Shown: positions 1 to 64,000 of the stretch, piece after piece
How the letters are laid out: the number at the start of each line of letters is the position of its first letter
Numbering within the stretch: the stretch's first letter is position 1
Assembly (NCBI RefSeq): GCF_020520425.1
Contig: NC_079487.1
Location: forward strand, 113,618,141 to 113,682,140
Length of the DNA: 64,000 nucleotides
Origin: Spinacia oleracea
Taxonomy: Eukaryota; Streptophyta; Magnoliopsida; Caryophyllales; Amaranthaceae
Direction: 5' to 3'
Notes under the pieces: model-generated
Told to the model about the DNA's origin: nothing
Databases searched by the model: none
What the model saw: the letters and a program-made list of their open reading frames with translations, nothing else
Translations under genes and position numbers: made by a program

Positions 1-917
1 GTAATGCTAGTTCACTCAAATTTATCTCTTTTTTTTTCTGACGAATTTTCATTTCCATCCATTACCATTTGAGGAGTGGTATTAGGTGGGAATGGAAAGT
101 TATGAAGAAAAGCAGCAAGTTTGAGACAAAATCTCGTTACCATGGACATCATGATGCTATTTTCTTGCCAAATTACACTTAGATTTATTTCCATGCCCAC
201 CATTTATTACCGGCTACCAAACAGGCCGTTAAAGGTTCTACTTCCCCAATTCTTCTGTGGACTTTTGTTATTTTATCTGTCTTTTCCTCTTTATTTGTGT
301 TCAGGTATGGTCAAAACTATCCTGTCGTATTAGTTAATCACCTGAGGCTTTGATCAACTTCTTTTACTTAGTATAGGTCAAACTTTGAAAAATGGTGTCT
401 TTAAGAAAGGATGACTAGATAGGGTAGGAACAACATAAGGATTGTTGTGATATGGGTTTACCGAGGTGGTATATTTGAAGTTTGAGTAATATTTGCCCTT
501 TTTTGTAAAAATATTTCGAGTAAGATCTTCTGTTTCCTATGCTGCGTGTAAATGACCTTGGGAGTTGGGAACACGTATGCAACTGGTTAAATTATAGTTC
601 TTCAGTATTTACAGATTCTGGTCTATTGGTCTAAGATGCCTTTGCTTGAAATGCACAGAGACTAAATCTTGAATGGATGTGTTAAGTACTTGAAGGTCTC
701 AGATGGATTTGTTTTAAGTTTCAAATGTTGCAATATTCTATGTTAATTGGCAATTTGGCAATACAAAGTCTTGTCTGCTTCAAAATTTCTTACCTTAACA
801 ATTGCAAAACAGCGCATTGGTGTTTGTCCTTCGCATAGTTTGATGAAGATTTGACTGGTTACCTCTCCCATTACATAACATTGACACTCTTTGACTATTC
901 TTTTGGGGACAGTGCAG
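1..917 (+). other. Intronic sequence of ARP5 upstream of its first visible exon
   Basis: No ARP5 coding segment is recognisable here, although the first visible exon at 918 starts in mid-protein. The stretch is therefore most simply an intron whose 5' exon lies before the window. The first ~230 bases are AT-rich and resemble the edge of a dispersed repeat, but only one end is present. The acceptor is the AG at 916-917, just before the exon. Confidence 0.6.
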
Positions 918-3900
918 GTCGATCATCCTGTATTGATCACAGAATGCCCATGCAATCCAGTTTCATCACGCTGTAGAATGGCAGAGCTTCTTTTTGAGTC
1001 ATATGGAGTTCCTTCTGTGGGTATGGGAACCACCTATTACCTAATATTTCTGTGTCTCCTTCTATCAAGGAAGTCTTAAACGGTGATTGTATAGTGATCG
1101 ATTGTATTGTCCATCTACCTGAACATCATCGCTGTTCATCTTAGTTTCCTGATTACTATCCACTCAATGTAGACTGTCACTGTTGATACAAAAACCTTTA
1201 GATTGTTTCTGTGGCAGTATGGGCCGTATGGCAAAGCCTAACCCTTTGTCCTGAGTTTTCTGATTACTTCTTCCCCTTTTTCAGCGTTTGGTGTTGATGC
1301 TGCTTTTAGCTACACGTATAATCAGCGACTTGGTATTTGTGATAAGGAGGGCCTTGCTGTTTGCAGCGGATTCAATACCAGCCATGTCATACCAGTAAGT
1401 GTCCCTGTCTTCGTCATTCTAGTTTTATGAAAACATGTAAAGTCATTTTTCTACCACTGAAAACTTGTAGTTGAATCTATGTGTTATGATTGGTTATAGT
1501 GAGTATCTTGGCAGATGCTTGAAAAAGATTCACCTATGAGAGTGGCTGAGTAACCAACATGTGGAAGATGCTGTTTTGGGAGGGATGTCACATGATGCAA
1601 CATTACCATGTGAAAAGATCATGTTTTGCTATAAGTAATTGACTGTTTGTACATTTATAGAGAATGAGTTTTGTTACTCCCACGATTCCAAATAAGTGCC
1701 CAATTATCTTTCTTATTCAATATTACATGTTATTACTACTGCTTGTTAGTCTTAAAACTACCTATTCAGTAGTACTAAAAAAGTTCTGGGTACAATGCAC
1801 AGTCCCTTTATCAACATGCATAAGTTTAAAAGACTTAATTTAGGATGGACGGCGTATGAAAAGCAGAAAATTGAGTAATTGATGATAAAAGTCCTTTCTG
1901 CCCCCCTGCTGCCTGATCATAGCCACGCTTCTGTGCCTGCCATGGTAGGAGACTGGCACTCACCAGGCGGACATTCCATCCCATCTTTTCTAATTTCCTT
2001 TGAGAGGCTTGGTAAAACTTAATGTGTAACTGATATTATTTTCTTTAAAAGCACTAACCTAGGCACAAGTGCAACTAAAATGGCCATTTGAGGTTTCTAG
2101 TTTCGGATGTCTAGAGTTATATGCACAAGATTTTTTTCACACCTTTTTAATTAGGAAAATTTTCACTTCGGGTGCCTGAGGTTTGATATAGTTCCAGTTT
2201 AGGTACCTCAAGTTTAGATAATTCCATTTTAGGTGCCTCAACTTTGCAAGTTGTTCCATTTCGGGTAGCTCATCCCTAATATTTTTTAAGTTTTTTTTTT
2301 TAAAATTTCTTTTAATTAAGGCAAATTGCCGAAACAAACCTTTTCGGTCTAATTTTGTGAGAAATAACATTTTATAATTTTTCTGCAAATTCATACCTTA
2401 ATTTTTTTTTTTTTTTGGCAAGAAACAACCTTACTCCTCTTTAAGGCGGCATACTCATACCTTATTAACTTTTTTTGGCAAGAAACAACCTTAATCCACT
2501 TTTAGGCGTTGACCGACATTTCCCGCGTTGATTGTGGCATGCCGGCCACGTGTTTTTTTTGTGTTTTTTGGAATATTTGCCAAAACGTACCTTTTATATG
2601 TTTGATTTTGCAAGAAACAACACTTTATGATTTTTTTTGCAATTTCAAACTCGAAAAGATTTTTTTTTGCGAGAAACAACCTTTGTAACCTTTTATTGCG
2701 AAGATGATTTTATTTATGTTGTGTTATGTCATTTCAAGATTCACATTGAATCAATGAAGGAATGAAAGAATTGAACCTATTATTTTGTTATGATTTGTTC
2801 TGATTGTCTCTCTTAACCTGTTGAGCTCCCCCTTGTTCATTTGCCCTTTTATGCCTACCAACCATTTTCTTGTAAGGAGAAGGAAGTGGTTCTGGGCAAG
2901 GTGTGACTTTCAATTGGTTCTGGTGTGACTTTCAATTGGTTCTGGTGTGACTCTGTAGGTGGATAAACCTTGCATATTTTTGTATCTTAGTTTTAAAAAG
3001 TGCGAAGCCCACCGAAGCGTAAAAGGGCCTGGGAGCTTAAGCGAAGCGCACACTTTTCGTAGGCGAAGCGCACCCGAAAAGAAATAATAAAATTTTAAAA
3101 GATCAGAAAAGATGGAAAGAAAAGATGAAAAAAAAGAGAAATCGAAAAGATGAAAGAAAAATTCATAATCCGTTTTCAAAACCCCCCAAATATTCTCTTA
3201 AAAAAAAAAAGAAATCACGTGATCACGTGGCTTTATTTTTTAATTAAAAAGAAGGGTCTATTGTGCCCAGGAAGCGCGAATGTCGCTAGGCTTCGGCTGA
3301 CACAAGCGTTCTTCTGTGAGCTTCCGAGCTTCCAGGGATTTAAGCGCGCTTTTTAAAACTAAGATTTGTATATGGTATGCATGGTGAATGAAATGCCTAT
3401 AGTTAAGTTCTATTTTCTCTTTTGGATGCATGCCATGGCGGCTAGCAACGAATACCTGTAACAACCACATATCTTTGTTTCCATATTTACAACAAATGTC
3501 TTAATGATTTACTTTAAATTCATGGAGGTCAACCTTGTTAATCCTCATGTAGTCATGTTACTCATTTCTTCTAGACCCCTATGAGTTGTATCATTTTAAT
3601 TATAGATAGCATAATGACCCCGTTAAAGCTCTTCAACCCTTCTCTTTTACTAAAAACCTTTACATAACATTTCGTCCTCCTAATCCACTCCATCAACTAG
3701 CTAGAGTATTAATTTTCCTTTGCATCCCTCAAACATATTATTGAAACTCTCATAGCAGTCGTTGAGAAGCATACCAAACTCATGTTCTCTGACATCTAGC
3801 ATGTTGAAATACTTTCGAAATAGTTAAAGGCCTCCAGATTAAGTTCATTTATTGTCTCTATGTAAGTTTTGAAATGATTCTAGCTAGCACGATAAGAAAA

Positions 3901-6900
3901 AAATTAAAAACAATCTTCATCACAATAAAATCTAAGGTTGTTTCTCGCAAAAAAATCTTTTTATGTCTGAAATTGCCATTTTTAAAAATAAAAGGTTGTT
4001 TCTCGCAAAGCCAAATATAAAAGGTTCAAATATTCCAAGAAAAAAAAGACGCACGTGACCGACACGCCATGGTCAAAGCTGGAAAAGACTCGGTCTACAC
4101 CTGAAAATGGACTAAGGTTGTTTCTCGCAAAGTATTTTTTTAAGGTCCATCGAAAGTGAAAATTTTCCTTTTAATTAATTCTCATCATGAATGTAAGAAA
4201 AAAAAAAAGACGTGGCGCAACTGTTCTGTTTGTCATGTTCTGAGCCTAATAATGTCACTGATTCACTGTGGAGACTTCTGGGGAGAAAAGGAGTGATACT
4301 TGATTTTGGTTTCCTATCATTCTCCATTGCTCATTTGTTTAGTGCCGGGATTAGGGTAAAATTGTATGAAATTAGGAATGCTTGCATATTTAATATATTT
4401 TGCCTGATCTTTTGAACGTAAGCGGTAAGCTGTATTATTGCTTATAAAATTCTTTAGCTATAAAAGAGCATCAAAGTTCTTGCACTGTATCTGATTGATG
4501 ATAGCCACTCTTCAATTTCTGCTGAAGTGCTGATGCTTTCTGTAACCGTGCCTTCAGTTTGTTGAAGGAGAGCCGGTTTTTGAAGCGTGCTGCCGAAGTA
4601 ATGTTGGTGGTTACCATGTTACTGATTACATGAAGCAGCTTCTTTCTCTAAAATATCCTCAGCACATGTAAGCATTTTGCATTTTATGGTTATTCTCGTG
4701 TTTACAAGATAGCTTTCTGGTTGACTTGTTTTCTTTTCATGTCATTTGTGACAGGGCTTTTCTTACATGGGAGAAAGTTGAAGACCTGAAGATGGAACAC
4801 TGTTACATTGCTCAGGACTACAGTTCAGAGGTTAAATTGTTTCAGGTAATATGGTTCTCTTTTTCTTTACAGGTTTCCTACACTAGTTTTTGCCTCTACG
4901 GAAGTCATAAATACATATATATTTCTTTTTGTAATTGAAACAGAACAAAACTAAAGAAGCCGAAGAAAAGACTAGGTGTTGGCAACTTCCATTTACCCCC
5001 GCACCAGTTGAGGAGCAACCTTCTGCTGAGGAGATTGCAAGAAAGGCTGCTTACAAGGAGAAACAAGGTCAACGATTGCGGGAAATGGCTGAGTCAAAGA
5101 GGGCATCACGAATTAACGAATTGGAAAATGAGTTGCGTGGTTTGGATTTTCTTCTGAGGCAGGTGGAGAAAGTAGATGATGATAGCGTTCCTGAATTTCT
5201 TTCAGATACTGGCTATTTGTCTAAACAGGAAATAGAATCTTCTATTTCTAAAGTAAACCAATCTTTGCGAAGAACTAAGCGTGAACAAGTTGAACTGGAG
5301 GAGAAGGCAGAGGCAGCAACAGCTGAAAAGTTTCCACTAGTTGATGTTCCTGATAACATGCTGACTCCAGAGCAGGTTAGCTTTAGTGTTATGAACTGTT
5401 CGTGCTACATTAGTTGTTATGTTGGACTTATCTTGTGGCATAAATTGAAATCTGAAGGGATTTCAAATTTCTGACATGTAGTGTTTTGAACTTTGGTACC
5501 TCTTAAATCCATTGTTTGCTGGTTTAGCTATATGGTCAAATGATTTTTTCGGAACAATGCACTTTTTAATTGTATTCAGGATCCTGCTATCAGGGTTGCT
5601 GCTTATTATAGACCAGTTGATCTCGATGCTGTTGATCTTTCGTATTTGATTATTTGTATTCACTGTTGCCTGTTCTTTGGTTGTAGCTCAAGGAGAAAAA
5701 GAAGCAGATCTTTCTCAAGACTACAGCTGAGGGCCGTCAGCGAGCTAGACAAAAACGTGCTGAAGAGGAACTACAAAGGGAGAAGCATAATCAACTAGAG
5801 GAAGAAAAGCGTTTGTATGTTGCTACCTTTCTTTCTTATTTTTATGTTTGCCTTTGGAAGGCGTAAATGGATGGTTGAGTTTAAGCTGATGCTACATTAA
5901 AATATTACAGTGTCATCAATAAAATATTACCTATCTGAGCAATAGAAAACTAACTTCCTTATTACTTGCCTTTTAGTCTCTGCAAGGTGGCTAGCTGTAA
6001 TACTGTTATTACTGTTGCATTCCTTAGCAACATGGATCTACGAAGTCTGGTAGGCTTCACTTACAGTATGGCATTAAATAAGCTTTGATAATCCAAAATC
6101 TGTATTATAGAGCTAGGACAAGAATAGGAGTTTTAGGTGGTTTCTATCCATGCATTCTTCTGTTTATTTATTTGTGGAAGCTTGCTGAAAGCATTATGCT
6201 TGACTTAAACCTTAGCCTAATTAGTCATAGCTAAGTTAGTTAACCAAGTCTATAGGAAGTTCCATACTGTAAGTGACTTCTAAAGCAATCTGTACATCCT
6301 TGCCAGCCTGGGGACTGCGGTTGTGTTAATGTCTGCTTGGATCTGAATCCATCAGAGAGGATTAATGGAGGCTGCCACCTTAATCCCTTTGTGTACTCTT
6401 CTAAGGATGTGTTGTGTTTCTCCTTTAAAATTTGTCGACCTTTTGATTTTGATGACCCTCTAAGCCAAATATGTTTTAAATAGCCTTTAAAGTAGTTGAA
6501 GAACAATTATGGAGACTCTTGTCTGAGAAAGATTAGACAGGTTTATGGCAGATGATGCATGGGTCTCTCTATTTCCGTGCTTCGAGGTTATCCATTTTCC
6601 CATTTACCGATCTGATCATGCTCCCATAATGCTAAAATATGGGACGGATAACCAGAGACAGAGGGGTGAGAGACCTTTTCGGTTCGAAGCTATGTGGCTA
6701 TCCAACGAGGATTGTGGTCGAGTGGTCTCACGTGCATGGAATTGCTCGACGGGTGATGATATAGTAACAAGAATAGCCAATGTTGCAGGCAATCTCACTT
6801 CTTGGGCAGCCGACACTTTTGGGGCAATTAAGAAGAAAATAAAGGAGGCTGAGAAGAGACTAAAAAGTCTACAAAACAGTAGACATGATGCTACGATGCT

Positions 6901-9900
6901 GGCTTATTGTAAGAGTGTGGCGGAGGAGCTTGATGAGTTGCACCGGTTAGAGGAGTCCTACTGGCATGCGCGGGCTAGGGCAAACGAGCTACGAGATGGA
7001 GATAAAAACACAAAATATTTCCATCATAAAGCAAGCCAACGCCGGAAACGGAACAGGATTGGAGGGCTCAAGGATGAGAATGGCGAGTGGAAGACTAAGC
7101 CAGAGGAGCTCGATGGAATTATCACAAAATACTTTGAGTGTCTATTTGCTACAAGCAACCCTACGGGTATGGAGGAGGCGATGGAGGGACTAGAGAAGAG
7201 GGTTACGGATGAGACGAATGTTTGTCTTGACACGGAGCCGTCGAGTGATGAGGTTCGTGATGCTTTTTTTCAAATGCACCCCAATAAAGCTCCAGGGCCG
7301 GACGGGATGCATGCGTTATTCTTCCAGAAATTTTGGGGAGTTCTAGGGGCGGATGTTGTGAGATTCGTGAAGGCTTGGTGGAAGGGGGAGGTGAGTTTAG
7401 GTTCGGCTAATCGTACGTGTATAGTACTAATACCAAAATGCAATGAACCGAAGAATTTAATGGAGTTCCGGCCAATTAGTTTGTGCAATGTGCTATACAA
7501 GATTGTGTCGAAGATGCTTGCAAACAAAATGAAACCGATGTTGGAATCCATTATCTCTATTGAGCAAAGCGCCTTTGTACCCAAACGCCTCATTACCGAC
7601 AATGCCCTAGTGGCATTTGAGATTTTCCATGCAATGAAAAGGCGGGGGGAAGGTAAGGATGGTACGGTAGCTATGAAGCTAGACATGAGTAAGGCGTACG
7701 ACAGGGTGGAGTGGAGTTTTTTGGAACGGGTGATGCAAAGGATGGGTTTCAGTGATTCGTGGATAGCAAGGATTATGGGGTGTTTAAACAGTGTTACTTT
7801 CTCGTTTAAGTACAACGGTGGTATATCGGGTGAGTTGGTTCCGACGAGAGGCCTCCAGCAGGGGGACCCGATCTCCCCATATTTATTTCTCATATACGCG
7901 GATGCTTTCTCGGCTCTATTAAGTAAAGCAGCGAATGAGAAGTTGATAAATGGTGCTCGGGTGTGTGCTAGGGGTCCAAGAGTCTCGCACCTATTTTTTG
8001 CCGATGATAGTATTCTCTTTGCTAGGGCAAATTTGCAAGAATGTTCTAAAGTTGCTGATATTATCAGTAAATATGAGAGAGCATCCGGTCAGAAAGTTAA
8101 TCTGAGCAAAACCGAAGTTGCCTTTAGTAAGTGTGTGAAGGTGGATAGAAGAAAAGAGATTGTGGAGACCTTGGGGGTTCGAGAGGTTGATAGACACGAG
8201 AAATATTTGGGGTTGCCCACGATCATTGGGAGGTCCAAGAAAGCGATCTTTACGTGCCTCAAAAAGCGGATTTGGAAAAAATTGCAAGGGTGGAAGGAGA
8301 AACTTTTGTCACGCCCCGGGAAGGAAATCTTAATCAAGGCGGTGGCACAAGTAATCCCCACTTATATGATGAGTGTCTTTAAGATACCGGATGGCTTGAT
8401 CGATGAAATTCACTCTATATTAGCACGTTTTTGGTGGGGTGACAAGGAATTAGGGAAGAAGATACATTGGCATCGGTGGGAGGCTCTATGTTTACCAAAA
8501 TCTATGGGCGGAATGGGTTTTCGGGATTTAAGGTGTTTCAACCAAGCACTACTTGCAAAACAATGCTTCCGGCTGAGCATGGACAATGGGTCCCTATTAA
8601 CCCGTGTCCTAAAGGCGCGGTATTATAAGCATTCAAACCTGGTCGAAGCAAGGAGGGGTTATGACCCAAGCTATACTTGGAGGAGTATGTGGGGGGCGAA
8701 ATCCCTATTGCTCGATGGGCTAAAGTGGCGAGTGGGGAATGGGTTATCAATCAAGGTTTGGGATGAGGCTTGGCTTCCCGGGAATGGAGCTCACCTTGTT
8801 CCAACGCCAAAGGAAGATAGCAACATGGAGTCAAGAGTGTCGGACCTAATTGATTTTGAGAACCAGTGCTGGAGAGACAATGTGATAAAGGAGGCATTTG
8901 TTGAAGAGGAGCAGAAGCTGGTGCGAACCATCCCCCTCTCGAGGTCCTGGCCGTGTGATTCGTATTATTGGTGGCCGACGAGTAATGGAATGTACAACGT
9001 ACGGTCAGCATATTGGCTCGGTATGCTAGGACACACACGTACATGGGAGCTGAATTTTGGGGCAAGGGAATCGGATATGTGGTCGTGGGTGTGGAGGCTT
9101 GATGGGCCACCTAAGCTAAGCCACTTCATGTGGCGTGCCTGCAAAGGAAGCCTAGCTACAATGGGGGTGTTGTTTAGACGTCATATACGACAATCTACGG
9201 AATGTAATGTCTGTGGTGCTCCTGATGAGTCTATCCTGCATACACTTTTTGAATGCAAACACGCACAAACGATATGGGCGAGTAGTGAGTTTGTGGATTA
9301 CCTTTGCTGAGAGATTTGTGTGGTTTGCTAGCAAGCTATCGAAGGAGAAGCTACGTCTGTTTGCTACCCTTGTGTGGGCATGTTGGTGCTGTCGCAATAA
9401 GGCAGTCTTCGAGGGAGGGGAGTTCGAGCCTGCGCAGGTGGCTGCTGGTTTTGTTCGACTTGTGAACGGTTACAGGCGGTACAATGAGAGGGTGGCGGTA
9501 CACGCAACTGGCCCGCAACTGGCCCTGTGGTCACGTCAGCTAGCAGTTGGAACCCACCACCACATGGAACAGTGAAGGTTAATGTAGACGTCCATACTTT
9601 CAGCACTGGCGTGGGTGTGGGAGTGGTGATCAGAGACTACAGTGGAGCGATACTCGTAGCTGCGGTGAAGCGCACTGACGCAGCTTGGTCCGCTGAGGTG
9701 GCAGAAGCTTCGGCGGCTCTTTATGGGGCTGCTCTGGCCAAGAGGCTCGGATACGACAAGGTGATTCTTGAATGTGATGCCATGAACGTTGTTCGAACGA
9801 TTGACAAAGGTGAAGAAGGTGCAGCTCCGATTTTCCTATTTTATGAGGATATCAGGAAGGTCATATCACATTTCTTGTTCTTTAAATGTATCCATGTTAG

Positions 9901-12015
9901 GAGAGGAGGCAATACAGCCGCCCATTTAGTAGCAAGATGGGAAGCCGATGTTGGTTCGGAACGCATATGTATGGGTTGTTTCCCCCAAAGTTTAACAACT
10001 TTGGCAGAACTTGATTTAGTTTAATATATTTGCCCGCTTTTTCCCTCAAAAAAAAAAAAAGTAGTTGAAGAACAATTGTCACCCTTTCTTGAAAGCGGTG
10101 GAAGCAGTGATGTAAACATACTTACCCTTAGTTACCATACAAGTTTTTGAGCCCCACCACGTCCATTTATACTCATCAATCCCTAAACATCTTTCTACTC
10201 TTGCAAGAAGTAATCTTGATCTTGCTAGTGTGTAACATAGTTTTCATCAAGTTTTCTAGCCAATTGAATATTAGTTGATTTACCACAATAAAACTTGTCT
10301 GCTGGAGGAATATTACCTTTCATAAGAGCCTCACGAGCTACTCAAGCTTGGCTTGAGATTTTCACGAGCCAAAAACATCTGCATGACCTGAAGGCTCTTG
10401 AACCCATTTGATATTTGTTCTATTTTTGTAATTAACACAAAAGCTTTTGCACAATACTAACGAGATCTCAAAATATTAGCAAAATCATAGCTATAATATG
10501 TCATGTTACAAGGTAGTACGGTTGAGTTTTAGGCTGACTTAATACTGAAACTTAAGCTCAAATTTGCTCAAGACTTAGTTAGAGATCAAAGTGTTATGAG
10601 GTGAACCGAGCAACCCCAAGCCCGAGCTTGGATCAGCTCTTATCACCCCTACCTTGAAGGATAATCTTCACCGTACAGCCGGTTGTACCTTGCAAGGTAC
10701 AACCAAAGGTATTTTTAGGCACGTGTGCTCACAAGATGCATGCAATGGGAAAAGAAATAGCCTTGGGTTTACCATGCTCATGGTACATATAAAATTGCCA
10801 CCTTGAAGCATAGTACAAAGTTGTCTCACTGTAATGTTCATGTGGATCTAGTTTCCCTATTAATCTGTTATTTGTCTCAAAATTTCGACAAGCTAAAATT
10901 TGTACAGTTGATTTTATACTTTCTTCACCAAAGATAAAGAAATGTATTTCTTTGTGGCAAATTTCATAATTACTGCACTCCATGGTCTTTTTTTTCGACT
11001 GCTTGTCATATTCTGCACTTCTATTGCTATTAGAATTTTGAATAAATCCATGTTTCTAATTTCCATCTTTTATGTAGGGAAAACCCAGAGGCTTATTTAG
11101 AGCAGTTGCGAACCAAATACAAAGGGCTTTTAGAAAAAGTAGAACAGAAGAAACTGTTAAAGTCAAATGGAAACAATTCAAATGGAAATCCTACATCTGG
11201 TGGTGTCGGCCGTGGTGAGAGAATGAATGCTGCTAAGAAAGAGAGAATGCGTCTTTTAACAACAGCTGCTTTTGATCGGGGGAAAGGGGAAGACACTTTT
11301 GGTGCAAGAGATGAAGATTGGCAACTCTACAAACTGATGAGTAAAGATAATGACGATGATGATGAAGGTCCAGATGAAGATGAGGCAGAGTTGATACGTA
11401 TCTCTTCTAGACTCCAGGCAAGTCAACTATCATAAGCAGTCAAAGTAGAGTAAGATTTAAAATTGGATTTTGCTGCAGTTGTGTCATACCATTTCTTTTT
11501 ATGTATTGCAGGATATTGACCCAACTTTCACTGCAAAACCAGAATCTGGATTACGCCAAACTGCTGATGTTCCTCGCTCTCGTACTCTTACCCAGGAGGA
11601 TTTCCAGATTTCAATGGCGGTTGAAAGGTTCCGATGCCCAGAAATTTTGTTCAACCCAAATATAGTTGGGATTGACCAGTCTGGATTAGATGAAATGGTT
11701 GGGGTTTCTCTGAGGAGGTTTTCACCTCAGGGCAAAGGTTTGGAGGAGAAGTTAACTAGCTCTATCCTTTTGACTGGAGGAAGTAGTCAATTCTCGGGGT
11801 TGAGTGACCGTTTGGAAGCTGGAGTTCGCATGATTCGGCCATGTGGGACCCCTATCAGGGTGATTAGGGCAAGTGATCCTATTTATGATGCATGGCGAGG
11901 GGCTTCTTCATATGCTGCTTCTTTGCATTTCCCGCAGCAAACTTTCACTAAAATGGATTACGAAGAAAAAGGGGAAGATTGGCTTCGGACTTACAAGTTC
12001 AGGTATTCGCTATGA
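918..12015 (+). CDS. ARP5: Actin-related protein 5 (INO80 complex subunit), 5'-partial
   Basis: Eight exons join in phase: 918-1020, 1285-1394, 4558-4667, 4755-4845, 4944-5375, 5687-5814, 11078-11417, 11512-12015 (stop). They give about 605 residues; plant ARP5 is ~720, so ~118 N-terminal residues lie before the window. Diagnostic stretches are HPVLITEC, MAELLFESYGVP, EAEEKTRCWQLP, a long Glu/Lys/Arg-rich helical insertion (exons 5-6 here), LLTTAAFDRGKGEDTFG, an acidic run DNDDDDEGPDEDEAE, and the actin-fold C-terminus with SSILLTGG and AWRGAS. ARP5 is a nuclear subunit of the INO80 chromatin remodeller, acting in transcription and DNA repair (family knowledge). The intron after exon 11078-11417 has a GC donor (CAG/GCAAGT at 11415-11423). 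The 5.3-kb intron 5815-11077 holds a LINE and the 3.2-kb intron 1395-4557 holds a Mutator-like element, yet the reading frame is intact, so the gene looks functional. Confidence 0.95.
2884..2958 (+). repeat. Short tandem repeat, ~22-bp unit
   Basis: Three near-identical units around 'ttctggtgtgactttcaat' sit side by side inside the Mutator-like element; the first carries a small insertion. No function is evident. Confidence 0.6.
2986..3363. mobile_element. Inverted-repeat MITE nested in the Mutator-like element
   Basis: The ends CTTAGTTTTAAAAAG and CTTTTTAAAACTAAG are perfect inverses. The flanks TTTTGTAT and ATTTGTAT match at 7 of 8 bases, suggesting an 8-bp hAT-type duplication. The interior is built of 'gcgaagcgcac'-like words and has no coding capacity. 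Superfamily assignment is tentative. Confidence 0.6.
6509..10060 (+). mobile_element. 5'-truncated LINE (non-LTR retrotransposon) in ARP5 intron 5815-11077
   Basis: An 18-bp direct duplication (agtagttgaagaacaatt, 6491-6508 and 10060-10077, sharing its first A with the poly-A) brackets the element, which ends in a poly-A run at 10048-10060. The 5' end starts inside the endonuclease domain, so it is 5'-truncated in the normal target-primed way. It is inserted in the same orientation as ARP5. The identical flanks indicate a fairly recent insertion. Confidence 0.95.
6527..10024 (+). pseudogene. LINE ORF2 remnant: endonuclease end, reverse transcriptase, zinc-knuckle region, RNase H
   Basis: A long open frame (to a stop at 9308-9310) begins with the end of the APE-type endonuclease (ERLDRF, then RSDHAPIML). 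It runs through a complete reverse transcriptase, with APGPDGMHALFFQKFW, EFRPISLCNV, QGDPISPYLF and the catalytic FFADDSILF, and then a zf-RVT-like Cys/His region. The frame shifts near 9300 and returns to the original frame near 9527. The RNase H domain follows to 10024, with VNVD and ECDA matching catalytic acidic positions. Just upstream, a TGA at 6524-6526 stands where related LINEs usually have Arg, a change that could come from CGA deamination. With no start region and two shifts it cannot make a full ORF2 protein. Confidence 0.9.
10078..11077 (+). other. Rest of the ARP5 LINE-bearing intron, 3' part
   Basis: This is AT-rich intronic DNA. Around 10590-10680 the words 'accccaagcccgagcttggatcagctct' resemble one end of a degenerate hAT-type MITE, but I could not pair it with a second end. 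The intron ends at the AG 11076-11077. Confidence 0.5.
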
Positions 12016-12584
12016 CCACTTGTGCACCAGATGAAATGGTTTTCAATAACAGTTAAAACATTGGTTAATAGTTGTATAAAGGAATTTTACGTTTCTTGTT
12101 TACCAACTAATCCATTGGAAATATCATATTAGCTAGAAATCAAGATGTAACTTGGCAAACTTTTGTTGTGTCAAGATTTAGTTTTGTTAATAGTATTACA
12201 AATGCCCTACATATGGGGAGTACTCGTACGACACTTACAATTATTCTCTCTTTAATCCATTAACACCAAAAGTATTATTGAGTATTATTTTTGCGGTTGC
12301 AAAAATAGACAACTTAAGCGTGTTGCGGCGCTATTTTCGTTCCTTTCAATTCTTTGATTACAAACTTGGTAATTTTTTTTTTTTTTTTTTTGGACGGGAA
12401 CTTGGTAAGTTCTACTAGAGTACTTTCAAAAGCACGAATTCTTATTTACGGTATAAATATTGTACACTGGAGTAGAAGTTAATTCAAAATGCATAAAGTT
12501 ACACCGTTATATGTAAAAGTTATCGGTTTTTAGTGATAAATTTTAATAAAAATTATTCTTTTAAAATCAATAATAAAGTATACC
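12016..12584. other. ARP5 3' flank and AT-rich spacer
   Basis: The 3' untranslated region of ARP5 starts here; no clear polyadenylation site could be fixed. The rest is AT-rich with a T-run at 12369-12391. No gene seen. Confidence 0.5.
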
Positions 12585-13376
12585 TCAAGTCTTATATGTG
12601 ACCAACCACACCATTAACTTGATGATGTGTCATGTTCACACTTATAAATAAGCCCAATATGTTTAAAGCCCCAGAAAATAAAGTAACATCAACGTAGAAA
12701 ATAAAGTAACATCAGCATAGAAAATAAAGTAACATCATTATACAAAGAACTTGTAAACTGAAATTGAAGAAAATGTAATAAAAACAAGAAAAGTAACAAC
12801 GAATACAAGGAACACAAGCATAGAAAGTCAAGTAACACCTGTCTATACAAGGAACCTCTAACATGAAATTGAAGAAACTGCAATAACTATAAGTAACACC
12901 GACACAAAAAGTCAAGTAACTCCAGTCTATATAAGGAACCTCGAACAAGAAATCCAAGAAATTGTAGTAAATTAAGAAAATATCAGCGAATACAACGTAT
13001 AAGTAACATCATCATAGAAAATCACGTAACACCAGTCTACATACAAGTAACCTCTAACATGAAACTGCAATAAAACAAGAAAAGTAACAACGAATACATT
13101 GTATAAGTAACACCAGTATATAAAATCAAGTAACACGAGCATAGAAAATCAAGTAACATGAGCATAGAAAATCAAGTAAAACCAGTCTATACAAGGAACC
13201 TCTAACATGAAATTCAAGAAATTGCAGTAAAACAAGAAAAGTAATAGCGATACAATGTATAAGTAACACCAGCATAAAAAGTCAGGTAACACCCGTCAAT
13301 AACTTTATCCATATTAGCTGCGCTCGTCACACCATCAAGTTGATGGTGTGGCTGGTCACACATGAGGCGCACTGTA
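12585..13376. mobile_element. Inverted-repeat element filled with diverged ~100-150-bp tandem repeats
   Basis: Left arm (12585-12632, with 'tgtgaccaaccacaccat') and right arm (13328-13375, with 'atggtgtggctggtcaca') are inverted copies. Weak similarity extends further out on both sides, so the true ends may lie beyond these coordinates. Between them are about five diverged tandem copies marked by 'acaaggaacctctaacatga' near 12744, 12848, 12930, 13045 and 13190, separated by 'aagtaacaccagcatagaaa'-type words. No target duplication or coding sequence was found. A non-autonomous Mutator-like origin is possible. Confidence 0.6.
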
Positions 13377-13597
13377 ATGTATAAGGGTAGCTATTTAACC
13401 ATTTAAAATGTTTATCCATCAAATTCCTTTTTTCATAATATAAAAGTTAATAAAACTATATTAAAAGTTACAAAAACTAGGTAAAAATTATTTTACACTT
13501 TGTGCGTGCAAGACTTTTTGTTTCAAAAGTAATTAAAGTTTTTTAATACCAGGGAAACTGATTTTGGCACTACACGAAAGTAACATCCTCCATACTA

Positions 13598-13885
13598 CTC
13601 CCTCTGTATTTATTTAAGAGATACATTTGCCTTTTCCGGCCGTATTTATTTAAGAGATACACTTGCCATTTTTAGTAACTTATCAACCCCACCATCTAAT
13701 TAAATAATATATCTACACCCCACCCCACCCTCACCCCTTACTCCCTAAAATGACATGGTCCCCACATATTTTTCTTATTAAAATATCTACTCAACCCCAC
13801 TTGTTTTACTACTTTATTTCATTCAATTCTTTTTCTTAATATCCGTGTCCGGCTAAGTGTATCTCTCAAATAAATACGGAGGGAG
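13598..13885. mobile_element. Stowaway MITE
   Basis: Terminal inverted repeats of ~30 bp start CTCCCTCTGTATTTATTTAA on the left and end AAATAAATACGGAGGGAG on the right, flanked by TA dinucleotides (13596-13597, 13886-13887). This is the Tc1/mariner-derived Stowaway signature; 288 bp, non-coding. Confidence 0.9.
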
Positions 13886-14120
13886 TACTATACTAGTTAT
13901 TCATTGAAATTGAAAGATTTTACGATACCCAATTCCATTGAATTCCATAAATTTTACCCGTTTGTTCGATAAAGATTATACACTTCCTTCGATTCGAGTT
14001 GATGTTAGGAGTACTACACTTACGCGAGTTGTAAGAATTTCCAATATATGTTGGTATGTAAGTATGACCCTGTTCTTTAAAACTGAACTGAACTTAATTT
14101 AACTTAACAGAATATTACTG

Positions 14121-14401
14121 AAATAAATAATAAATAATAAATAATAAATAATAAATAATAAATAATAAATAATAAATAATAAATAATAAATAATAAATAA
14201 TAAATAATAAATAATAAATAATAAATAATAAATAATAAATAATAAATAATAAATAATAAATAATAAATAATAAATAATAAATAATAAATAATAAATAATA
14301 AATAATAAATAATAAATAATAAATAATAAATAATAAATAATAAATAATAAATAATAAATAATAAATAATAAATAATAAATAATAAATAATAAATAATAAA
14401 T
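14121..14401 (+). repeat. Perfect 7-bp microsatellite (AAATAAT), ~39 copies
   Basis: From 14125 to 14397 the 7-base unit AAATAAT repeats about 39 times with no interruption visible, with partial copies at both ends. The array lies about 0.9 kb upstream of the FZR3 start codon. Uninterrupted arrays this long usually vary in length between individuals. Confidence 0.95.
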
Positions 14402-14940
14402 ACTCCGTATTAAGTTGAATTGAATTGTATTAAACTGAACTGAACTAAACTAAACTAAACTAAACTAAATTAAATGTTCCTGAACTGAACTAAACTGCGA
14501 AATAAGTCCTAAAACTGAAATTAAGCCAAAAAGAACAGAGCCTATGTGCCCATACTAAGAGTAAAACATACTAAAGGTGCTCTGTTATTTGGGAGCTCAA
14601 ACATGTTTTGGAGTTAATATACACTTTCCCTTTATGTTTTAAATAGTTGAATGTTAAATTAACTGTAATTTTATGCATTTTAATTCCTCTAATTTAAATT
14701 GCTTTTACCAAACGTTACCAACGACGGTCAACTTACAACGTTTTTTATTCAATTTGAGGGACTAAACTAAGACTTTAAAAATTTAGGGACTAACCTAAAA
14801 ATTACCCCGAAATTTAGGGACTATCAGTGTCATTAGCTCCCGATTCTAATGCAATTAAAAAAGAAAGTAAAATTAGAGGAGGTTGGGAAAAAGTAAGTAG
14901 GCGGATCACACTGACAACAACATTAACATTAGCAAAATCC
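14402..14940. other. AT-rich spacer upstream of FZR3
   Basis: Short 'actaaactaaa' tandem words occur at 14440-14475. No gene or clear element seen. The distal FZR3 promoter probably lies here. Confidence 0.4.
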
Positions 14941-14948
14941 AGCTCCTA

Positions 14949-14959
14949 ACCAACGGCTA
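14949..14959 (+). promoter_or_regulatory. MSA-like M-phase element upstream of FZR3
   Basis: ACCAACGGCTA matches the mitosis-specific activator consensus (YCYAACGGYYA) at 10 of 11 positions. MSA elements are bound by three-repeat MYB (MYB3R) factors and drive G2/M expression. It lies ~360 bp before the start codon. Confidence 0.55.
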
Positions 14960-15018
14960 CCCAACTGTTTGGGCCCACATTAACAAAATAAACCTTCGAA
15001 GCTACGAATCGCGAAATT

Positions 15019-15029
15019 CGACCGTTGGA
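15019..15029 (-). promoter_or_regulatory. Second MSA-like element upstream of FZR3
   Basis: On the minus strand TCCAACGGTCG matches the MSA consensus (YCYAACGGYYA) at 10 of 11 positions. It lies ~290 bp before the start codon and 60 bp from the first MSA-like site. The pair fits known G2/M-phase expression of CCS52B-type genes. Confidence 0.55.
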
Positions 15030-15316
15030 GCCTAAAACCTCATCTCACCTTTAAAACCTAAATACCAAAACCCAATTTGACTTTCCATTTTCCCAGAATT
15101 TTACAGCTTCATTCTTACCTTAAACCCTTGCTTACCGTTACAAATTCAACCCCAGAAAATCTTTAATTTTTATTTTTTTTAAAAAGCCCTCTCTTTGGTT
15201 GATTTAATTGATCAATTGCAGAGAGAGTGGCATTTTAATTCAACCCAGAAAAAGAAAATCCAGTCTTTTTTGCTGAGAAATTGAGGGGGAAATAAACCCA
15301 GAATCAAAGAAAGAAA

Positions 15317-17735
15317 ATGGAGTTTGAACAAAGGAGGAAAAGTGGGATAAATCTGCCATCTGGGATGTCAGAAACATCCCTAAGACTGGACACACCAAAA
15401 TCAAGAAATGAAACAACCCCATTTCGATCAAATCTCTGTTTATCATCACCAAGATCAGTGTCATCCCCTAGATCAATTACTAGCCTTTCAACAGCTACTC
15501 CATCGCCTACGTCGAAAAAGTCGATTTGCAGTGACAGATTTATACCTTGCAGATCTTCTTCTAGGCTTCATGCTTTTGGGTTGATTGAGAAATGTTCTTC
15601 TTCCCCTAATAGTAAAAATAACAATAATGGAAAAGAAGGGGGGAATAACAATAGCAATCATGAGGCTTATACTAGATTATTAAAGCAAGAGTTGTTTGGT
15701 GCTGATTTTGTTGCTTCTCCTTGTTCTGCTGCAGGCTCACCAATCAGTAGTCCAAACAAGAATATGCTGAGGTTCAAGATGGAGTATTCTTCCCCAAATT
15801 CGTCTTTCTCACCCTCCGCCCTCGGCCGTGATTCTGGGTCTTATAATGAGATCTCTACTCCTCCCAAGCCTCCTAGGAGGGTTCCCAAGACACCTCACAA
15901 GGTACATTTTTTGTTGATTGATTTAAGGTTTTATCACTCACTTGTTGATTGATTGATTGATTGATATAATGCTTAAGAAATTGTGTGGATTTTAGGTTTT
16001 GGATGCGCCATCATTACAGGATGATTTCTACTTAAATCTGGTAGATTGGTCATCTCAAAATCTGCTTGCGGTTGGACTTGGTACCTGTGTATACTTGTGG
16101 AATGCATCTAACAGCAAAGTAAGTCTTGTGTTAATCAATTTGGTGCATTTGGGCAATTAGTAAATGTTAGTTTATGATTGAGTTAATTTGATTAAGTGTT
16201 CAAACTGAACACTTGTTTTGTGTTGTACTAAAGATGGAAATTTGGGACATGAATTTCAGGTGACTAAATTATGTGATTTAGGACCAAATGATGGTGTTTG
16301 TGCAGTTCAATGGACAAAAGAGGGTTCCTATATATCTGTTGGAACAACTAGTGGTCAAGTTCAGGCAAGTGTTGTATTATCAACAAGAAAGTCTAAGTCT
16401 TAATAATGTAACCATGAATTTGTAACAATGGCTTTGATCTGTTTTTATTAGGTATGGGATGGGACTCAATGCAAAAAGGTAAGAACACTAAATGGCCATC
16501 AAACAAGAGCCGGCGTTTTGGCATGGAGTTCGCGTATATTAGCCTCCGGAAGTAGAGACAGGAACATACTTCAACATGATCTTCGTGTCTCTAATGACTA
16601 TGTTAGCAAGCTTGTTGGACATAAATCTGAGGTAAAGGCAATGACATATTTTCCTAACCAAACATACTTTTCTCAAAACGTTTAATTTGTTAATGATCAT
16701 TGACACTACTGTTGATAATGTAATACTTTAGGTATGTGGGTTAAAATGGTCTCATGATGATAGGGAACTTGCATCAGGAGGCAATGACAATCAGGTAATT
16801 TGGTAGTGTTGGTTCAAACTTGAAATAGTAATTGGTTTTTTATTTTGCAATGAAAGCTGACTGATTGTAATGAAAAAACAGCTGTTGGTTTGGAACCAGC
16901 ACTCTCAGCAACCAGTTCTGAAACTGACAGAGCACACAGCGGCCGTGAAGGCCATAGCTTGGTCGCCTCACCAGAGCGGTCTGCTTGCTTCAGGAGGTGG
17001 AACTGCTGACCGTTGTATTCGATTTTGGAATACTTCAAATGGGAATCAGATAAACAGCATTGATACAGGAAGTCAGGTATTATTTATGCTCATGCATTTT
17101 ATTGTGGTTGTCATAGAATGTTTGTAGTTTGCACAAATGGATTAAAATTCTGCAATTTTGGTATGAAATGAAGGTATGCAATCTTGCATGGAGTAAGAAT
17201 GTGAATGAAATTGTTAGCACTCATGGGTATTCTCAGAATCAGATAATGGTGTGGAAGTATCCTTCATTATCAAAGGTATCATAAGACTTTTGTTGATTGT
17301 GTACATTATATTATATTCACATTTGATCCTTGTTAATTCAAAGGAAAATTCTTACTCCAATTGCACAAAACAGGTTGCTACATTAACGGGACATAGTTTG
17401 CGAGTTCTCTATCTTGCTGTTTCCCCCGATGGTCAGGTACTACAGTTCGATCTGGTGTTGGCAAGAAATTGTTTGATGGCTCAGTTTGCATTATATTACG
17501 GCGTATCTAACACAGTAATTGATATTGCAGACAATAGTGACTGGAGCGGGAGATGAGACCCTAAGGTTTTGGAATATCTTCCCTTCCGTTAAAACACCGG
17601 TATGCATGCATGTTGGACCTTAGAGAAAATCTGAATTTGCTTAAAATCAGACTGCTAACTTTTCTTACTTACTTTTTTCAGACACCAGTCAAGGAAACTG
17701 GTCTGTGGTCATTGGGACGAACATATATTCGTTGA
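15317..17735 (+). CDS. FZR3: FIZZY-RELATED 3 / CCS52B, APC/C co-activator
   Basis: Ten exons join in phase: 15317-15901, 15996-16118, 16260-16364, 16452-16631, 16732-16794, 16882-17076, 17174-17275, 17374-17436, 17531-17599, 17682-17735; 512 aa. The N-terminus carries the C-box [12 protein letters not shown] (73-84), which with the following HAFGL is typical of the B type (FZR3) rather than the A type. The CCS52-specific [12 protein letters not shown] and the KTPHKVLDAP linker follow. Seven WD40 repeats (about 200-495) include [27 protein letters not shown] and [17 protein letters not shown]. The protein ends in the APC/C-docking Ile-Arg tail. It recruits mitotic cyclins and other substrates to the anaphase-promoting complex for ubiquitination, in mitotic exit and endoreduplication (family knowledge). 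Intron 16365-16451 has a GC donor (CAG/GCAAGT). The N-terminal Asn/Ser-rich stretch makes it somewhat longer than the Arabidopsis protein. Confidence 0.96.
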
Positions 17736-18078
17736 AAGTCTGGCTGAGTATCTCTATCTATTCAAGAGTGAGCAACGGTACAAGCTAGTAAATTTTGTAT
17801 AGTGGAATTTTGTATAGAAACTGTGAAAACCTGTGACACGAAATGTAGATGGAAGTTAGTTTAGACAAAATGTACACATGATAGTTTGTTCATTCATCAA
17901 AAGTTGGAATTTCTGTAGGTTTAGATTGGAAAACTTTCTCCTCAAATGATGGCTCCAAATTCATGGAAGCCAAATCAATTCTGTCAATAAACTATTGCAA
18001 ATCATTACAAACTAGCACAAACACCATAAAATTGAAATTTCTTCCAAAATCTTTTACTCTCTTCCCTCAGTCAACTTA

Positions 18079-19562
18079 TCAGAAATTCCTAAGCCTACTT
18101 GGACGCAATCCTTGACAAATCAAATATATTTCTCGTGAAGAAGATCTAGTAGCTTTGGGTCTCAACCATGATGCCTTTTTGAAGAGTGGTTTACACATTT
18201 GACCAAATTCTACAAGCACACAGAACACTGATGTAAGAACTAACAGCAGCAAATAACTGTCTAAGAGCAACTTCATAGATTGGAAACACAACACACCTTG
18301 CATATCTTCACCCTCCAAAAGCTTAATGACAAGGTTTCCCCCAGGAAGCAAGATACCCTTGTCATCTTCAGTATCAGCCTCTTCTTTCGTCTCATGCTCG
18401 TCATCTTCTTCCTGGGCAAGAACAGCACTTCCAACAGCCAAGTCAAGGGCTCGCATGCCTAACTCAGCCGATAAGGCTGCATCTTTTGTTTTGATTCCAG
18501 ATACTAAAGGGCACATATCTGATAAAATGACGGAAAATCCCTTCTGCATATCATAATCATAAGGTTGAGGAGTAATCGCATTCATAATCACACACAACAA
18601 AGGATATTATGAAACGAGAAAAGGGGGTGGAGGGAGGTTATTGAGGATTGATACTCTGGATATTAAAACTGAGGGTTCTCAAGCTCAATAACATCATTGA
18701 AGAAATTGGACATAAGATCTGTTTCAAATTAACCAGACTATTATCAGTTAAATGATCCTTTTGCATCAAATTCCCTATAGTCTTCTTTCCTTTTGTATCA
18801 GATACAATACGACCGAATTATCATAATATTAGTCCATGTCTCCAAGTCTATGCACAATAGATTAACAGCCGCAAACAACAATTGTTTCATGCAGAATTGT
18901 TTAAGTTAGCCAAAACATTGAAGCTTGACAAACCTTGGGGGAAAGTGACCTGATATGGTCCCTAGAGAAGCTCATAACATCAGCACAAACAGTTTGGACC
19001 CTAGCATCACAATAAGTAGAAGGAACTTTCACCTTCTGCTCTGTGCAAAACACCAAAAATTAATCACATTTCAAAAACCCCAATAACATGACAATATTAT
19101 CTTAATCACTGATATTAACCCAGATGACGAATTTACCTTTAAGTCAATACCCACAACAACCCCACCACTTTTGGGAGGACCCAAGCTCTGACAAGCAACC
19201 TGTTATAAAAGATCATAATGGTTAAAAAGATACCCACATAATGTTCGACGAAATGTCTGAAAGACAAAATAGCGAAAAAAAACCTGAAGCCAGGCGCCTG
19301 GAGCACAACCCAGATCAAGCACAGATGATCCTGGCTTAATCAACTTGTATTTCTCTTGTAATTGCAACAACTGTTCTTTCCATTAATTAAAATCACCCAG
19401 AAAAAATAAAAAACAGAACTTTAGAGAAATTTCTGGATATAATAGTTTAGATGTGCAGTATAAACACAGTGAGGAAGGAGAAACCTTGAAGGCAGAACGA
19501 GCGACGTAACCAAGTCGTTGAGCTTCTCTGTAGAAGAAGTCTGGAACTCCTGCTCCGCTCAT
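18079..19562 (-). CDS. FtsJ/RrmJ-type rRNA 2'-O-ribose methyltransferase
   Basis: Six exons on the minus strand: 19485-19562, 19284-19370, 19137-19199, 18934-19035, 18297-18543, 18079-18209; 235 aa. The SAM-binding motif [11 protein letters not shown] (45-55) is followed by the catalytic tetrad K26-D119-K184-E219 of the FtsJ family (in [22 protein letters not shown]). The enzyme methylates a ribose in large-subunit rRNA from S-adenosylmethionine. By similarity to RrmJ and MRM2 the target is probably the universally conserved U of the A-loop, perhaps in an organelle. The start [10 protein letters not shown] begins right at the domain, with no visible transit peptide, so an upstream alternative start cannot be excluded. 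An acidic insertion ([17 protein letters not shown], 155-171) separates the second and third catalytic residues. It lies 343 bp from, and tail-to-tail with, FZR3. Confidence 0.92.
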
Positions 19563-19713
19563 CTTTCTCTCTAAATCTTCCTGGGTGTCCTTTGCAGTTC
19601 GAGTAAATCAGTTTATCGCAGTAACTACTCCTAAATATTACTGGAGTGGAGTAGTATGATACTATGATTGACGCAGTTCCGCTTTAACATTTGCCTTATT
19701 AGGCTCCAACGTT

Positions 19714-19848
19714 TTTTTTTTTTTTTTTTTTTTGGTGCGAATGAGCCACAAGGGCAATATAAATTATAAATGGGGACGAGAGGATTCGAACCTGAGACCT
19801 ATTGCACACAGGCCCTCAGTCTTAACCACTAGGCCAAGACATCATTGG
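19714..19848 (-). mobile_element. tRNA-derived SINE
   Basis: On the minus strand the element has a tRNA-like A box (TGGCCTAGTGGTTAAG, 19821-19836), a B box (GGTTCGAATCC, 19782-19792) and a poly-A tail (T-run on the plus strand up to 19733). It is flanked by an 18-bp direct duplication with one mismatch (19696-19713 and 19849-19866). It lies ~150 bp upstream of the methyltransferase start codon. Confidence 0.92.
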
Positions 19849-19960
19849 TTATTAGCCTCCAACGTTGTTAGCGAGTTAGACTACAATTTTGTGATGTTGT
19901 GTTTTTAAGTTAAACGGTAACGCATGCTTTTTGTTGAGCTCGCTGCAGTTTTAAATATTA

Positions 19961-20290
19961 TTTTCTCTGTTTCTAAATACTAATTATCCATAATATTAAA
20001 TCACGCGTTTCTTAATAAGTGTCTACTTTTTATTTTTGCACCTATATTTTTCTCACCTTTTCATAAATCATGATTGTTTGCGTTTTTTCTTATACATTCT
20101 ACATTTTTTACATTTTTTTATCACCAGATTCACCACATCCATTTGTATTTGTATTTTATCAATAAACAATTATTTATTTTATTCCTTCCCCAAAAAAATA
20201 CTCACAATCATTGGTTTTTTACACACTTTTCATTTTCCTTAATTACCGTAAATTCCCTCAACATGGACACTTATTTAAGAACAGAGAGAG
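19961..20290. mobile_element. Degenerate Stowaway-like MITE
   Basis: The left end TTTTCTCTGTTTCTAA and right end TTATTTAAGAACAGAGAGAG are imperfect inverses, flanked by TA. The left arm seems to contain an internal repeat of the 'tttcttaataagtgtc' word. Non-coding. Confidence 0.5.
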
Positions 20291-21225
20291 TACTCTGTAA
20301 CTCATGTTTGTTGAGCACGCTACCGTTTGAATAGGCCAATATAACCTACTAAACTTCCATTCTGTGACATTGTCGGCCTCATTCGAAGTCATTTGTAGTT
20401 GTAAAATGAATTTGGTAACTGTAATTAGGAAATCCAGTTAAGAATAGAAGAAGAAGATTGAACGCACCCTTAGTGAAACTTTTTAGAAGCACATAAAGTC
20501 AGATGATACAGATGGAAATGTTGGCTAATGAGATTTAACCAACCAAAAACTTGAACTTACATGGGAAACATACAGGGGTTTCCAGCAGTTGCACTACCTA
20601 GGTTACGTTGCATCGACACTTATGCAATGCAAAGATACACATGCCTTCCATTAAGGCTTTCTCCTATAAAACAAAACAAAAGCAGAAGCTACCCAGATAA
20701 ACCTCCACAACTAGCAGTGGCTTTCGTAAGGTTACGATGTTTTTGTCCCACAGTTTCTTAAGAATCCTTCAGCTCAAGTGTTTTAGCTCGTAAATGGTCA
20801 AATTTACCAGCCATAATCATCCAACTTAGAAGCTTCTTTTCTGATTCTGCAATCTATGATCTACCAAACCCTCTTGCTGGTTTCAGGGATCCGACATCTT
20901 CACAAATTCTTAAAGGATGCCGACTGGCATAACTTATGCCTTAATGGACATACCCCAAAAATGCAAAGATACATTTTAAGAGAAATCTCCCAGGAAGATG
21001 AACTGCTTTATATGTGGTAGCTGGTATTCTGGTAGGCAGTAGTTCCATTTCTCCCTAACCTGGAAAAGGACACAGTGTTAAACTGCATAATAAAAGGCTA
21101 AATAAAAAAAATTAAGTAGACCTATGAACTTTGGTTGACCTTTTACCAAGTCATTTGAAATGAGAAGCATTTGACACATTTCAGTAGGAGTCTGACTTCA
21201 ACATGAAATTCTTGATCACCCGTCA
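20291..21225. other. Spacer and likely 3' untranslated region of the GRAS gene
   Basis: No protein family is recognisable. The 3' untranslated region of the GRAS gene extends leftward from 21225; its end could not be fixed. Confidence 0.4.
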
Positions 21226-23595
21226 TTAGGAGGGCTCTTCATAGACAGGCTTCCAAGTTGTGAGTGCATAGACAATTCTACCCTTCCATCCCTGCAACAA
21301 CCAATGCCCGTCTTCATCAATGGAGTAATCTTTGTGATACACAGATTTCACCCTCTTTTTCGCCATATTCAATGTCTCGGGGTTTAAAGGTAGCTGTCTG
21401 AATCCAGCCCTTTCATTTCGGACTTGCCACTGCTTGTATGTCTCTGGCCTTTCTATCCTTTCTAAACCCTCACAAGCAATCACATTCATCGCTTGTCTCC
21501 CAAATATCTCTCTCTCAATCAATACCCTTTCTTCGATATCCCGTGGAAGATTAGTCTCAAGCAAATCAAACAGAGTTGAGAAATGAAAGAGAGCCTCGCG
21601 GAATCGAGTAATGAAAAAGGGGGAATTGAAAGCCCCGTTAACAACACCTTGTATGAAAATTTCTGGTTTTATCTGCTTTATGAGATTGAGAACCATATCT
21701 CTCGGACATTCAACCATTGCTGTTTCCTCGGGTACATATTTAAATCTGAACATGGAATTCACAACAAGTACCTCATCACTATCAATCTTGAGATCTTCAA
21801 CCGTAAGTGTTTCCCACTTCTTTGCAATAGCATTGAACTCGAATGTTATGCCAAAAGACTCAGCATAGTTCTTCAAGCGACGCCCTGTCTCCTCTACCCT
21901 TTTGGCAGGCCGAAACCCCGGTTGTGGATTATCAACTCCAGTAATACGAATTTTGGGGGGCCCACCAGGTCTTGATGAAAGGCGCTGAAATAGACAAGGC
22001 CATTGGAAACCATAGACTATACCAATGTCAATAATATGAAGTTGTGTTGCTTTCTCCGCCACCTCTGTAATCGCTCTATTACAGAAGAAATTTCCCATTT
22101 TCTTAAAAGGACATACGGCTAAAAACATATGGTAAGCTCTCAAGATATCAATAGCAGATGCAGGGCCAGTGAGAAGACAGCTATATATAGGAGTTCCAAC
22201 ACCAGCAAGGCGTGCCTCTAATCCATCTGCAAAATAGTGTGCCAGTCTTTGATTTCCATCTCCAGTTGGAGAAGAATATTGCCTAATTTGCCTAAGCAAG
22301 TCATTTGCATTCCTTTGATCATTTGATCCAACAGCTTGCGCACACAGGCTTAACAGGGATCTTAAATCTATTACTTCTCTCCTACTCCCTTGTCTCCTAC
22401 CACGTCCTCTGCCGCCACTACCAGACCCCTTTGGCTGACCATTTTGTGCGTTTTTGTTTAGTCCACTCTGTAAAACTTCCCGAAGGTCAGCATCATTTTT
22501 ACCTCCACTACACAATAACACCTTATCAAACATTTCTGATCTCATAACTGCCTCATCAGAAACATGAGAAACAGCTGACTGCTTATTCCCCCTTCTTTCC
22601 TCTGACTGCAATTCATCTCGATTGCGATGCTTTGTTCCACCCAAAACCTCTGCTGGAATCTCATTTTTATGTACATTTTCCAGCTTAACTACTGAATCAC
22701 GGGAAGAGGAGCTTCTATTCATCAAATCTTTGGACAAAATAAACTTTGGTAGAAACTTATTTGCTTCCTCAATCCCTTTGTGAAACTGCAACATCGACTG
22801 ACTATCATTGAATATCTCGGACACACTAAGGGCACTCACAGGAGATTCTGCTGTTGCATCCACCAAACCAATAGCATTACTTGCTAAGTTAAATGGTGAC
22901 TCATAGTGGTTCAATTGCATAACATCATATTGCCCCCCTGAATAATTCGATGAACTGTATGATGTTTGCAATGACAAGTTCGAGGAAGGTCTATTCGAGG
23001 AACTGAAAGATGTTTGCAATGACAAGTTCGGGGAAGGCACGGAAAAATCAACTATGGGTAAAGGGTTATATCCATAAGGGTAAACAGACCAATTAGGGTC
23101 TATGAAGCTGCTACTACTACTCGCTCCACTGTAAGCATCAGTGACAAAACTACTAACACCATTGACTTTCCAGTTATCATGCTTAATATGAGGCAAATTA
23201 TATTGGTTTTGTGGAGAAGGATACTGCTCCCCTAACACATCATACAATGTTTTCTCCGTTGCTTCAAGAGCTGAAGGCTCATGATATAGACGGGTTTTCT
23301 CTTCCTCGTCCTCTTCCATCAGAACTTGGGTGATGTACTTAAGTACAGCATCACTAAAATCATAATCTTCATGAAGGGATGACTCAGTATCCTGACCCTG
23401 ACCTACCGACGGCAAAACCACATTCAAATTTGGGTTTGGGGGGATCAATGAAGGATTTTCAAAACTCAAATTCAAATTGGAATTGTGTAATTTCGATGTA
23501 TTAACAAGATTGTTACTTGCCAAAATCGGAACCTTTTGGTCACTGAACTTGATTCGATGCAAAGTCCCATATAATTCCTCTAATTGTGGATCCAT
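21226..23595 (-). CDS. GRAS transcription regulator, LISCL (SCL14/SCL33-like) subfamily
   Basis: A single coding exon of 789 residues. I chose the start MDPQLEELYG at 23595 because the upstream in-frame codons lie across a likely 5'-untranslated intron and code for an unrelated hydrophobic stretch. The N-terminal half has the acidic LISCL motif DYDFSDAVLKYITQVLMEED (77-96) and EKTLYDVLGEQYP (114-126), then Ser/Asn-rich sequence and an Arg/Gly-rich linker (SGGRGRGRR, ~393-401). The GRAS domain (about 409-789) shows the first Leu heptad (DLRSLLSLCAQAV), the VHIID block (LHIIDIGIVYGFQWP, 519-533), the PFYRE-like region, and the SAW motif with WLLQGWKGR near the end. Family members are nuclear co-activators; SCL14 works with TGA factors in xenobiotic stress responses. 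The exact orthologue within LISCL is not decided. Confidence 0.95.
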   Translation of the reverse strand: MDPQLEELYGTLHRIKFSDQKVPILASNNLVNTSKLHNSNLNLSFENPSLIPPNPNLNVVLPSVGQGQDTESSLHEDYDFSDAVLKYITQVLMEEDEEEKTRLYHEPSALEATEKTLYDVLGEQYPSPQNQYNLPHIKHDNWKVNGVSSFVTDAYSGASSSSSFIDPNWSVYPYGYNPLPIVDFSVPSPNLSLQTSFSSSNRPSSNLSLQTSYSSSNYSGGQYDVMQLNHYESPFNLASNAIGLVDATAESPVSALSVSEIFNDSQSMLQFHKGIEEANKFLPKFILSKDLMNRSSSSRDSVVKLENVHKNEIPAEVLGGTKHRNRDELQSEERRGNKQSAVSHVSDEAVMRSEMFDKVLLCSGGKNDADLREVLQSGLNKNAQNGQPKGSGSGGRGRGRRQGSRREVIDLRSLLSLCAQAVGSNDQRNANDLLRQIRQYSSPTGDGNQRLAHYFADGLEARLAGVGTPIYSCLLTGPASAIDILRAYHMFLAVCPFKKMGNFFCNRAITEVAEKATQLHIIDIGIVYGFQWPCLFQRLSSRPGGPPKIRITGVDNPQPGFRPAKRVEETGRRLKNYAESFGITFEFNAIAKKWETLTVEDLKIDSDEVLVVNSMFRFKYVPEETAMVECPRDMVLNLIKQIKPEIFIQGVVNGAFNSPFFITRFREALFHFSTLFDLLETNLPRDIEERVLIEREIFGRQAMNVIACEGLERIERPETYKQWQVRNERAGFRQLPLNPETLNMAKKRVKSVYHKDYSIDEDGHWLLQGWKGRIVYALTTWKPVYEEPS

Positions 23596-23602
23596 TTGCA
23601 CA

Positions 23603-24062
23603 ACTATTGCAAAAACACAACATGAAAAGTCACAAAATGAAGATAAAATCAGCAACTTTTTTTTAAGGTAATAACCTTCACACAAGATCGCAACCCTAAT
23701 GAGTAATGACAGAATAAGATCAATAGTTCAAGACATTTAGTTCACTTCAGCTGAAAAAGTTACCAAATTCAACATATAGCTTCCAAAAAAAAAAGAACAG
23801 ATCAGGAAATCAACTATTTTTCACACAAATCACAGCTTAAACCCAATAAAGTTTAGTACAAGTAGACAAACCCAGTCCAAAATTCAGCATATCTCATACA
23901 AATCTAAGCTTAAAACCCAATAAAATGAGCATAAACACTTGAACAAGGAAATACCCAATTCAAAATTTCAACTAATTTCATACAAAACTCAGCTCAATAC
24001 TCAATATACTCAATAACATTAAAATACAGCAAAAAAAATTCTTGAGAAAATGAAAGAAATAC
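23603..24062 (-). other. Probable intron in the 5' leader of the GRAS gene
   Basis: On the minus strand a strong donor (CTCAG/GTATTT, junction at 24062/24063) and an acceptor (GCAATAG, around 23604) bracket AT-rich sequence just before the start codon. LISCL genes commonly have one 5'-leader intron. The upstream leader exon (about 24063-24200) is CT-rich on the coding strand. The exact acceptor is uncertain. Confidence 0.6.
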
Positions 24063-24200
24063 CTGAGCATAAATACTTCAAAGGAGGGAGAAAGAAGTTC
24101 AAAAGAGTCAACTTTCTGAGCTAAAACCCTTGAGCGAGAGAGAGAGAGAAAGAGAAGGATCTAGAAAGAGAAAAGTGGTATTGTATTGCAGAGATAAACA

Positions 24201-24697
24201 ACAGTTTTTATTTTGCAGAGATTCGGAATATGAAGCTCAGTGACTCAGTCACCCATTAAAATTGGTTTGATTTTATCGATTATTTTAATTAATTAATTAT
24301 TAATCAAGATTAGAGAGTGGCTCACTTTCTTAAACACACCCACTAATCTTTTGATTATTCTCAATCTTTGTCGTCTGTGATTAGCCACTAATTATTCGTT
24401 TATTTTGACGTTTGGCTTACCACATTGTCCGTTTACTTTTACAAGCAAGAATTAGGAAATGAATCCTATTTGTGAGAAAACTGAGAAAGCATATACTTTC
24501 GATTATTTGTGGTTGTTGTAATGTTGTGTCTTAAATCTTAATCAAGTCGCTTATCCCTTTAGTCCTTGACTTTTTTACTCTTTGTCAAAGGGTAAACAAT
24601 AACTTGACCAAATAAAATCAATTAATGTAATAATATTATAATATTATCTCCACCCAATACTAAAATGCTATGGACATTGTGGCGTGACTTTCAACTA
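24201..24697. other. GRAS gene promoter region and spacer
   Basis: AT-rich DNA directly upstream of the GRAS leader exon on the minus strand. No element or second gene is recognised. Confidence 0.4.
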
Positions 24698-25067
24698 CTC
24701 CCTCCGTTTCTTTTTGTTCGTTACGTTTGAACTTTTGCATGTTTATTAACGTATAATAAAGATTATTTTTTATTAAAAAAATAAACCCAAGTAAAACATC
24801 AATCCACTAATCACTACAACAACCAATAAGATTGGTTTATTTATCAAAATGAATAAATAATAGAAAAGCACAAAGATTGCTAACTTAACATACTTGAGAA
24901 AACGTAAAGAAAATTTAATGAGTTGAAAAAATTGGACCAATTAAAATTAAAAGATGGCACAAAAAATGATAGTATAGTGAGTTTATAAAAGGAAAGATTA
25001 TCCAAAGTAACAAACATTGTGAAACACCCTAAAAGAATACGTAAGAAACAAAAAGAAACGGAGGGAG
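24698..25067. mobile_element. Stowaway MITE
   Basis: Ends CTCCCTCCGTTTCTTTTTGT and CAAAAAGAAACGGAGGGAG are near-perfect inverses with TA on both sides (24696-24697, 25068-25069). 370 bp, non-coding. Confidence 0.9.
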
Positions 25068-25073
25068 TAATAT

Positions 25074-25166
25074 AATAAGTTTATAAAAGGAAATATTCTC
25101 TCACGTAACAAACATTGTGAAACACCCTAAAAGTAATACGTAACAAACAAAAAGAAAGGGAGGAAG
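25074..25166. repeat. Direct duplication of the right end of the Stowaway element
   Basis: The sequence from 'agtttataaaaggaaa' to 'aaagggaggaag' repeats the last ~90 bases of the preceding Stowaway (about 24975-25067) with a few changes. It is therefore a tandem copy of one end only, lying directly beside the Mutator-like element at 25192. Confidence 0.8.
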
Positions 25167-25191
25167 TACAAAGTAGAAGTAGTAACTTAAT

Positions 25192-25332
25192 CGGATTTTT
25201 CACCAAATGCCCCTGAGGTTTACTTTAATGCACCAAATACCCCTAAACTTTCCAAAATGCACCAAACACCCCTGACGTATGCAATAATATCATTAAATGC
25301 CCTTTTGTCTGACGGACGTTAACCCTCCGTTA
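25192..25332 (+). repeat. Left terminal inverted repeat (141 bp)
   Basis: Matches the inverse of 28366-28506 by eye at every position. Composed of three ~29-bp units followed by a GACGGACGTTAACCCTCCGT tail. Confidence 0.92.
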
Positions 25333-25673
25333 CCATGTTTTTACCTTGTTGCCCTTACTTGTCCTTTCTGGCGCCATATCAAAAAAGAAAAGAAAAAATT
25401 CAAAACCTAACTTCCCAACTTATTCCTCGACATTTCTCTCTGTTCTCTTACACCATTAGAGAGCACTTGAGTACCAAACCAAAGAGAGAGAAAGATCGAA
25501 ATTCGCTGGGATTTGTGTAAAACAACTCGCAATAGTTAGTCGAAGTAAATCCCCACGAAAAGATCGACAATTTGGTCCAAAAATCTGCAGTTTTCGCGAG
25601 TCCTACAAAAGTGGGTGCAAGGAGAGCAAAGGACTGGAATTTGTGGCTTCAACTTCATCAAAATTGTGTCAAG

Positions 25674-25896
25674 GTTAGTTCACTCAATTCGTTTCTTGTT
25701 CTTGGTGCTATTTTTTGCGAATTTTGCTTTGATTAGGGTTAGGGTTTTGCTAAAATCGTGATTTTTCCATGAGATGGGTTAACTTGAATTTTGGGGTGTT
25801 AATGGTAAAACATAGTGTCTGGTTGTGCTTTGTTGTTTTGCCTAATGATTTAGTTCATTAATTTGAATTTTTGTGTTGTGTTTATTGTTTGTATAG
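25674..25896 (+). other. Probable 5'-leader intron of the PB1-like gene
   Basis: Donor AAG/GTTAGT at 25671-25679 and acceptor TATAG/GATGG at 25892-25901 place an intron ending one base before the ATG. Its T-rich 3' half fits a plant intron. Confidence 0.65.
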
Positions 25897-25897
25897 G

Positions 25898-27172
25898 ATG
25901 GTCGCAATTTGGTTGTTATGTCATTATAATGATCGGAATTTTGATGTGAGGGTACAAGATACTGATGAAACGAACTACATGGATTTGGTTGATGACTTGT
26001 TTGATGATTCTATTAAGCAAGATGTTCTGATTCCCGATTTATTTAGATTGTTTTATGTTAATCCTAGTACGAATAAAAGAGTAGAATTGTTGAATGATGT
26101 TGGTTTGATGGGCATGTGGGGTTTATTTAAGCGCACAGATACTGTGGAAATATGGATAGAGAAGGCAAATGAGAAGGAAACTTCAATCCAATTTAGGACT
26201 GCAGTTAAGAAAAGGAAGGATAGGAAGGAAAGGAAGGTTGCAGAACTTAGAAGGAAAGCTGAGGAGTTTGAGAGGGAGAGGGAAGAGGAAAGGAGAAGGT
26301 TAGAAAGGGAGGCTGAGATTCAAAGGGATTTGGAGGAGCAATTGGCAAACACAGTGGCAGTTGAGGTGCCTGTGTATGATGTTGAGGATTTAAGCGTAGA
26401 GTACGTACGTGTTTACAGCTCACAACATGCTGACTGCTTTTCCCCGGGAGGTTCCCAGCCACCAAATACACAAAAAGAGCCTTCACCACCACCAAGAGAG
26501 CCCTCACCACCACCAAATAATCCATCACCACCACCAAGAAGTCCCTCACCACCACCAAATAATCCATCACCACCACCAAGAAGTCCCTCACCACCACCAA
26601 ATAATCCATCACCACCACCAAGAAGTCCCTCACCACCACCAACCTCACCACAGACACAACCACAGCAACAACAACAACAGACAGAACATCAGCAACAACA
26701 ACAAACAGAACATCAACAACAACAACAAACAGAACAACAGCAACACCAACCCACAGAACAGCAGCAACAACATCAAACAGAACACCAGCCAGATCAGACA
26801 CCCCCTCCTAACAGGGCTGAGTTAAACAAAGGGAGGGGTTTCAGAATTTCCAGAAGTCATGCTAAGAAGACGGGTGAGTTTGTTCCTAAGAAGAGGGGGG
26901 GAAGGCCTGCTGGTTCAAGGGTGAGGAAACCCACTGCATACAATGTGGAGGAAGAGGAGCAATGGGATGATGAGAGTGATGATGAAAATTTTGAGGAGAG
27001 TGAGAGTGATAGTGAAACTGGTTTCAACTCCGACGATTTAATTGACGAAGAAATTGAAGAAGATGAAGAACAAGATGTTCTTAAGGAGGTAATTTCTGAG
27101 AGAAGTTTTGAGGATCATTTAGATGGGAGTAATAAGCTGGATAATTTGTATGCAAATGGGAAAGTTGCATAA
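25898..27172 (+). CDS. Transposon-borne PB1-like, AT-hook protein with Pro/Gln-rich and acidic regions
   Basis: 424 aa from the ATG at 25898, chosen because the upstream in-frame codons fall in a likely leader intron. Residues 1-92 resemble the PB1-like fold found at the N-terminus of plant MuDR-class transposases (YMDLVDDLFDD, LFRLFYVNPSTNKRVELL, GMWGLFKRTDTVEIWIE). A charged, probably coiled-coil stretch (102-149) is followed by Pro-rich repeats of a 14-residue unit (195-249), a Gln-rich tract (254-298) and an AT-hook-like KKRGGRPAGSRVRKP (331-345). The tail (350-393) is strongly acidic. No transposase DDE domain or SWIM finger follows. I infer a DNA-binding or regulatory remnant of a transposase gene, or a captured host gene. 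It runs toward the minus-strand zinc-finger gene, 233 bp apart. Confidence 0.75.
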   Translation: MVAIWLLCHYNDRNFDVRVQDTDETNYMDLVDDLFDDSIKQDVLIPDLFRLFYVNPSTNKRVELLNDVGLMGMWGLFKRTDTVEIWIEKANEKETSIQFRTAVKKRKDRKERKVAELRRKAEEFEREREEERRRLEREAEIQRDLEEQLANTVAVEVPVYDVEDLSVEYVRVYSSQHADCFSPGGSQPPNTQKEPSPPPREPSPPPNNPSPPPRSPSPPPNNPSPPPRSPSPPPNNPSPPPRSPSPPPTSPQTQPQQQQQQTEHQQQQQTEHQQQQQTEQQQHQPTEQQQQHQTEHQPDQTPPPNRAELNKGRGFRISRSHAKKTGEFVPKKRGGRPAGSRVRKPTAYNVEEEEQWDDESDDENFEESESDSETGFNSDDLIDEEIEEDEEQDVLKEVISERSFEDHLDGSNKLDNLYANGKVA

Positions 27173-27405
27173 CTAGAAGTAAGTTTAGGATTCAGTTTAG
27201 TATTTCTGTTTTAAAGCTTAGGTTTATTTTGAAAAACAACTTAGGTTGTGGCACATTTTGGCATTTTTTTGTAAAGCTACCCACAACTTGATGTTCGGTT
27301 TATTTTGGAAACAAACTATTTCAGTTACGAGTTCAAAGACTTGCATATTATTGATAAATGAAATTCATGTGCTCGTGCCATTACAACCATCATTGTTTGT
27401 CTTGA

Positions 27406-27783
27406 TTACTTCTTTACTACAAACATTAGACACAAAAACATTACAATTCCTATTTTAATTGTTGCAGCTTGGAATTTTTTGAGCTCTTTCACTCTTTTCT
27501 TCAGTTTCTTCAGTTTGTCACTTATATTGTTGTTGTCTTCCGATGTTCCCTCATACTCTATATTGCTCTGTTGCTGTTGGTGTTGTTGATTTTGGTGTAG
27601 AACACTTCCTTTGCACCACATAAAATGGTTACAAGGATCACACTTGTAATATAGCCTCTGTGGATTTTTGGATGTCTCGGAGCTTTTTATTGCACATTTT
27701 TTGGAACAAATAGGACAACATTTGTTTGGAACAAGTATGTATGAAAACATATTGGATGATGATGTATTGGAACAAGAACTCAT
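27406..27783 (-). CDS. GRF-type zinc-finger protein with coiled coil and hydrophobic tail
   Basis: 125 aa. A GRF zinc finger (23-56) has the ligand pattern C23-x2-C26 and C48-x2-C51, the family signature NPQRLYYKC and the closing HFMW. GRF fingers bind single-stranded nucleic acid in known DNA repair proteins. A basic coiled coil (KKLKKRVKELKKF, ~91-103) leads to a short hydrophobic segment (IGIVMFLCLMFVV, ~110-122) near the C-terminus that could be a tail anchor. The ATG at 27783 is the first in frame. Upstream the same frame stays open as Pro/Gln/Asn-rich sequence apart from one TAA (27862-27864) but offers no start codon. The gene reads inward from the right end of the transposon and is convergent with the PB1-like gene. 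Confidence 0.75.
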   Translation of the reverse strand: MSSCSNTSSSNMFSYILVPNKCCPICSKKCAIKSSETSKNPQRLYYKCDPCNHFMWCKGSVLHQNQQHQQQQSNIEYEGTSEDNNNISDKLKKLKKRVKELKKFQAATIKIGIVMFLCLMFVVKK

Positions 27784-28175
27784 GCTGTGTTGTTGTTCTT
27801 GCTGCTCTGTTGTTGCTGCTTCTGTTGTTGATGCTTCTGTTGTTGCTGCTTCTGTTGTTTGTTATTGTTGTTGTTGTGTTGTGTTGTTCTTGCTGCTGGT
27901 GTTGTCTATTCTTGTTGTTGCTGTGTTGTTCTTGCTGCTGGTGTTGTGCTGTGTTGAAGTCCTTGATGCTGCTGCTATTGGTGTTTGTTCTTGTTGCTCT
28001 GCTGTCTTGTTATTCTTGTTGTTGCTGCTGCTGCTGTTGTTGTTTGTTCTTGCTGTTGCTGCTGCTGGTGTTGCAGGGTTCTGCTTGTTGTTGGTGCTCC
28101 TGTTGCAGTGTTCTGGTTGTGCAGGTGGGGGTTTGGGGTGGACTGTTTGTGCAGTTGGGGGGGATTGGGGTTTAG
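27784..28175 (-). promoter_or_regulatory. CAA/CAG-rich leader of the GRF-finger gene
   Basis: On the coding (minus) strand this ~390-base stretch is made of CAA, CAG and ACA triplets with almost no ATG and few G, an unstructured leader composition. It may instead be a former Pro/Gln-rich N-terminus of the protein. The far end (28080-28175) is C-rich on the same strand. Confidence 0.45.
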
Positions 28176-28202
28176 GGCAGTGTGGTGTTGTTGTTGGGTA
28201 TG

Positions 28203-28212
28203 GTATATATAA
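28203..28212 (-). promoter_or_regulatory. TATA box candidate for the GRF-finger gene
   Basis: TATATATA on the minus strand, between the right terminal repeat and the CAA-rich leader, is well placed to start a transcript near 28175. The motif also reads as a TATA box on the plus strand. Confidence 0.45.
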
Positions 28213-28365
28213 GGGAAATTAGTGTATGGGTGACTGCAACGGCTATATTATTCAAATTCAACGGCTAGTTTTTGGAAAAAAAATTACCAAACCTCAGGGG
28301 TATTTGGTGCTTTTTACCAAACCTCAGGGGTATTCGGTGCATTATGTTTTAACGAACTAACTGCC

Positions 28366-28506
28366 TAACGGAGGGTTAACGTCCGTCAGACAAAAGGGCA
28401 TTTAATGATATTATTGCATACGTCAGGGGTGTTTGGTGCATTTTGGAAAGTTTAGGGGTATTTGGTGCATTAAAGTAAACCTCAGGGGCATTTGGTGAAA
28501 AATCCG
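28366..28506 (-). repeat. Right terminal inverted repeat (141 bp)
   Basis: Inverse of 25192-25332. Further reiterated units immediately inside it (to about 28288) make the right subterminal region longer than the left. Confidence 0.92.
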
Positions 28507-28515
28507 TAACTTAAT

Positions 28516-30710
28516 TGGTAGTGTTCTTTGAGAACGTATGAACGGATTAAACTCTCATTGTTGTAACTCTTGGAAGGGTGACATTTGATTTAACTTAATG
28601 TTTTCACTATTATCTCTTCATATATGTATCCCTAAAGTTTATAAACTCCAAAAATAAAAAGTTTTAAAACTCCCTCCAATCCTCCATCCCTTAGTTGCTC
28701 AAATGGCTGTTTTGGGGTCAAATTTCTAACCATTGACCACGAATTATTAATTACGTATAGAAATTTATATAGTCATGTAAAAAAGTTAAATTCATTTCAA
28801 TGTAGATTTCTATAATATCAACGTTTTATAATTCTTTCACGTATTAAATTAGAGATATTTTTGTTTTTAGTCGGGTATTATAAAATATTTAATCGATAGA
28901 GTAATTTCATTATCATTATCATTTCTGGCTCACAATACCAAAAAAAAAAAAAAGTCGTATTCATGCTAGACAACTTTTGTTCTAATTGGTCATTTCTATC
29001 CTTATTCATTATTCTTAAAGCGATGATTAAATTTTACATAGGCCTAATCCAAAATTTCTACCAACTTATTTATTCAAATCATGGCAGTCCTTTTCAAGAA
29101 TGCAAATTTTTTATTATAATAACTAACCTTAAAAGAAATGCCAACATCCATACAAGAATTCTAGTACTCCTTAAAATTAGAAAAAGAGTACTAAAAGTTT
29201 TGTTAATGGGATAACCTTCAGCTGCCTATAAAGGTTAATTAAATGCACACCTTTTTTTTTTTTTTTTTGAGTCATTCCATCTTTGCTCACAATGATTCTT
29301 ATTCATCGCACCTTAATAAAGTTGACCATGGGAGGAATGACCCACTATGTCCGGTCCATCAGGCTTGTTTAAATAGTGGGATTGGACCATTTTTAAAAAA
29401 AAAATCAAAAATTTGGAACGGATATGAGAGAGATAATATTTTTCGTAGGTAAGCCCGCCCGACCTGTTTATAAAAAGTAAAATTATTTTATAATTTTTTA
29501 GTTAGTCTGTTATACATGTATTTTATTTTATTTTATTTTATTTTGCAAGTAATAGAACATTGGATTCTTAAACTTTTAGTGGGTAAAACTTTTTACTTTC
29601 ATTATTAACTTATCTATTTAAGACAAATAACTTGATTCTTTCTCACATTCTTATTAGCATATCCCACGATTTTAATTTTTCACTTTGTTTTATAGGATGG
29701 AACTCGAAAATTTAAGATTAATAAAAATTTAAACCATAAACATAAATTAATTAATTGTATTTAGTAAAAAGAAAAATAGTTTCAATCTCGTAAGCCCGCA
29801 GGCAAGCCCGACCCGTTTAATTGACAAGTACAAACAAGAAGTCAACCCTGCAAAAAAGGGCTTGATTTTTCCATTCTAGGCCCGTTTGACAAAAATATAA
29901 GCTTAAATCCGGTTTGTTACCCGTCCAAGCCTGCAAATGATCACCTCTACACCTTAACAACTTACTCTTATCAATTTATCATTTCCGATAAAGAAGAAAA
30001 AACATATTATGTAACATACCATATCCGGAGTATAAATAAATACAAACATGCCATAAAGTTATACTTAACCTCTGTTAAGTTTAGTGTAAAACGTTTTCAG
30101 TGAAAATTAGAAAACGCAATTCTAAACTATTTTTCCTATGTTTGGTTTCTTACAAGAAAATTAATAGAAAAATGAAAATTGGAGAAGATTAGGAAGAGGA
30201 AGGTAAGGGGAAAAAAGTGGAAAGTTGGTTTCCCTTTCTCTCAAATGAAAAAAGGTTTTCCACCTTTGAAGGAGTTATATGAAAAATCGTTTTCCATTCC
30301 TTGCCAAACCAAACAACGTAAAATGAGTGAAAATGTGATTTTTTTTCCTTCTGTGAAAGCGTTTTAAACCAAACCAAACAGAGCCTTAGGGGGTTTAGTT
30401 TGGTGTAAAATATTTTCCTACAAAATAATAGTTTTTTTTTTTCTTTTGAAAGTCATATCATGAATGAAAAATAGAAATACCTATAGCAATAAAGTAGATT
30501 TTGAAAATTAAAAAATATTTTGTGATTTTGGTTTTCAATTCTATAAAAAAAACAAAAATTTGGTAAAAAAAAACGATATCGAATGAGCCCTTAGTTGGAG
30601 GTTTTCTAAGACGATAATAAGTAGAGGACACTACTAGCAATAAAATAATGTTTTCAACAATTGTTGCATTCATTTGATACTATACAACATAGTTTGATAA
30701 AAGCAGGGTC
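28516..30710. other. AT-rich intergenic region
   Basis: No gene seen. A T-run at 29252-29270 and words such as 'aagcccgcccgacctg' (29451-29466) and 'caagcccgacccgttta' (29803-29819) look like decayed hAT-MITE sequence, but I could not define its ends. An 'accaaaccaaacagagcc' repeat-like tail occurs at 30367-30384. Confidence 0.4.
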
Positions 30711-30718
30711 ATAGCATT

Positions 30719-30821
30719 TTGTCATTTGGTACCAAACAACAACATAGTTTGGTACTCACAAGTTAACGTAGTTGCATTTTCATTTGGTACCAAACAACAT
30801 AGTTTGGTACTCACAAGTCAA
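30719..30821 (+). repeat. Two-copy ~50-bp direct repeat
   Basis: 'catttggtaccaaacaac' followed by 'atagtttggtactcacaagt' occurs twice in tandem (starting about 30723 and 30780). Each unit is itself a hairpin because TTTGGTACC and its inverse are present. Confidence 0.7.
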
Positions 30822-31768
30822 AGCCAGCTAGGAAATACGGACACGTCAGCTGAACCACGTGTCCCGCGTCAGACATATATTGGACAAAGATACTATGTGG
30901 ACAGGTAAAATTATGTGTACGGCACGCGGAATCAATCGTCCGGTATTTTTTCCGGACTCGGGGACACGGATCGGATACGCGACGGAGTCTTGTTGGACAC
31001 ATTTTAGACACATATTTCAATATATATTAGTCAAATTTTCATATTTTTACTTTCTTTTCTCAATTCTTTCAAAGGTCCACAAACTCATTCTCAAAAACTC
31101 AAACCCTCATACTCTTTGTTGTTGTGGTGCAGCCGTCAATACTTTACTCTTCAGATTTGTAACCTATCTTCCTATCGCTTCCTGTCTTAATTGGTAATTA
31201 AGCATGTATTTTTATTTTAAATATAACAAGTCAATTTATGATATATGCAGCTTTATATTTGTATTAATTTGTAATTAATCAATTGTGTCACTTTATATTT
31301 GGTGATTTGAATTGGGGATAAATTAAATAATTTATTTTTGTGGCAATATAATTATTTTTTGTTTTTAATTAATGATTTTGATCTCATCTATTTTGATATA
31401 TTATTTTTATTATTATTTTTCATGTCCACGTGTCCGTCATTTTTAATGGCGATTCCGTACCCGTATCGTATCCGTATCTGTGCTCGTAATCGTTTTGGTA
31501 CAACCTAGAGTCAAATGCAAATGTTTTTGTGGGTCAATCTCATTAAATGAGATGAAGTTACCATTTTAGCCTTATTATTGTCTTTGTGGACACTACTTAT
31601 TATTGTCTAAGACTTTCTCCCCTTATAGTTGTGGCATGGGGTGAAAAATAAATTTTGTCAATGATGAAAATAACTCTCTCAAGGTTAGAATCCATTCTAA
31701 AAAAAGGTAAACCAATCTTCTCCTCTACCTCTTTCTTCTCTCTCTTCCCTCTTCCCATCAATCCTCAC
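30822..31768. other. Intergenic region with remnants of a 'cacgtgtcc'-rich element
   Basis: Blocks at 30830-31020 and 31420-31500 share inverted 'acacgtgtcc' and 'cggatacg' words, suggesting the two ends of an old inverted-repeat element of ~0.7 kb. Ends and target duplication are not resolved. No gene seen. Confidence 0.4.
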
Positions 31769-32471
31769 TAGGCATGGGCATGTGATGGGTCTAGTTAGAC
31801 ACATGCTCATATTTTTCATGTGGACCATACCTGCCCCAAATTTTCTAGGTTTGAAAATTTCATACCCATACCCAAATCAGATGGATGTGGCAGATCTGGG
31901 GTCCAAATTTGGTCTGAAATTAATCTTGAGATTTTATTGATTTAGAGACCATATATAATATTTTAAAGCATTAATTTGACCATCATTTACCATCACATTT
32001 GTACATAAATATCATAAGTTAGGCTTCGTTATGTCTATCTTATTTCCACTTATTTAAGGAAAAATAAGTTTAGGAAAAATAAGGGGTTAGCCAATTATAT
32101 TTTATAGCTAAAATAAGTTTTGCTAAGTTCTAAAAAGTTCAAATAAGTCAAGATAAGATGAGTTCAGAAAAATTATGTGAAAAATTAGGTAAATAGAATG
32201 TACCCTTAATACACATTGCTTCCCTTACAATTCAACATAAAAATATGCCAAAAAATAGTTATATTAGTATGACTTATTATTTTAATAATTGAACGGATCC
32301 ATGGGTCGGATCTGGATAGGGTCTGGGTCTAAAAATATTGGACCCAAACTCGTAGTTAAAAAGTTGGCCTACATTCGCTTCAGATACAATGAATCTCAAA
32401 TAATTGGACACACACAAAAATGGGGCGGTTCCAACAAGATCTAGTCGGGTCTGAACCCATGCATATCCCTC
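31769..32471. mobile_element. hAT-type MITE with gggtct/gatctg-rich interior
   Basis: An exact 8-bp duplication ATCCTCAC (31761-31768 and 32472-32479) flanks imperfect ends (TAGGCATGGGCATG and CATGCATATCCCTC). The 703-bp interior has degenerate 'gggtctggatc'-type words near both ends and an AT-rich core. Non-coding. Confidence 0.75.
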
Positions 32472-32543
32472 ATCCTCACTCATCTACTCTCATTTTTCTT
32501 GTAAGGAACTATATAAAAAAAAAGTTATTTGAAATTGTGTTTT

Positions 32544-32931
32544 GGATTTTTTGTCATTTAACACCTTAGAAAAACTAGTTTTTGTAATTTAACACCTTAC
32601 TTATTTTTTATTGTTTTTAAACACCTTAAAAAACAAAAACATTTAGAAATCAATACCACTTGACAATTTTTGTTAGAAAAAACATTAGTTTTTAACTATG
32701 CTAAAGTTCCCACGGCATGATATGGTGGTAAACAACTCCTTCTACCATCAAATTATGCTTTGGAAGTTATAGCATGATTAAAAATCAACGTTTTTTTCTT
32801 ATGGAAATCGTTAAGCGGTGTTGATTTATAAATTTTTAGACTTTTAAGGTGTTTAAATATAATAAAAAATAAATAAGGTGTTTAATTACAAAAACTAATT
32901 TTTTTAAGGTGTTAAATGACAAAAAAAATCC
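32544..32931. mobile_element. Small Mutator-like MITE with reiterated 'taacacctta' arms
   Basis: The exact 9-bp duplication TTGTGTTTT (32535-32543 and 32932-32940) flanks ends starting GGATTTTTTGTCATTTAACA. Each ~90-bp arm carries three copies of a 'ttaacacctta' word spaced by ~30 bp. 388 bp, non-coding. It sits just upstream of the LINE fragment at 32960. Confidence 0.85.
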
Positions 32932-34576
32932 TTGTGTTTTTCCTCAAAACTATTTTCCACACAAAATTATTTTCCGATGGGTAGTAGTAAAGTTGTGGGT
33001 CCTTGGTTGGTGTGTGGGGATTTTATTAATCCTTTGGATCTCACTGATAGGGTTGGTTCTATTGTGTCTTTGGCTGAAAGAGAAAGCTTCAAGAATTGTG
33101 TCTCTTTGTGCGGTCTTTCTTATATCAAATCTTCTGGTTGCTTCTTTACTTGGAGTAACAAACAACATGGTGATCGAAGAGTCTTTTCTAGACTAGATAG
33201 GATGTTAGGTAATGATGATTGGAGTGTTTTTACTCTGATTCTTTAGCTAATTTACTTCATGAAGGCCAATTTGGTCATTGTCATGCTGTGTTAGGTACTC
33301 TAAGTACAATTGTGGGGAAAAGGAGGCCTTTAAAATATTTTAATATGTGGTATGTCGCTCCTGATTTTCTGGATTCATTCAAAAGTAACTGGTATGATTT
33401 TGTATCTGGTGTTTCTATTTATAAAGTTGTGCCAAAGCTGAAAAGATTAAAAATTGTGTTAAAAGAGCTTTCTAAGCTGAAGTTTTGTGATATTCAAAAT
33501 AGTGAAGCTGCTGCCCTCCAAAAGTTGTTGGAGTGCCAGAAAGAGCTTCATATATCTATAGGGAATCCTAATTTGGCATCCTCGGAGAAGGAGGCAGCTG
33601 ATCACTGTAAGCTAATTCACAAATCTTATCTCAGTTTCTTAAAGAAGAAAAGTAAGTTGCATTGCCTTAAGGCTGGGGATTCAAATCAGGGCGGACCCAC
33701 TATGCACAATTTTTTAATTCAAAAATCAGTTTAGTAGGTTGAGTTTTAAAAAAACACATACTTGGTTGCAAAGCTAGGATGCGCGTGAGATTGAAAAATA
33801 AGGATAAAGTCCTCCTTTAAATCTTGGGACCACATCTTTTAAATTAATAATAAATGAATATAGGTAAAAGTAAAACACAAAGTATTTTTTAACTTTTGGG
33901 CACACATGAGTCTTTCTTCTTGTTTTGCTCTTCTTTTAGGGGTTTAATCCCCTCTTTTTCACCCAAAGAAAAAAAGGTATTGTCTCTGTTTGTTAGCCGC
34001 AATAGGTATTACCGTATTACTTTTGCAGAATTGCAGTAGGTCTGATCCCTAACTATCTAGTTAAACAGATCGCAGGAAGTTGCACAGTGGCACATGCACA
34101 ATATACGAGGTATAACTCTCATCTGATTTTAGTTTTTAGTTGTTTATTTTAAAGTTTTGTTATTACTAGCTTGTATAATTACTCTGTAGACATTTATCTT
34201 GGGGTGATCTTTAAAATTTTAAAATTTATAAAATAACGGTGAACAATTAGATTGGTAAAATTTTATGTAAAAATTGTACATAGTACTTCGTGCTTCGTAT
34301 TGCTTTGTGACGAAAAGAGAAGTAGTATTGTGAATTTTTTTGAAGTACGGTTGTTTGTTTAATTTGCAAATTTCAGTGTCTATTGATTTTAATAAGGGGT
34401 ATATAAGTAAAGCGACCGTTTATGGAGTGATGATTTTTTAGTAAATAGTTAAATCTGTATATTATACACAATTATTTAAATTGATTTAGTTCATACCTTT
34501 ATTATTGTACAATTACAATTATAGTTTACTATGTTCAAAACTCAAAACCGATTAAAATTAAGGATGAGTGACCATA

Positions 34577-37500
34577 ATGCATCAAGAAAGAAGAACAAGA
34601 AGTACATTAGATGCATATTTTCAGGAAAAAAAGAGGAGAACACAAGATGATAACACATCATCTCCAATTGCTCCTCAAAATCAAAATAAGAATGAAGCTT
34701 CTCCTTCTACTCCACATACAACTGCTCCAATTAGAGAAAGAGTACATCAATTTGATATCAACTCTCTCTCATATGATCTTGGACAGAAGAAAATAATTGC
34801 CGATTATCATCCTGATGATCAAGATACAGTTCGAAGAGCATATATTCAAAGAAAAGTTATCCAACCACGTGATCATGACTTTCAACAAAGATTTATTGGA
34901 GGTGGAATGCGTTGTTTTAATCATGACTTGTATGATGCTTACAAAACTTGGGCTTGAGTATAATATTGCAAAATAAGCTGCATTTTTCTTTGATTGTTAT
35001 CTGTTTAGATATGATATAGGTGTTCTGGATGGTGATGGACATGATGCTTTTGTTACAAAATGTTTTAAAGGTTGGTATAGACCACGTGCTTTTTCTAAGC
35101 ATGTCGGTACTATTAATAGTGTTCATAAGAAGCGTATTGAGAAATACAATGCTTTAATTAATCCACAAGCATCCATTCAAAATGTTTTATCTCCAGTAAC
35201 TCCACAAGCTAGAAAGGATTACCGAACACGTTTGATTTGTTCACTTGATTGTTTGAGATACCTTTTACTTCAAGATATGGCGATTCGTGGTCATGATGAG
35301 AGTGAAAATTCTTTTAATTAGGGAAATTTTCGTTAACTTTTAAAGTGGTATGCTAAAAGGAATTTTTTTTGCTAAAGTTGTATTGAAAAATACACCGGAA
35401 AAAAATCAAATGATTTCTCCTTTGATTCAAAAATACCTTGCTAATTCTTGTTCCAAAGAAACAATTAGAGTAATTACGGAGAAGTATCTTTGGAATATTG
35501 GTTGATGAATCTCGTGGTGTATCATGTAAAGAGAAAATGGCATTTTGTCTGCGTTATGTCGATAAAAAAAGGAGCAATTGTGGAAATATTTATTTGCGTT
35601 GCTCATGTTAAGGATACTACTTCACTATCTCTTCGGGATGCAATTTATTCTATACTTGCTGAGTATGCACTAAGCCAACTAAAATTAGAGGGAAAAGTTA
35701 TGATGGATGAAGGGAGACTCCAATGGTCTCGAAACCTTGATTATGAATGAAACAAAATCTGCATATTACATTCATTGTTTTGCACATCAACTTCAGCTAA
35801 CACTTATTGCAGTTTCCAAAAAGAATGTTGATTGTGATTGGTTATTTGTACTTCTCTCTACTATGTTGAATGTTGTTGGAGGCTCTTGTAAGCGTCAAGA
35901 AATTTTTAATGAATCTCAAACTCAATTCGTTGCAAAAGCATTTGAAGGTGGTGAAATTGAAAGTGGGAAAGGTTTGAATCAACAACTTGGATTGGGAAGA
36001 CAAGGTGATACTCGTTTGAGATCTAATTATAAGTTATTGTTGAATGTAATTGTCTTGCATCCGGCGATATGTGAGGTACTAGACATGATTTTTGAAAATC
36101 CCTCTAAGTCAGATGACCGTGCAAAAGTTGATCGTGTTGGTGTTGCACTTGTGTTATTAAACTTTATTTTCATGGTATATTTGATGAAGACGATATTTGG
36201 GGTGGTAATTCAATTGAATATTGCACTGTAGAAAAAAGATCAAGACATTGTTAATGCATTTTCACTTGTAAAATTGACTAAAGAATAATTGCCACAAATT
36301 AGAGAAGATGGGTGGGAATCTCTTTTGACTTTAGAGATCTCCTTTTGTGATAAAAGAGGTATCATTGTTCCTAATATGGATGAAGAGTATGCTATTTGGG
36401 AAGAAAAAAACATGACAATCAACAACATGTTACAAAGCTTTATCATTTTCGATTTCAAGTATTTTTTGGCAACTATCTACAGCTTCAAGAACTTAATCAT
36501 CGGTTTGGCGAAGTAAGTATGGAGCTTCTTCTTTGTATGAGATGTCTAAATCCTGTCAATTCCTTCTATTATTTTGACAAGTCAAAGTTACTTAGACTTG
36601 CTGAATTTTATCCTAATGAGTTTTCAAGTTCTGAATTGCTTTGTCTTGAGGATGAACTTGATAATTTTATTCATGATATGCAAAGAGATGAGATATTTGA
36701 GGATTTTGAAGATATTGGAGAACTATCCAAGAAACTTGTTGAGACAATGAAGCATGAGACGTATTGTCGTATCTACTTGCTTATAAAGATGGTGTTGATT
36801 CTTCATGTGGCAACTGCAACTATAGAAAGGGCATTATCTGCAATGACTATTGTGAGGAGTAAGTTCAGAGGCCTTTTAACCAAATTGGTAAAAAAAAGTA
36901 GACGTTAAGTGACAAATTGGTAAAAAAAAAGTGTCTCGGGCGACAATTTGGTAAATTTAAATCACAACGGCGACGAATAAGTCACAAAATCGATCAGAAT
37001 TTAGAAATCCTAATCGCGTGACTACACGCTATTAATATTGTTTTTTCCGATTTTTTTCTTAATTTTTCCGCAATTTATTTTTTTGATTAATACTTTTGTA
37101 AAAAAAAAAAAAGAATCGTAATTAATTTCCTCCGCTTTTGCTTTCCTTTCATTTTCTCTCTCTTCCCCTTCTCTTCCATTTTTGTGCTTACCCACCATTG
37201 CTGAAGAATTACTGAGTCAACTCAACAAAAATAAGGGAAGAGTATCATTAACACAAGGATTTGGCGTGATAAAGGTGAATTTCAGAGTTAATTTCTTGCT
37301 TTTGTCTTTTCAAATGCAATTTTTTAATGGTGGTTGATGTTTGATTATGACTGATTGGTTATGAAAATTGGTCGCTTGTAATCGAAAATTTAGGATTTAA
37401 GATTTTGATTACTAGCTTGATTGTGAAAATCGGGGTTTAAAAATTAGGGTTATTATAATTATGCTTGTTTAATTGATGAAATTAGGTTTAAAATGCAGGG

Positions 37501-38118
37501 GTTATACTATGCTTACTTGATTAGTGAAATATGGGTTTGATAATTAGTATTCCATTGAAATTACAATTGAAATTAATTAATTAGTACCAATTTGATAAAT
37601 AAACTAATAATTTCAATAAAGATTCAGTAGGGATATTATCACTGATGTTGTGGCCCCTAGTATCATCATTATTAGGGCACTTCGCAAAAATGGAAGAGAA
37701 GGAGAAGAGAGAGAAAATGAAAGAGAAGGAGAAGGGGAGGAAATTAATTACGATATTTTTTTTACAAAAGTATTAATCATAAAATTAAATTGCAGGAAAA
37801 CGAAGAAAAAAATTGGAAAAAACAATATTAAGAGCGTGTGAGTCACGTGATTAGATTTTCTAAATTCCGATCGGTTTTGTGGCTTATTCGTCGTCGCTGT
37901 GATTTAAATTTACCAAATTGTCGCCTGAATCACTTTCTTTTACCAATTTGTCGCCTGAGACACTTTTTTTTTTTTACCAATTTGTCGCTTAACGTCCACT
38001 TTTTTTTACCAATTTGGTTAAAAGGCCTCATGAATAGTATAGGAGATCAATTGCTAAATGATTTTCTAGTTACTTATATAGAGAAAGATGTATTTCTACA
38101 AATAAGTGACGATATATG
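34577..38118 (+). pseudogene. Decayed TTF-type (ZMYM1-like) hAT transposase
   Basis: Recognisable blocks are an N-terminal TTF-finger region (34577-34957), a DUF4371-like core (about 35000-35330 and 35490-36230, with YYIHCFAHQLQLTLIAVS), and the hAT dimerisation domain (36500-36867, with VATATIERALSAM). The last ~28 residues (GDQLLNDFLVTYIEKDVF) lie beyond the nested element, at 38030-38118. Many stops and frameshifts separate the blocks. The gene is dead. Confidence 0.88.
36868..38029. mobile_element. Long-inverted-repeat element nested in the hAT transposase gene
   Basis: The ends GAGGCCTTTTAACCAAATTG and its inverse bound ~170-200-bp arms (36868-37038 and 37831-38029) built from a 'gcgacaaattggtaaaaaa' unit. 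The right arm has one more unit than the left. The core is AT-rich and non-coding. The terminal AGGCCT is palindromic, so the target duplication cannot be placed with certainty. It interrupts the transposase between its dimerisation domain and C-terminal tail. Confidence 0.85.
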
Positions 38119-39119
38119 ATATATTGAACCGCTTCTAGAATACGAGGGGTCGGTAAGAGCAATTGTAATTTTGATAAGAACAAGAACTTTTTTATGCATC
38201 TATAATATTTATATGGGTTGAACTGTTAAATTGTCATTTTCATTATAAGTTTTTTAATAAATTTTGTAGTTTTTATTTCTTTAAAAGTTTATACTTTGTT
38301 TCAAAATCTTAAATACACCACTGATTCAAATACATCTTTTTCCATCAAAGTATTAAAATGGGGTGTCAATACAATTGTATCTATTCCATTCATGATAGGG
38401 TGGTAATATCATCCATTCCCCAGAGAGAGTTGCTAATGCTTTCATTGATTATTATAAAGTTTTTCTTGGTTCTTGTGATAGCATTTGAACTTATGTGAGG
38501 GCCTATGTTGTTCATCAGGATGCTATCATCCCTGATTCTTTGCACCCTACTTTATGTGCTCCGTTTTTTTATCTGGATATCAAGAATGCTATGTTCTCCA
38601 TTGATGGAGAGAAAGCTCATGGTCCAGATGCTTTTACTAGCCAAGTTTTCAAGGACTCTTGGGAAGTGGTTGGTATGGATGCTTGTAAAGTTGTGGAAAG
38701 CTTCTTTTCCTCATGTAAGATTTTAAAGGAAATTAATGCTACCATTATTACTTTGGTTCCTAAGTCTTCTCATCTGGTTAATGTGACAGATTTCAGACTT
38801 ATATCTCGTTCTTCTGTACTTTTAAAGTGTATCTCAAAGTTGATTTGTGGGAGAATGAAAATCGTTCTTCCTGATCTTATCTCTCCTAATCAGGGAGGCT
38901 GCAAATGTTTCTAAAAATGTTTCTGGTAGTGATTTGACATGGTTTGATGCATTGTAATCCTCGTAGCTTGTTTGTTTTTCTTGGTTATTTTGTAGACTGG
39001 GTTTGTTGTAAATTGTTTTGAGCCTGGCTATTTGGGCTTTGGCCTCGTAGTCTTGCTCTGTTTTTGGGCTCATTTATTCTAATAAAGCTTACCTTTAAAA
39101 CCAAAAAAAAAAAAAAAAA

Positions 39120-40340
39120 GATATTTACTTATTTAGTGAAATAAAGTTTAAACTTTTTAATTAAAGGGAGTAGTTTTTAATTTGAGCTAGATCATCTTGA
39201 AAAGAGTGGACGTTGCTTTCAAACAAAAAAAAGAAAGACAAATTCAAATTGGAATCTCAACTAGACTACGATACAAAGTAGGTTTGTCAAAAATTGATCC
39301 GAACTAAACTCCGATCCGAAACCAGCCCTAAAATATTGGATATCGAACAAGACATTGTGGCCTGTACCCCGATTTTATCGAACCCAAACAACCCGAAAAG
39401 CAAGGGGTCAAAATCCGAATGATTTCGTTTTTTACTCGACCGATTGAAAATTGTTGTATTTATAGTAAAAAGAATGAGATTATGATGAACTTTAAACAAA
39501 ACAAAAACGTCTTTTTAGGTGTAATTTGATTTTCATTTGAATTATACAGCAATTAATAGTTGAATTTTAAATCTAAACTTGTGTATGAATGTTTGTTAAT
39601 TTGTGCGCATATTTTGTATTTTATTACCTATTTTGAAAATATAATACGTGTTTTAAAATATCTCAATCCTTAATTTGACCCGAACCCGAAATTCTAATTA
39701 AACAAGAATTTGTAAACTTAAACCCGAAAGTCACCGACCTATATTTAACCCAAATCAGAAAATACGTAAGTATTGTTTTTCTAGCACGATACCAATAGAT
39801 AGGGGGCTCATAGCCTCATAGGCCTCATCAAATCATGGATTCATGGGTCTCGTGGTGGCCCACTAATAACTGTACATTAACCTGTAAAGAAACATGTGTA
39901 CGGAGCACAAGCCCAGTAATGGAAACTGAAGTACTTTTAGTTTCAGACTTAATTTTCCAGTTACTGAGAGTACTTACCCAAATTTATTTTTGTAGACCTA
40001 TTTTTATTTTAACATAATTTTCAGAACTTAGTTTTTTGGAAATTTTATTTAGTTGTGATTTGTATATTGGGATAATTTTCTATGTACATCAATGCCTTTA
40101 TTTTTCTTGAATTGAACTTATCTAGACTTACATGAAAAATTAAAGAGGGAAAATCGATTCTATACACGTGAATGTGTATGCCTATTTGTGAATTGTGAGT
40201 GTCTTACTAAATATTGAGCATTAACTTGACTAGTGTCTCGTAGTCGCGGGGCGTTAGTTGCACAAGGTGGTAAAGGATGCATATTTGCTGAAATTTAGAG
40301 CGCCAAGTAGGAAATCTAATAATTTCGACTAATGAAAATA
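39120..40340. other. AT-rich intergenic region
   Basis: 'cccgaac/gatccgaa' words at 39295-39400 and 39670-39760 resemble an old hAT-MITE like those at 31769 and 62760; ends not resolved. No gene seen. Confidence 0.4.
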
Positions 40341-40720
40341 AGATTTCTAATTTATTTTTGAATTCAATAAATCGAGTGCCGCGTAGATAATTAATTAGGT
40401 GCCACATAGATATTTTAATTAATTAATTACTAATATATACAACTCCATCCAAAGTAAAACACTCAAATATTCAAAAAATAAATCTAAAGTAAAATTCATC
40501 GAAAATCAAACACCAATCTAAAATAAAATTCAATCCAAAATCAAACACTAAGATTTCTAATTTATTTTTGAAGTAGATATTTTAATGAATTAATCACTAA
40601 TATATATAACTCCATCCAAAATAAAACACTCAAATATTCAAAAAAACAAATCTAAAGTAAAAGTCATCCAAAATTAAACACCAATCTAAAATAAAATTCA
40701 ATCCAAAATCAAACATAATC
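40341..40720 (+). repeat. Two-copy tandem duplication, ~170-210 bp
   Basis: Units starting 'agatttctaatttatttttg' at 40341 and 40551 run in parallel through 'ctccatccaaa', 'acactcaaatattcaaaaa' and 'caatctaaaataaaattcaa'. The first copy has ~43 extra bases. Non-coding. Confidence 0.8.
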
Positions 40721-40922
40721 CAATATACGACTTCATCCAAAATCAAACACTCTAATAATTAAAAAAATAAATCTAAAATGAATAAATCCAAAATAAAAAA
40801 CTTATTTAATCTATTATATAAATATAGCAATTTGTATGTATAAGAGTTTAATTTTAACTTCAAAATTTAATAGAATCTGTGCTATCACACGGGCTAAAAA
40901 TCTAGTTTGTAAATAAACATTA

Positions 40923-41514
40923 GGATTTTTTTGGTTTGAGTACCTTAAAAATACACAACTTTTGCTTTAACTAACTTATTCTTTTCGTTATTTACGGAGT
41001 ACCTTAAAGTATGCTTTAAAAAAAAATCACTACCACTTTACGATTTTTTCGTTTTAAAATTAAGATATTACATTCGTTTCTTAATTGTTTTAAGTGATTC
41101 AAAGGCTCAAACTCATTCTCCTCCTTTACATGTAAAGACCCCATAGAGACCGTACTTTTGAAGTTTTATAAAAGATCAAATGATATAAAAAAATATTTGT
41201 GAACTTCTAAAATATTGTGTAGTATCATACGCGTTTTTTTTTTCTTTTTGAAATAGTGTTCCTTATGAAATCCTTACAGAAAAAGAGAAGTATAAGTTTT
41301 GAGTCACTTAAAACGATTAAGAAACGAAAAAAATATCTTAATATTAAATTAAGAAAACCGTAAAGTGGTAGTGACTCCAAAACAAAAACATACTTTAAGG
41401 TACTTCGTAGTAAATTACAAAAATAATAATTTAAATGCTAGTTAATACAAAAGTGAAGTAGTAAATACCAAAATTTCCTAAACAGTATTACCTATCTCAA
41501 ACCAAAAAAATACC
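40923..41514. mobile_element. Foldback-like element with ~230-bp inverted arms
   Basis: The outer ends GGATTTTTTTGGTTTGAG and CTCAAACCAAAAAAATACC are inverses. Similarity continues inward through 'accttaaagtatg', 'cactaccactttacg' and 'cgtttcttaat-gttttaag', leaving only a short loop near 41120-41280. No clear target duplication. Non-coding. Confidence 0.7.
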
Positions 41515-43580
41515 CTTGATCACTAGCAATTCAAACTCTATTTCAATTCACTAAATTAATATTGTTGGAATTCGCCCTCGTTTAATAAATACGGAGTAGT
41601 TATTTTCGGATACGAGTACACGGCCGAAGAAGAGTACCGAGTACGTAATAAAAACAGCCAAATTGTGTACACTACCTAAGATACTTAAAGTAGATCTAGA
41701 TTTGGTTTTTGTAAATGGTGGCTCCAATTGATACTTCCTTTGCATGGGCAGCTTAAACGGGTTGGAAATGGAAATGACAGACTGGTACAAACTAGTTGTA
41801 ATGTGACTTCTTCCTAATTAAATTAAATTAAATTACCATTAATTCAAGTACATAACTTGTAAGCTATTATGGTCCATCAATTAATCTCTGATTATTATGG
41901 CATTCTGTGCATGTGCAAGCACCTGGATTTCCAATCTGGTTTACGTTTCAATTTTACAACCCAAACAAAATTAACTTTATTTGCTATTCGAATATAATCC
42001 CTTGGGAAATAAGTTCCATCTTTTTAATAAAGAAATTCAAAAAAATATAAATAAATAAATAAAACAATTAGGAAGTCTCAATTCACAAGAAACCTTTAAA
42101 CATGCATATGGCCCTCCTTCCCTCCCTCTTGGAACCATCTTTGGTGTTTGGGATAACATGATTGGTCCCCCCCTTAAAAGGCCAAAATTAAGGTTTTATT
42201 TATTTGTCCAATTTTTAAAAATTATTTTAGCCATACAAAAATAAATAAAATGTTGAACCTAATCCCTAGGAAAATTCCAATATACACTTTTGTATGTGGG
42301 ACACTAAATACAATTCTAATACATGCTCCGAACTACCTCTGTTTCAAAATGATATTTACACTTTTCGTTTTAATCTGTTTCATAATATTATTTATATATG
42401 CTTAACTCTATTTATGGACATGAAACTTTACTATCTTACCTGTCTTAATACCATCACAACATTTATTACTTTTCAGTCACTTTTTCTTATTTTATTTTTT
42501 CTTACATTCTCCCTCCTTTTTACACCCCCTCAAATCCTCAATTACTTTATCCGTATTTTATTACATCAACACACCTTTTTACACTCTTTTCTTTGTCTTA
42601 ATATTTGTGCAAATAGTAACCGCAAAGAACAATGAACGTAGATAGTAAAGTATAAACAAATGGACAAAATTGAGGGTAAATAGTACGTTGTAAGTTAAGG
42701 TATACTCCGTATTTAGTTGTATAATTCTCGATCTCTTACAGTATAGTAATGGGTAACGTAATCAAGAGAGTTTGATACTTTGATCTGATGTGTGATTTTG
42801 CAACTTTGAAGTTATAAGTTCGAATCCTATCCCTAGGGTAGTAGGGTATCTTGAGGAGCCATATGATTTTGTATATCATGTTCTCTCTTATAAAAGCACA
42901 GTCTATATAGCCAAAATAAATTAACTCGTGTGAGATTTCAACTACTATTACAGAGTATATCTTTCACCTCACGTACCTATTTTAAAAATGGAAATAAAAA
43001 TAACAATAAAAAATGTACATAGTGCAATTTTCAGAATAAAAATTATTGTTATGTAGTTGATTACACGACCAATCTACGGAGTACAAAATAATACAAGTCC
43101 GTATCATTTAGACAAATATCTAAAATGGGCTACCGATTAGGAATAACAAAAGGAGTAATAATATAAATTAACAAATAAAAAAAGATACTCCATAAAAGAA
43201 AGAAGAAATAATAATAATAATAATAAGGATAAAGTAGGAAAAAAAAAATCACATGGCGTAACATGGAAGGAGAGAGGAAGGAGTAAAATGAAGAGCGGTG
43301 ATCTCACAATGACAATCTAGCTAAGATGCTTGGCTTACCAGCTAATTCACCAACTACCGCGTTCTTAGCTTTGCCTCTCTCTTTACTTTCTTTTCTCAAC
43401 TGGTAAAAGTTGGTCACCCAGACGCCACTGTAACCAATTAATTACGACTATATACGTATATACTCGTATTTATTTTTATATTAGTAAATATATTAGGCAA
43501 CGTCTAAACTCATGAAATGAACGTTAGAGGCTCTTATCCTAATTAGTAATTTAGTACTAATTAATCCGTGTATTATTAAT
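41515..43580. other. AT-rich intergenic region
   Basis: Nothing recognisable as a gene. A degenerate Stowaway-like end may start near 42330, but no partner end was found. Confidence 0.4.
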
Positions 43581-43591
43581 TCTACGGATGA

Positions 43592-43705
43592 GAGTAATGG
43601 ATAGCTCAGTTGGTTAGAGCTTCCATCCCGATTCCAGGTGATCTTGGGATCGATTCTCATCCCCGCCCTTGTGGCTTATTAGCACCAAAAAAAAAAAAAA
43701 AAAAA
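43592..43705 (+). mobile_element. tRNA-derived SINE
   Basis: The 114-bp element has a tRNA-like head with A box (TAGCTCAGTTGGTTAGAGC, 43602-43620) and B-box-like GGGATCGATTCTC, then 'cttgtggctta' and a poly-A tail. An 11-bp direct duplication TCTACGGATGA (43581-43591 and 43706-43716) flanks it. Its body and tail resemble the SINE at 19714 ('cttgtggct' before the poly-A), so the two may be one family with different tRNA heads. Confidence 0.92.
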
Positions 43706-43849
43706 TCTACGGATGAAAATATTATCCTTTCTGTTTTTAGGGGAATTAATATTTGTTGCATCTATTGTGGGGTGAAACATGCATGATTAAGTCATGATGA
43801 CTGATGAGAATCAAGTTTATTACGGGAGGGCATCTAGTGGTTTAGATTT

Positions 43850-44180
43850 TCACTTTTTAAATTTTTGTTTTTGCCATTTTAAATTTCATATTTAATTACT
43901 ATCTTAATTTTATAAAATATTTTAAATTCACCACCTTTTAACGGTTTTCATTCAACTTTCGGTCCATTAAAACCCTATTTGACTAACTTTTTAATTGAAA
44001 ACCTAATGAAAAATGAGGAAAATTAAAGAAGTTGGTTGAGTGAAGCTCACATGGATGAAAAGTCGATGAAATTCGTTAAAAACTGATGAATACATAACTT
44101 TTCATAAAATTAAGGTGGTAAATATGAAATTAAATTTTATAAGGTGTTAAATACAAAAACCTGAAATTTAAAAGATGCAT
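43850..44180. mobile_element. Inverted-repeat element with reiterated arms (tentative)
   Basis: The left arm (tttttaaatttttgtttttg, then ttcatatttaattac) is an imperfect inverse of the right arm, which holds 'aaggtggtaaatatgaaatt' and 'aaggtgttaaatacaaaaa'. The pattern resembles the Mutator-like element at 32544. Ends and target duplication are not fixed. Confidence 0.45.
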
Positions 44181-44229
44181 GGTAAATTAATTATTATATT
44201 CTCATATTATTATGTAGTAGAAATGTATA

Positions 44230-44878
44230 CTCCTTCCGTTTTTATTAAATTGGATCACTTGCATTGACACATAGTTTTAGGTGTTCCACATAAGAATAAT
44301 ATTAAATGGTATAACTGTGTAAGTGAGAATTTTTTATTGTAAAACTGAAAGTAGAATAAATAAAGAAATGAAAAGTGTTGTTTAGTTGATATGAAAAATC
44401 ATGGGAAGTGTAACTTCCTAGTAAGTGGAAAGTTGTAGTGTTGTTTGGTTTGTAAAATGGAGAAAGTTGCTTACCTGGACTCCTCTAGGTGAGTGGAACT
44501 TTCCATAGAAAGTTACTTCGCATGTTCAATTCAGCCAAACATATTTATTACTTCCTAAAAAATGTTAACACATAGAGTCATCAGTCATGGAACATTTTCT
44601 TCCCATGAATTTTAAAATTTTCTATGGTCAATCAAACATTATCAAAGAATGAGAAGTGGGAACCAAACTTTTGTTTTGAGGGGTGAGATTGGGGTGTCAT
44701 ATTTTACTATTTAGAAGGGGACCATAGATTTGGGTAAAACATAAATGATTAACAAGAGAGGACATAGGATTGAGAGAGAAATTATAAAATAACGCAAAAA
44801 CCTCCATAAGAGAAAGTGATGCAAGTAAATAAAAATACTCATTTTAGATAAGTGATGCAAGTCAAAAAATGGAGGGAG
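44230..44878. mobile_element. Stowaway-type element, 649 bp
   Basis: Ends CTCCTTCCGTTTTTATTAAA and TCAAAAAATGGAGGGAG, with a shared subterminal 'aagtgatgcaa' word, are imperfect inverses flanked by TA. It is long for a Stowaway and may hold a further insertion; non-coding. Confidence 0.75.
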
Positions 44879-44881
44879 TAA

Positions 44882-45225
44882 GGGGGAGTTTATCCCACAG
44901 ACTCGCCCCCAATCTCAAGACTCTGTCACATCAGCTTTCCACTAACTTGTTTATTATTCAAACTCACACAAGGCTCACCCTATTTTTACACATTATCTCC
45001 AAACTCGTCTTAGACTCAACTAAACTCCTAAAAACGATAATTAAATAGGATAAAGTATGATGATGTGGTATAATTAGATTTGGTTGGAGAAAAAGTGTAG
45101 TCTTGAGTGAGTCTTGGATTTTCAAACTCACTTCAAGACTTCTTGTAGTCTTTTATCACATTATCTTAAGTTTAGACTCGAGACTCACCTCGAAAATCAC
45201 CTTAGGACTTGGGATAAACTCACCC
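44882..45225. mobile_element. Tourist/PIF-Harbinger-like MITE
   Basis: Ends GGGGGAGTTTATCCCA and TGGGATAAACTCACCC are near inverses, flanked by TAA on both sides (44879-44881, 45226-45228). The left TAA overlaps the TA of the preceding Stowaway, so the two elements abut. Confidence 0.7.
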
Positions 45226-45681
45226 TAATTAATTATATTGTCTCTTATTATCTGTTGGTAACTTGGTATACGTCTCATATTTATAGTACATACTCCTGTG
45301 TCTCTCTTTGTTCTTTCTAGTTTGACTTTTTTTATCTCACAAAAAAATTCCAATGAGAATGAATAAAAAGAGAAGGAGAGAGTACTAGATATCTAACCGT
45401 AGATATCCTAAGTCGATCTTATAAACTTCTATCTATCCTATAACACATAACTCTGTCTTATATATATAGTAATCTATCATCTAGATTATCCTCAACACAA
45501 ATATTAAGATAGTTGATAACAATTAACAAAGTACTCTTAATTTTACTATTAAAGAATGGGAGTTGAATCTAATAAAAATAATAAAGTAACTGGAAGGATA
45601 AATATTTTAATCACAGAAAGAGAGTAGGACCAATAATCTTTTGGAGGGGTGGGGGATGAGTCTAATGAAAATAATTGTTTA
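45226..45681. other. AT-rich spacer
   Basis: No gene or element recognised. Confidence 0.4.
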
Positions 45682-46009
45682 CTCTCTCCGTCCCGGAATA
45701 CTCGACCCGGTTTGACCAACACAGAGTTTAAGGGACTTGAATTGACTTATTTAATTTAATAGGTAGTAGTTGATAGTGGGGTATTATTTTAATGTAGTTA
45801 GTGGGAAATGTGTAAAGGGGTGAGGTTGGGAGAGAGTAGGGGTTGAATTTTTAATTATTTTTTGTATGGAGTAGGGGGTAGGTGGGTTAATAGGGGTGGA
45901 GTGAGAAATAATATAATATTGTTAGAATATTTCCATTTATAGAAACAGGTCAAGTATTAAGGGACGTCCCGATAAGTAAAACAGGTCAAGTATTCCGGGA
46001 CGGATGGAG
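45682..46009. mobile_element. Stowaway MITE
   Basis: Ends CTCTCTCCGTCCCGGAATAC and GTATTCCGGGACGGATGGAG are inverses with TA flanks; 328 bp, non-coding. A second internal copy of the 'gggacg' word lies near the right end. Confidence 0.88.
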
Positions 46010-47584
46010 TATTGTAGTTGTGGTCTATAGAGGAAATTTAATGTGTTAAATACAGAGTAATTAGGATGTGGGGTAGAAAAATTACTAAAATGGAAATGTG
46101 ACCCCTAAAAAAAGACGGCCGAAAGTAGTATATGTGACTCCTAAAAATCACGGACGGACCGATAGTACTATTTGCATAAATAATAAGACAAAATAAGAAA
46201 AATGTACAAAAAGGTAGTTGGATATAATAAAATATAAATAAAGTATGGTAGATGACTAAGATGGGAAAAAAAGTGGGTGGGTGTAAGAAAAAAAATAAAA
46301 TAAAGTAAGAGAAAGTGAATAGAAAGTTGTAAATGTTGTGGAGGTAAGTTACTAAATTTCTGTATTTTATGGATTCTTACCCCCAACTTATCTAATATAT
46401 AAGTCGATTTAGCAAAGTAAAAAGTTAATCTAAGAGCATGATCAGACCTAAGCATTATTAGTTAAGTTGTACTGACATGAAATATGAATCTTCTAGTTTT
46501 AAGATCAGACAAAAAAAGTTGTGCATTGAAGTGAACGAGTCTTGACAAAGTCTTATGAGTTTTGAAAATCAAAAAATCAATTTAAGACTCGGTGTGTGAG
46601 TTGAATAAAACAATATTGTACACAAACTTACAAGTCTCAAAATGAATTTAAGGGGGGTAGAGTTAAATTGTATTGAATCTTATAGTCTTGATAATAATAA
46701 CTTGGTTATTAAATATTCATGGAAGGATGAAATAACATTTGAAGAAACACACCCCCTAGTCTTGCTCTAAAAAAACTCGATCTAATTGTCAAGATCATGG
46801 AGTAAATACTGTATTTATGTTTTTTCTTTTTGTTTTTTACCATAAATGATGATTTAACACCTGTTAAACCTCAGACTATGACATGAGAGAATTTGGGTTT
46901 GAAATTTCCTATCCAACTTTCTATTTAATACTTCACGCAGTTGACCATTAACACCACATGTCCAAATAACAAATTTGATAATTGGATTACGTCAACTACT
47001 AAGTTTAATTTTTCACGTTATTTCAACACAGAATCAGCATCTTCTCTAATCCTATCTTCACGGGATATACTTAATACTTTGTATGCAATAATAATCAAAG
47101 AACCATTCAACCATTCAAACATCCAACTATAGTACGAGTACTTTTAGTACTATAATTAATTAAGCCCTCGAAACTAAAGTCTCGGGCTATTATTAATAAT
47201 ACTCGAGTTTGAATCTCATTTACATAATTGTAGAAGATACAGAAATACAGGGATAAAAAATCCTCAACTTCATTAAAAAAATTCCTCTATTGAAGTATAA
47301 TATAGTCTTTACAAAAATCAAAGAACAATGGGTTTTTCCAATTTAGAAAAACCCTCTTATTCTATTACAAATCATTTACAAAGGGGCCAAAAGCTTCTCC
47401 GCTAATTGTGAGCCATTGGCAATGAATATGGTAAAAAATGGGTGCTACATGAATGTTTTCGTAAAATTTCTACAATATTTTCTCTTTACCCCCCTGTAAG
47501 TTATACTTTTACGGTTGTACCTATAACTTGTTTTTCCAATTTTCTACATAACAATTAGAAATCTACAAACTAAAAAAAATGTAT
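46010..47584. other. AT-rich intergenic region downstream of the TRP gene
   Basis: No gene recognised. 'agtcttgac' and 'tttaagactcg' words at 46535-46595 echo the Tourist-like MITE at 44882. The 3' untranslated region of the telomere-binding gene lies just left of 47585. Confidence 0.4.
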
Positions 47585-50500
47585 TCAAGCTTTACCGGCT
47601 ACCGAGTCGGTAAGTTTAGGGAAAATACCCTGTTGCTGCTGTTGCTTTCCATGTTGCTTGGCTTGATGCTCGGACCAGTAAGACTGAGCAGCTAATACCC
47701 TGTCCAAAAGGTCTTGGGGAACTGGCTCCCCTCGCCTTTGCTGCGGTGAGATTCTTGCCGTGTGAACCAATGTTTTCCACTTATCCTAATAAAGATTAAC
47801 AAAATTTTAAAAATTAACAAAAAGAAAAAGGAAAAAAAGAAAAAGAAAAGAAAAGAAATTCCAACTCAAATCATGTGAAATATGAAAGGATAAGCATATG
47901 CTGTTCATGAGACACAAATCATAAGTTCCTTAATAACAAGAATACAAAACCATGTGGTACACAGACTTTTCACCCCCACAAGGGTTTTGGAGCTAAGCTT
48001 AGATTCATGTCTCATTAACAACTCACACATAATAAATTATCACCATAAATAAATAAAATGATTTTAGATTTCAATTACATACTTAAATAATGTACAATTA
48101 ATTTAATATACATTATCTTGTCAGTGAGGAGTTAGCCAATCACTGTCAAGAAAGTTATGTACAAGTGAAGTTAAGGTTGCTTGAGTCCCTGATTTGATGG
48201 AACTATAAGTGCCAACAGAAAGAATCAGAACAGCGAAAGCAATGTAAGGGCCACAGCTGCGTAAGGAGAACAATGAGACAGGACCCATACATGTCTATGT
48301 CTTTAATTCAATTGCCTTACTTTTAAACAAAAAATTGTACGAAGATGAGCTTGTCAAAACATCCAAGAATGTCGTATAACGAAAATAACTTGTTAGAGAA
48401 CTATACATCTACAACAAAAAGTGTTTTTAGTTTTTTACCTTCAAATCGACATAAGTTCGGTGCTTAGCATTCTCAAAGGAGCACAGCTTAACATCACGCC
48501 ACCTGTGAGGCACGATAAAATGGCATTAGGATATTAACCTTTTTTTGCTTACTATTATAACTGACTGACAATGATCACGAAGAATCATGTACCTTCCAGT
48601 TCCAAGTTTCTCCACTGCTCGAACAAGTGCTTCTACCTCGGAAACAGAGAAGGGTCGCCTAGTACGACGTTGTCCAATATCAGGACGCTTGGATCTCTGG
48701 CTCATAGGCACCACAGTAAGAGCTTCCATACTTTCTTCTGGAACAGACACCAGAGCCTTGGAATTTGAGACAGTTTTGTCAGTCAGTTCAGTAGTAGAAG
48801 GAACTAAGTCCTTGATACTTCCAGAAGATCTGTTTGAATAAGTTATAGAAGGTTTTTCAGGCGTTTTGATAGCAAAACTGTCACCATTAGGGTTAACTTG
48901 AGACCTGCAGAATCACCAAAATTAATATAGTCAGAGGCTAACACCACCAGATAAACATGAAGTGGGAAAACAACAGAAGAGCTTAAATTACAGTCATGTA
49001 CCTATTTACAAATTTAGGTGAGTCACATGGAAGCGGAGAAGGAGGTTCTTCAGGGTATATAGGTGGAGAAGGTTGACTTGGACTATTTGGTTCTAACATA
49101 AACCCAACTGTATCCATATCGTCACTTTGGGCTATGCCAGACTGGAGTAGAGTTCTGCTGTCATCTCGAATCTTCTTTCCTTGGAGAAGTACACCAACAC
49201 GCAATCCACTACCAAGTATAGTTGTCACAGCCTCTAAAACAGTTTTCTGTGGAAATATTCATAAATGACCAAATATTATTAATAATGAACATTGGCAAGC
49301 ATCATACTAATTGAAATCAGAAATGAAAAACAAACTGTAAACAATTAAACTGTCAGTACAATCTCCAAATACGTGTCTTGCAAAACCATAACTCAGTTGC
49401 ATACCTTGAGTGAACCAACAGTTGTACTTTCCGAAACCTCAATGAAAAGCTCTGGTACTTTGAAGGACTTAATGCTAAGCCGCACTGCATGAAATGTGCA
49501 CTACGTGTAAGAAATTCTTATAGGACACAGCACACACACACACACTATGCACTCAATATGGTAACTGTTACTAAAATACTCCAACAATACCTTGAGAGTT
49601 TCTTGAATTGCAAGATTTTTGGCGGCAGAACACTGAAGAGGGCATCCCTTTTCCTGCATGACAAAGAAGTTGATCTATCCAATCAGATTTTTCTCTTTGC
49701 TAAAACTGGAGGTCAAACAATGAAGAAAATGTAATGAAAACAAACCTTCATGCAGCTTCCCAGCTGAGAGATTCTTCTCCACATCTATTTCCTTCTCCGG
49801 AGAGTTAGAAACACTTTCACAACTTATGCCTCCATCGTATGTCACCACTGAGCTTCGTTCCAATAACCTTCGTTTCTTGAATGGAGTATTACGTTGAGAC
49901 CTGTCTATCTCATAAGAGGGTCTCTTGCAAGGGTAATTCTGTTTTGATCCACCATCTGGAGAAACCAAACAAAATGTTCATCAATTTCCCTTCTAAAGAG
50001 ATTAAAGCCAATCATTAAGTACAAAGCTATTAGCGCACCTGTGTTAGAAGGTTCATCATCCTTCAGTTTTGGGACCGTCTTCCAGCATCCGGACATCAAA
50101 AGCTTATGGTCTTCAACACATGTCGGTGACCTGAATGCCTTCATCGTGTTGTTAGGTTTAGAGCACCGAGAAAGAATTTCATCATCATCTTTACAGTTTA
50201 GTTTTACATCGCTCCCGTGTTTCAGAGAAGAAGCATTAGGATTAGAGCCCCTACAAAGAGTCAAATTAACATTTTCTTCACAGTTGGCTGGTGCAGATGA
50301 CTTGTTAGCTGTAGTGATATCTCCAGAAGCATCCCCATTAGTACATAAAAGTTTCCTAATGAGCCCATTGTCTAAGTTAGTATCATCAGACTCCCCACAT
50401 TTGGGGGAACTCCCATCTATTTTACAAGAATGTTTTACAAATACGTCGTTGATTTTCTGGGTTACCAACTTTGATTCACAATCAACCTTCTCAGAGCACG

Positions 50501-51002
50501 CAGAGCTTGCAAAAAGAGAAACATGATCAGCGGTCACTTCTTTCACTGTTTCAAGCTTCCCTTTACAGGTATCCCTCTGAAGACCAGAGAAAAAGACGCT
50601 ACCCTCAGAGCTACCCTGATCATCATGTTCCCCTCCCAATGTCTTATCAACATCCAGAAGCTCCTTCTTAATAGCAGCATTCTTATCAATTCCACACTGA
50701 TCAAATCCCACAGCTGCACTACTAGAAGCCGAAGAGCATTCACTCTCTTCTAACAACTTTCCAGCAACCGTTGCCAGCAACTCAAATGCACATACTTGGC
50801 CACCTTCACGTTTTTTCTGACGAAACCCCCGTTTCTGTAACCACTGATTTATCAAAATCGAGCTACGGAAGCAATGTAATAATAGGCTAAAACACAATCT
50901 AATAAACGAAGAACTTACTCGTATGGATCTGGGAGCCCTGGGTATAGCAGGAGAAGGGTAGCCATTAACACCGTGATCCAATGTTCTCTTCAACAACACC
51001 AT
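47585..51002 (-). CDS. TRP1/TBP1-type telomere-repeat-binding MYB protein
   Basis: Nine exons on the minus strand: 50919-51002, 50039-50834, 49746-49955, 49591-49653, 49405-49484, 49002-49246, 48593-48904, 48439-48502, 47585-47785; 684 aa. The N-terminus MVLLKRTLDHGVNGY with a FRQKKREGGQVCAFELLATVAGKLL block is typical of plant TRP/TBP proteins. A long Ser/Asp-rich region follows, then KGMPSSVFCRQKS. A ubiquitin-like fold (385-463) contains KSFKVPELFIEVSE and GVLLQGKKIRDD. The single C-terminal MYB domain (about 572-630) has the telobox helix VDLKDKWKTLVHT, split by the last intron, then the plant MYB extension with EPVPQDLLDRVLAAQSYW. These nuclear proteins bind double-stranded TTTAGGG repeats and affect telomere length. 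All splice phases agree, so the gene looks intact. Confidence 0.95.
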
Positions 51003-52150
51003 ATTTCAGAAATACATGCCAGGAAAAGCTGTCTGAATGAACAAATTGTAGGAATGTCCTGTCACAACAAAAATTATTCAATGAGCCAATAGTACCATAG
51101 ATTATTCCACATAACCAATCTATCCAATTTCCAAATCAGGCATCATTTCCAACAAATAATATCAACAATTATGTAAAAACTTATTTCAACTTTGTAATAA
51201 TTTTTAAAAAGGAAAGAAAATCCATAAAAATTTGGATCATATAATAATTCATAAAAGTATCTCTTTCATTTCCATATAAAGTAAGAAAATCTAACACGCA
51301 AATTCTCAGAAATACAAAACCCTCTCTCTCTCTTAAAACCAAGAATTCTGAGGTTTTTCATCAATTGCTTCTAACAGAAGCCACGGAGAAAGTATATGAG
51401 AGCGTAAAACCAACAAATTATGCATCAAAACGTCAAATTCTGGATCATAATAACTTGATCATCAACTTAAGAAAACACTTCTAAATCGATTTAACGTAAT
51501 TCGAACACGAAGATCATTTGATCAATAATCGAAATTAGGACGAAAACAAGCTTGTTGCTAAAAATCTGAGAAACAATTCCCCAAAATAACTCAAAATTGA
51601 GCCCGAATTCACCAAAACCTCAAATCAAACAGTTAAAATTCAAACAAATTCAATACCTGAGATCAAAATTACGCGCATTAAACGAAAAAACTCGAACAGA
51701 ATTCAACAAATTACACCAAATTTAAACACTACTCAAAATGATCGAGAAAAAACGCACCTGATTAACAAACGAAACGATCTTCCTTCTTCGATCAATGATA
51801 AACTACCTAATCTACAACGAACTGATGATAATAAACCTCTCACGAATTATATTTTAAATTATTATTATTACACAAAATGAATTTACGAAAATGAAGCATA
51901 AAAATTCGGTTGAATTCTCATAGAAGTTACGTCTTTCTCTCTCTAAAGTATGGTATGATCATTTCAATTAACGAACGCAACAACAAAAAAAAACAGTTTT
52001 TATTTAATTCTATGAGTTTCTCCCTCTAAAAAATGAAGGGAATTTTCTCTCTCTAGATGAGGGGTTTGGTTGTGGGGACAGAAGAAGGTATACAAAACCC
52101 CGGGGTGTGAGGGAGAGGGGATTTAAATTACGGATTACCCAACAAATAAA
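51003..52150 (-). promoter_or_regulatory. 5' leader (probably spliced) and promoter of the TRP gene
   Basis: On the minus strand there are donor candidates CAG/GTGCGT (junction ~51757/51758) and CTCAG/GTATTG (~51657), and acceptor-like sequence CAGACAG near 51030. A leader with at least one intron is therefore likely. TC-rich leader-like sequence extends to about 52080. No other gene is visible. Confidence 0.45.
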
Positions 52151-52402
52151 CTGCTTAAACCCCAACCAAATCTCTCAGCCACATAACCGGTAATAGCCGG
52201 TCAAACGGTTATGCTTGCTTTTGGGGTTATTTTTTTTACCGTGGTGATTTTTTTTTTTTGGATAAAATGTATTTTTGTTTTTTCAGACCACATTTCCCAC
52301 TAAATTCCTGATTTTTCTAATCTATCAAATTTTGAACCTCTATTTTTCAGTTTAAGCCCCCGGCATTTTCGATGATTTTTGCAGGTTTCTTTTTTTGACA
52401 CT

Positions 52403-52818
52403 GTTGTTAGATAGTGTTTTGGAGAAAATTCAGGACTAAACAATGACATTTTTGGAAAGTTTTTTTTTCATGCTATTTGTAAACTTTACTAGTATTTGTG
52501 TTTAAATGATGCCTGAATTAATTATTGTATTACGTGTATAATTATAATTTACCATTTACTTTTAGTTGCAATAATTTGACTTTTTTGCTCTATTTACTAT
52601 CATGGTAAACTTCTTTTTTGACAAATTTTGGCAATGTATATGTAATACAATATAGTCATATAGAAGTTGCTAGATTAGTCTCTCATTGTATGTTTTCAAA
52701 TATGGAGTATCAATTTTTTTCATATGATTTGAACATGTTGATGATTGAAGATATTAATGATTAAAGTTATGTGTCAAGAAACGTAAAAGTTTTATTATTG
52801 CAATTAAAGGTGAATAAG
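52403..52818 (+). repeat. Local duplication, copy 1 left part
   Basis: The sequence from 'gttgttagatagtgtttt' to 'ggtgaataag' is paralogous to 55778-56130 (same order of 'aggactaaacaatgacattt', 'ctagtatttg', 'attgaagatat', 'aaagttatgtgt'). Copy 1 continues at 53718 after two nested MITEs. Confidence 0.8.
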
Positions 52819-53383
52819 TAGAGCTGGTAAAAATTGACCCAACCCACCAACCCAACCCGAACCCAACCCAATGATAAAGGGTTGGGTCAAGATTTTCAAC
52901 CCGTTTAATTAAATGGGTCAACCCAACCCAACCCGTTTAATTAAATGGGTTGGGTCATGTTGAAATGTTCAACCCGAAAACAACCCGCCTAACCCGTTTA
53001 AGTTCAAGCAAGTATGTAATATATACATCTGTAGAATTTTATTTAAAATATTTTATTTCTCATTTTTCCTTCAAAAATGAATAATTATTTGACATTTTGA
53101 TACATGTCAAATACATATTTAAGTATTACTTTTTCTATGAGATATGCCATAAAAATATCACCTCGCGACTCTATAGTTAAGTCAATTTATATTTACACTT
53201 AAAAGTGAAAAAAAAAAAAATTAAACGGGTCAACTTCAGGTCAACCCGTTTATAATTGGGTTGGGTTGGGTTGAAAATTTAAACCCGTTTAATTAAACAG
53301 GTCGGGTTGGGTTGGGAAAATCTCAACCCGTTTATAAATGGGTCGACCTGATTTCGACCCAACCCAACCCATTGCCAGCTCTA
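52819..53383. mobile_element. hAT-type MITE with aacccaaccc-rich arms
   Basis: The exact 8-bp duplication TGAATAAG (52811-52818 and 53384-53391) flanks ends TAGAGCTGGTAA and TTGCCAGCTCTA. The arms are rich in 'aacccgtttaattaa' and 'gggttgggt' words and the core is AT-rich. The paralogous region near 56130 lacks it. Confidence 0.92.
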
Positions 53384-53390
53384 TGAATAA

Positions 53391-53714
53391 GAGCATCTAC
53401 AATGGTAAGCTAATTTCTAAATTAGCTTGTCATGTCACATAATATTTCAAGCTATTTCCCTTTCTAGCTAGTTAGTACCCTAGTGGTTAGCTACTAGCTT
53501 GATATTTAATGTAGTCATATTTGTCAATTAATATTTTAATTTAATTTAATTTAATATTATTTCATTGGCCAAGTTTTTTCAAGCAAATTAGCTTAAATAA
53601 GCTAATTTGCTTGGCCAAGCTAATTTATTTATATCAACTCCAATGGTCAAGCTAGTAGGTTGGGATTTCTAAAAATTGCAAGCAAGTCCCTAGCTACAAC
53701 CATTGGAGATGCTC
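53391..53714. mobile_element. Tourist/Harbinger-like MITE inserted in the hAT target duplication
   Basis: Ends GAGCATCTACAATGG and CCATTGGAGATGCTC are inverses, flanked by TAA (53388-53390 and 53715-53717). The insertion point lies inside the right 8-bp duplication of the preceding hAT MITE, so it is the younger of the two. Confidence 0.88.
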
Positions 53715-53717
53715 TAA

Positions 53718-54008
53718 GGCCACACAGAAAGTTTATTATAACCTATGATTAAAATTCACGGTAAATGCTTTATGCACGGGAAATCTAAATTACGAATATA
53801 ACATTAATTAAACAAAATTCTTAGTAGTAAATAACAAAAATTGCATTGATGACTTAATATACGGAGTAAAATTTCCAACAACATTTGTAAGACAGAGTAA
53901 CATATACAAAATACAATTAGAAGTGGCTTAACATAACACATATTAACATGAATATCATAGGTGGTTTGAGGTAATACATAGTCATGCTTTGATCCATAGT
54001 TTTTTTTC
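53718..54008 (+). repeat. Local duplication, copy 1 right part, and spacer
   Basis: 'agtttattataacctatga' through 'acatttgtaaga' (to about 53892) matches 56148-56310. The remainder up to the Mutator-like element is unique-looking AT-rich DNA. Confidence 0.75.
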
Positions 54009-55270
54009 CGGATTTTTCATGAAATGCCCCTGAGGTTTGTCTTAATGCACCAAATACCCCTAAACTTTCCAAAATGCACCAAATACCCCTAAGGTTTAAT
54101 ATAAATACACAAAATGCCCAAAATGACTATTTTCCGTTAACTCCGTTAACTTATCCGTTAACTTTAACTTTAATTTAATTTAATTTTTCTCTTTTCCTTT
54201 TAATTTCTTCTTTTTTCATTTGTTTTTCTCTCTCCCCCCTTCCTTCTTCCCTGTTAAAAATGGCAGCCAATTTTTCTGGGTTGGAAGCACCATGACAGCT
54301 CTTCTCTTCCTCACCACCACCACACACCGCCATGCTAACCCCTTCTCTTCCTCACCACCACCACCCCACACCGCCACCGCCACCGCTAGACAAACACATA
54401 CATCGATTTTCCTCTCTCAAAATCCAGATCCCAAAAAATTGATCCCCAAATCAGTAATGGGGGATTTTAATCAACCATTGTTGCCAGTTGCCTTGACCGT
54501 AACGGAGGGGGAAGTGAGGGGAAGGGAAACGACGCCGGCGAGGAAGGCGAAGTGGAGTTTGGTGGCGGCGGCAGTGGGGAATGAGGAAGGTGGGGGAAGT
54601 GAGGGGGAGGGAAACGCGGGTTTGGTGGTGGCGACAGCAGTGGGTAAGGTGGGGGAGGGGAGGGAAACGCCGCCGGTGAGGAAGGGGGAGTGGGGTTTGA
54701 TGGTGGTAGCATGGCGGTGGTGGGGTTTGGTGGTGGCGGCATGGCTGCATTCTCTCTCCTCTAATTCGTTGATTCTGTGAGGATGGAGGTGGTTGCAAGG
54801 ATGGAGCTATGGTTGGTGTTGATAATGGAGAGAGAGGAATTAGGGGTTTGACATGGTGGTGGTGGGACTTGAGGAGACAGAACAAAGGCAACAACAAGGT
54901 TGGAATGGAGAATCCAAATTTTTTTGGGGTAATTATTTTTTTCAGACAATAGTTAATTAATTTAATTAAGGATTAATTAATTTAATTAAGGATTAGTTAA
55001 TGTAATTAAGGTTAATTAATATAATTAAAGGTTAATTAATGTAATTAAGGGTTAATTAATATAATTAAGGGTTAATGTTAGGATAAATAAAGAAAACGGT
55101 TTATTAAGGGCAAAAATGTAAACATACGCTAACGGGGACTTAACGTCCGTTAGCCTTGTGGGCATTTTGTGTATTTATACTAAATCTCGGGGGTATTTGG
55201 TGCATTTTGGAAAGTTTAAGGGTATTTGGTGCATTAACACAAACCTCAGGGGCATTTCATGAAAAATCCG
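54009..55270. mobile_element. Mutator-like element sharing ends with the 25192-28506 element
   Basis: The 9-bp duplication TTTTTTTTC (54000-54008 and 55271-55279) flanks ~120-bp inverted repeats starting CGGATTTTTCATGAAATGCC. The repeats use the same 'caccaaatacccct' units as the larger element but differ from each other at several positions, so this copy is older. The interior holds CT-rich sequence, a 'ggtggtggcggc'-type G-rich minisatellite (about 54500-54750) and a 'ggttaattaatataattaa' tandem repeat (54950-55075). A 186-codon open frame (54220-54780) has only low-complexity sequence and I do not call it a gene. Confidence 0.88.
54950..55078 (+). repeat. ~21-24-bp AT-rich tandem repeat
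   Basis: About six units of 'ttaattaatataattaaggg' in tandem within the older Mutator-like element. Confidence 0.85.
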
Positions 55271-55279
55271 TTTTTTTTC

Positions 55280-55777
55280 CCCTAACTTTTTACTCGTTTT
55301 CACATTCTATTAAAATGTATTGATCTTCTTTCTTCGGATACACAACAAAGAAAGCAACGTCGTAAAATATGTCATACGAAGTATAACATTATAAAAACAG
55401 GCAATCGATTACATAAAACTATTCACGGGTTAGTAAATTAAATGAAAATGTTACATTAATTATTTAATTTATTTTGTTGTACCAATCTAATATATTTACT
55501 TAATTGGTTTTCATTTTTACGGTCGATTTGATTGTAACTTTGAATATTTTTATCTGGTTTGATTAATTAATTGTAATTTGAATATAATTTTATCTGGTTA
55601 GATTAAAGTCTCTTTAGAATTGAACTTTCTCTCAATCTACAAATATCTTTATATCTATGTATAATTTATATATGTTTGAATTGGATTAGATTCGTCTCAC
55701 TCCAATTTTAAAGCATCAAATTTTTATAATTTTAATTTGTGTCATTGCAAATAATGAAAACAATGAAAAAAATTATT
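55280..55777. other. AT-rich spacer
   Basis: No gene or element recognised between the Mutator-like element and duplication copy 2. Confidence 0.4.
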
Positions 55778-56312
55778 GTTGTTGGATAGTGTTTTAAAAA
55801 ACAATCAGGACTGAACATTGACATTTTTGGAAAAATTTTCTATTTGTAAACGACTAGTATTTGCGTTCAAATGATGTTCGGATTAATTATTGCAGTATGT
55901 AGATAACTAATTTCTCATTCATTTTTTAGTTGCAAAAAATTGATTGCTCTATTTACAATTATTACAAACTCTTTTTATAGACAATTTTCGGTACATATGT
56001 GAGTAAAAATATAATCATGCAGAGTATCATCATTTTTTAATATAGTTTGTATTTGTTGATAATTGAAGATATGAATAATTAAAGTTATGTGTTAACAAAC
56101 ATAAAAGTAAAATCATTGCAACTAAATGTGAATAGGTCAGAAGGGAGGTTTATTATAACTTCATGAACAAAATTCATGTTTAATGCTTTATGCATGGCAA
56201 ATCTAAATTATGAATATAACGTTAATTATTCAAAATTCTTAATAATGAATAAAAAATCATATTGATTTATTAAACATTGAGTAACAAATTTTACAAAAAA
56301 TTTGTAAGATAT
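55778..56312 (+). repeat. Local duplication, copy 2 (empty site for two MITEs)
   Basis: Paralogous to 52403-52818 joined to 53718-53892, without the hAT and Tourist-like MITEs. It ends where the Copia LTR begins. Confidence 0.8.
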
Positions 56313-56705
56313 TGTTGGTGATGGACATATTACTTCAGATGAAGTTTTACCTAGGCAAGCACAACACTGCAAGGCAGGGCTTGAACACACTAGATTGCAG
56401 CCCATGTAACATAATTTTGTTACATTTTCAGCCTGTGTCAACTAGTATGTCTGCTAGTGACAACTAGGATGCTTAAGATCGCCTATAGTTATTTATTCCT
56501 TGCTTTATGATTGGTTGTAACAACAATGCAGTAGAGTAGTATATATAGCTAGCTTTTTTCTACAGTCACAATTATCAGAGAATATTTCCCTAAACCTGTA
56601 ATAAGCAGACAATCTCTAAATATAAGCTTATGTACAACTCTGTTTATGGATGCTTACGCTCCATTCTTCTTGTGTACTTTATGTATTTTGTGGATGTTTT
56701 TAGCA
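56313..56705 (+). mobile_element. Copia-type 5' LTR
   Basis: The block starts TGTTGG and ends CA. It is followed at once by a primer-binding site (TGGTATTAGAGCAG, 56706-56719) complementary to initiator tRNA-Met except for one base. A TATA-like GTATATATAGC lies at 56538-56548. No 3' LTR was found in the window, so the element is truncated. Confidence 0.75.
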
Positions 56706-57115
56706 TGGTATTAGAGCAGAAATTCAAGATCCTGATTCTGTTGGTATAATCTAATACGAGTTCCGTGTTCTTCGTTTTTGAGGTTTGTTCATCCTTGTTT
56801 GATTTCTTAGACGCTCATTCTAATTGTTGTTTACTTAGAAATTCCTACTGTTATACCTGAAATTCTCTGTGTTCTTAGTTTCACAATTTCTGCGTTAGAT
56901 CTCTAAAGTAATTCTTGAGATTAGATAAACATATAGTCAGTATTTCTTAATTATTTTTCTCTATAAAATCCAAACACATTTTTTTTATTCTTTCGATTTT
57001 CTGCTTAGAAATTCATAAAAAACAAAAGAAGGTTGCCCAACCTTTAGCACCGAATCAAGATCTTGCTAGTCCTTTTTTACTTGCATCCAACTGATAAGAA
57101 CAGTAATAGAGGCGC
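56706..57115 (+). pseudogene. Copia leader and start of a gag remnant
   Basis: After the primer-binding site comes an untranslated leader and then, at about 57060-57115, a short gag-like stretch. It reads SPF, then in the next frame LHPTDKNSN, as at the start of Copia gag proteins. A one-base shift separates the two. No integrase, RT or protease follows. Confidence 0.6.
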
Positions 57116-58239
57116 GTGATTTTTGGCTTGGTTTGTTCTACACGCACAATTTTTTTGTGAGAAACTTGAATCAGTGGCCGGAAGATTGATAATTTGGCCG
57201 GAATGTTGCTATAAGGAACCATTTTTAATACAATTTTTTAAATCAATGTACTATTTGACAAAAGTGAAAACAAAAGGTACTAGTTCACAAAGTGAGGCAA
57301 AAATAAATACTTTCTGACAATTTTATCTAAAGTAAATTAGGAACAAATGGCTGACCTTATTTTAAGGTCATGGTCCAAGTCATTTAAGAATGGGTGTAGA
57401 ATCGGGTATGGTCCATATTAAAACTCAAATTATTTGAAATTTCTGGGTTCAATTGCACAAGATGATGTCTCCAAACCAACTTCCGAGGATCGTTAGATTC
57501 GTCACCCAGTTTATTCCAGGTATTAGCAAATTTCATTCCCTTTATTTCATTTTGAATTGACTCAAAGCCCTAATATCCGACAATTTAAAGTATATCTGTT
57601 TGTTTTCTCGCATTTGAGAGCCTTACCTCATCAATGTTTAGACTGATCATATTACTTGGGTATGTTGAACTTTGAATACCCTAAATCATAATTGATATAT
57701 TTTTAGTATTTTAATGATTCAATAATCTTTTGTTGTATATCAATTTCAAGGGGGATTAGTGTTTCTCTATCAAGAATGCTGCCATGAACTTGAATTTATA
57801 TGGGAATTTCCTATTTTCGAGGATTGAGTTTGGTCTAGGTTAGAATCTATATTTGATTGGAACTTGTACCTTATTAAAAATGGGATGAACTATTTGATTT
57901 TAGTGGCGGAGCGGGTCCTCTTCGCTCGAGCAAGACCACGTACATATAACTATAATTGCTTCCATGTTCCATTACTGAAGCATGATTGCTTAATTGGGTT
58001 TTGTTGGCTAGAATGCTAGATAAGATAAACATCCATGGTAGTTTTCTCCTTTTCTACTTTGATATTGTTGGTAATAACCTGGCCATGAGTGTTCAGAAAT
58101 CAAAGGCTTCTGATTGCGAACATAATGCTATCTACTTTACTCAATACTGATGATTGTATTGCGTATAGGTGTGATCAAATACCCTGTGGGTAATGATAAT
58201 GAATGAATACTCAATAATTTATCTTTCCTTGACTTGAGA
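57116..58239. other. AT-rich intergenic region
   Basis: No gene recognised. Confidence 0.4.
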
Positions 58240-58330
58240 TGGATGCAAACACCTTCATAATGATGATGGAACATAAAAGATTGGTGCTTATTATATATAG
58301 AGAGTGTATCTCAGTTGATTAACTCAGTAA
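58240..58330 (-). repeat. Extra copy of the laccase core promoter without a gene
   Basis: The sequence from 'gatgcaaacacctt' through 'taaaagattggtgcttatta' and 'gtgtatctcagttgatt' parallels 60795-60883, the leader and TATA region of the laccase gene, in the same orientation. No laccase coding sequence follows to its left, so it is probably what remains of a tandem duplicate. Confidence 0.7.
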
Positions 58331-58517
58331 TTTTTTTCAAATGAAATCCTTCTACGGCGAAGAAGCCGCTCTTCCTTCATAGGGGTTCACAAGTTAAGAA
58401 AAAATATAGGGGCTGTGAAATTCATGAAACAGAAATTAACACACACAAAAAAACCTAGGAAAAACTCAGAATCAATCTGTGTTAGAGTCATTGCAGAAAA
58501 TTGTGAGTGAACCAGTT

Positions 58518-60764
58518 TCAGCATTTTGGATAATCAGATGGTGGTGGTGGCAGCTTCTGATTAGGCAGATTTCCGTCTTGTACAACCCATGCCGTCTTCA
58601 AACCCCAGCTAGTGTGAACTTCCAAATGGCAGTGCATGAACCATACTCCTACATATATATAATTACATCCGATTTTCTATAGTTAGATAATTAAGTCGAT
58701 CAAAGAAATAATATATGGTCTTTAGTTATATTAGTATGCATACCTGGATTGTCTGCAAGGAAACGAATGGTAACCCAACCTCCTGCTGGCACACCAACAG
58801 TGTTTCTCTCAACAGGGTCAACAAGGTTGTACTTTGCTGGGTCTTTTTTAGGATTGAAATTCCCAGAACCTTGTCCAACCACAAAGAAGTTGAACCCATG
58901 TAGGTGAAGTGGGTGACTTTCTGCACCAAGTATGCTCGTGCTTTGCATAACTAATTCCACACTTGTGTTATATTGAAGTACCACCACCTTTGTCCCATCT
59001 ATCACATTCGTGTTGTTAGGTGGTGTTCCGGTGTAGTTGAATGCCATTAGTGGTGAGAAGGGAAGTTCGGATGTCAAAACCCCATTTGAATTGCGGAGGA
59101 AATGTGCTTGCAGGAGAGCTTTTGTAGGCATGACAAAGGAGACATTGTTAATAGATGCTGCAAACATGGTGGTATTTGTTGGGCCTTGACATGTATGGTT
59201 TTTAGGGCATGGGTTTGTTCCTAACCCTACTGTGAAGAAGAAGTGTTTATCAACTTTCTTTGGTACATTTGCTGGGTATTGGGCATTTGCTAGGCTTTTA
59301 AGTTTGTTGGTGAAGTTGGTAACAAAAGAAGAGTCTCTTAGAGCTGGAAGTGTTGGCTTCAAAAGAGGAAGCTTCTTGATTGAAGTGGATGGTTTAGGAT
59401 GGTGGTATTCAAGGATTCCAGCAACAGTAGAATTGTCAAAGGTGCCGTTTCCTGTAACATAAGGCCGAGCCATCATAACGAAGGTAGCATCAGGATGATA
59501 AGCTTTAGTCTTGAGGAGGACATTGGTAGTTTGCCCAGGAGTAATGATAATTGTATCTGTCTCAAAGGGCTTAACATAAAGAGCATCAACATCTACTGTT
59601 GTAAGAGTGTGATTGGCAATGCTAAAGAAGAGTTCGTCATTGAGTGCAGCATTTATCAGCCTAAGGAGATATGTTTTTCCTGGTTTTACACTCAATTTGA
59701 ACGTGTCTGCACATAATTAAACACACGTACATTGGTGATTAGTCACAGTTTTTAGATTTGATCAGTTAAACTAATTAATACGAACACTTGCATGCATATA
59801 TGATATACCTTTAGCCGAGCAATTGTATAATAGTCCTGGAAGGCCATTGATGGTGTATGCATCTGATACATTTGGACCACCTCCAGTTTGCAGTGCTTGG
59901 GAAATGACTGCCTCAGTATCAGCATTCCACCACTCTCCTGCAATTCCACACATCACATAATGTTTATTTTCTGACATCCTGAAACAAATAAAATGAAGCA
60001 TAGAATACAGTTGTATAATTAGAGGTGGAAGAATGCATTACCAAAGATAAGAGGAACTTCCTTATAGGGCTGGGGAAAAGGGTAAGGAACACCCCGTTTA
60101 GGAAGAATAATGATAGGTCCATAAAGAGTTGATCGGAGCCAAGAAATGTGTGCGTGCCACCAAAGTGTGCCTCTCTGACCAACAATGGTGAAGTTGTATG
60201 CATAAGTTTGACCACTTTGTATGGGGCACTGTGCTATATATGCCGGTCCATCTGCCCATCCACTTTGTAGTTGTCTGATCCCATGCCTGCTCAAACATTC
60301 ACAAACATATATCAGTGAATTGTTTTGATGCTAAAAAGTAAAAACAAATGAAATTAGAAGCTAGACAGAATTATTGAAGGATACCAGTGGATGGTAATAT
60401 TGTTGTTGACATGGTTGACAACATTGATAATGAGTCGATCACCCTCTCGAGCAACAATTGGAGGCCCTGGAAACTGCCCATTAACTGTGACAATGCTCTT
60501 GGTGTGGCATAATCTTGTCACATTTTGCATGTTAATCTACAATTAAACCCATAATTAATATTGTAACAAGAATGGTGGTTAGTATAACGCATTGGTGTAC
60601 GTAAATTAAGGTCAAAACTTAATTAGAAAGTGATTTCATGCAAGTACATTGAATCTGTAGTGCCTGGTGATGCCAGTATCAGCTGCATCGGCGAAATTGT
60701 AGGAAAGCGTTGAGCACACAATGCTAAAAAGGGCAATGATGAGCAATCTGTGGAAAGTTGCCAT
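58518..60764 (-). CDS. Laccase (multicopper oxidase), LAC17-like
   Basis: Six exons on the minus strand: 60648-60764, 60385-60536, 60042-60286, 59809-59937, 58744-59706, 58518-58648; 578 aa. A hydrophobic signal peptide (about 1-26, [17 protein letters not shown]) indicates secretion to the cell wall. All four copper-binding blocks are present: HWHG (89-92), WWHAH (132-136), HPLHLHG (479-485) and [12 protein letters not shown] (541-552), with Cys542 as the T1 copper ligand and Leu552 in the axial position. Several N-glycosylation sequons (for example NTT, NYT, NTS) fit an apoplastic enzyme. It oxidises phenolics such as monolignols with O2 as acceptor. [12 protein letters not shown], the Cu blocks and the C-terminal [11 protein letters not shown] place it near Arabidopsis LAC17, a lignin laccase. 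Splice phases all agree. Confidence 0.96.
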
Positions 60765-60852
60765 TTTTGACAAACTGATAGCTTAAGAGGGTGTTAAGAT
60801 AGATACAAACACCTGAGAAGTGAGAATGATGATGCTACTTAAAAGATTGGAG

Positions 60853-60868
60853 CTTATTATATATATAG
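60853..60868 (-). promoter_or_regulatory. Laccase TATA box
   Basis: TATATATATAATAAG on the minus strand lies ~90-105 bases before the start codon, giving an expected leader of ~60-70 bases. Confidence 0.65.
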
Positions 60869-60881
60869 TGTATCTCTGGTG

Positions 60882-60933
60882 ATTAGGTAAGGATTAAAAA
60901 TGGATATAGAAATTCCAGCACATTGGACCAAAT
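60882..60933. promoter_or_regulatory. Two candidate secondary-wall MYB sites in the laccase promoter
   Basis: ACCTAAT (minus strand, 60882-60888) and ACCAAAT (plus strand, 60927-60933) both fit the SMRE/M46RE consensus ACC(A/T)A(A/C)(T/C) bound by MYB46/MYB83. They lie 20-80 bases upstream of the TATA box, fitting a lignin laccase, but 7-mers like these also arise by chance. Confidence 0.35.
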
Positions 60934-62759
60934 TGTTTGTTACATTGTTGGTTTTAGAGTGATCCTAAAGTCTATGAGTAATTTTGATTTTCTGGTTTAA
61001 TGAATAATGTTTTACAATGTAATTTTCACGATGATTAGTAACTTAGAATTATGTCTTATCCTTTGTTTCTCCTCTGTTTTGTTCTTGTGATCAATAAAAG
61101 CCGGGATTATCTTGGTATCAATCATAAAATTACCAGTCCTGATCGAGATATTGGACTTCCTGTCAAGATAATCTCTGTTGGTAGAAATCAATTGATGACT
61201 ATAGGCCATTTTCATGTTGCTAATTTTGTTACAGATTCAAAACCATAATTTACACACTTTGTATTGAACTTTAATTTGTCAATGGCTTAGCACAATAAAG
61301 CATTCTCCAGTTTGGTTAATTTCTACTGTAATGTCTCCCACAGATATTCTAGCATTCACCAAGCTTACTCTTCTTCGACTAGTCCGGCCGGTAAATGTAT
61401 CAGTACGTGCTTACTGCTTAGTAAACATAAGCTAGCTGTTTCAAAATGTTACATTAAGAAAAAAAAGCTTGACTTAAGGGGTACTCTTGTTCATAGCAGG
61501 GTTTCCTTGTAAACGTATGCATGCATGGTTGTGAGGTCTACCTCTAACCAAGAGTGCATTACAAAATACTGCTACTTCTGTAGCAACTAAGGTGTTTTAG
61601 ACAAGATTAGATAAAATATGATTAAGTGCATTCACCTGGAGATTGGGCAAGAAGTTTCATATTACAGTGCACCATTTGTTAACTTTTTCGTTTCTGCTAT
61701 TATACTAGTAGTTTAAACCATATTCTAACTCATTGATTTGATAAACATGTCTGGTTCCATGGCCATAATCCGATCCATTTAGTTCTGTCGATATATGATT
61801 CAACCATATATATTTCTTAATAGTAATGCAAATAAAGCTCAAGCCGGATTTGCTGGTTTTTACCGTCAGAGAAGCTACTAAAAGTTTATTCAGAACTCTC
61901 TTAGATTTTATAAGATAAAATCATACTGAAGAACCTTATTCTTGTAATACAATATGTTTCTTCATATTTGGGTAGACCATCGAAGCAACTGGAAGAACTT
62001 GTTCGCCATGGAAATGTAAATGATGGCCTTAATTAGCAAACTCAACTTTCATTTGATATAATTATCATGATTTCTGGTTTAGAAGCACAAGAATTCTACC
62101 ACATTCAGCTTGAGAATTTTTAGACATTGGAACAAACTCAACTTTCAATTGATATAATATTCTATAATATTCTATGTATTAATTAATTCCTTGTTAAAAG
62201 TTTAGGCCTATTTGTTTTTAGAAATAAATTGTTCTCCGTGCCCCTATCTACTCCACTTCTCTTCTTTTCTTCTCCTTTGCATAGATGTACTGCTTAGCCC
62301 TTTGGACTTGACTTGGTGGGAGTTTTCTATTCCAACTCATATTCCTTCATGTGAGTCATTTGATGATGGTGATGTAAGGGGAGAAATGAGGATTGCAAAG
62401 ATACACTCGTTTCTCATGATCGTGGTTCGTCTCTCATTTGAATTAGCGGGACATCCATATTTCTCATTTCGCTTTAGATCGGCTTGAATATAGGGAGATA
62501 TGAGTTCTCCGTATAAAAACAAGCAAAAAAAAATAAAACCAATGGACTAGAAATTGCCTTAAATACAACCAAGCCCGACCCAAATTATATAGAGGCCTTG
62601 TGCTCAATATTAAACTTAGGCCCTAAAAATTGTTACAGATTTGATTTTTTTATTTTCATATTTTTCTGAAAATGAAATTCTGAAAATTTGAACTGAAAGA
62701 AAAGAAAAATCAAAAGGTTTAGCATGGAAAACTAAAAAATACGAAGTAATAATAAGGAC
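60934..62759. other. Laccase upstream region and AT-rich spacer
   Basis: Open frames here (for example 61051-61248) match no family that I recognise. No gene called. Confidence 0.4.
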
Positions 62760-63428
62760 TAGGGATGGCAATGGATCGGATTTGGACCGGGTCCGACAGG
62801 ATCCAGACCCAGACCCGCTTTTTAAGTGGTGGATCCAGATCCGTTGGGTCCAAAAAAATCAGATCCAGACCTAGATCCACTGGGTCTAATGGGTCTAGGG
62901 TCGGATCTGGATCCTAAGTGGGTCTAAGTGTATTTGTTTTCCAAAAAAATTTGTCTCTCATTTTTCTTATATTACGTAATTTTTTTGCCCATTACGTATG
63001 TAAACGTAATGTTGCTTTAATAAAACCACTAAATATGGAATATTCATTAATTTTGTTTAGAAAAAAAAATCATATTAGCCTTGTAATACAATAAGTAATA
63101 AAGTTTCTAATATTATTATTTATATGTCACGTCAAATAATTTTTAAATAGTTTAATATCATAAGAACTTAATAAAGTTTAGCGCGTAAAGCTTGAATTAT
63201 ATTTAAATTTTAATATTTTTTTTAAAAATTATATATATGGGTCTGTGGGTCGGATCTGGACCGGATCTGGATCTTTAATTCTTGGACCCGAACCCATACC
63301 CGCCCCATTGAACAAAGACCCAGATCTGCCCCAGATCCACAGGGTCTAATTTTTTTGGACCCAGACCCTTAAAAATGGACCGGGTCCTATCGGATCTGGA
63401 TCGGGTCTTGGACCCATTGCCATCCCTA
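62760..63428. mobile_element. hAT-type MITE with ggatcc/gggtct-rich arms
   Basis: The exact 8-bp duplication ATAAGGAC (62752-62759 and 63429-63436) flanks perfect ends TAGGGATGGCAATGG and CCATTGCCATCCCTA. The arms are dense in 'ggatctggatc' and 'gacccagaccc' words and the core is AT-rich. 669 bp, non-coding. Confidence 0.93.
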
Positions 63429-63436
63429 ATAAGGAC

Positions 63437-64000
63437 CCCCGCTCTACTTCAAGTTCACGTCACGTGTTAACTTGTGTAATTACATGTAGTAGTTTTTTTT
63501 TTCTTTATATAATTGGTCCAAAAGTTTTTCAATTTGGAACCCCTATAAATTAGAGTCCCTGTTTTGAGTCCTATAATAAACATATTTTTGGCCGGTCTGA
63601 ATGCAGCTTATATGTAATTAAACTACGTTAATATACACACAAAAGACTAATGACTTTTAAAAATGTACAAATTATAAGTGCGTCGGTTATAATACATGGT
63701 TTGGATCAATTTTGGAGATTTAGAGAACTATAGAGTAGTACTCCGTATGTAGATAACTTTGAATAGCTAACTTTAAAACCTATTTTCAATAAGTGAAGTA
63801 GTGAACTCTTAAGTTCATAATTGAAAATGAACATTTAGTGTTCTCTATAGAATAATTTAAAACGTCCCTACTACTTACACACTATGTTAACATTAATAAT
63901 GTGTTTGAGAACTTTGGTTTAATGAGGAAACTAGTTTAGATCTCGTTCAACGCACGGTTACTATTAAAATAAATTATTTTAATAGTATTTTGTAACTAAA
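63437..64000. other. AT-rich spacer to the window end
   Basis: No gene or element recognised. Confidence 0.4.

Follow-up and report, generated by a model that had tools for sequence, protein, structure and literature searches.

The window, a 64,000-nucleotide stretch of Spinacia oleracea DNA, harbors a compact transposable element bounded by terminal inverted repeats (TIRs) of 141 nt each, located at 25192–25332 (forward strand) and 28366–28506 (reverse strand) and showing 100% complementarity when the element is compared with itself. Comparison of the flanks reveals a perfect 9-bp target-site duplication (TSD), TAACTTAAT, immediately outside both ends (25183–25191 and 28507–28515). Within the left TIR, CACCAAATRCCCCTRARSTTT-type units occur at 25201, 25231, and 25260, the last of these three having 3 mismatches, and two further units of this repeat lie on the reverse strand just inside the right end (28289–28339, at 28289 and 28319). 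Long TIRs with a TSD of 8–11 bp characterize Mutator-like elements (MULEs), and the preliminary description of a complete MULE is borne out by these 141-bp ends and their 9-bp TSD. Across the 894 Mb of host genome searched, all 40 scored matches to the TIR (from 995 first-look candidates) are 100% identical over its full length; the pairing of the two ends is therefore not a chance inverted repeat, and the element is confirmed as real. Perfect 9-bp TSDs likewise flank 18 of 20 family loci tested, with the boundary searched over ~40 offsets. A scan of viral contigs with the GRF protein described below and the TIR unit returned no relative.

Two convergent open reading frames occupy the interior, one at 25898–27172 (+) encoding 424 aa and the other at 27406–27783 (−) encoding 125 aa, an arrangement that agrees with the mudrA/mudrB-like layout proposed earlier. 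Just upstream of the left ATG, a GT...AG stretch at 25674–25896 (+) was recognized by eye as a possible 5′-UTR intron. The left protein (P0001) consists of an N-terminal domain, a charged coil, and a Pro/Gln-rich and acidic linker, and matches 137 genomic places (99 of 7321 candidates scored). Among these, 21 matches at 98–99% identity extend the same frame to 705–728 codons, 19 of them without a stop within the match. Domain scans of such copies detect the transposase itself: an exon of L008 scores 33 bits for DBD_Tnp_Mut (cut-off 25) and 41.1 bits for MULE (cut-off 27.6), PF03108 and PF10551 exceed their cut-offs in L008, L019, and L020, and a SWIM domain is found in L010, L019, and L020. 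The left gene is thus, as had been suspected, transposase-derived, preserving residues 1–423 of the family transposase ahead of one new residue and a stop. The Pro/Gln-rich, AT-hook, and acidic regions that were thought to replace the catalytic domain turn out to form the linker that the full transposase normally has, because in other copies the frame continues into the DBD_Tnp_Mut and MULE domains.

The identity of the N-terminal domain, for which a PB1-like fold had been suggested, was pursued by several routes. Sequence and profile searches with the left protein gave no Pfam match, in a release without PF26130 (which we take to be the accession of the PB1-like domain), and no credible PDB match, and an NCBIfam search likewise gave nothing usable on PB1 identity. 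A PB1-like consensus itself had no Pfam match and is hence uninformative on the left gene. The single-sequence AlphaFold model of the protein has a mean pLDDT of 43.3, and a PB1 domain appears only fourth in its Foldseek list (E 1.2), to which we attach no weight; the same applies to troponin C, the best PDB hit of the profile (E 0.022 and above). A PDB match of residues 182–267 to ribosomal protein uS3 (E 0.00018) was set aside as compositional, because it covers the Pro-rich repeats. When the sequence was shuffled piece by piece, 2 of 2000 shuffles reached the observed open length of the left part of the gene, 135 of 2000 that of its acidic part, and 7 of 2000 that of the GRF frame.

Comparison with full copies, which measure ~5.48 kb (5481–5493 bp in L009, L010, L011, and L022), explains the truncated left frame. 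Against long copies, the window element splits into two aligned blocks, 1–1976 and 1970–3315, at 97–99.5% identity; this holds for L009, L010, L011, L017, L022, and L015, the left block of the last starting at 949. Approximately 2.16 kb of the full element, and with it the MuDR/MULE transposase domains, is missing at the junction AAAGTTG (27161–27167), the shortfall being 2155–2167 bases against five of the seven copies read, while the other two have size changes of their own. In all seven, the heptamer at the left breakpoint is AAAGTTG and that at the right is AAAGCTG, so that a perfect 7-bp microhomology is ruled out. As this homology is imperfect, with 6 of 7 bases alike and an exact overlap of 2 bp (TG only), it lends a repair mechanism weak support. 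Of 109 candidate DNA matches, 40 were scored, and only one of these crosses the junction, namely the window element itself; 37 others end at its left side and 2 begin at its right side. The window copy is accordingly an internal deletion, seen once, and the proposal of an element type without transposase gives way to that of a remnant of a two-gene family. Overall, the earlier interpretation is partly supported.

The product of the right gene is a GRF-like zinc-ribbon protein for which a long helix is predicted and whose C-terminal tail is hydrophobic, in line with the GRF finger and possible tail anchor first noted. Although its PF06839 score of 18.0 bits lies below the Pfam gathering cut-off of 25.9, in a scan of seven proteins that included the window protein, five match this family at E ≤ 0.01 (best 0.00029). 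An alignment of 7 GRF proteins from four groups retains 46 invariant positions, several cysteines among them. The best 19-residue Kyte–Doolittle mean of the window protein is 2.14, located 2 residues from the C-terminus, and comparable tails (1.94–2.74) occur in all four GRF proteins measured, window included. A Foldseek search with the GRF model returned no match at E ≤ 0.001.

GRF gene and transposase travel together. The GRF protein matches 150 genomic rows (859 candidates), 42 of them at 94% identity or above; in a count that used all 137 and 141 rows, a convergent transposase row lies within 6 kb of 40 of these and within 15 kb of 41. Around all 150, out to a distance of 15 kb, no differently oriented transposase row was seen. 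The sole near-identical GRF row without a transposase row, L115, nonetheless holds transposase exons 2 and 3. A transposase and a convergent second gene within one TIR pair, the MuDR-type two-gene organization, are present in L009, L010, L011, and L022 and in the relatives L020 and L049; relatives at 48–62% GRF identity keep this layout. The anticipated genomic copies, sharing these TIRs and carrying both genes, therefore exist. L047 and L048 were considered as GRF-only elements and rejected, both holding the last transposase exon (SWIM, knuckle) as well as the GRF gene. At its left end, L047 repeats the right end of L019 in inverted orientation.

Taken together, the window element very probably derives by internal deletion from a two-gene MULE family and is non-autonomous. 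Full copies carry, from the left end, a transposase gene with several predicted exons, which encodes the N-terminal domain and linker, the MuDR DNA-binding and MULE catalytic domains, a SWIM finger, and a zinc knuckle (the last recognized by eye), and, from the right end, the convergent gene for a 125-aa GRF-like protein. Deletion between the two similar heptamers removed the catalytic part and placed a stop one codon past the junction, and may be a remnant of interrupted repair of a transposon gap. The window copy has no catalytic domain of its own; as both ends are kept, it could be mobilized in trans by a full copy.

What the GRF protein does is a separate matter. We consider the chances about even that it assists transposition or integration by binding nucleic acid, in the manner of MURB in MuDR. 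A role in anti-silencing instead of integration, like that of VANC in Arabidopsis VANDAL elements, has precedent in that second genes of such function exist in MULEs, according to the accessible parts of PMC6446971 and PMC13317346, and the repeat units at the element ends are candidate binding sites. However, VANDALs are termed non-TIR MULEs in the available portion of PMC13317346, unlike the TIR-bearing window family, and a hydrophobic tail would, in our judgment, be odd for a chromatin factor, leaving this role unlikely.

Selection bears on whether the GRF gene does anything at all. In two pairs of elements, it diverges together with the transposase and under similar selection: dS is 0.07 for GRF and 0.06 for the transposase between L018 and L019, and 0.65 and 0.77, respectively, between L020 and L049, where dN/dS is 0.09 and 0.12. 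The window GRF gene differs from that of L035 at a dS of 0.37 and a dN/dS of 0.25. Between subfamilies dS is mostly saturated. On the youngest branch no constraint is visible, given 4.5 nonsynonymous against 0.5 synonymous differences between the window GRF gene and that of L010, a copy of its own subfamily. Among 62 L019-like GRF sequences (60 fetched, plus L018 and L019), 46 are intact from M to stop, 10 contain an internal stop, and 6 more have no stop and a first codon outside the fetched stretch. Their distinct variants number 29 nonsynonymous, 16 synonymous, and 6 stop, against neutral expectations of 36.4, 11.3, and 3.3, a weak signal and no demonstration of function. A functionless passenger, captured once and carried along, would account for the little or no constraint among close copies and for the 10 interrupted frames among the 62 L019-like copies, most of them without a detected full transposase. 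Such a passenger is nevertheless quite unlikely in view of the low dN/dS between L020 and L049, both transposase-bearing, and of the 46 invariant positions.

Deletion copies in turn address the suggestion that the truncated pair is itself selected. One scheme, which we regard as very unlikely, gives a widespread plant MULE lineage a conserved helper of its own: the GRF protein, equipped with a coiled coil and a membrane tail at its C-terminus, would bind single-stranded transposition intermediates and tether integration to the nuclear envelope or ER, and truncated transposases would serve as family-encoded brakes through N-terminal pairing. Also very unlikely is the regulator pair proposed earlier, with the shortened transposase repressing or steering autonomous copies and the GRF protein assisting it. 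The left frame is indeed open to the junction and the GRF frame still intact in the window copy, and an N-terminal piece and GRF are also kept together in C4:44172266 (L116), C1:12563924 (L117), C4:104570049 (L023), and C2:41335496. However, the first three, whose TSDs were examined, have breakpoints different from that of the window, and the window truncation is not seen amplified, because its junction was found once. Among the matches listed, 13 deletion copies have GRF without a catalytic-exon row, some of which may hold an undetected catalytic exon, versus 2 with the reverse loss; under a random-deletion model, 78% of one-sided losses should hit the catalytic exon, so that these counts reveal no GRF retention bias beyond positional expectation. 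One of the 2 reverse-loss copies carries a partial GRF at 79%. The 423-residue fragment is most likely a by-product, which, were it to pair with the full transposase, could hypothetically act as a weak inhibitor.

Pack-MULE capture of host gene fragments between TIRs, for which the missing catalytic domain and the frequency of gene capture in MULEs (PMC6446971, in part) might speak, has next to no probability, since both genes are family genes present in full copies with transposase domains, and capture is already refuted for the left one. For the GRF gene, an ancient origin in the host may still apply.

The window copy is ordinary; the interesting part is the conserved second gene. Second genes of Mutator elements have no settled role; the one described here, with a zinc-ribbon motif and, in the measured pairs, under selection resembling that acting on the transposase, is recognizable in several subfamilies within one genome. 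Near-identical two-gene copies occur in large numbers alongside their deletion derivatives, making the need for the second gene in transposition testable. Among the matches listed from the open-licence PMC literature, no paper was found tying GRF zinc fingers or a PB1-like domain to MULEs, nor did that literature yield an earlier description of a two-gene element, laid out like MuDR, whose second gene encodes a GRF zinc ribbon.

Known systems place this family in perspective. MuDR of maize, in the available part of PMC9168764, is a MULE with two oppositely transcribed genes; deletion derivatives retaining only mudrB are known (PMC8224964, in part), and Mu5 is termed a deletion derivative of MuDR (PMC3276141, in part). 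The window family shares both the layout and the deletion derivatives, and is set apart, by description, in its second gene, which is GRF-like in place of mudrB, whose reported occurrence is confined to Zea (PMC3276141, in part). The Abermu (Hvu_Abermu) MULEs, present in grasses and a handful of other plants, similarly have a transposase gene, combined in many of them with an oppositely read ORFR, of unknown function and with Ka/Ks below 1 (PMC9168764, in part). Compared by description, ORFR shows no similarity between distant Abermus, in contrast to the second gene here, recognizable across subfamilies, and the main text of PMC9168764 does not contain the term GRF. VANDAL/Hiun of Arabidopsis (vanA, vanB, vanC), one of whose extra genes is anti-silencing (PMC6446971, in part), resembles the window family as a MULE carrying extra genes of its own; the accessible portions of PMC6446971 and PMC13317346 mention no GRF gene. 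With the GRF zinc ribbons of PF06839, finally, the family proteins have in common the cysteine pattern and the NPQR..Y.KC core, to which the window protein adds its predicted helix and hydrophobic tail.

The element at 25192-28506 is a TIR-bounded Mutator-like element (MULE) copy that lacks a catalytic domain and comes from a two-gene family. The structure given in the preliminary description was borne out: the 141-bp TIRs are 100% complementary, the target duplication TAACTTAAT is present on both sides, and two convergent open reading frames lie between, the left of 424 aa (25898-27172, plus strand) and the right, encoding a GRF-like zinc-ribbon protein, of 125 aa (27406-27783, minus strand). 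Because all 40 of the 40 scored genomic TIR matches are also identical, TIR identity does not date the window copy alone. A 29-30 bp unit is repeated within the TIRs, three times in each, with two extra units inside the right end of the element. Upstream of the GRF frame, a CAA/CAG-rich repeat tract (27786-28105) reads like a 5′ UTR; several of its periods (31, 59, 28, and 32) are not multiples of three, in contrast to the 42 and 24 bp of the repeats in the left frame.

The window carries a second, related, non-autonomous element at 54009-55270, with 115-bp TIRs (94%) and a 9-bp TSD, TTTTTTTTC. Its ends are 80-85% identical to those of the 25192-28506 element, and its similarity to seven compared family loci is confined to these ends; its open reading frame at 54220-54780 has no Pfam match. 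The surroundings comprise a reverse transcriptase with zf-RVT (6545-9310), an actin-like exon (11470-12015), a GRAS-domain protein in an 819-codon frame (21226-23685), and a multicopper oxidase (58700-59695).

The left gene is a transposase fragment. Its protein matches at least 137 places in the host genome (894 Mb, 242 contigs; 99 of 7321 candidates scored), and in 21 of these matches the frame is 705-728 codons long and residues 1-423 or 2-423 are 98-99% identical. Two such loci that we read, L005 and L008, have an open frame that runs on past residue 423; in L008, this exon scores above cut-off for both PF03108 (DBD_Tnp_Mut, 33 bits) and PF10551 (MULE, 41.1 bits). A SWIM match follows in a later frame of the long copy L010, and likewise in the relatives L019 and L020. 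What had been interpreted as parts of a regulator, namely its Pro/Gln-rich, basic, and acidic stretches, is therefore ordinary transposase linker.

As a deletion derivative of this two-gene family, the window copy is unremarkable. Aligned to long copies, it falls into two blocks (element positions 1-1976 and 1970-3315), with 2155-2167 bases missing relative to five of seven long copies; L015 and L017 give other deletion sizes, owing to size changes of their own. All seven copies read carry AAAGTTG at the left breakpoint and AAAGCTG at the right, so that the homology is imperfect and the exact overlap only TG; the window copy retains a single AAAGTTG (27161-27167). The deletion brings in a stop one codon past the junction (GKV, A, stop, versus GKVVGSMPWG in L010). 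Among 40 scored genomic matches to a 211-bp junction probe (109 candidates), only the window itself spans the junction; 37 of the 40 end at its left side and two begin at its right. Different internal deletions, each with a 9-bp TSD, occur in L023 (3694 bp), L116 (2483 bp), and L117 (2899 bp). Interrupted gap repair is a usual explanation for internally deleted copies.

The GRF protein matches at least 150 places in the host genome (150 of 859 candidates scored), and these 150 were compared with all 137 and 141 matches of two transposase searches, a count in which missed transposase matches are expected. Among the matches listed, a convergent transposase lies within 6 kb of 40 of the 42 GRF matches at 94-100% identity (41 within 15 kb), of 8 of 20 at 59-84% (9 within 15 kb), and of 15 of 88 at 46-51% (17 within 15 kb, leaving 71 of the 88 with none at that distance); for none of the 150 was a non-convergent transposase match found within 15 kb. 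By a rough density calculation, a match would fall within 6 kb on the convergent side by chance with a probability of 0.002. The sole near-identical GRF copy without a listed transposase (C1:103796284, L115) proved on reading to contain transposase exons 2 and 3. Four copies of 5481-5493 bp (L009, L010, L011, and L022) have both genes matched and perfect TSDs, and the layout is the same in the distant relatives L018, L019, L020, and L049, whose GRF proteins are 48-52% identical to those of the window family.

Seven L019-like loci read without a full transposase (L047:3847-5673, L048:360-2186, L110, L111, L112, L113, and L114) are right-half elements of about 1.82 kb, composed of the last transposase exon, the GRF gene, and long TIRs, with perfect TSDs in six of the seven. 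That exon encodes SWIM and a knuckle; its open stretch is 223 aa long in L047 and 194 aa long in L112. At its left end, L047 carries an inverted copy of the L019 right end. TIR sequence differs among subfamilies (CGGATTTTTCACC, CGGATTTTTCATG, CGGATATTTCATG, and CGGAAATTTCATG at the ends of L010, L020, L047, and L049), with the outer CGG constant. In L049, the terminal repeat unit also forms an array within the transposase gene, between two coding frames (3090-3257), that matches the L049 right end and the second window element.

An alignment of seven GRF proteins, drawn from four groups, has 46 invariant positions, including C23, C26, C48, C51, W56, C57, and an NPQRLYYKCD core. Five of the seven reach E ≤ 0.01 against PF06839. 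At 18.0 bits, the window protein falls short of the 25.9-bit cut-off. A hydrophobic stretch ends 2 or 3 residues from the C-terminus in all four proteins measured. In two element pairs carrying both genes, synonymous divergence of GRF and transposase agrees: dS is 0.07 and 0.06, respectively, for L018-L019 (dN/dS 0.13 and 0.24), and 0.65 and 0.77 for L020-L049 (dN/dS 0.09 and 0.12). The window GRF gene and its 81% relative L035 give a dN/dS of 0.25 at a dS of 0.37; most other dS values were saturated and were left out. These figures indicate that the two genes have travelled as a pair, with the GRF protein kept under selection over that time. Constraint is weak at best in the L019-like group, and there is no sign of it inside the window's own subfamily (0.5 synonymous and 4.5 nonsynonymous differences between the window copy and L010). 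Deletion copies kept GRF over the catalytic exon by 13 to 2, which is not evidence of selection, since a random-deletion model sends 78% in that direction.

MULEs with extra genes are already known, namely, mudrB, vanB, vanC, mutB, and the Abermu ORFR (PMC6446971, PMC9168764). Of these, mudrB is reported in Zea only (PMC3276141), and ORFR has no similarity between distant relatives (PMC9168764). As no GRF gene was found named as a MULE second gene among the matches listed from the open-licence literature, the window family is, as far as could be seen, a previously undescribed form of two-gene MULE.

The window copy would move in trans by the transposase of full copies, with the repeated TIR units as putative binding sites. 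In repair proteins, GRF fingers are known to bind single-stranded nucleic acid. The GRF protein may assist transposition or integration by handling DNA. By analogy with VANC, which has an anti-silencing role (PMC6446971, PMC13317346), the main rival is that GRF might instead counteract silencing. The helper role has its closest precedent in MURB, which is needed for insertion in maize (PMC9168764, PMC8224964).
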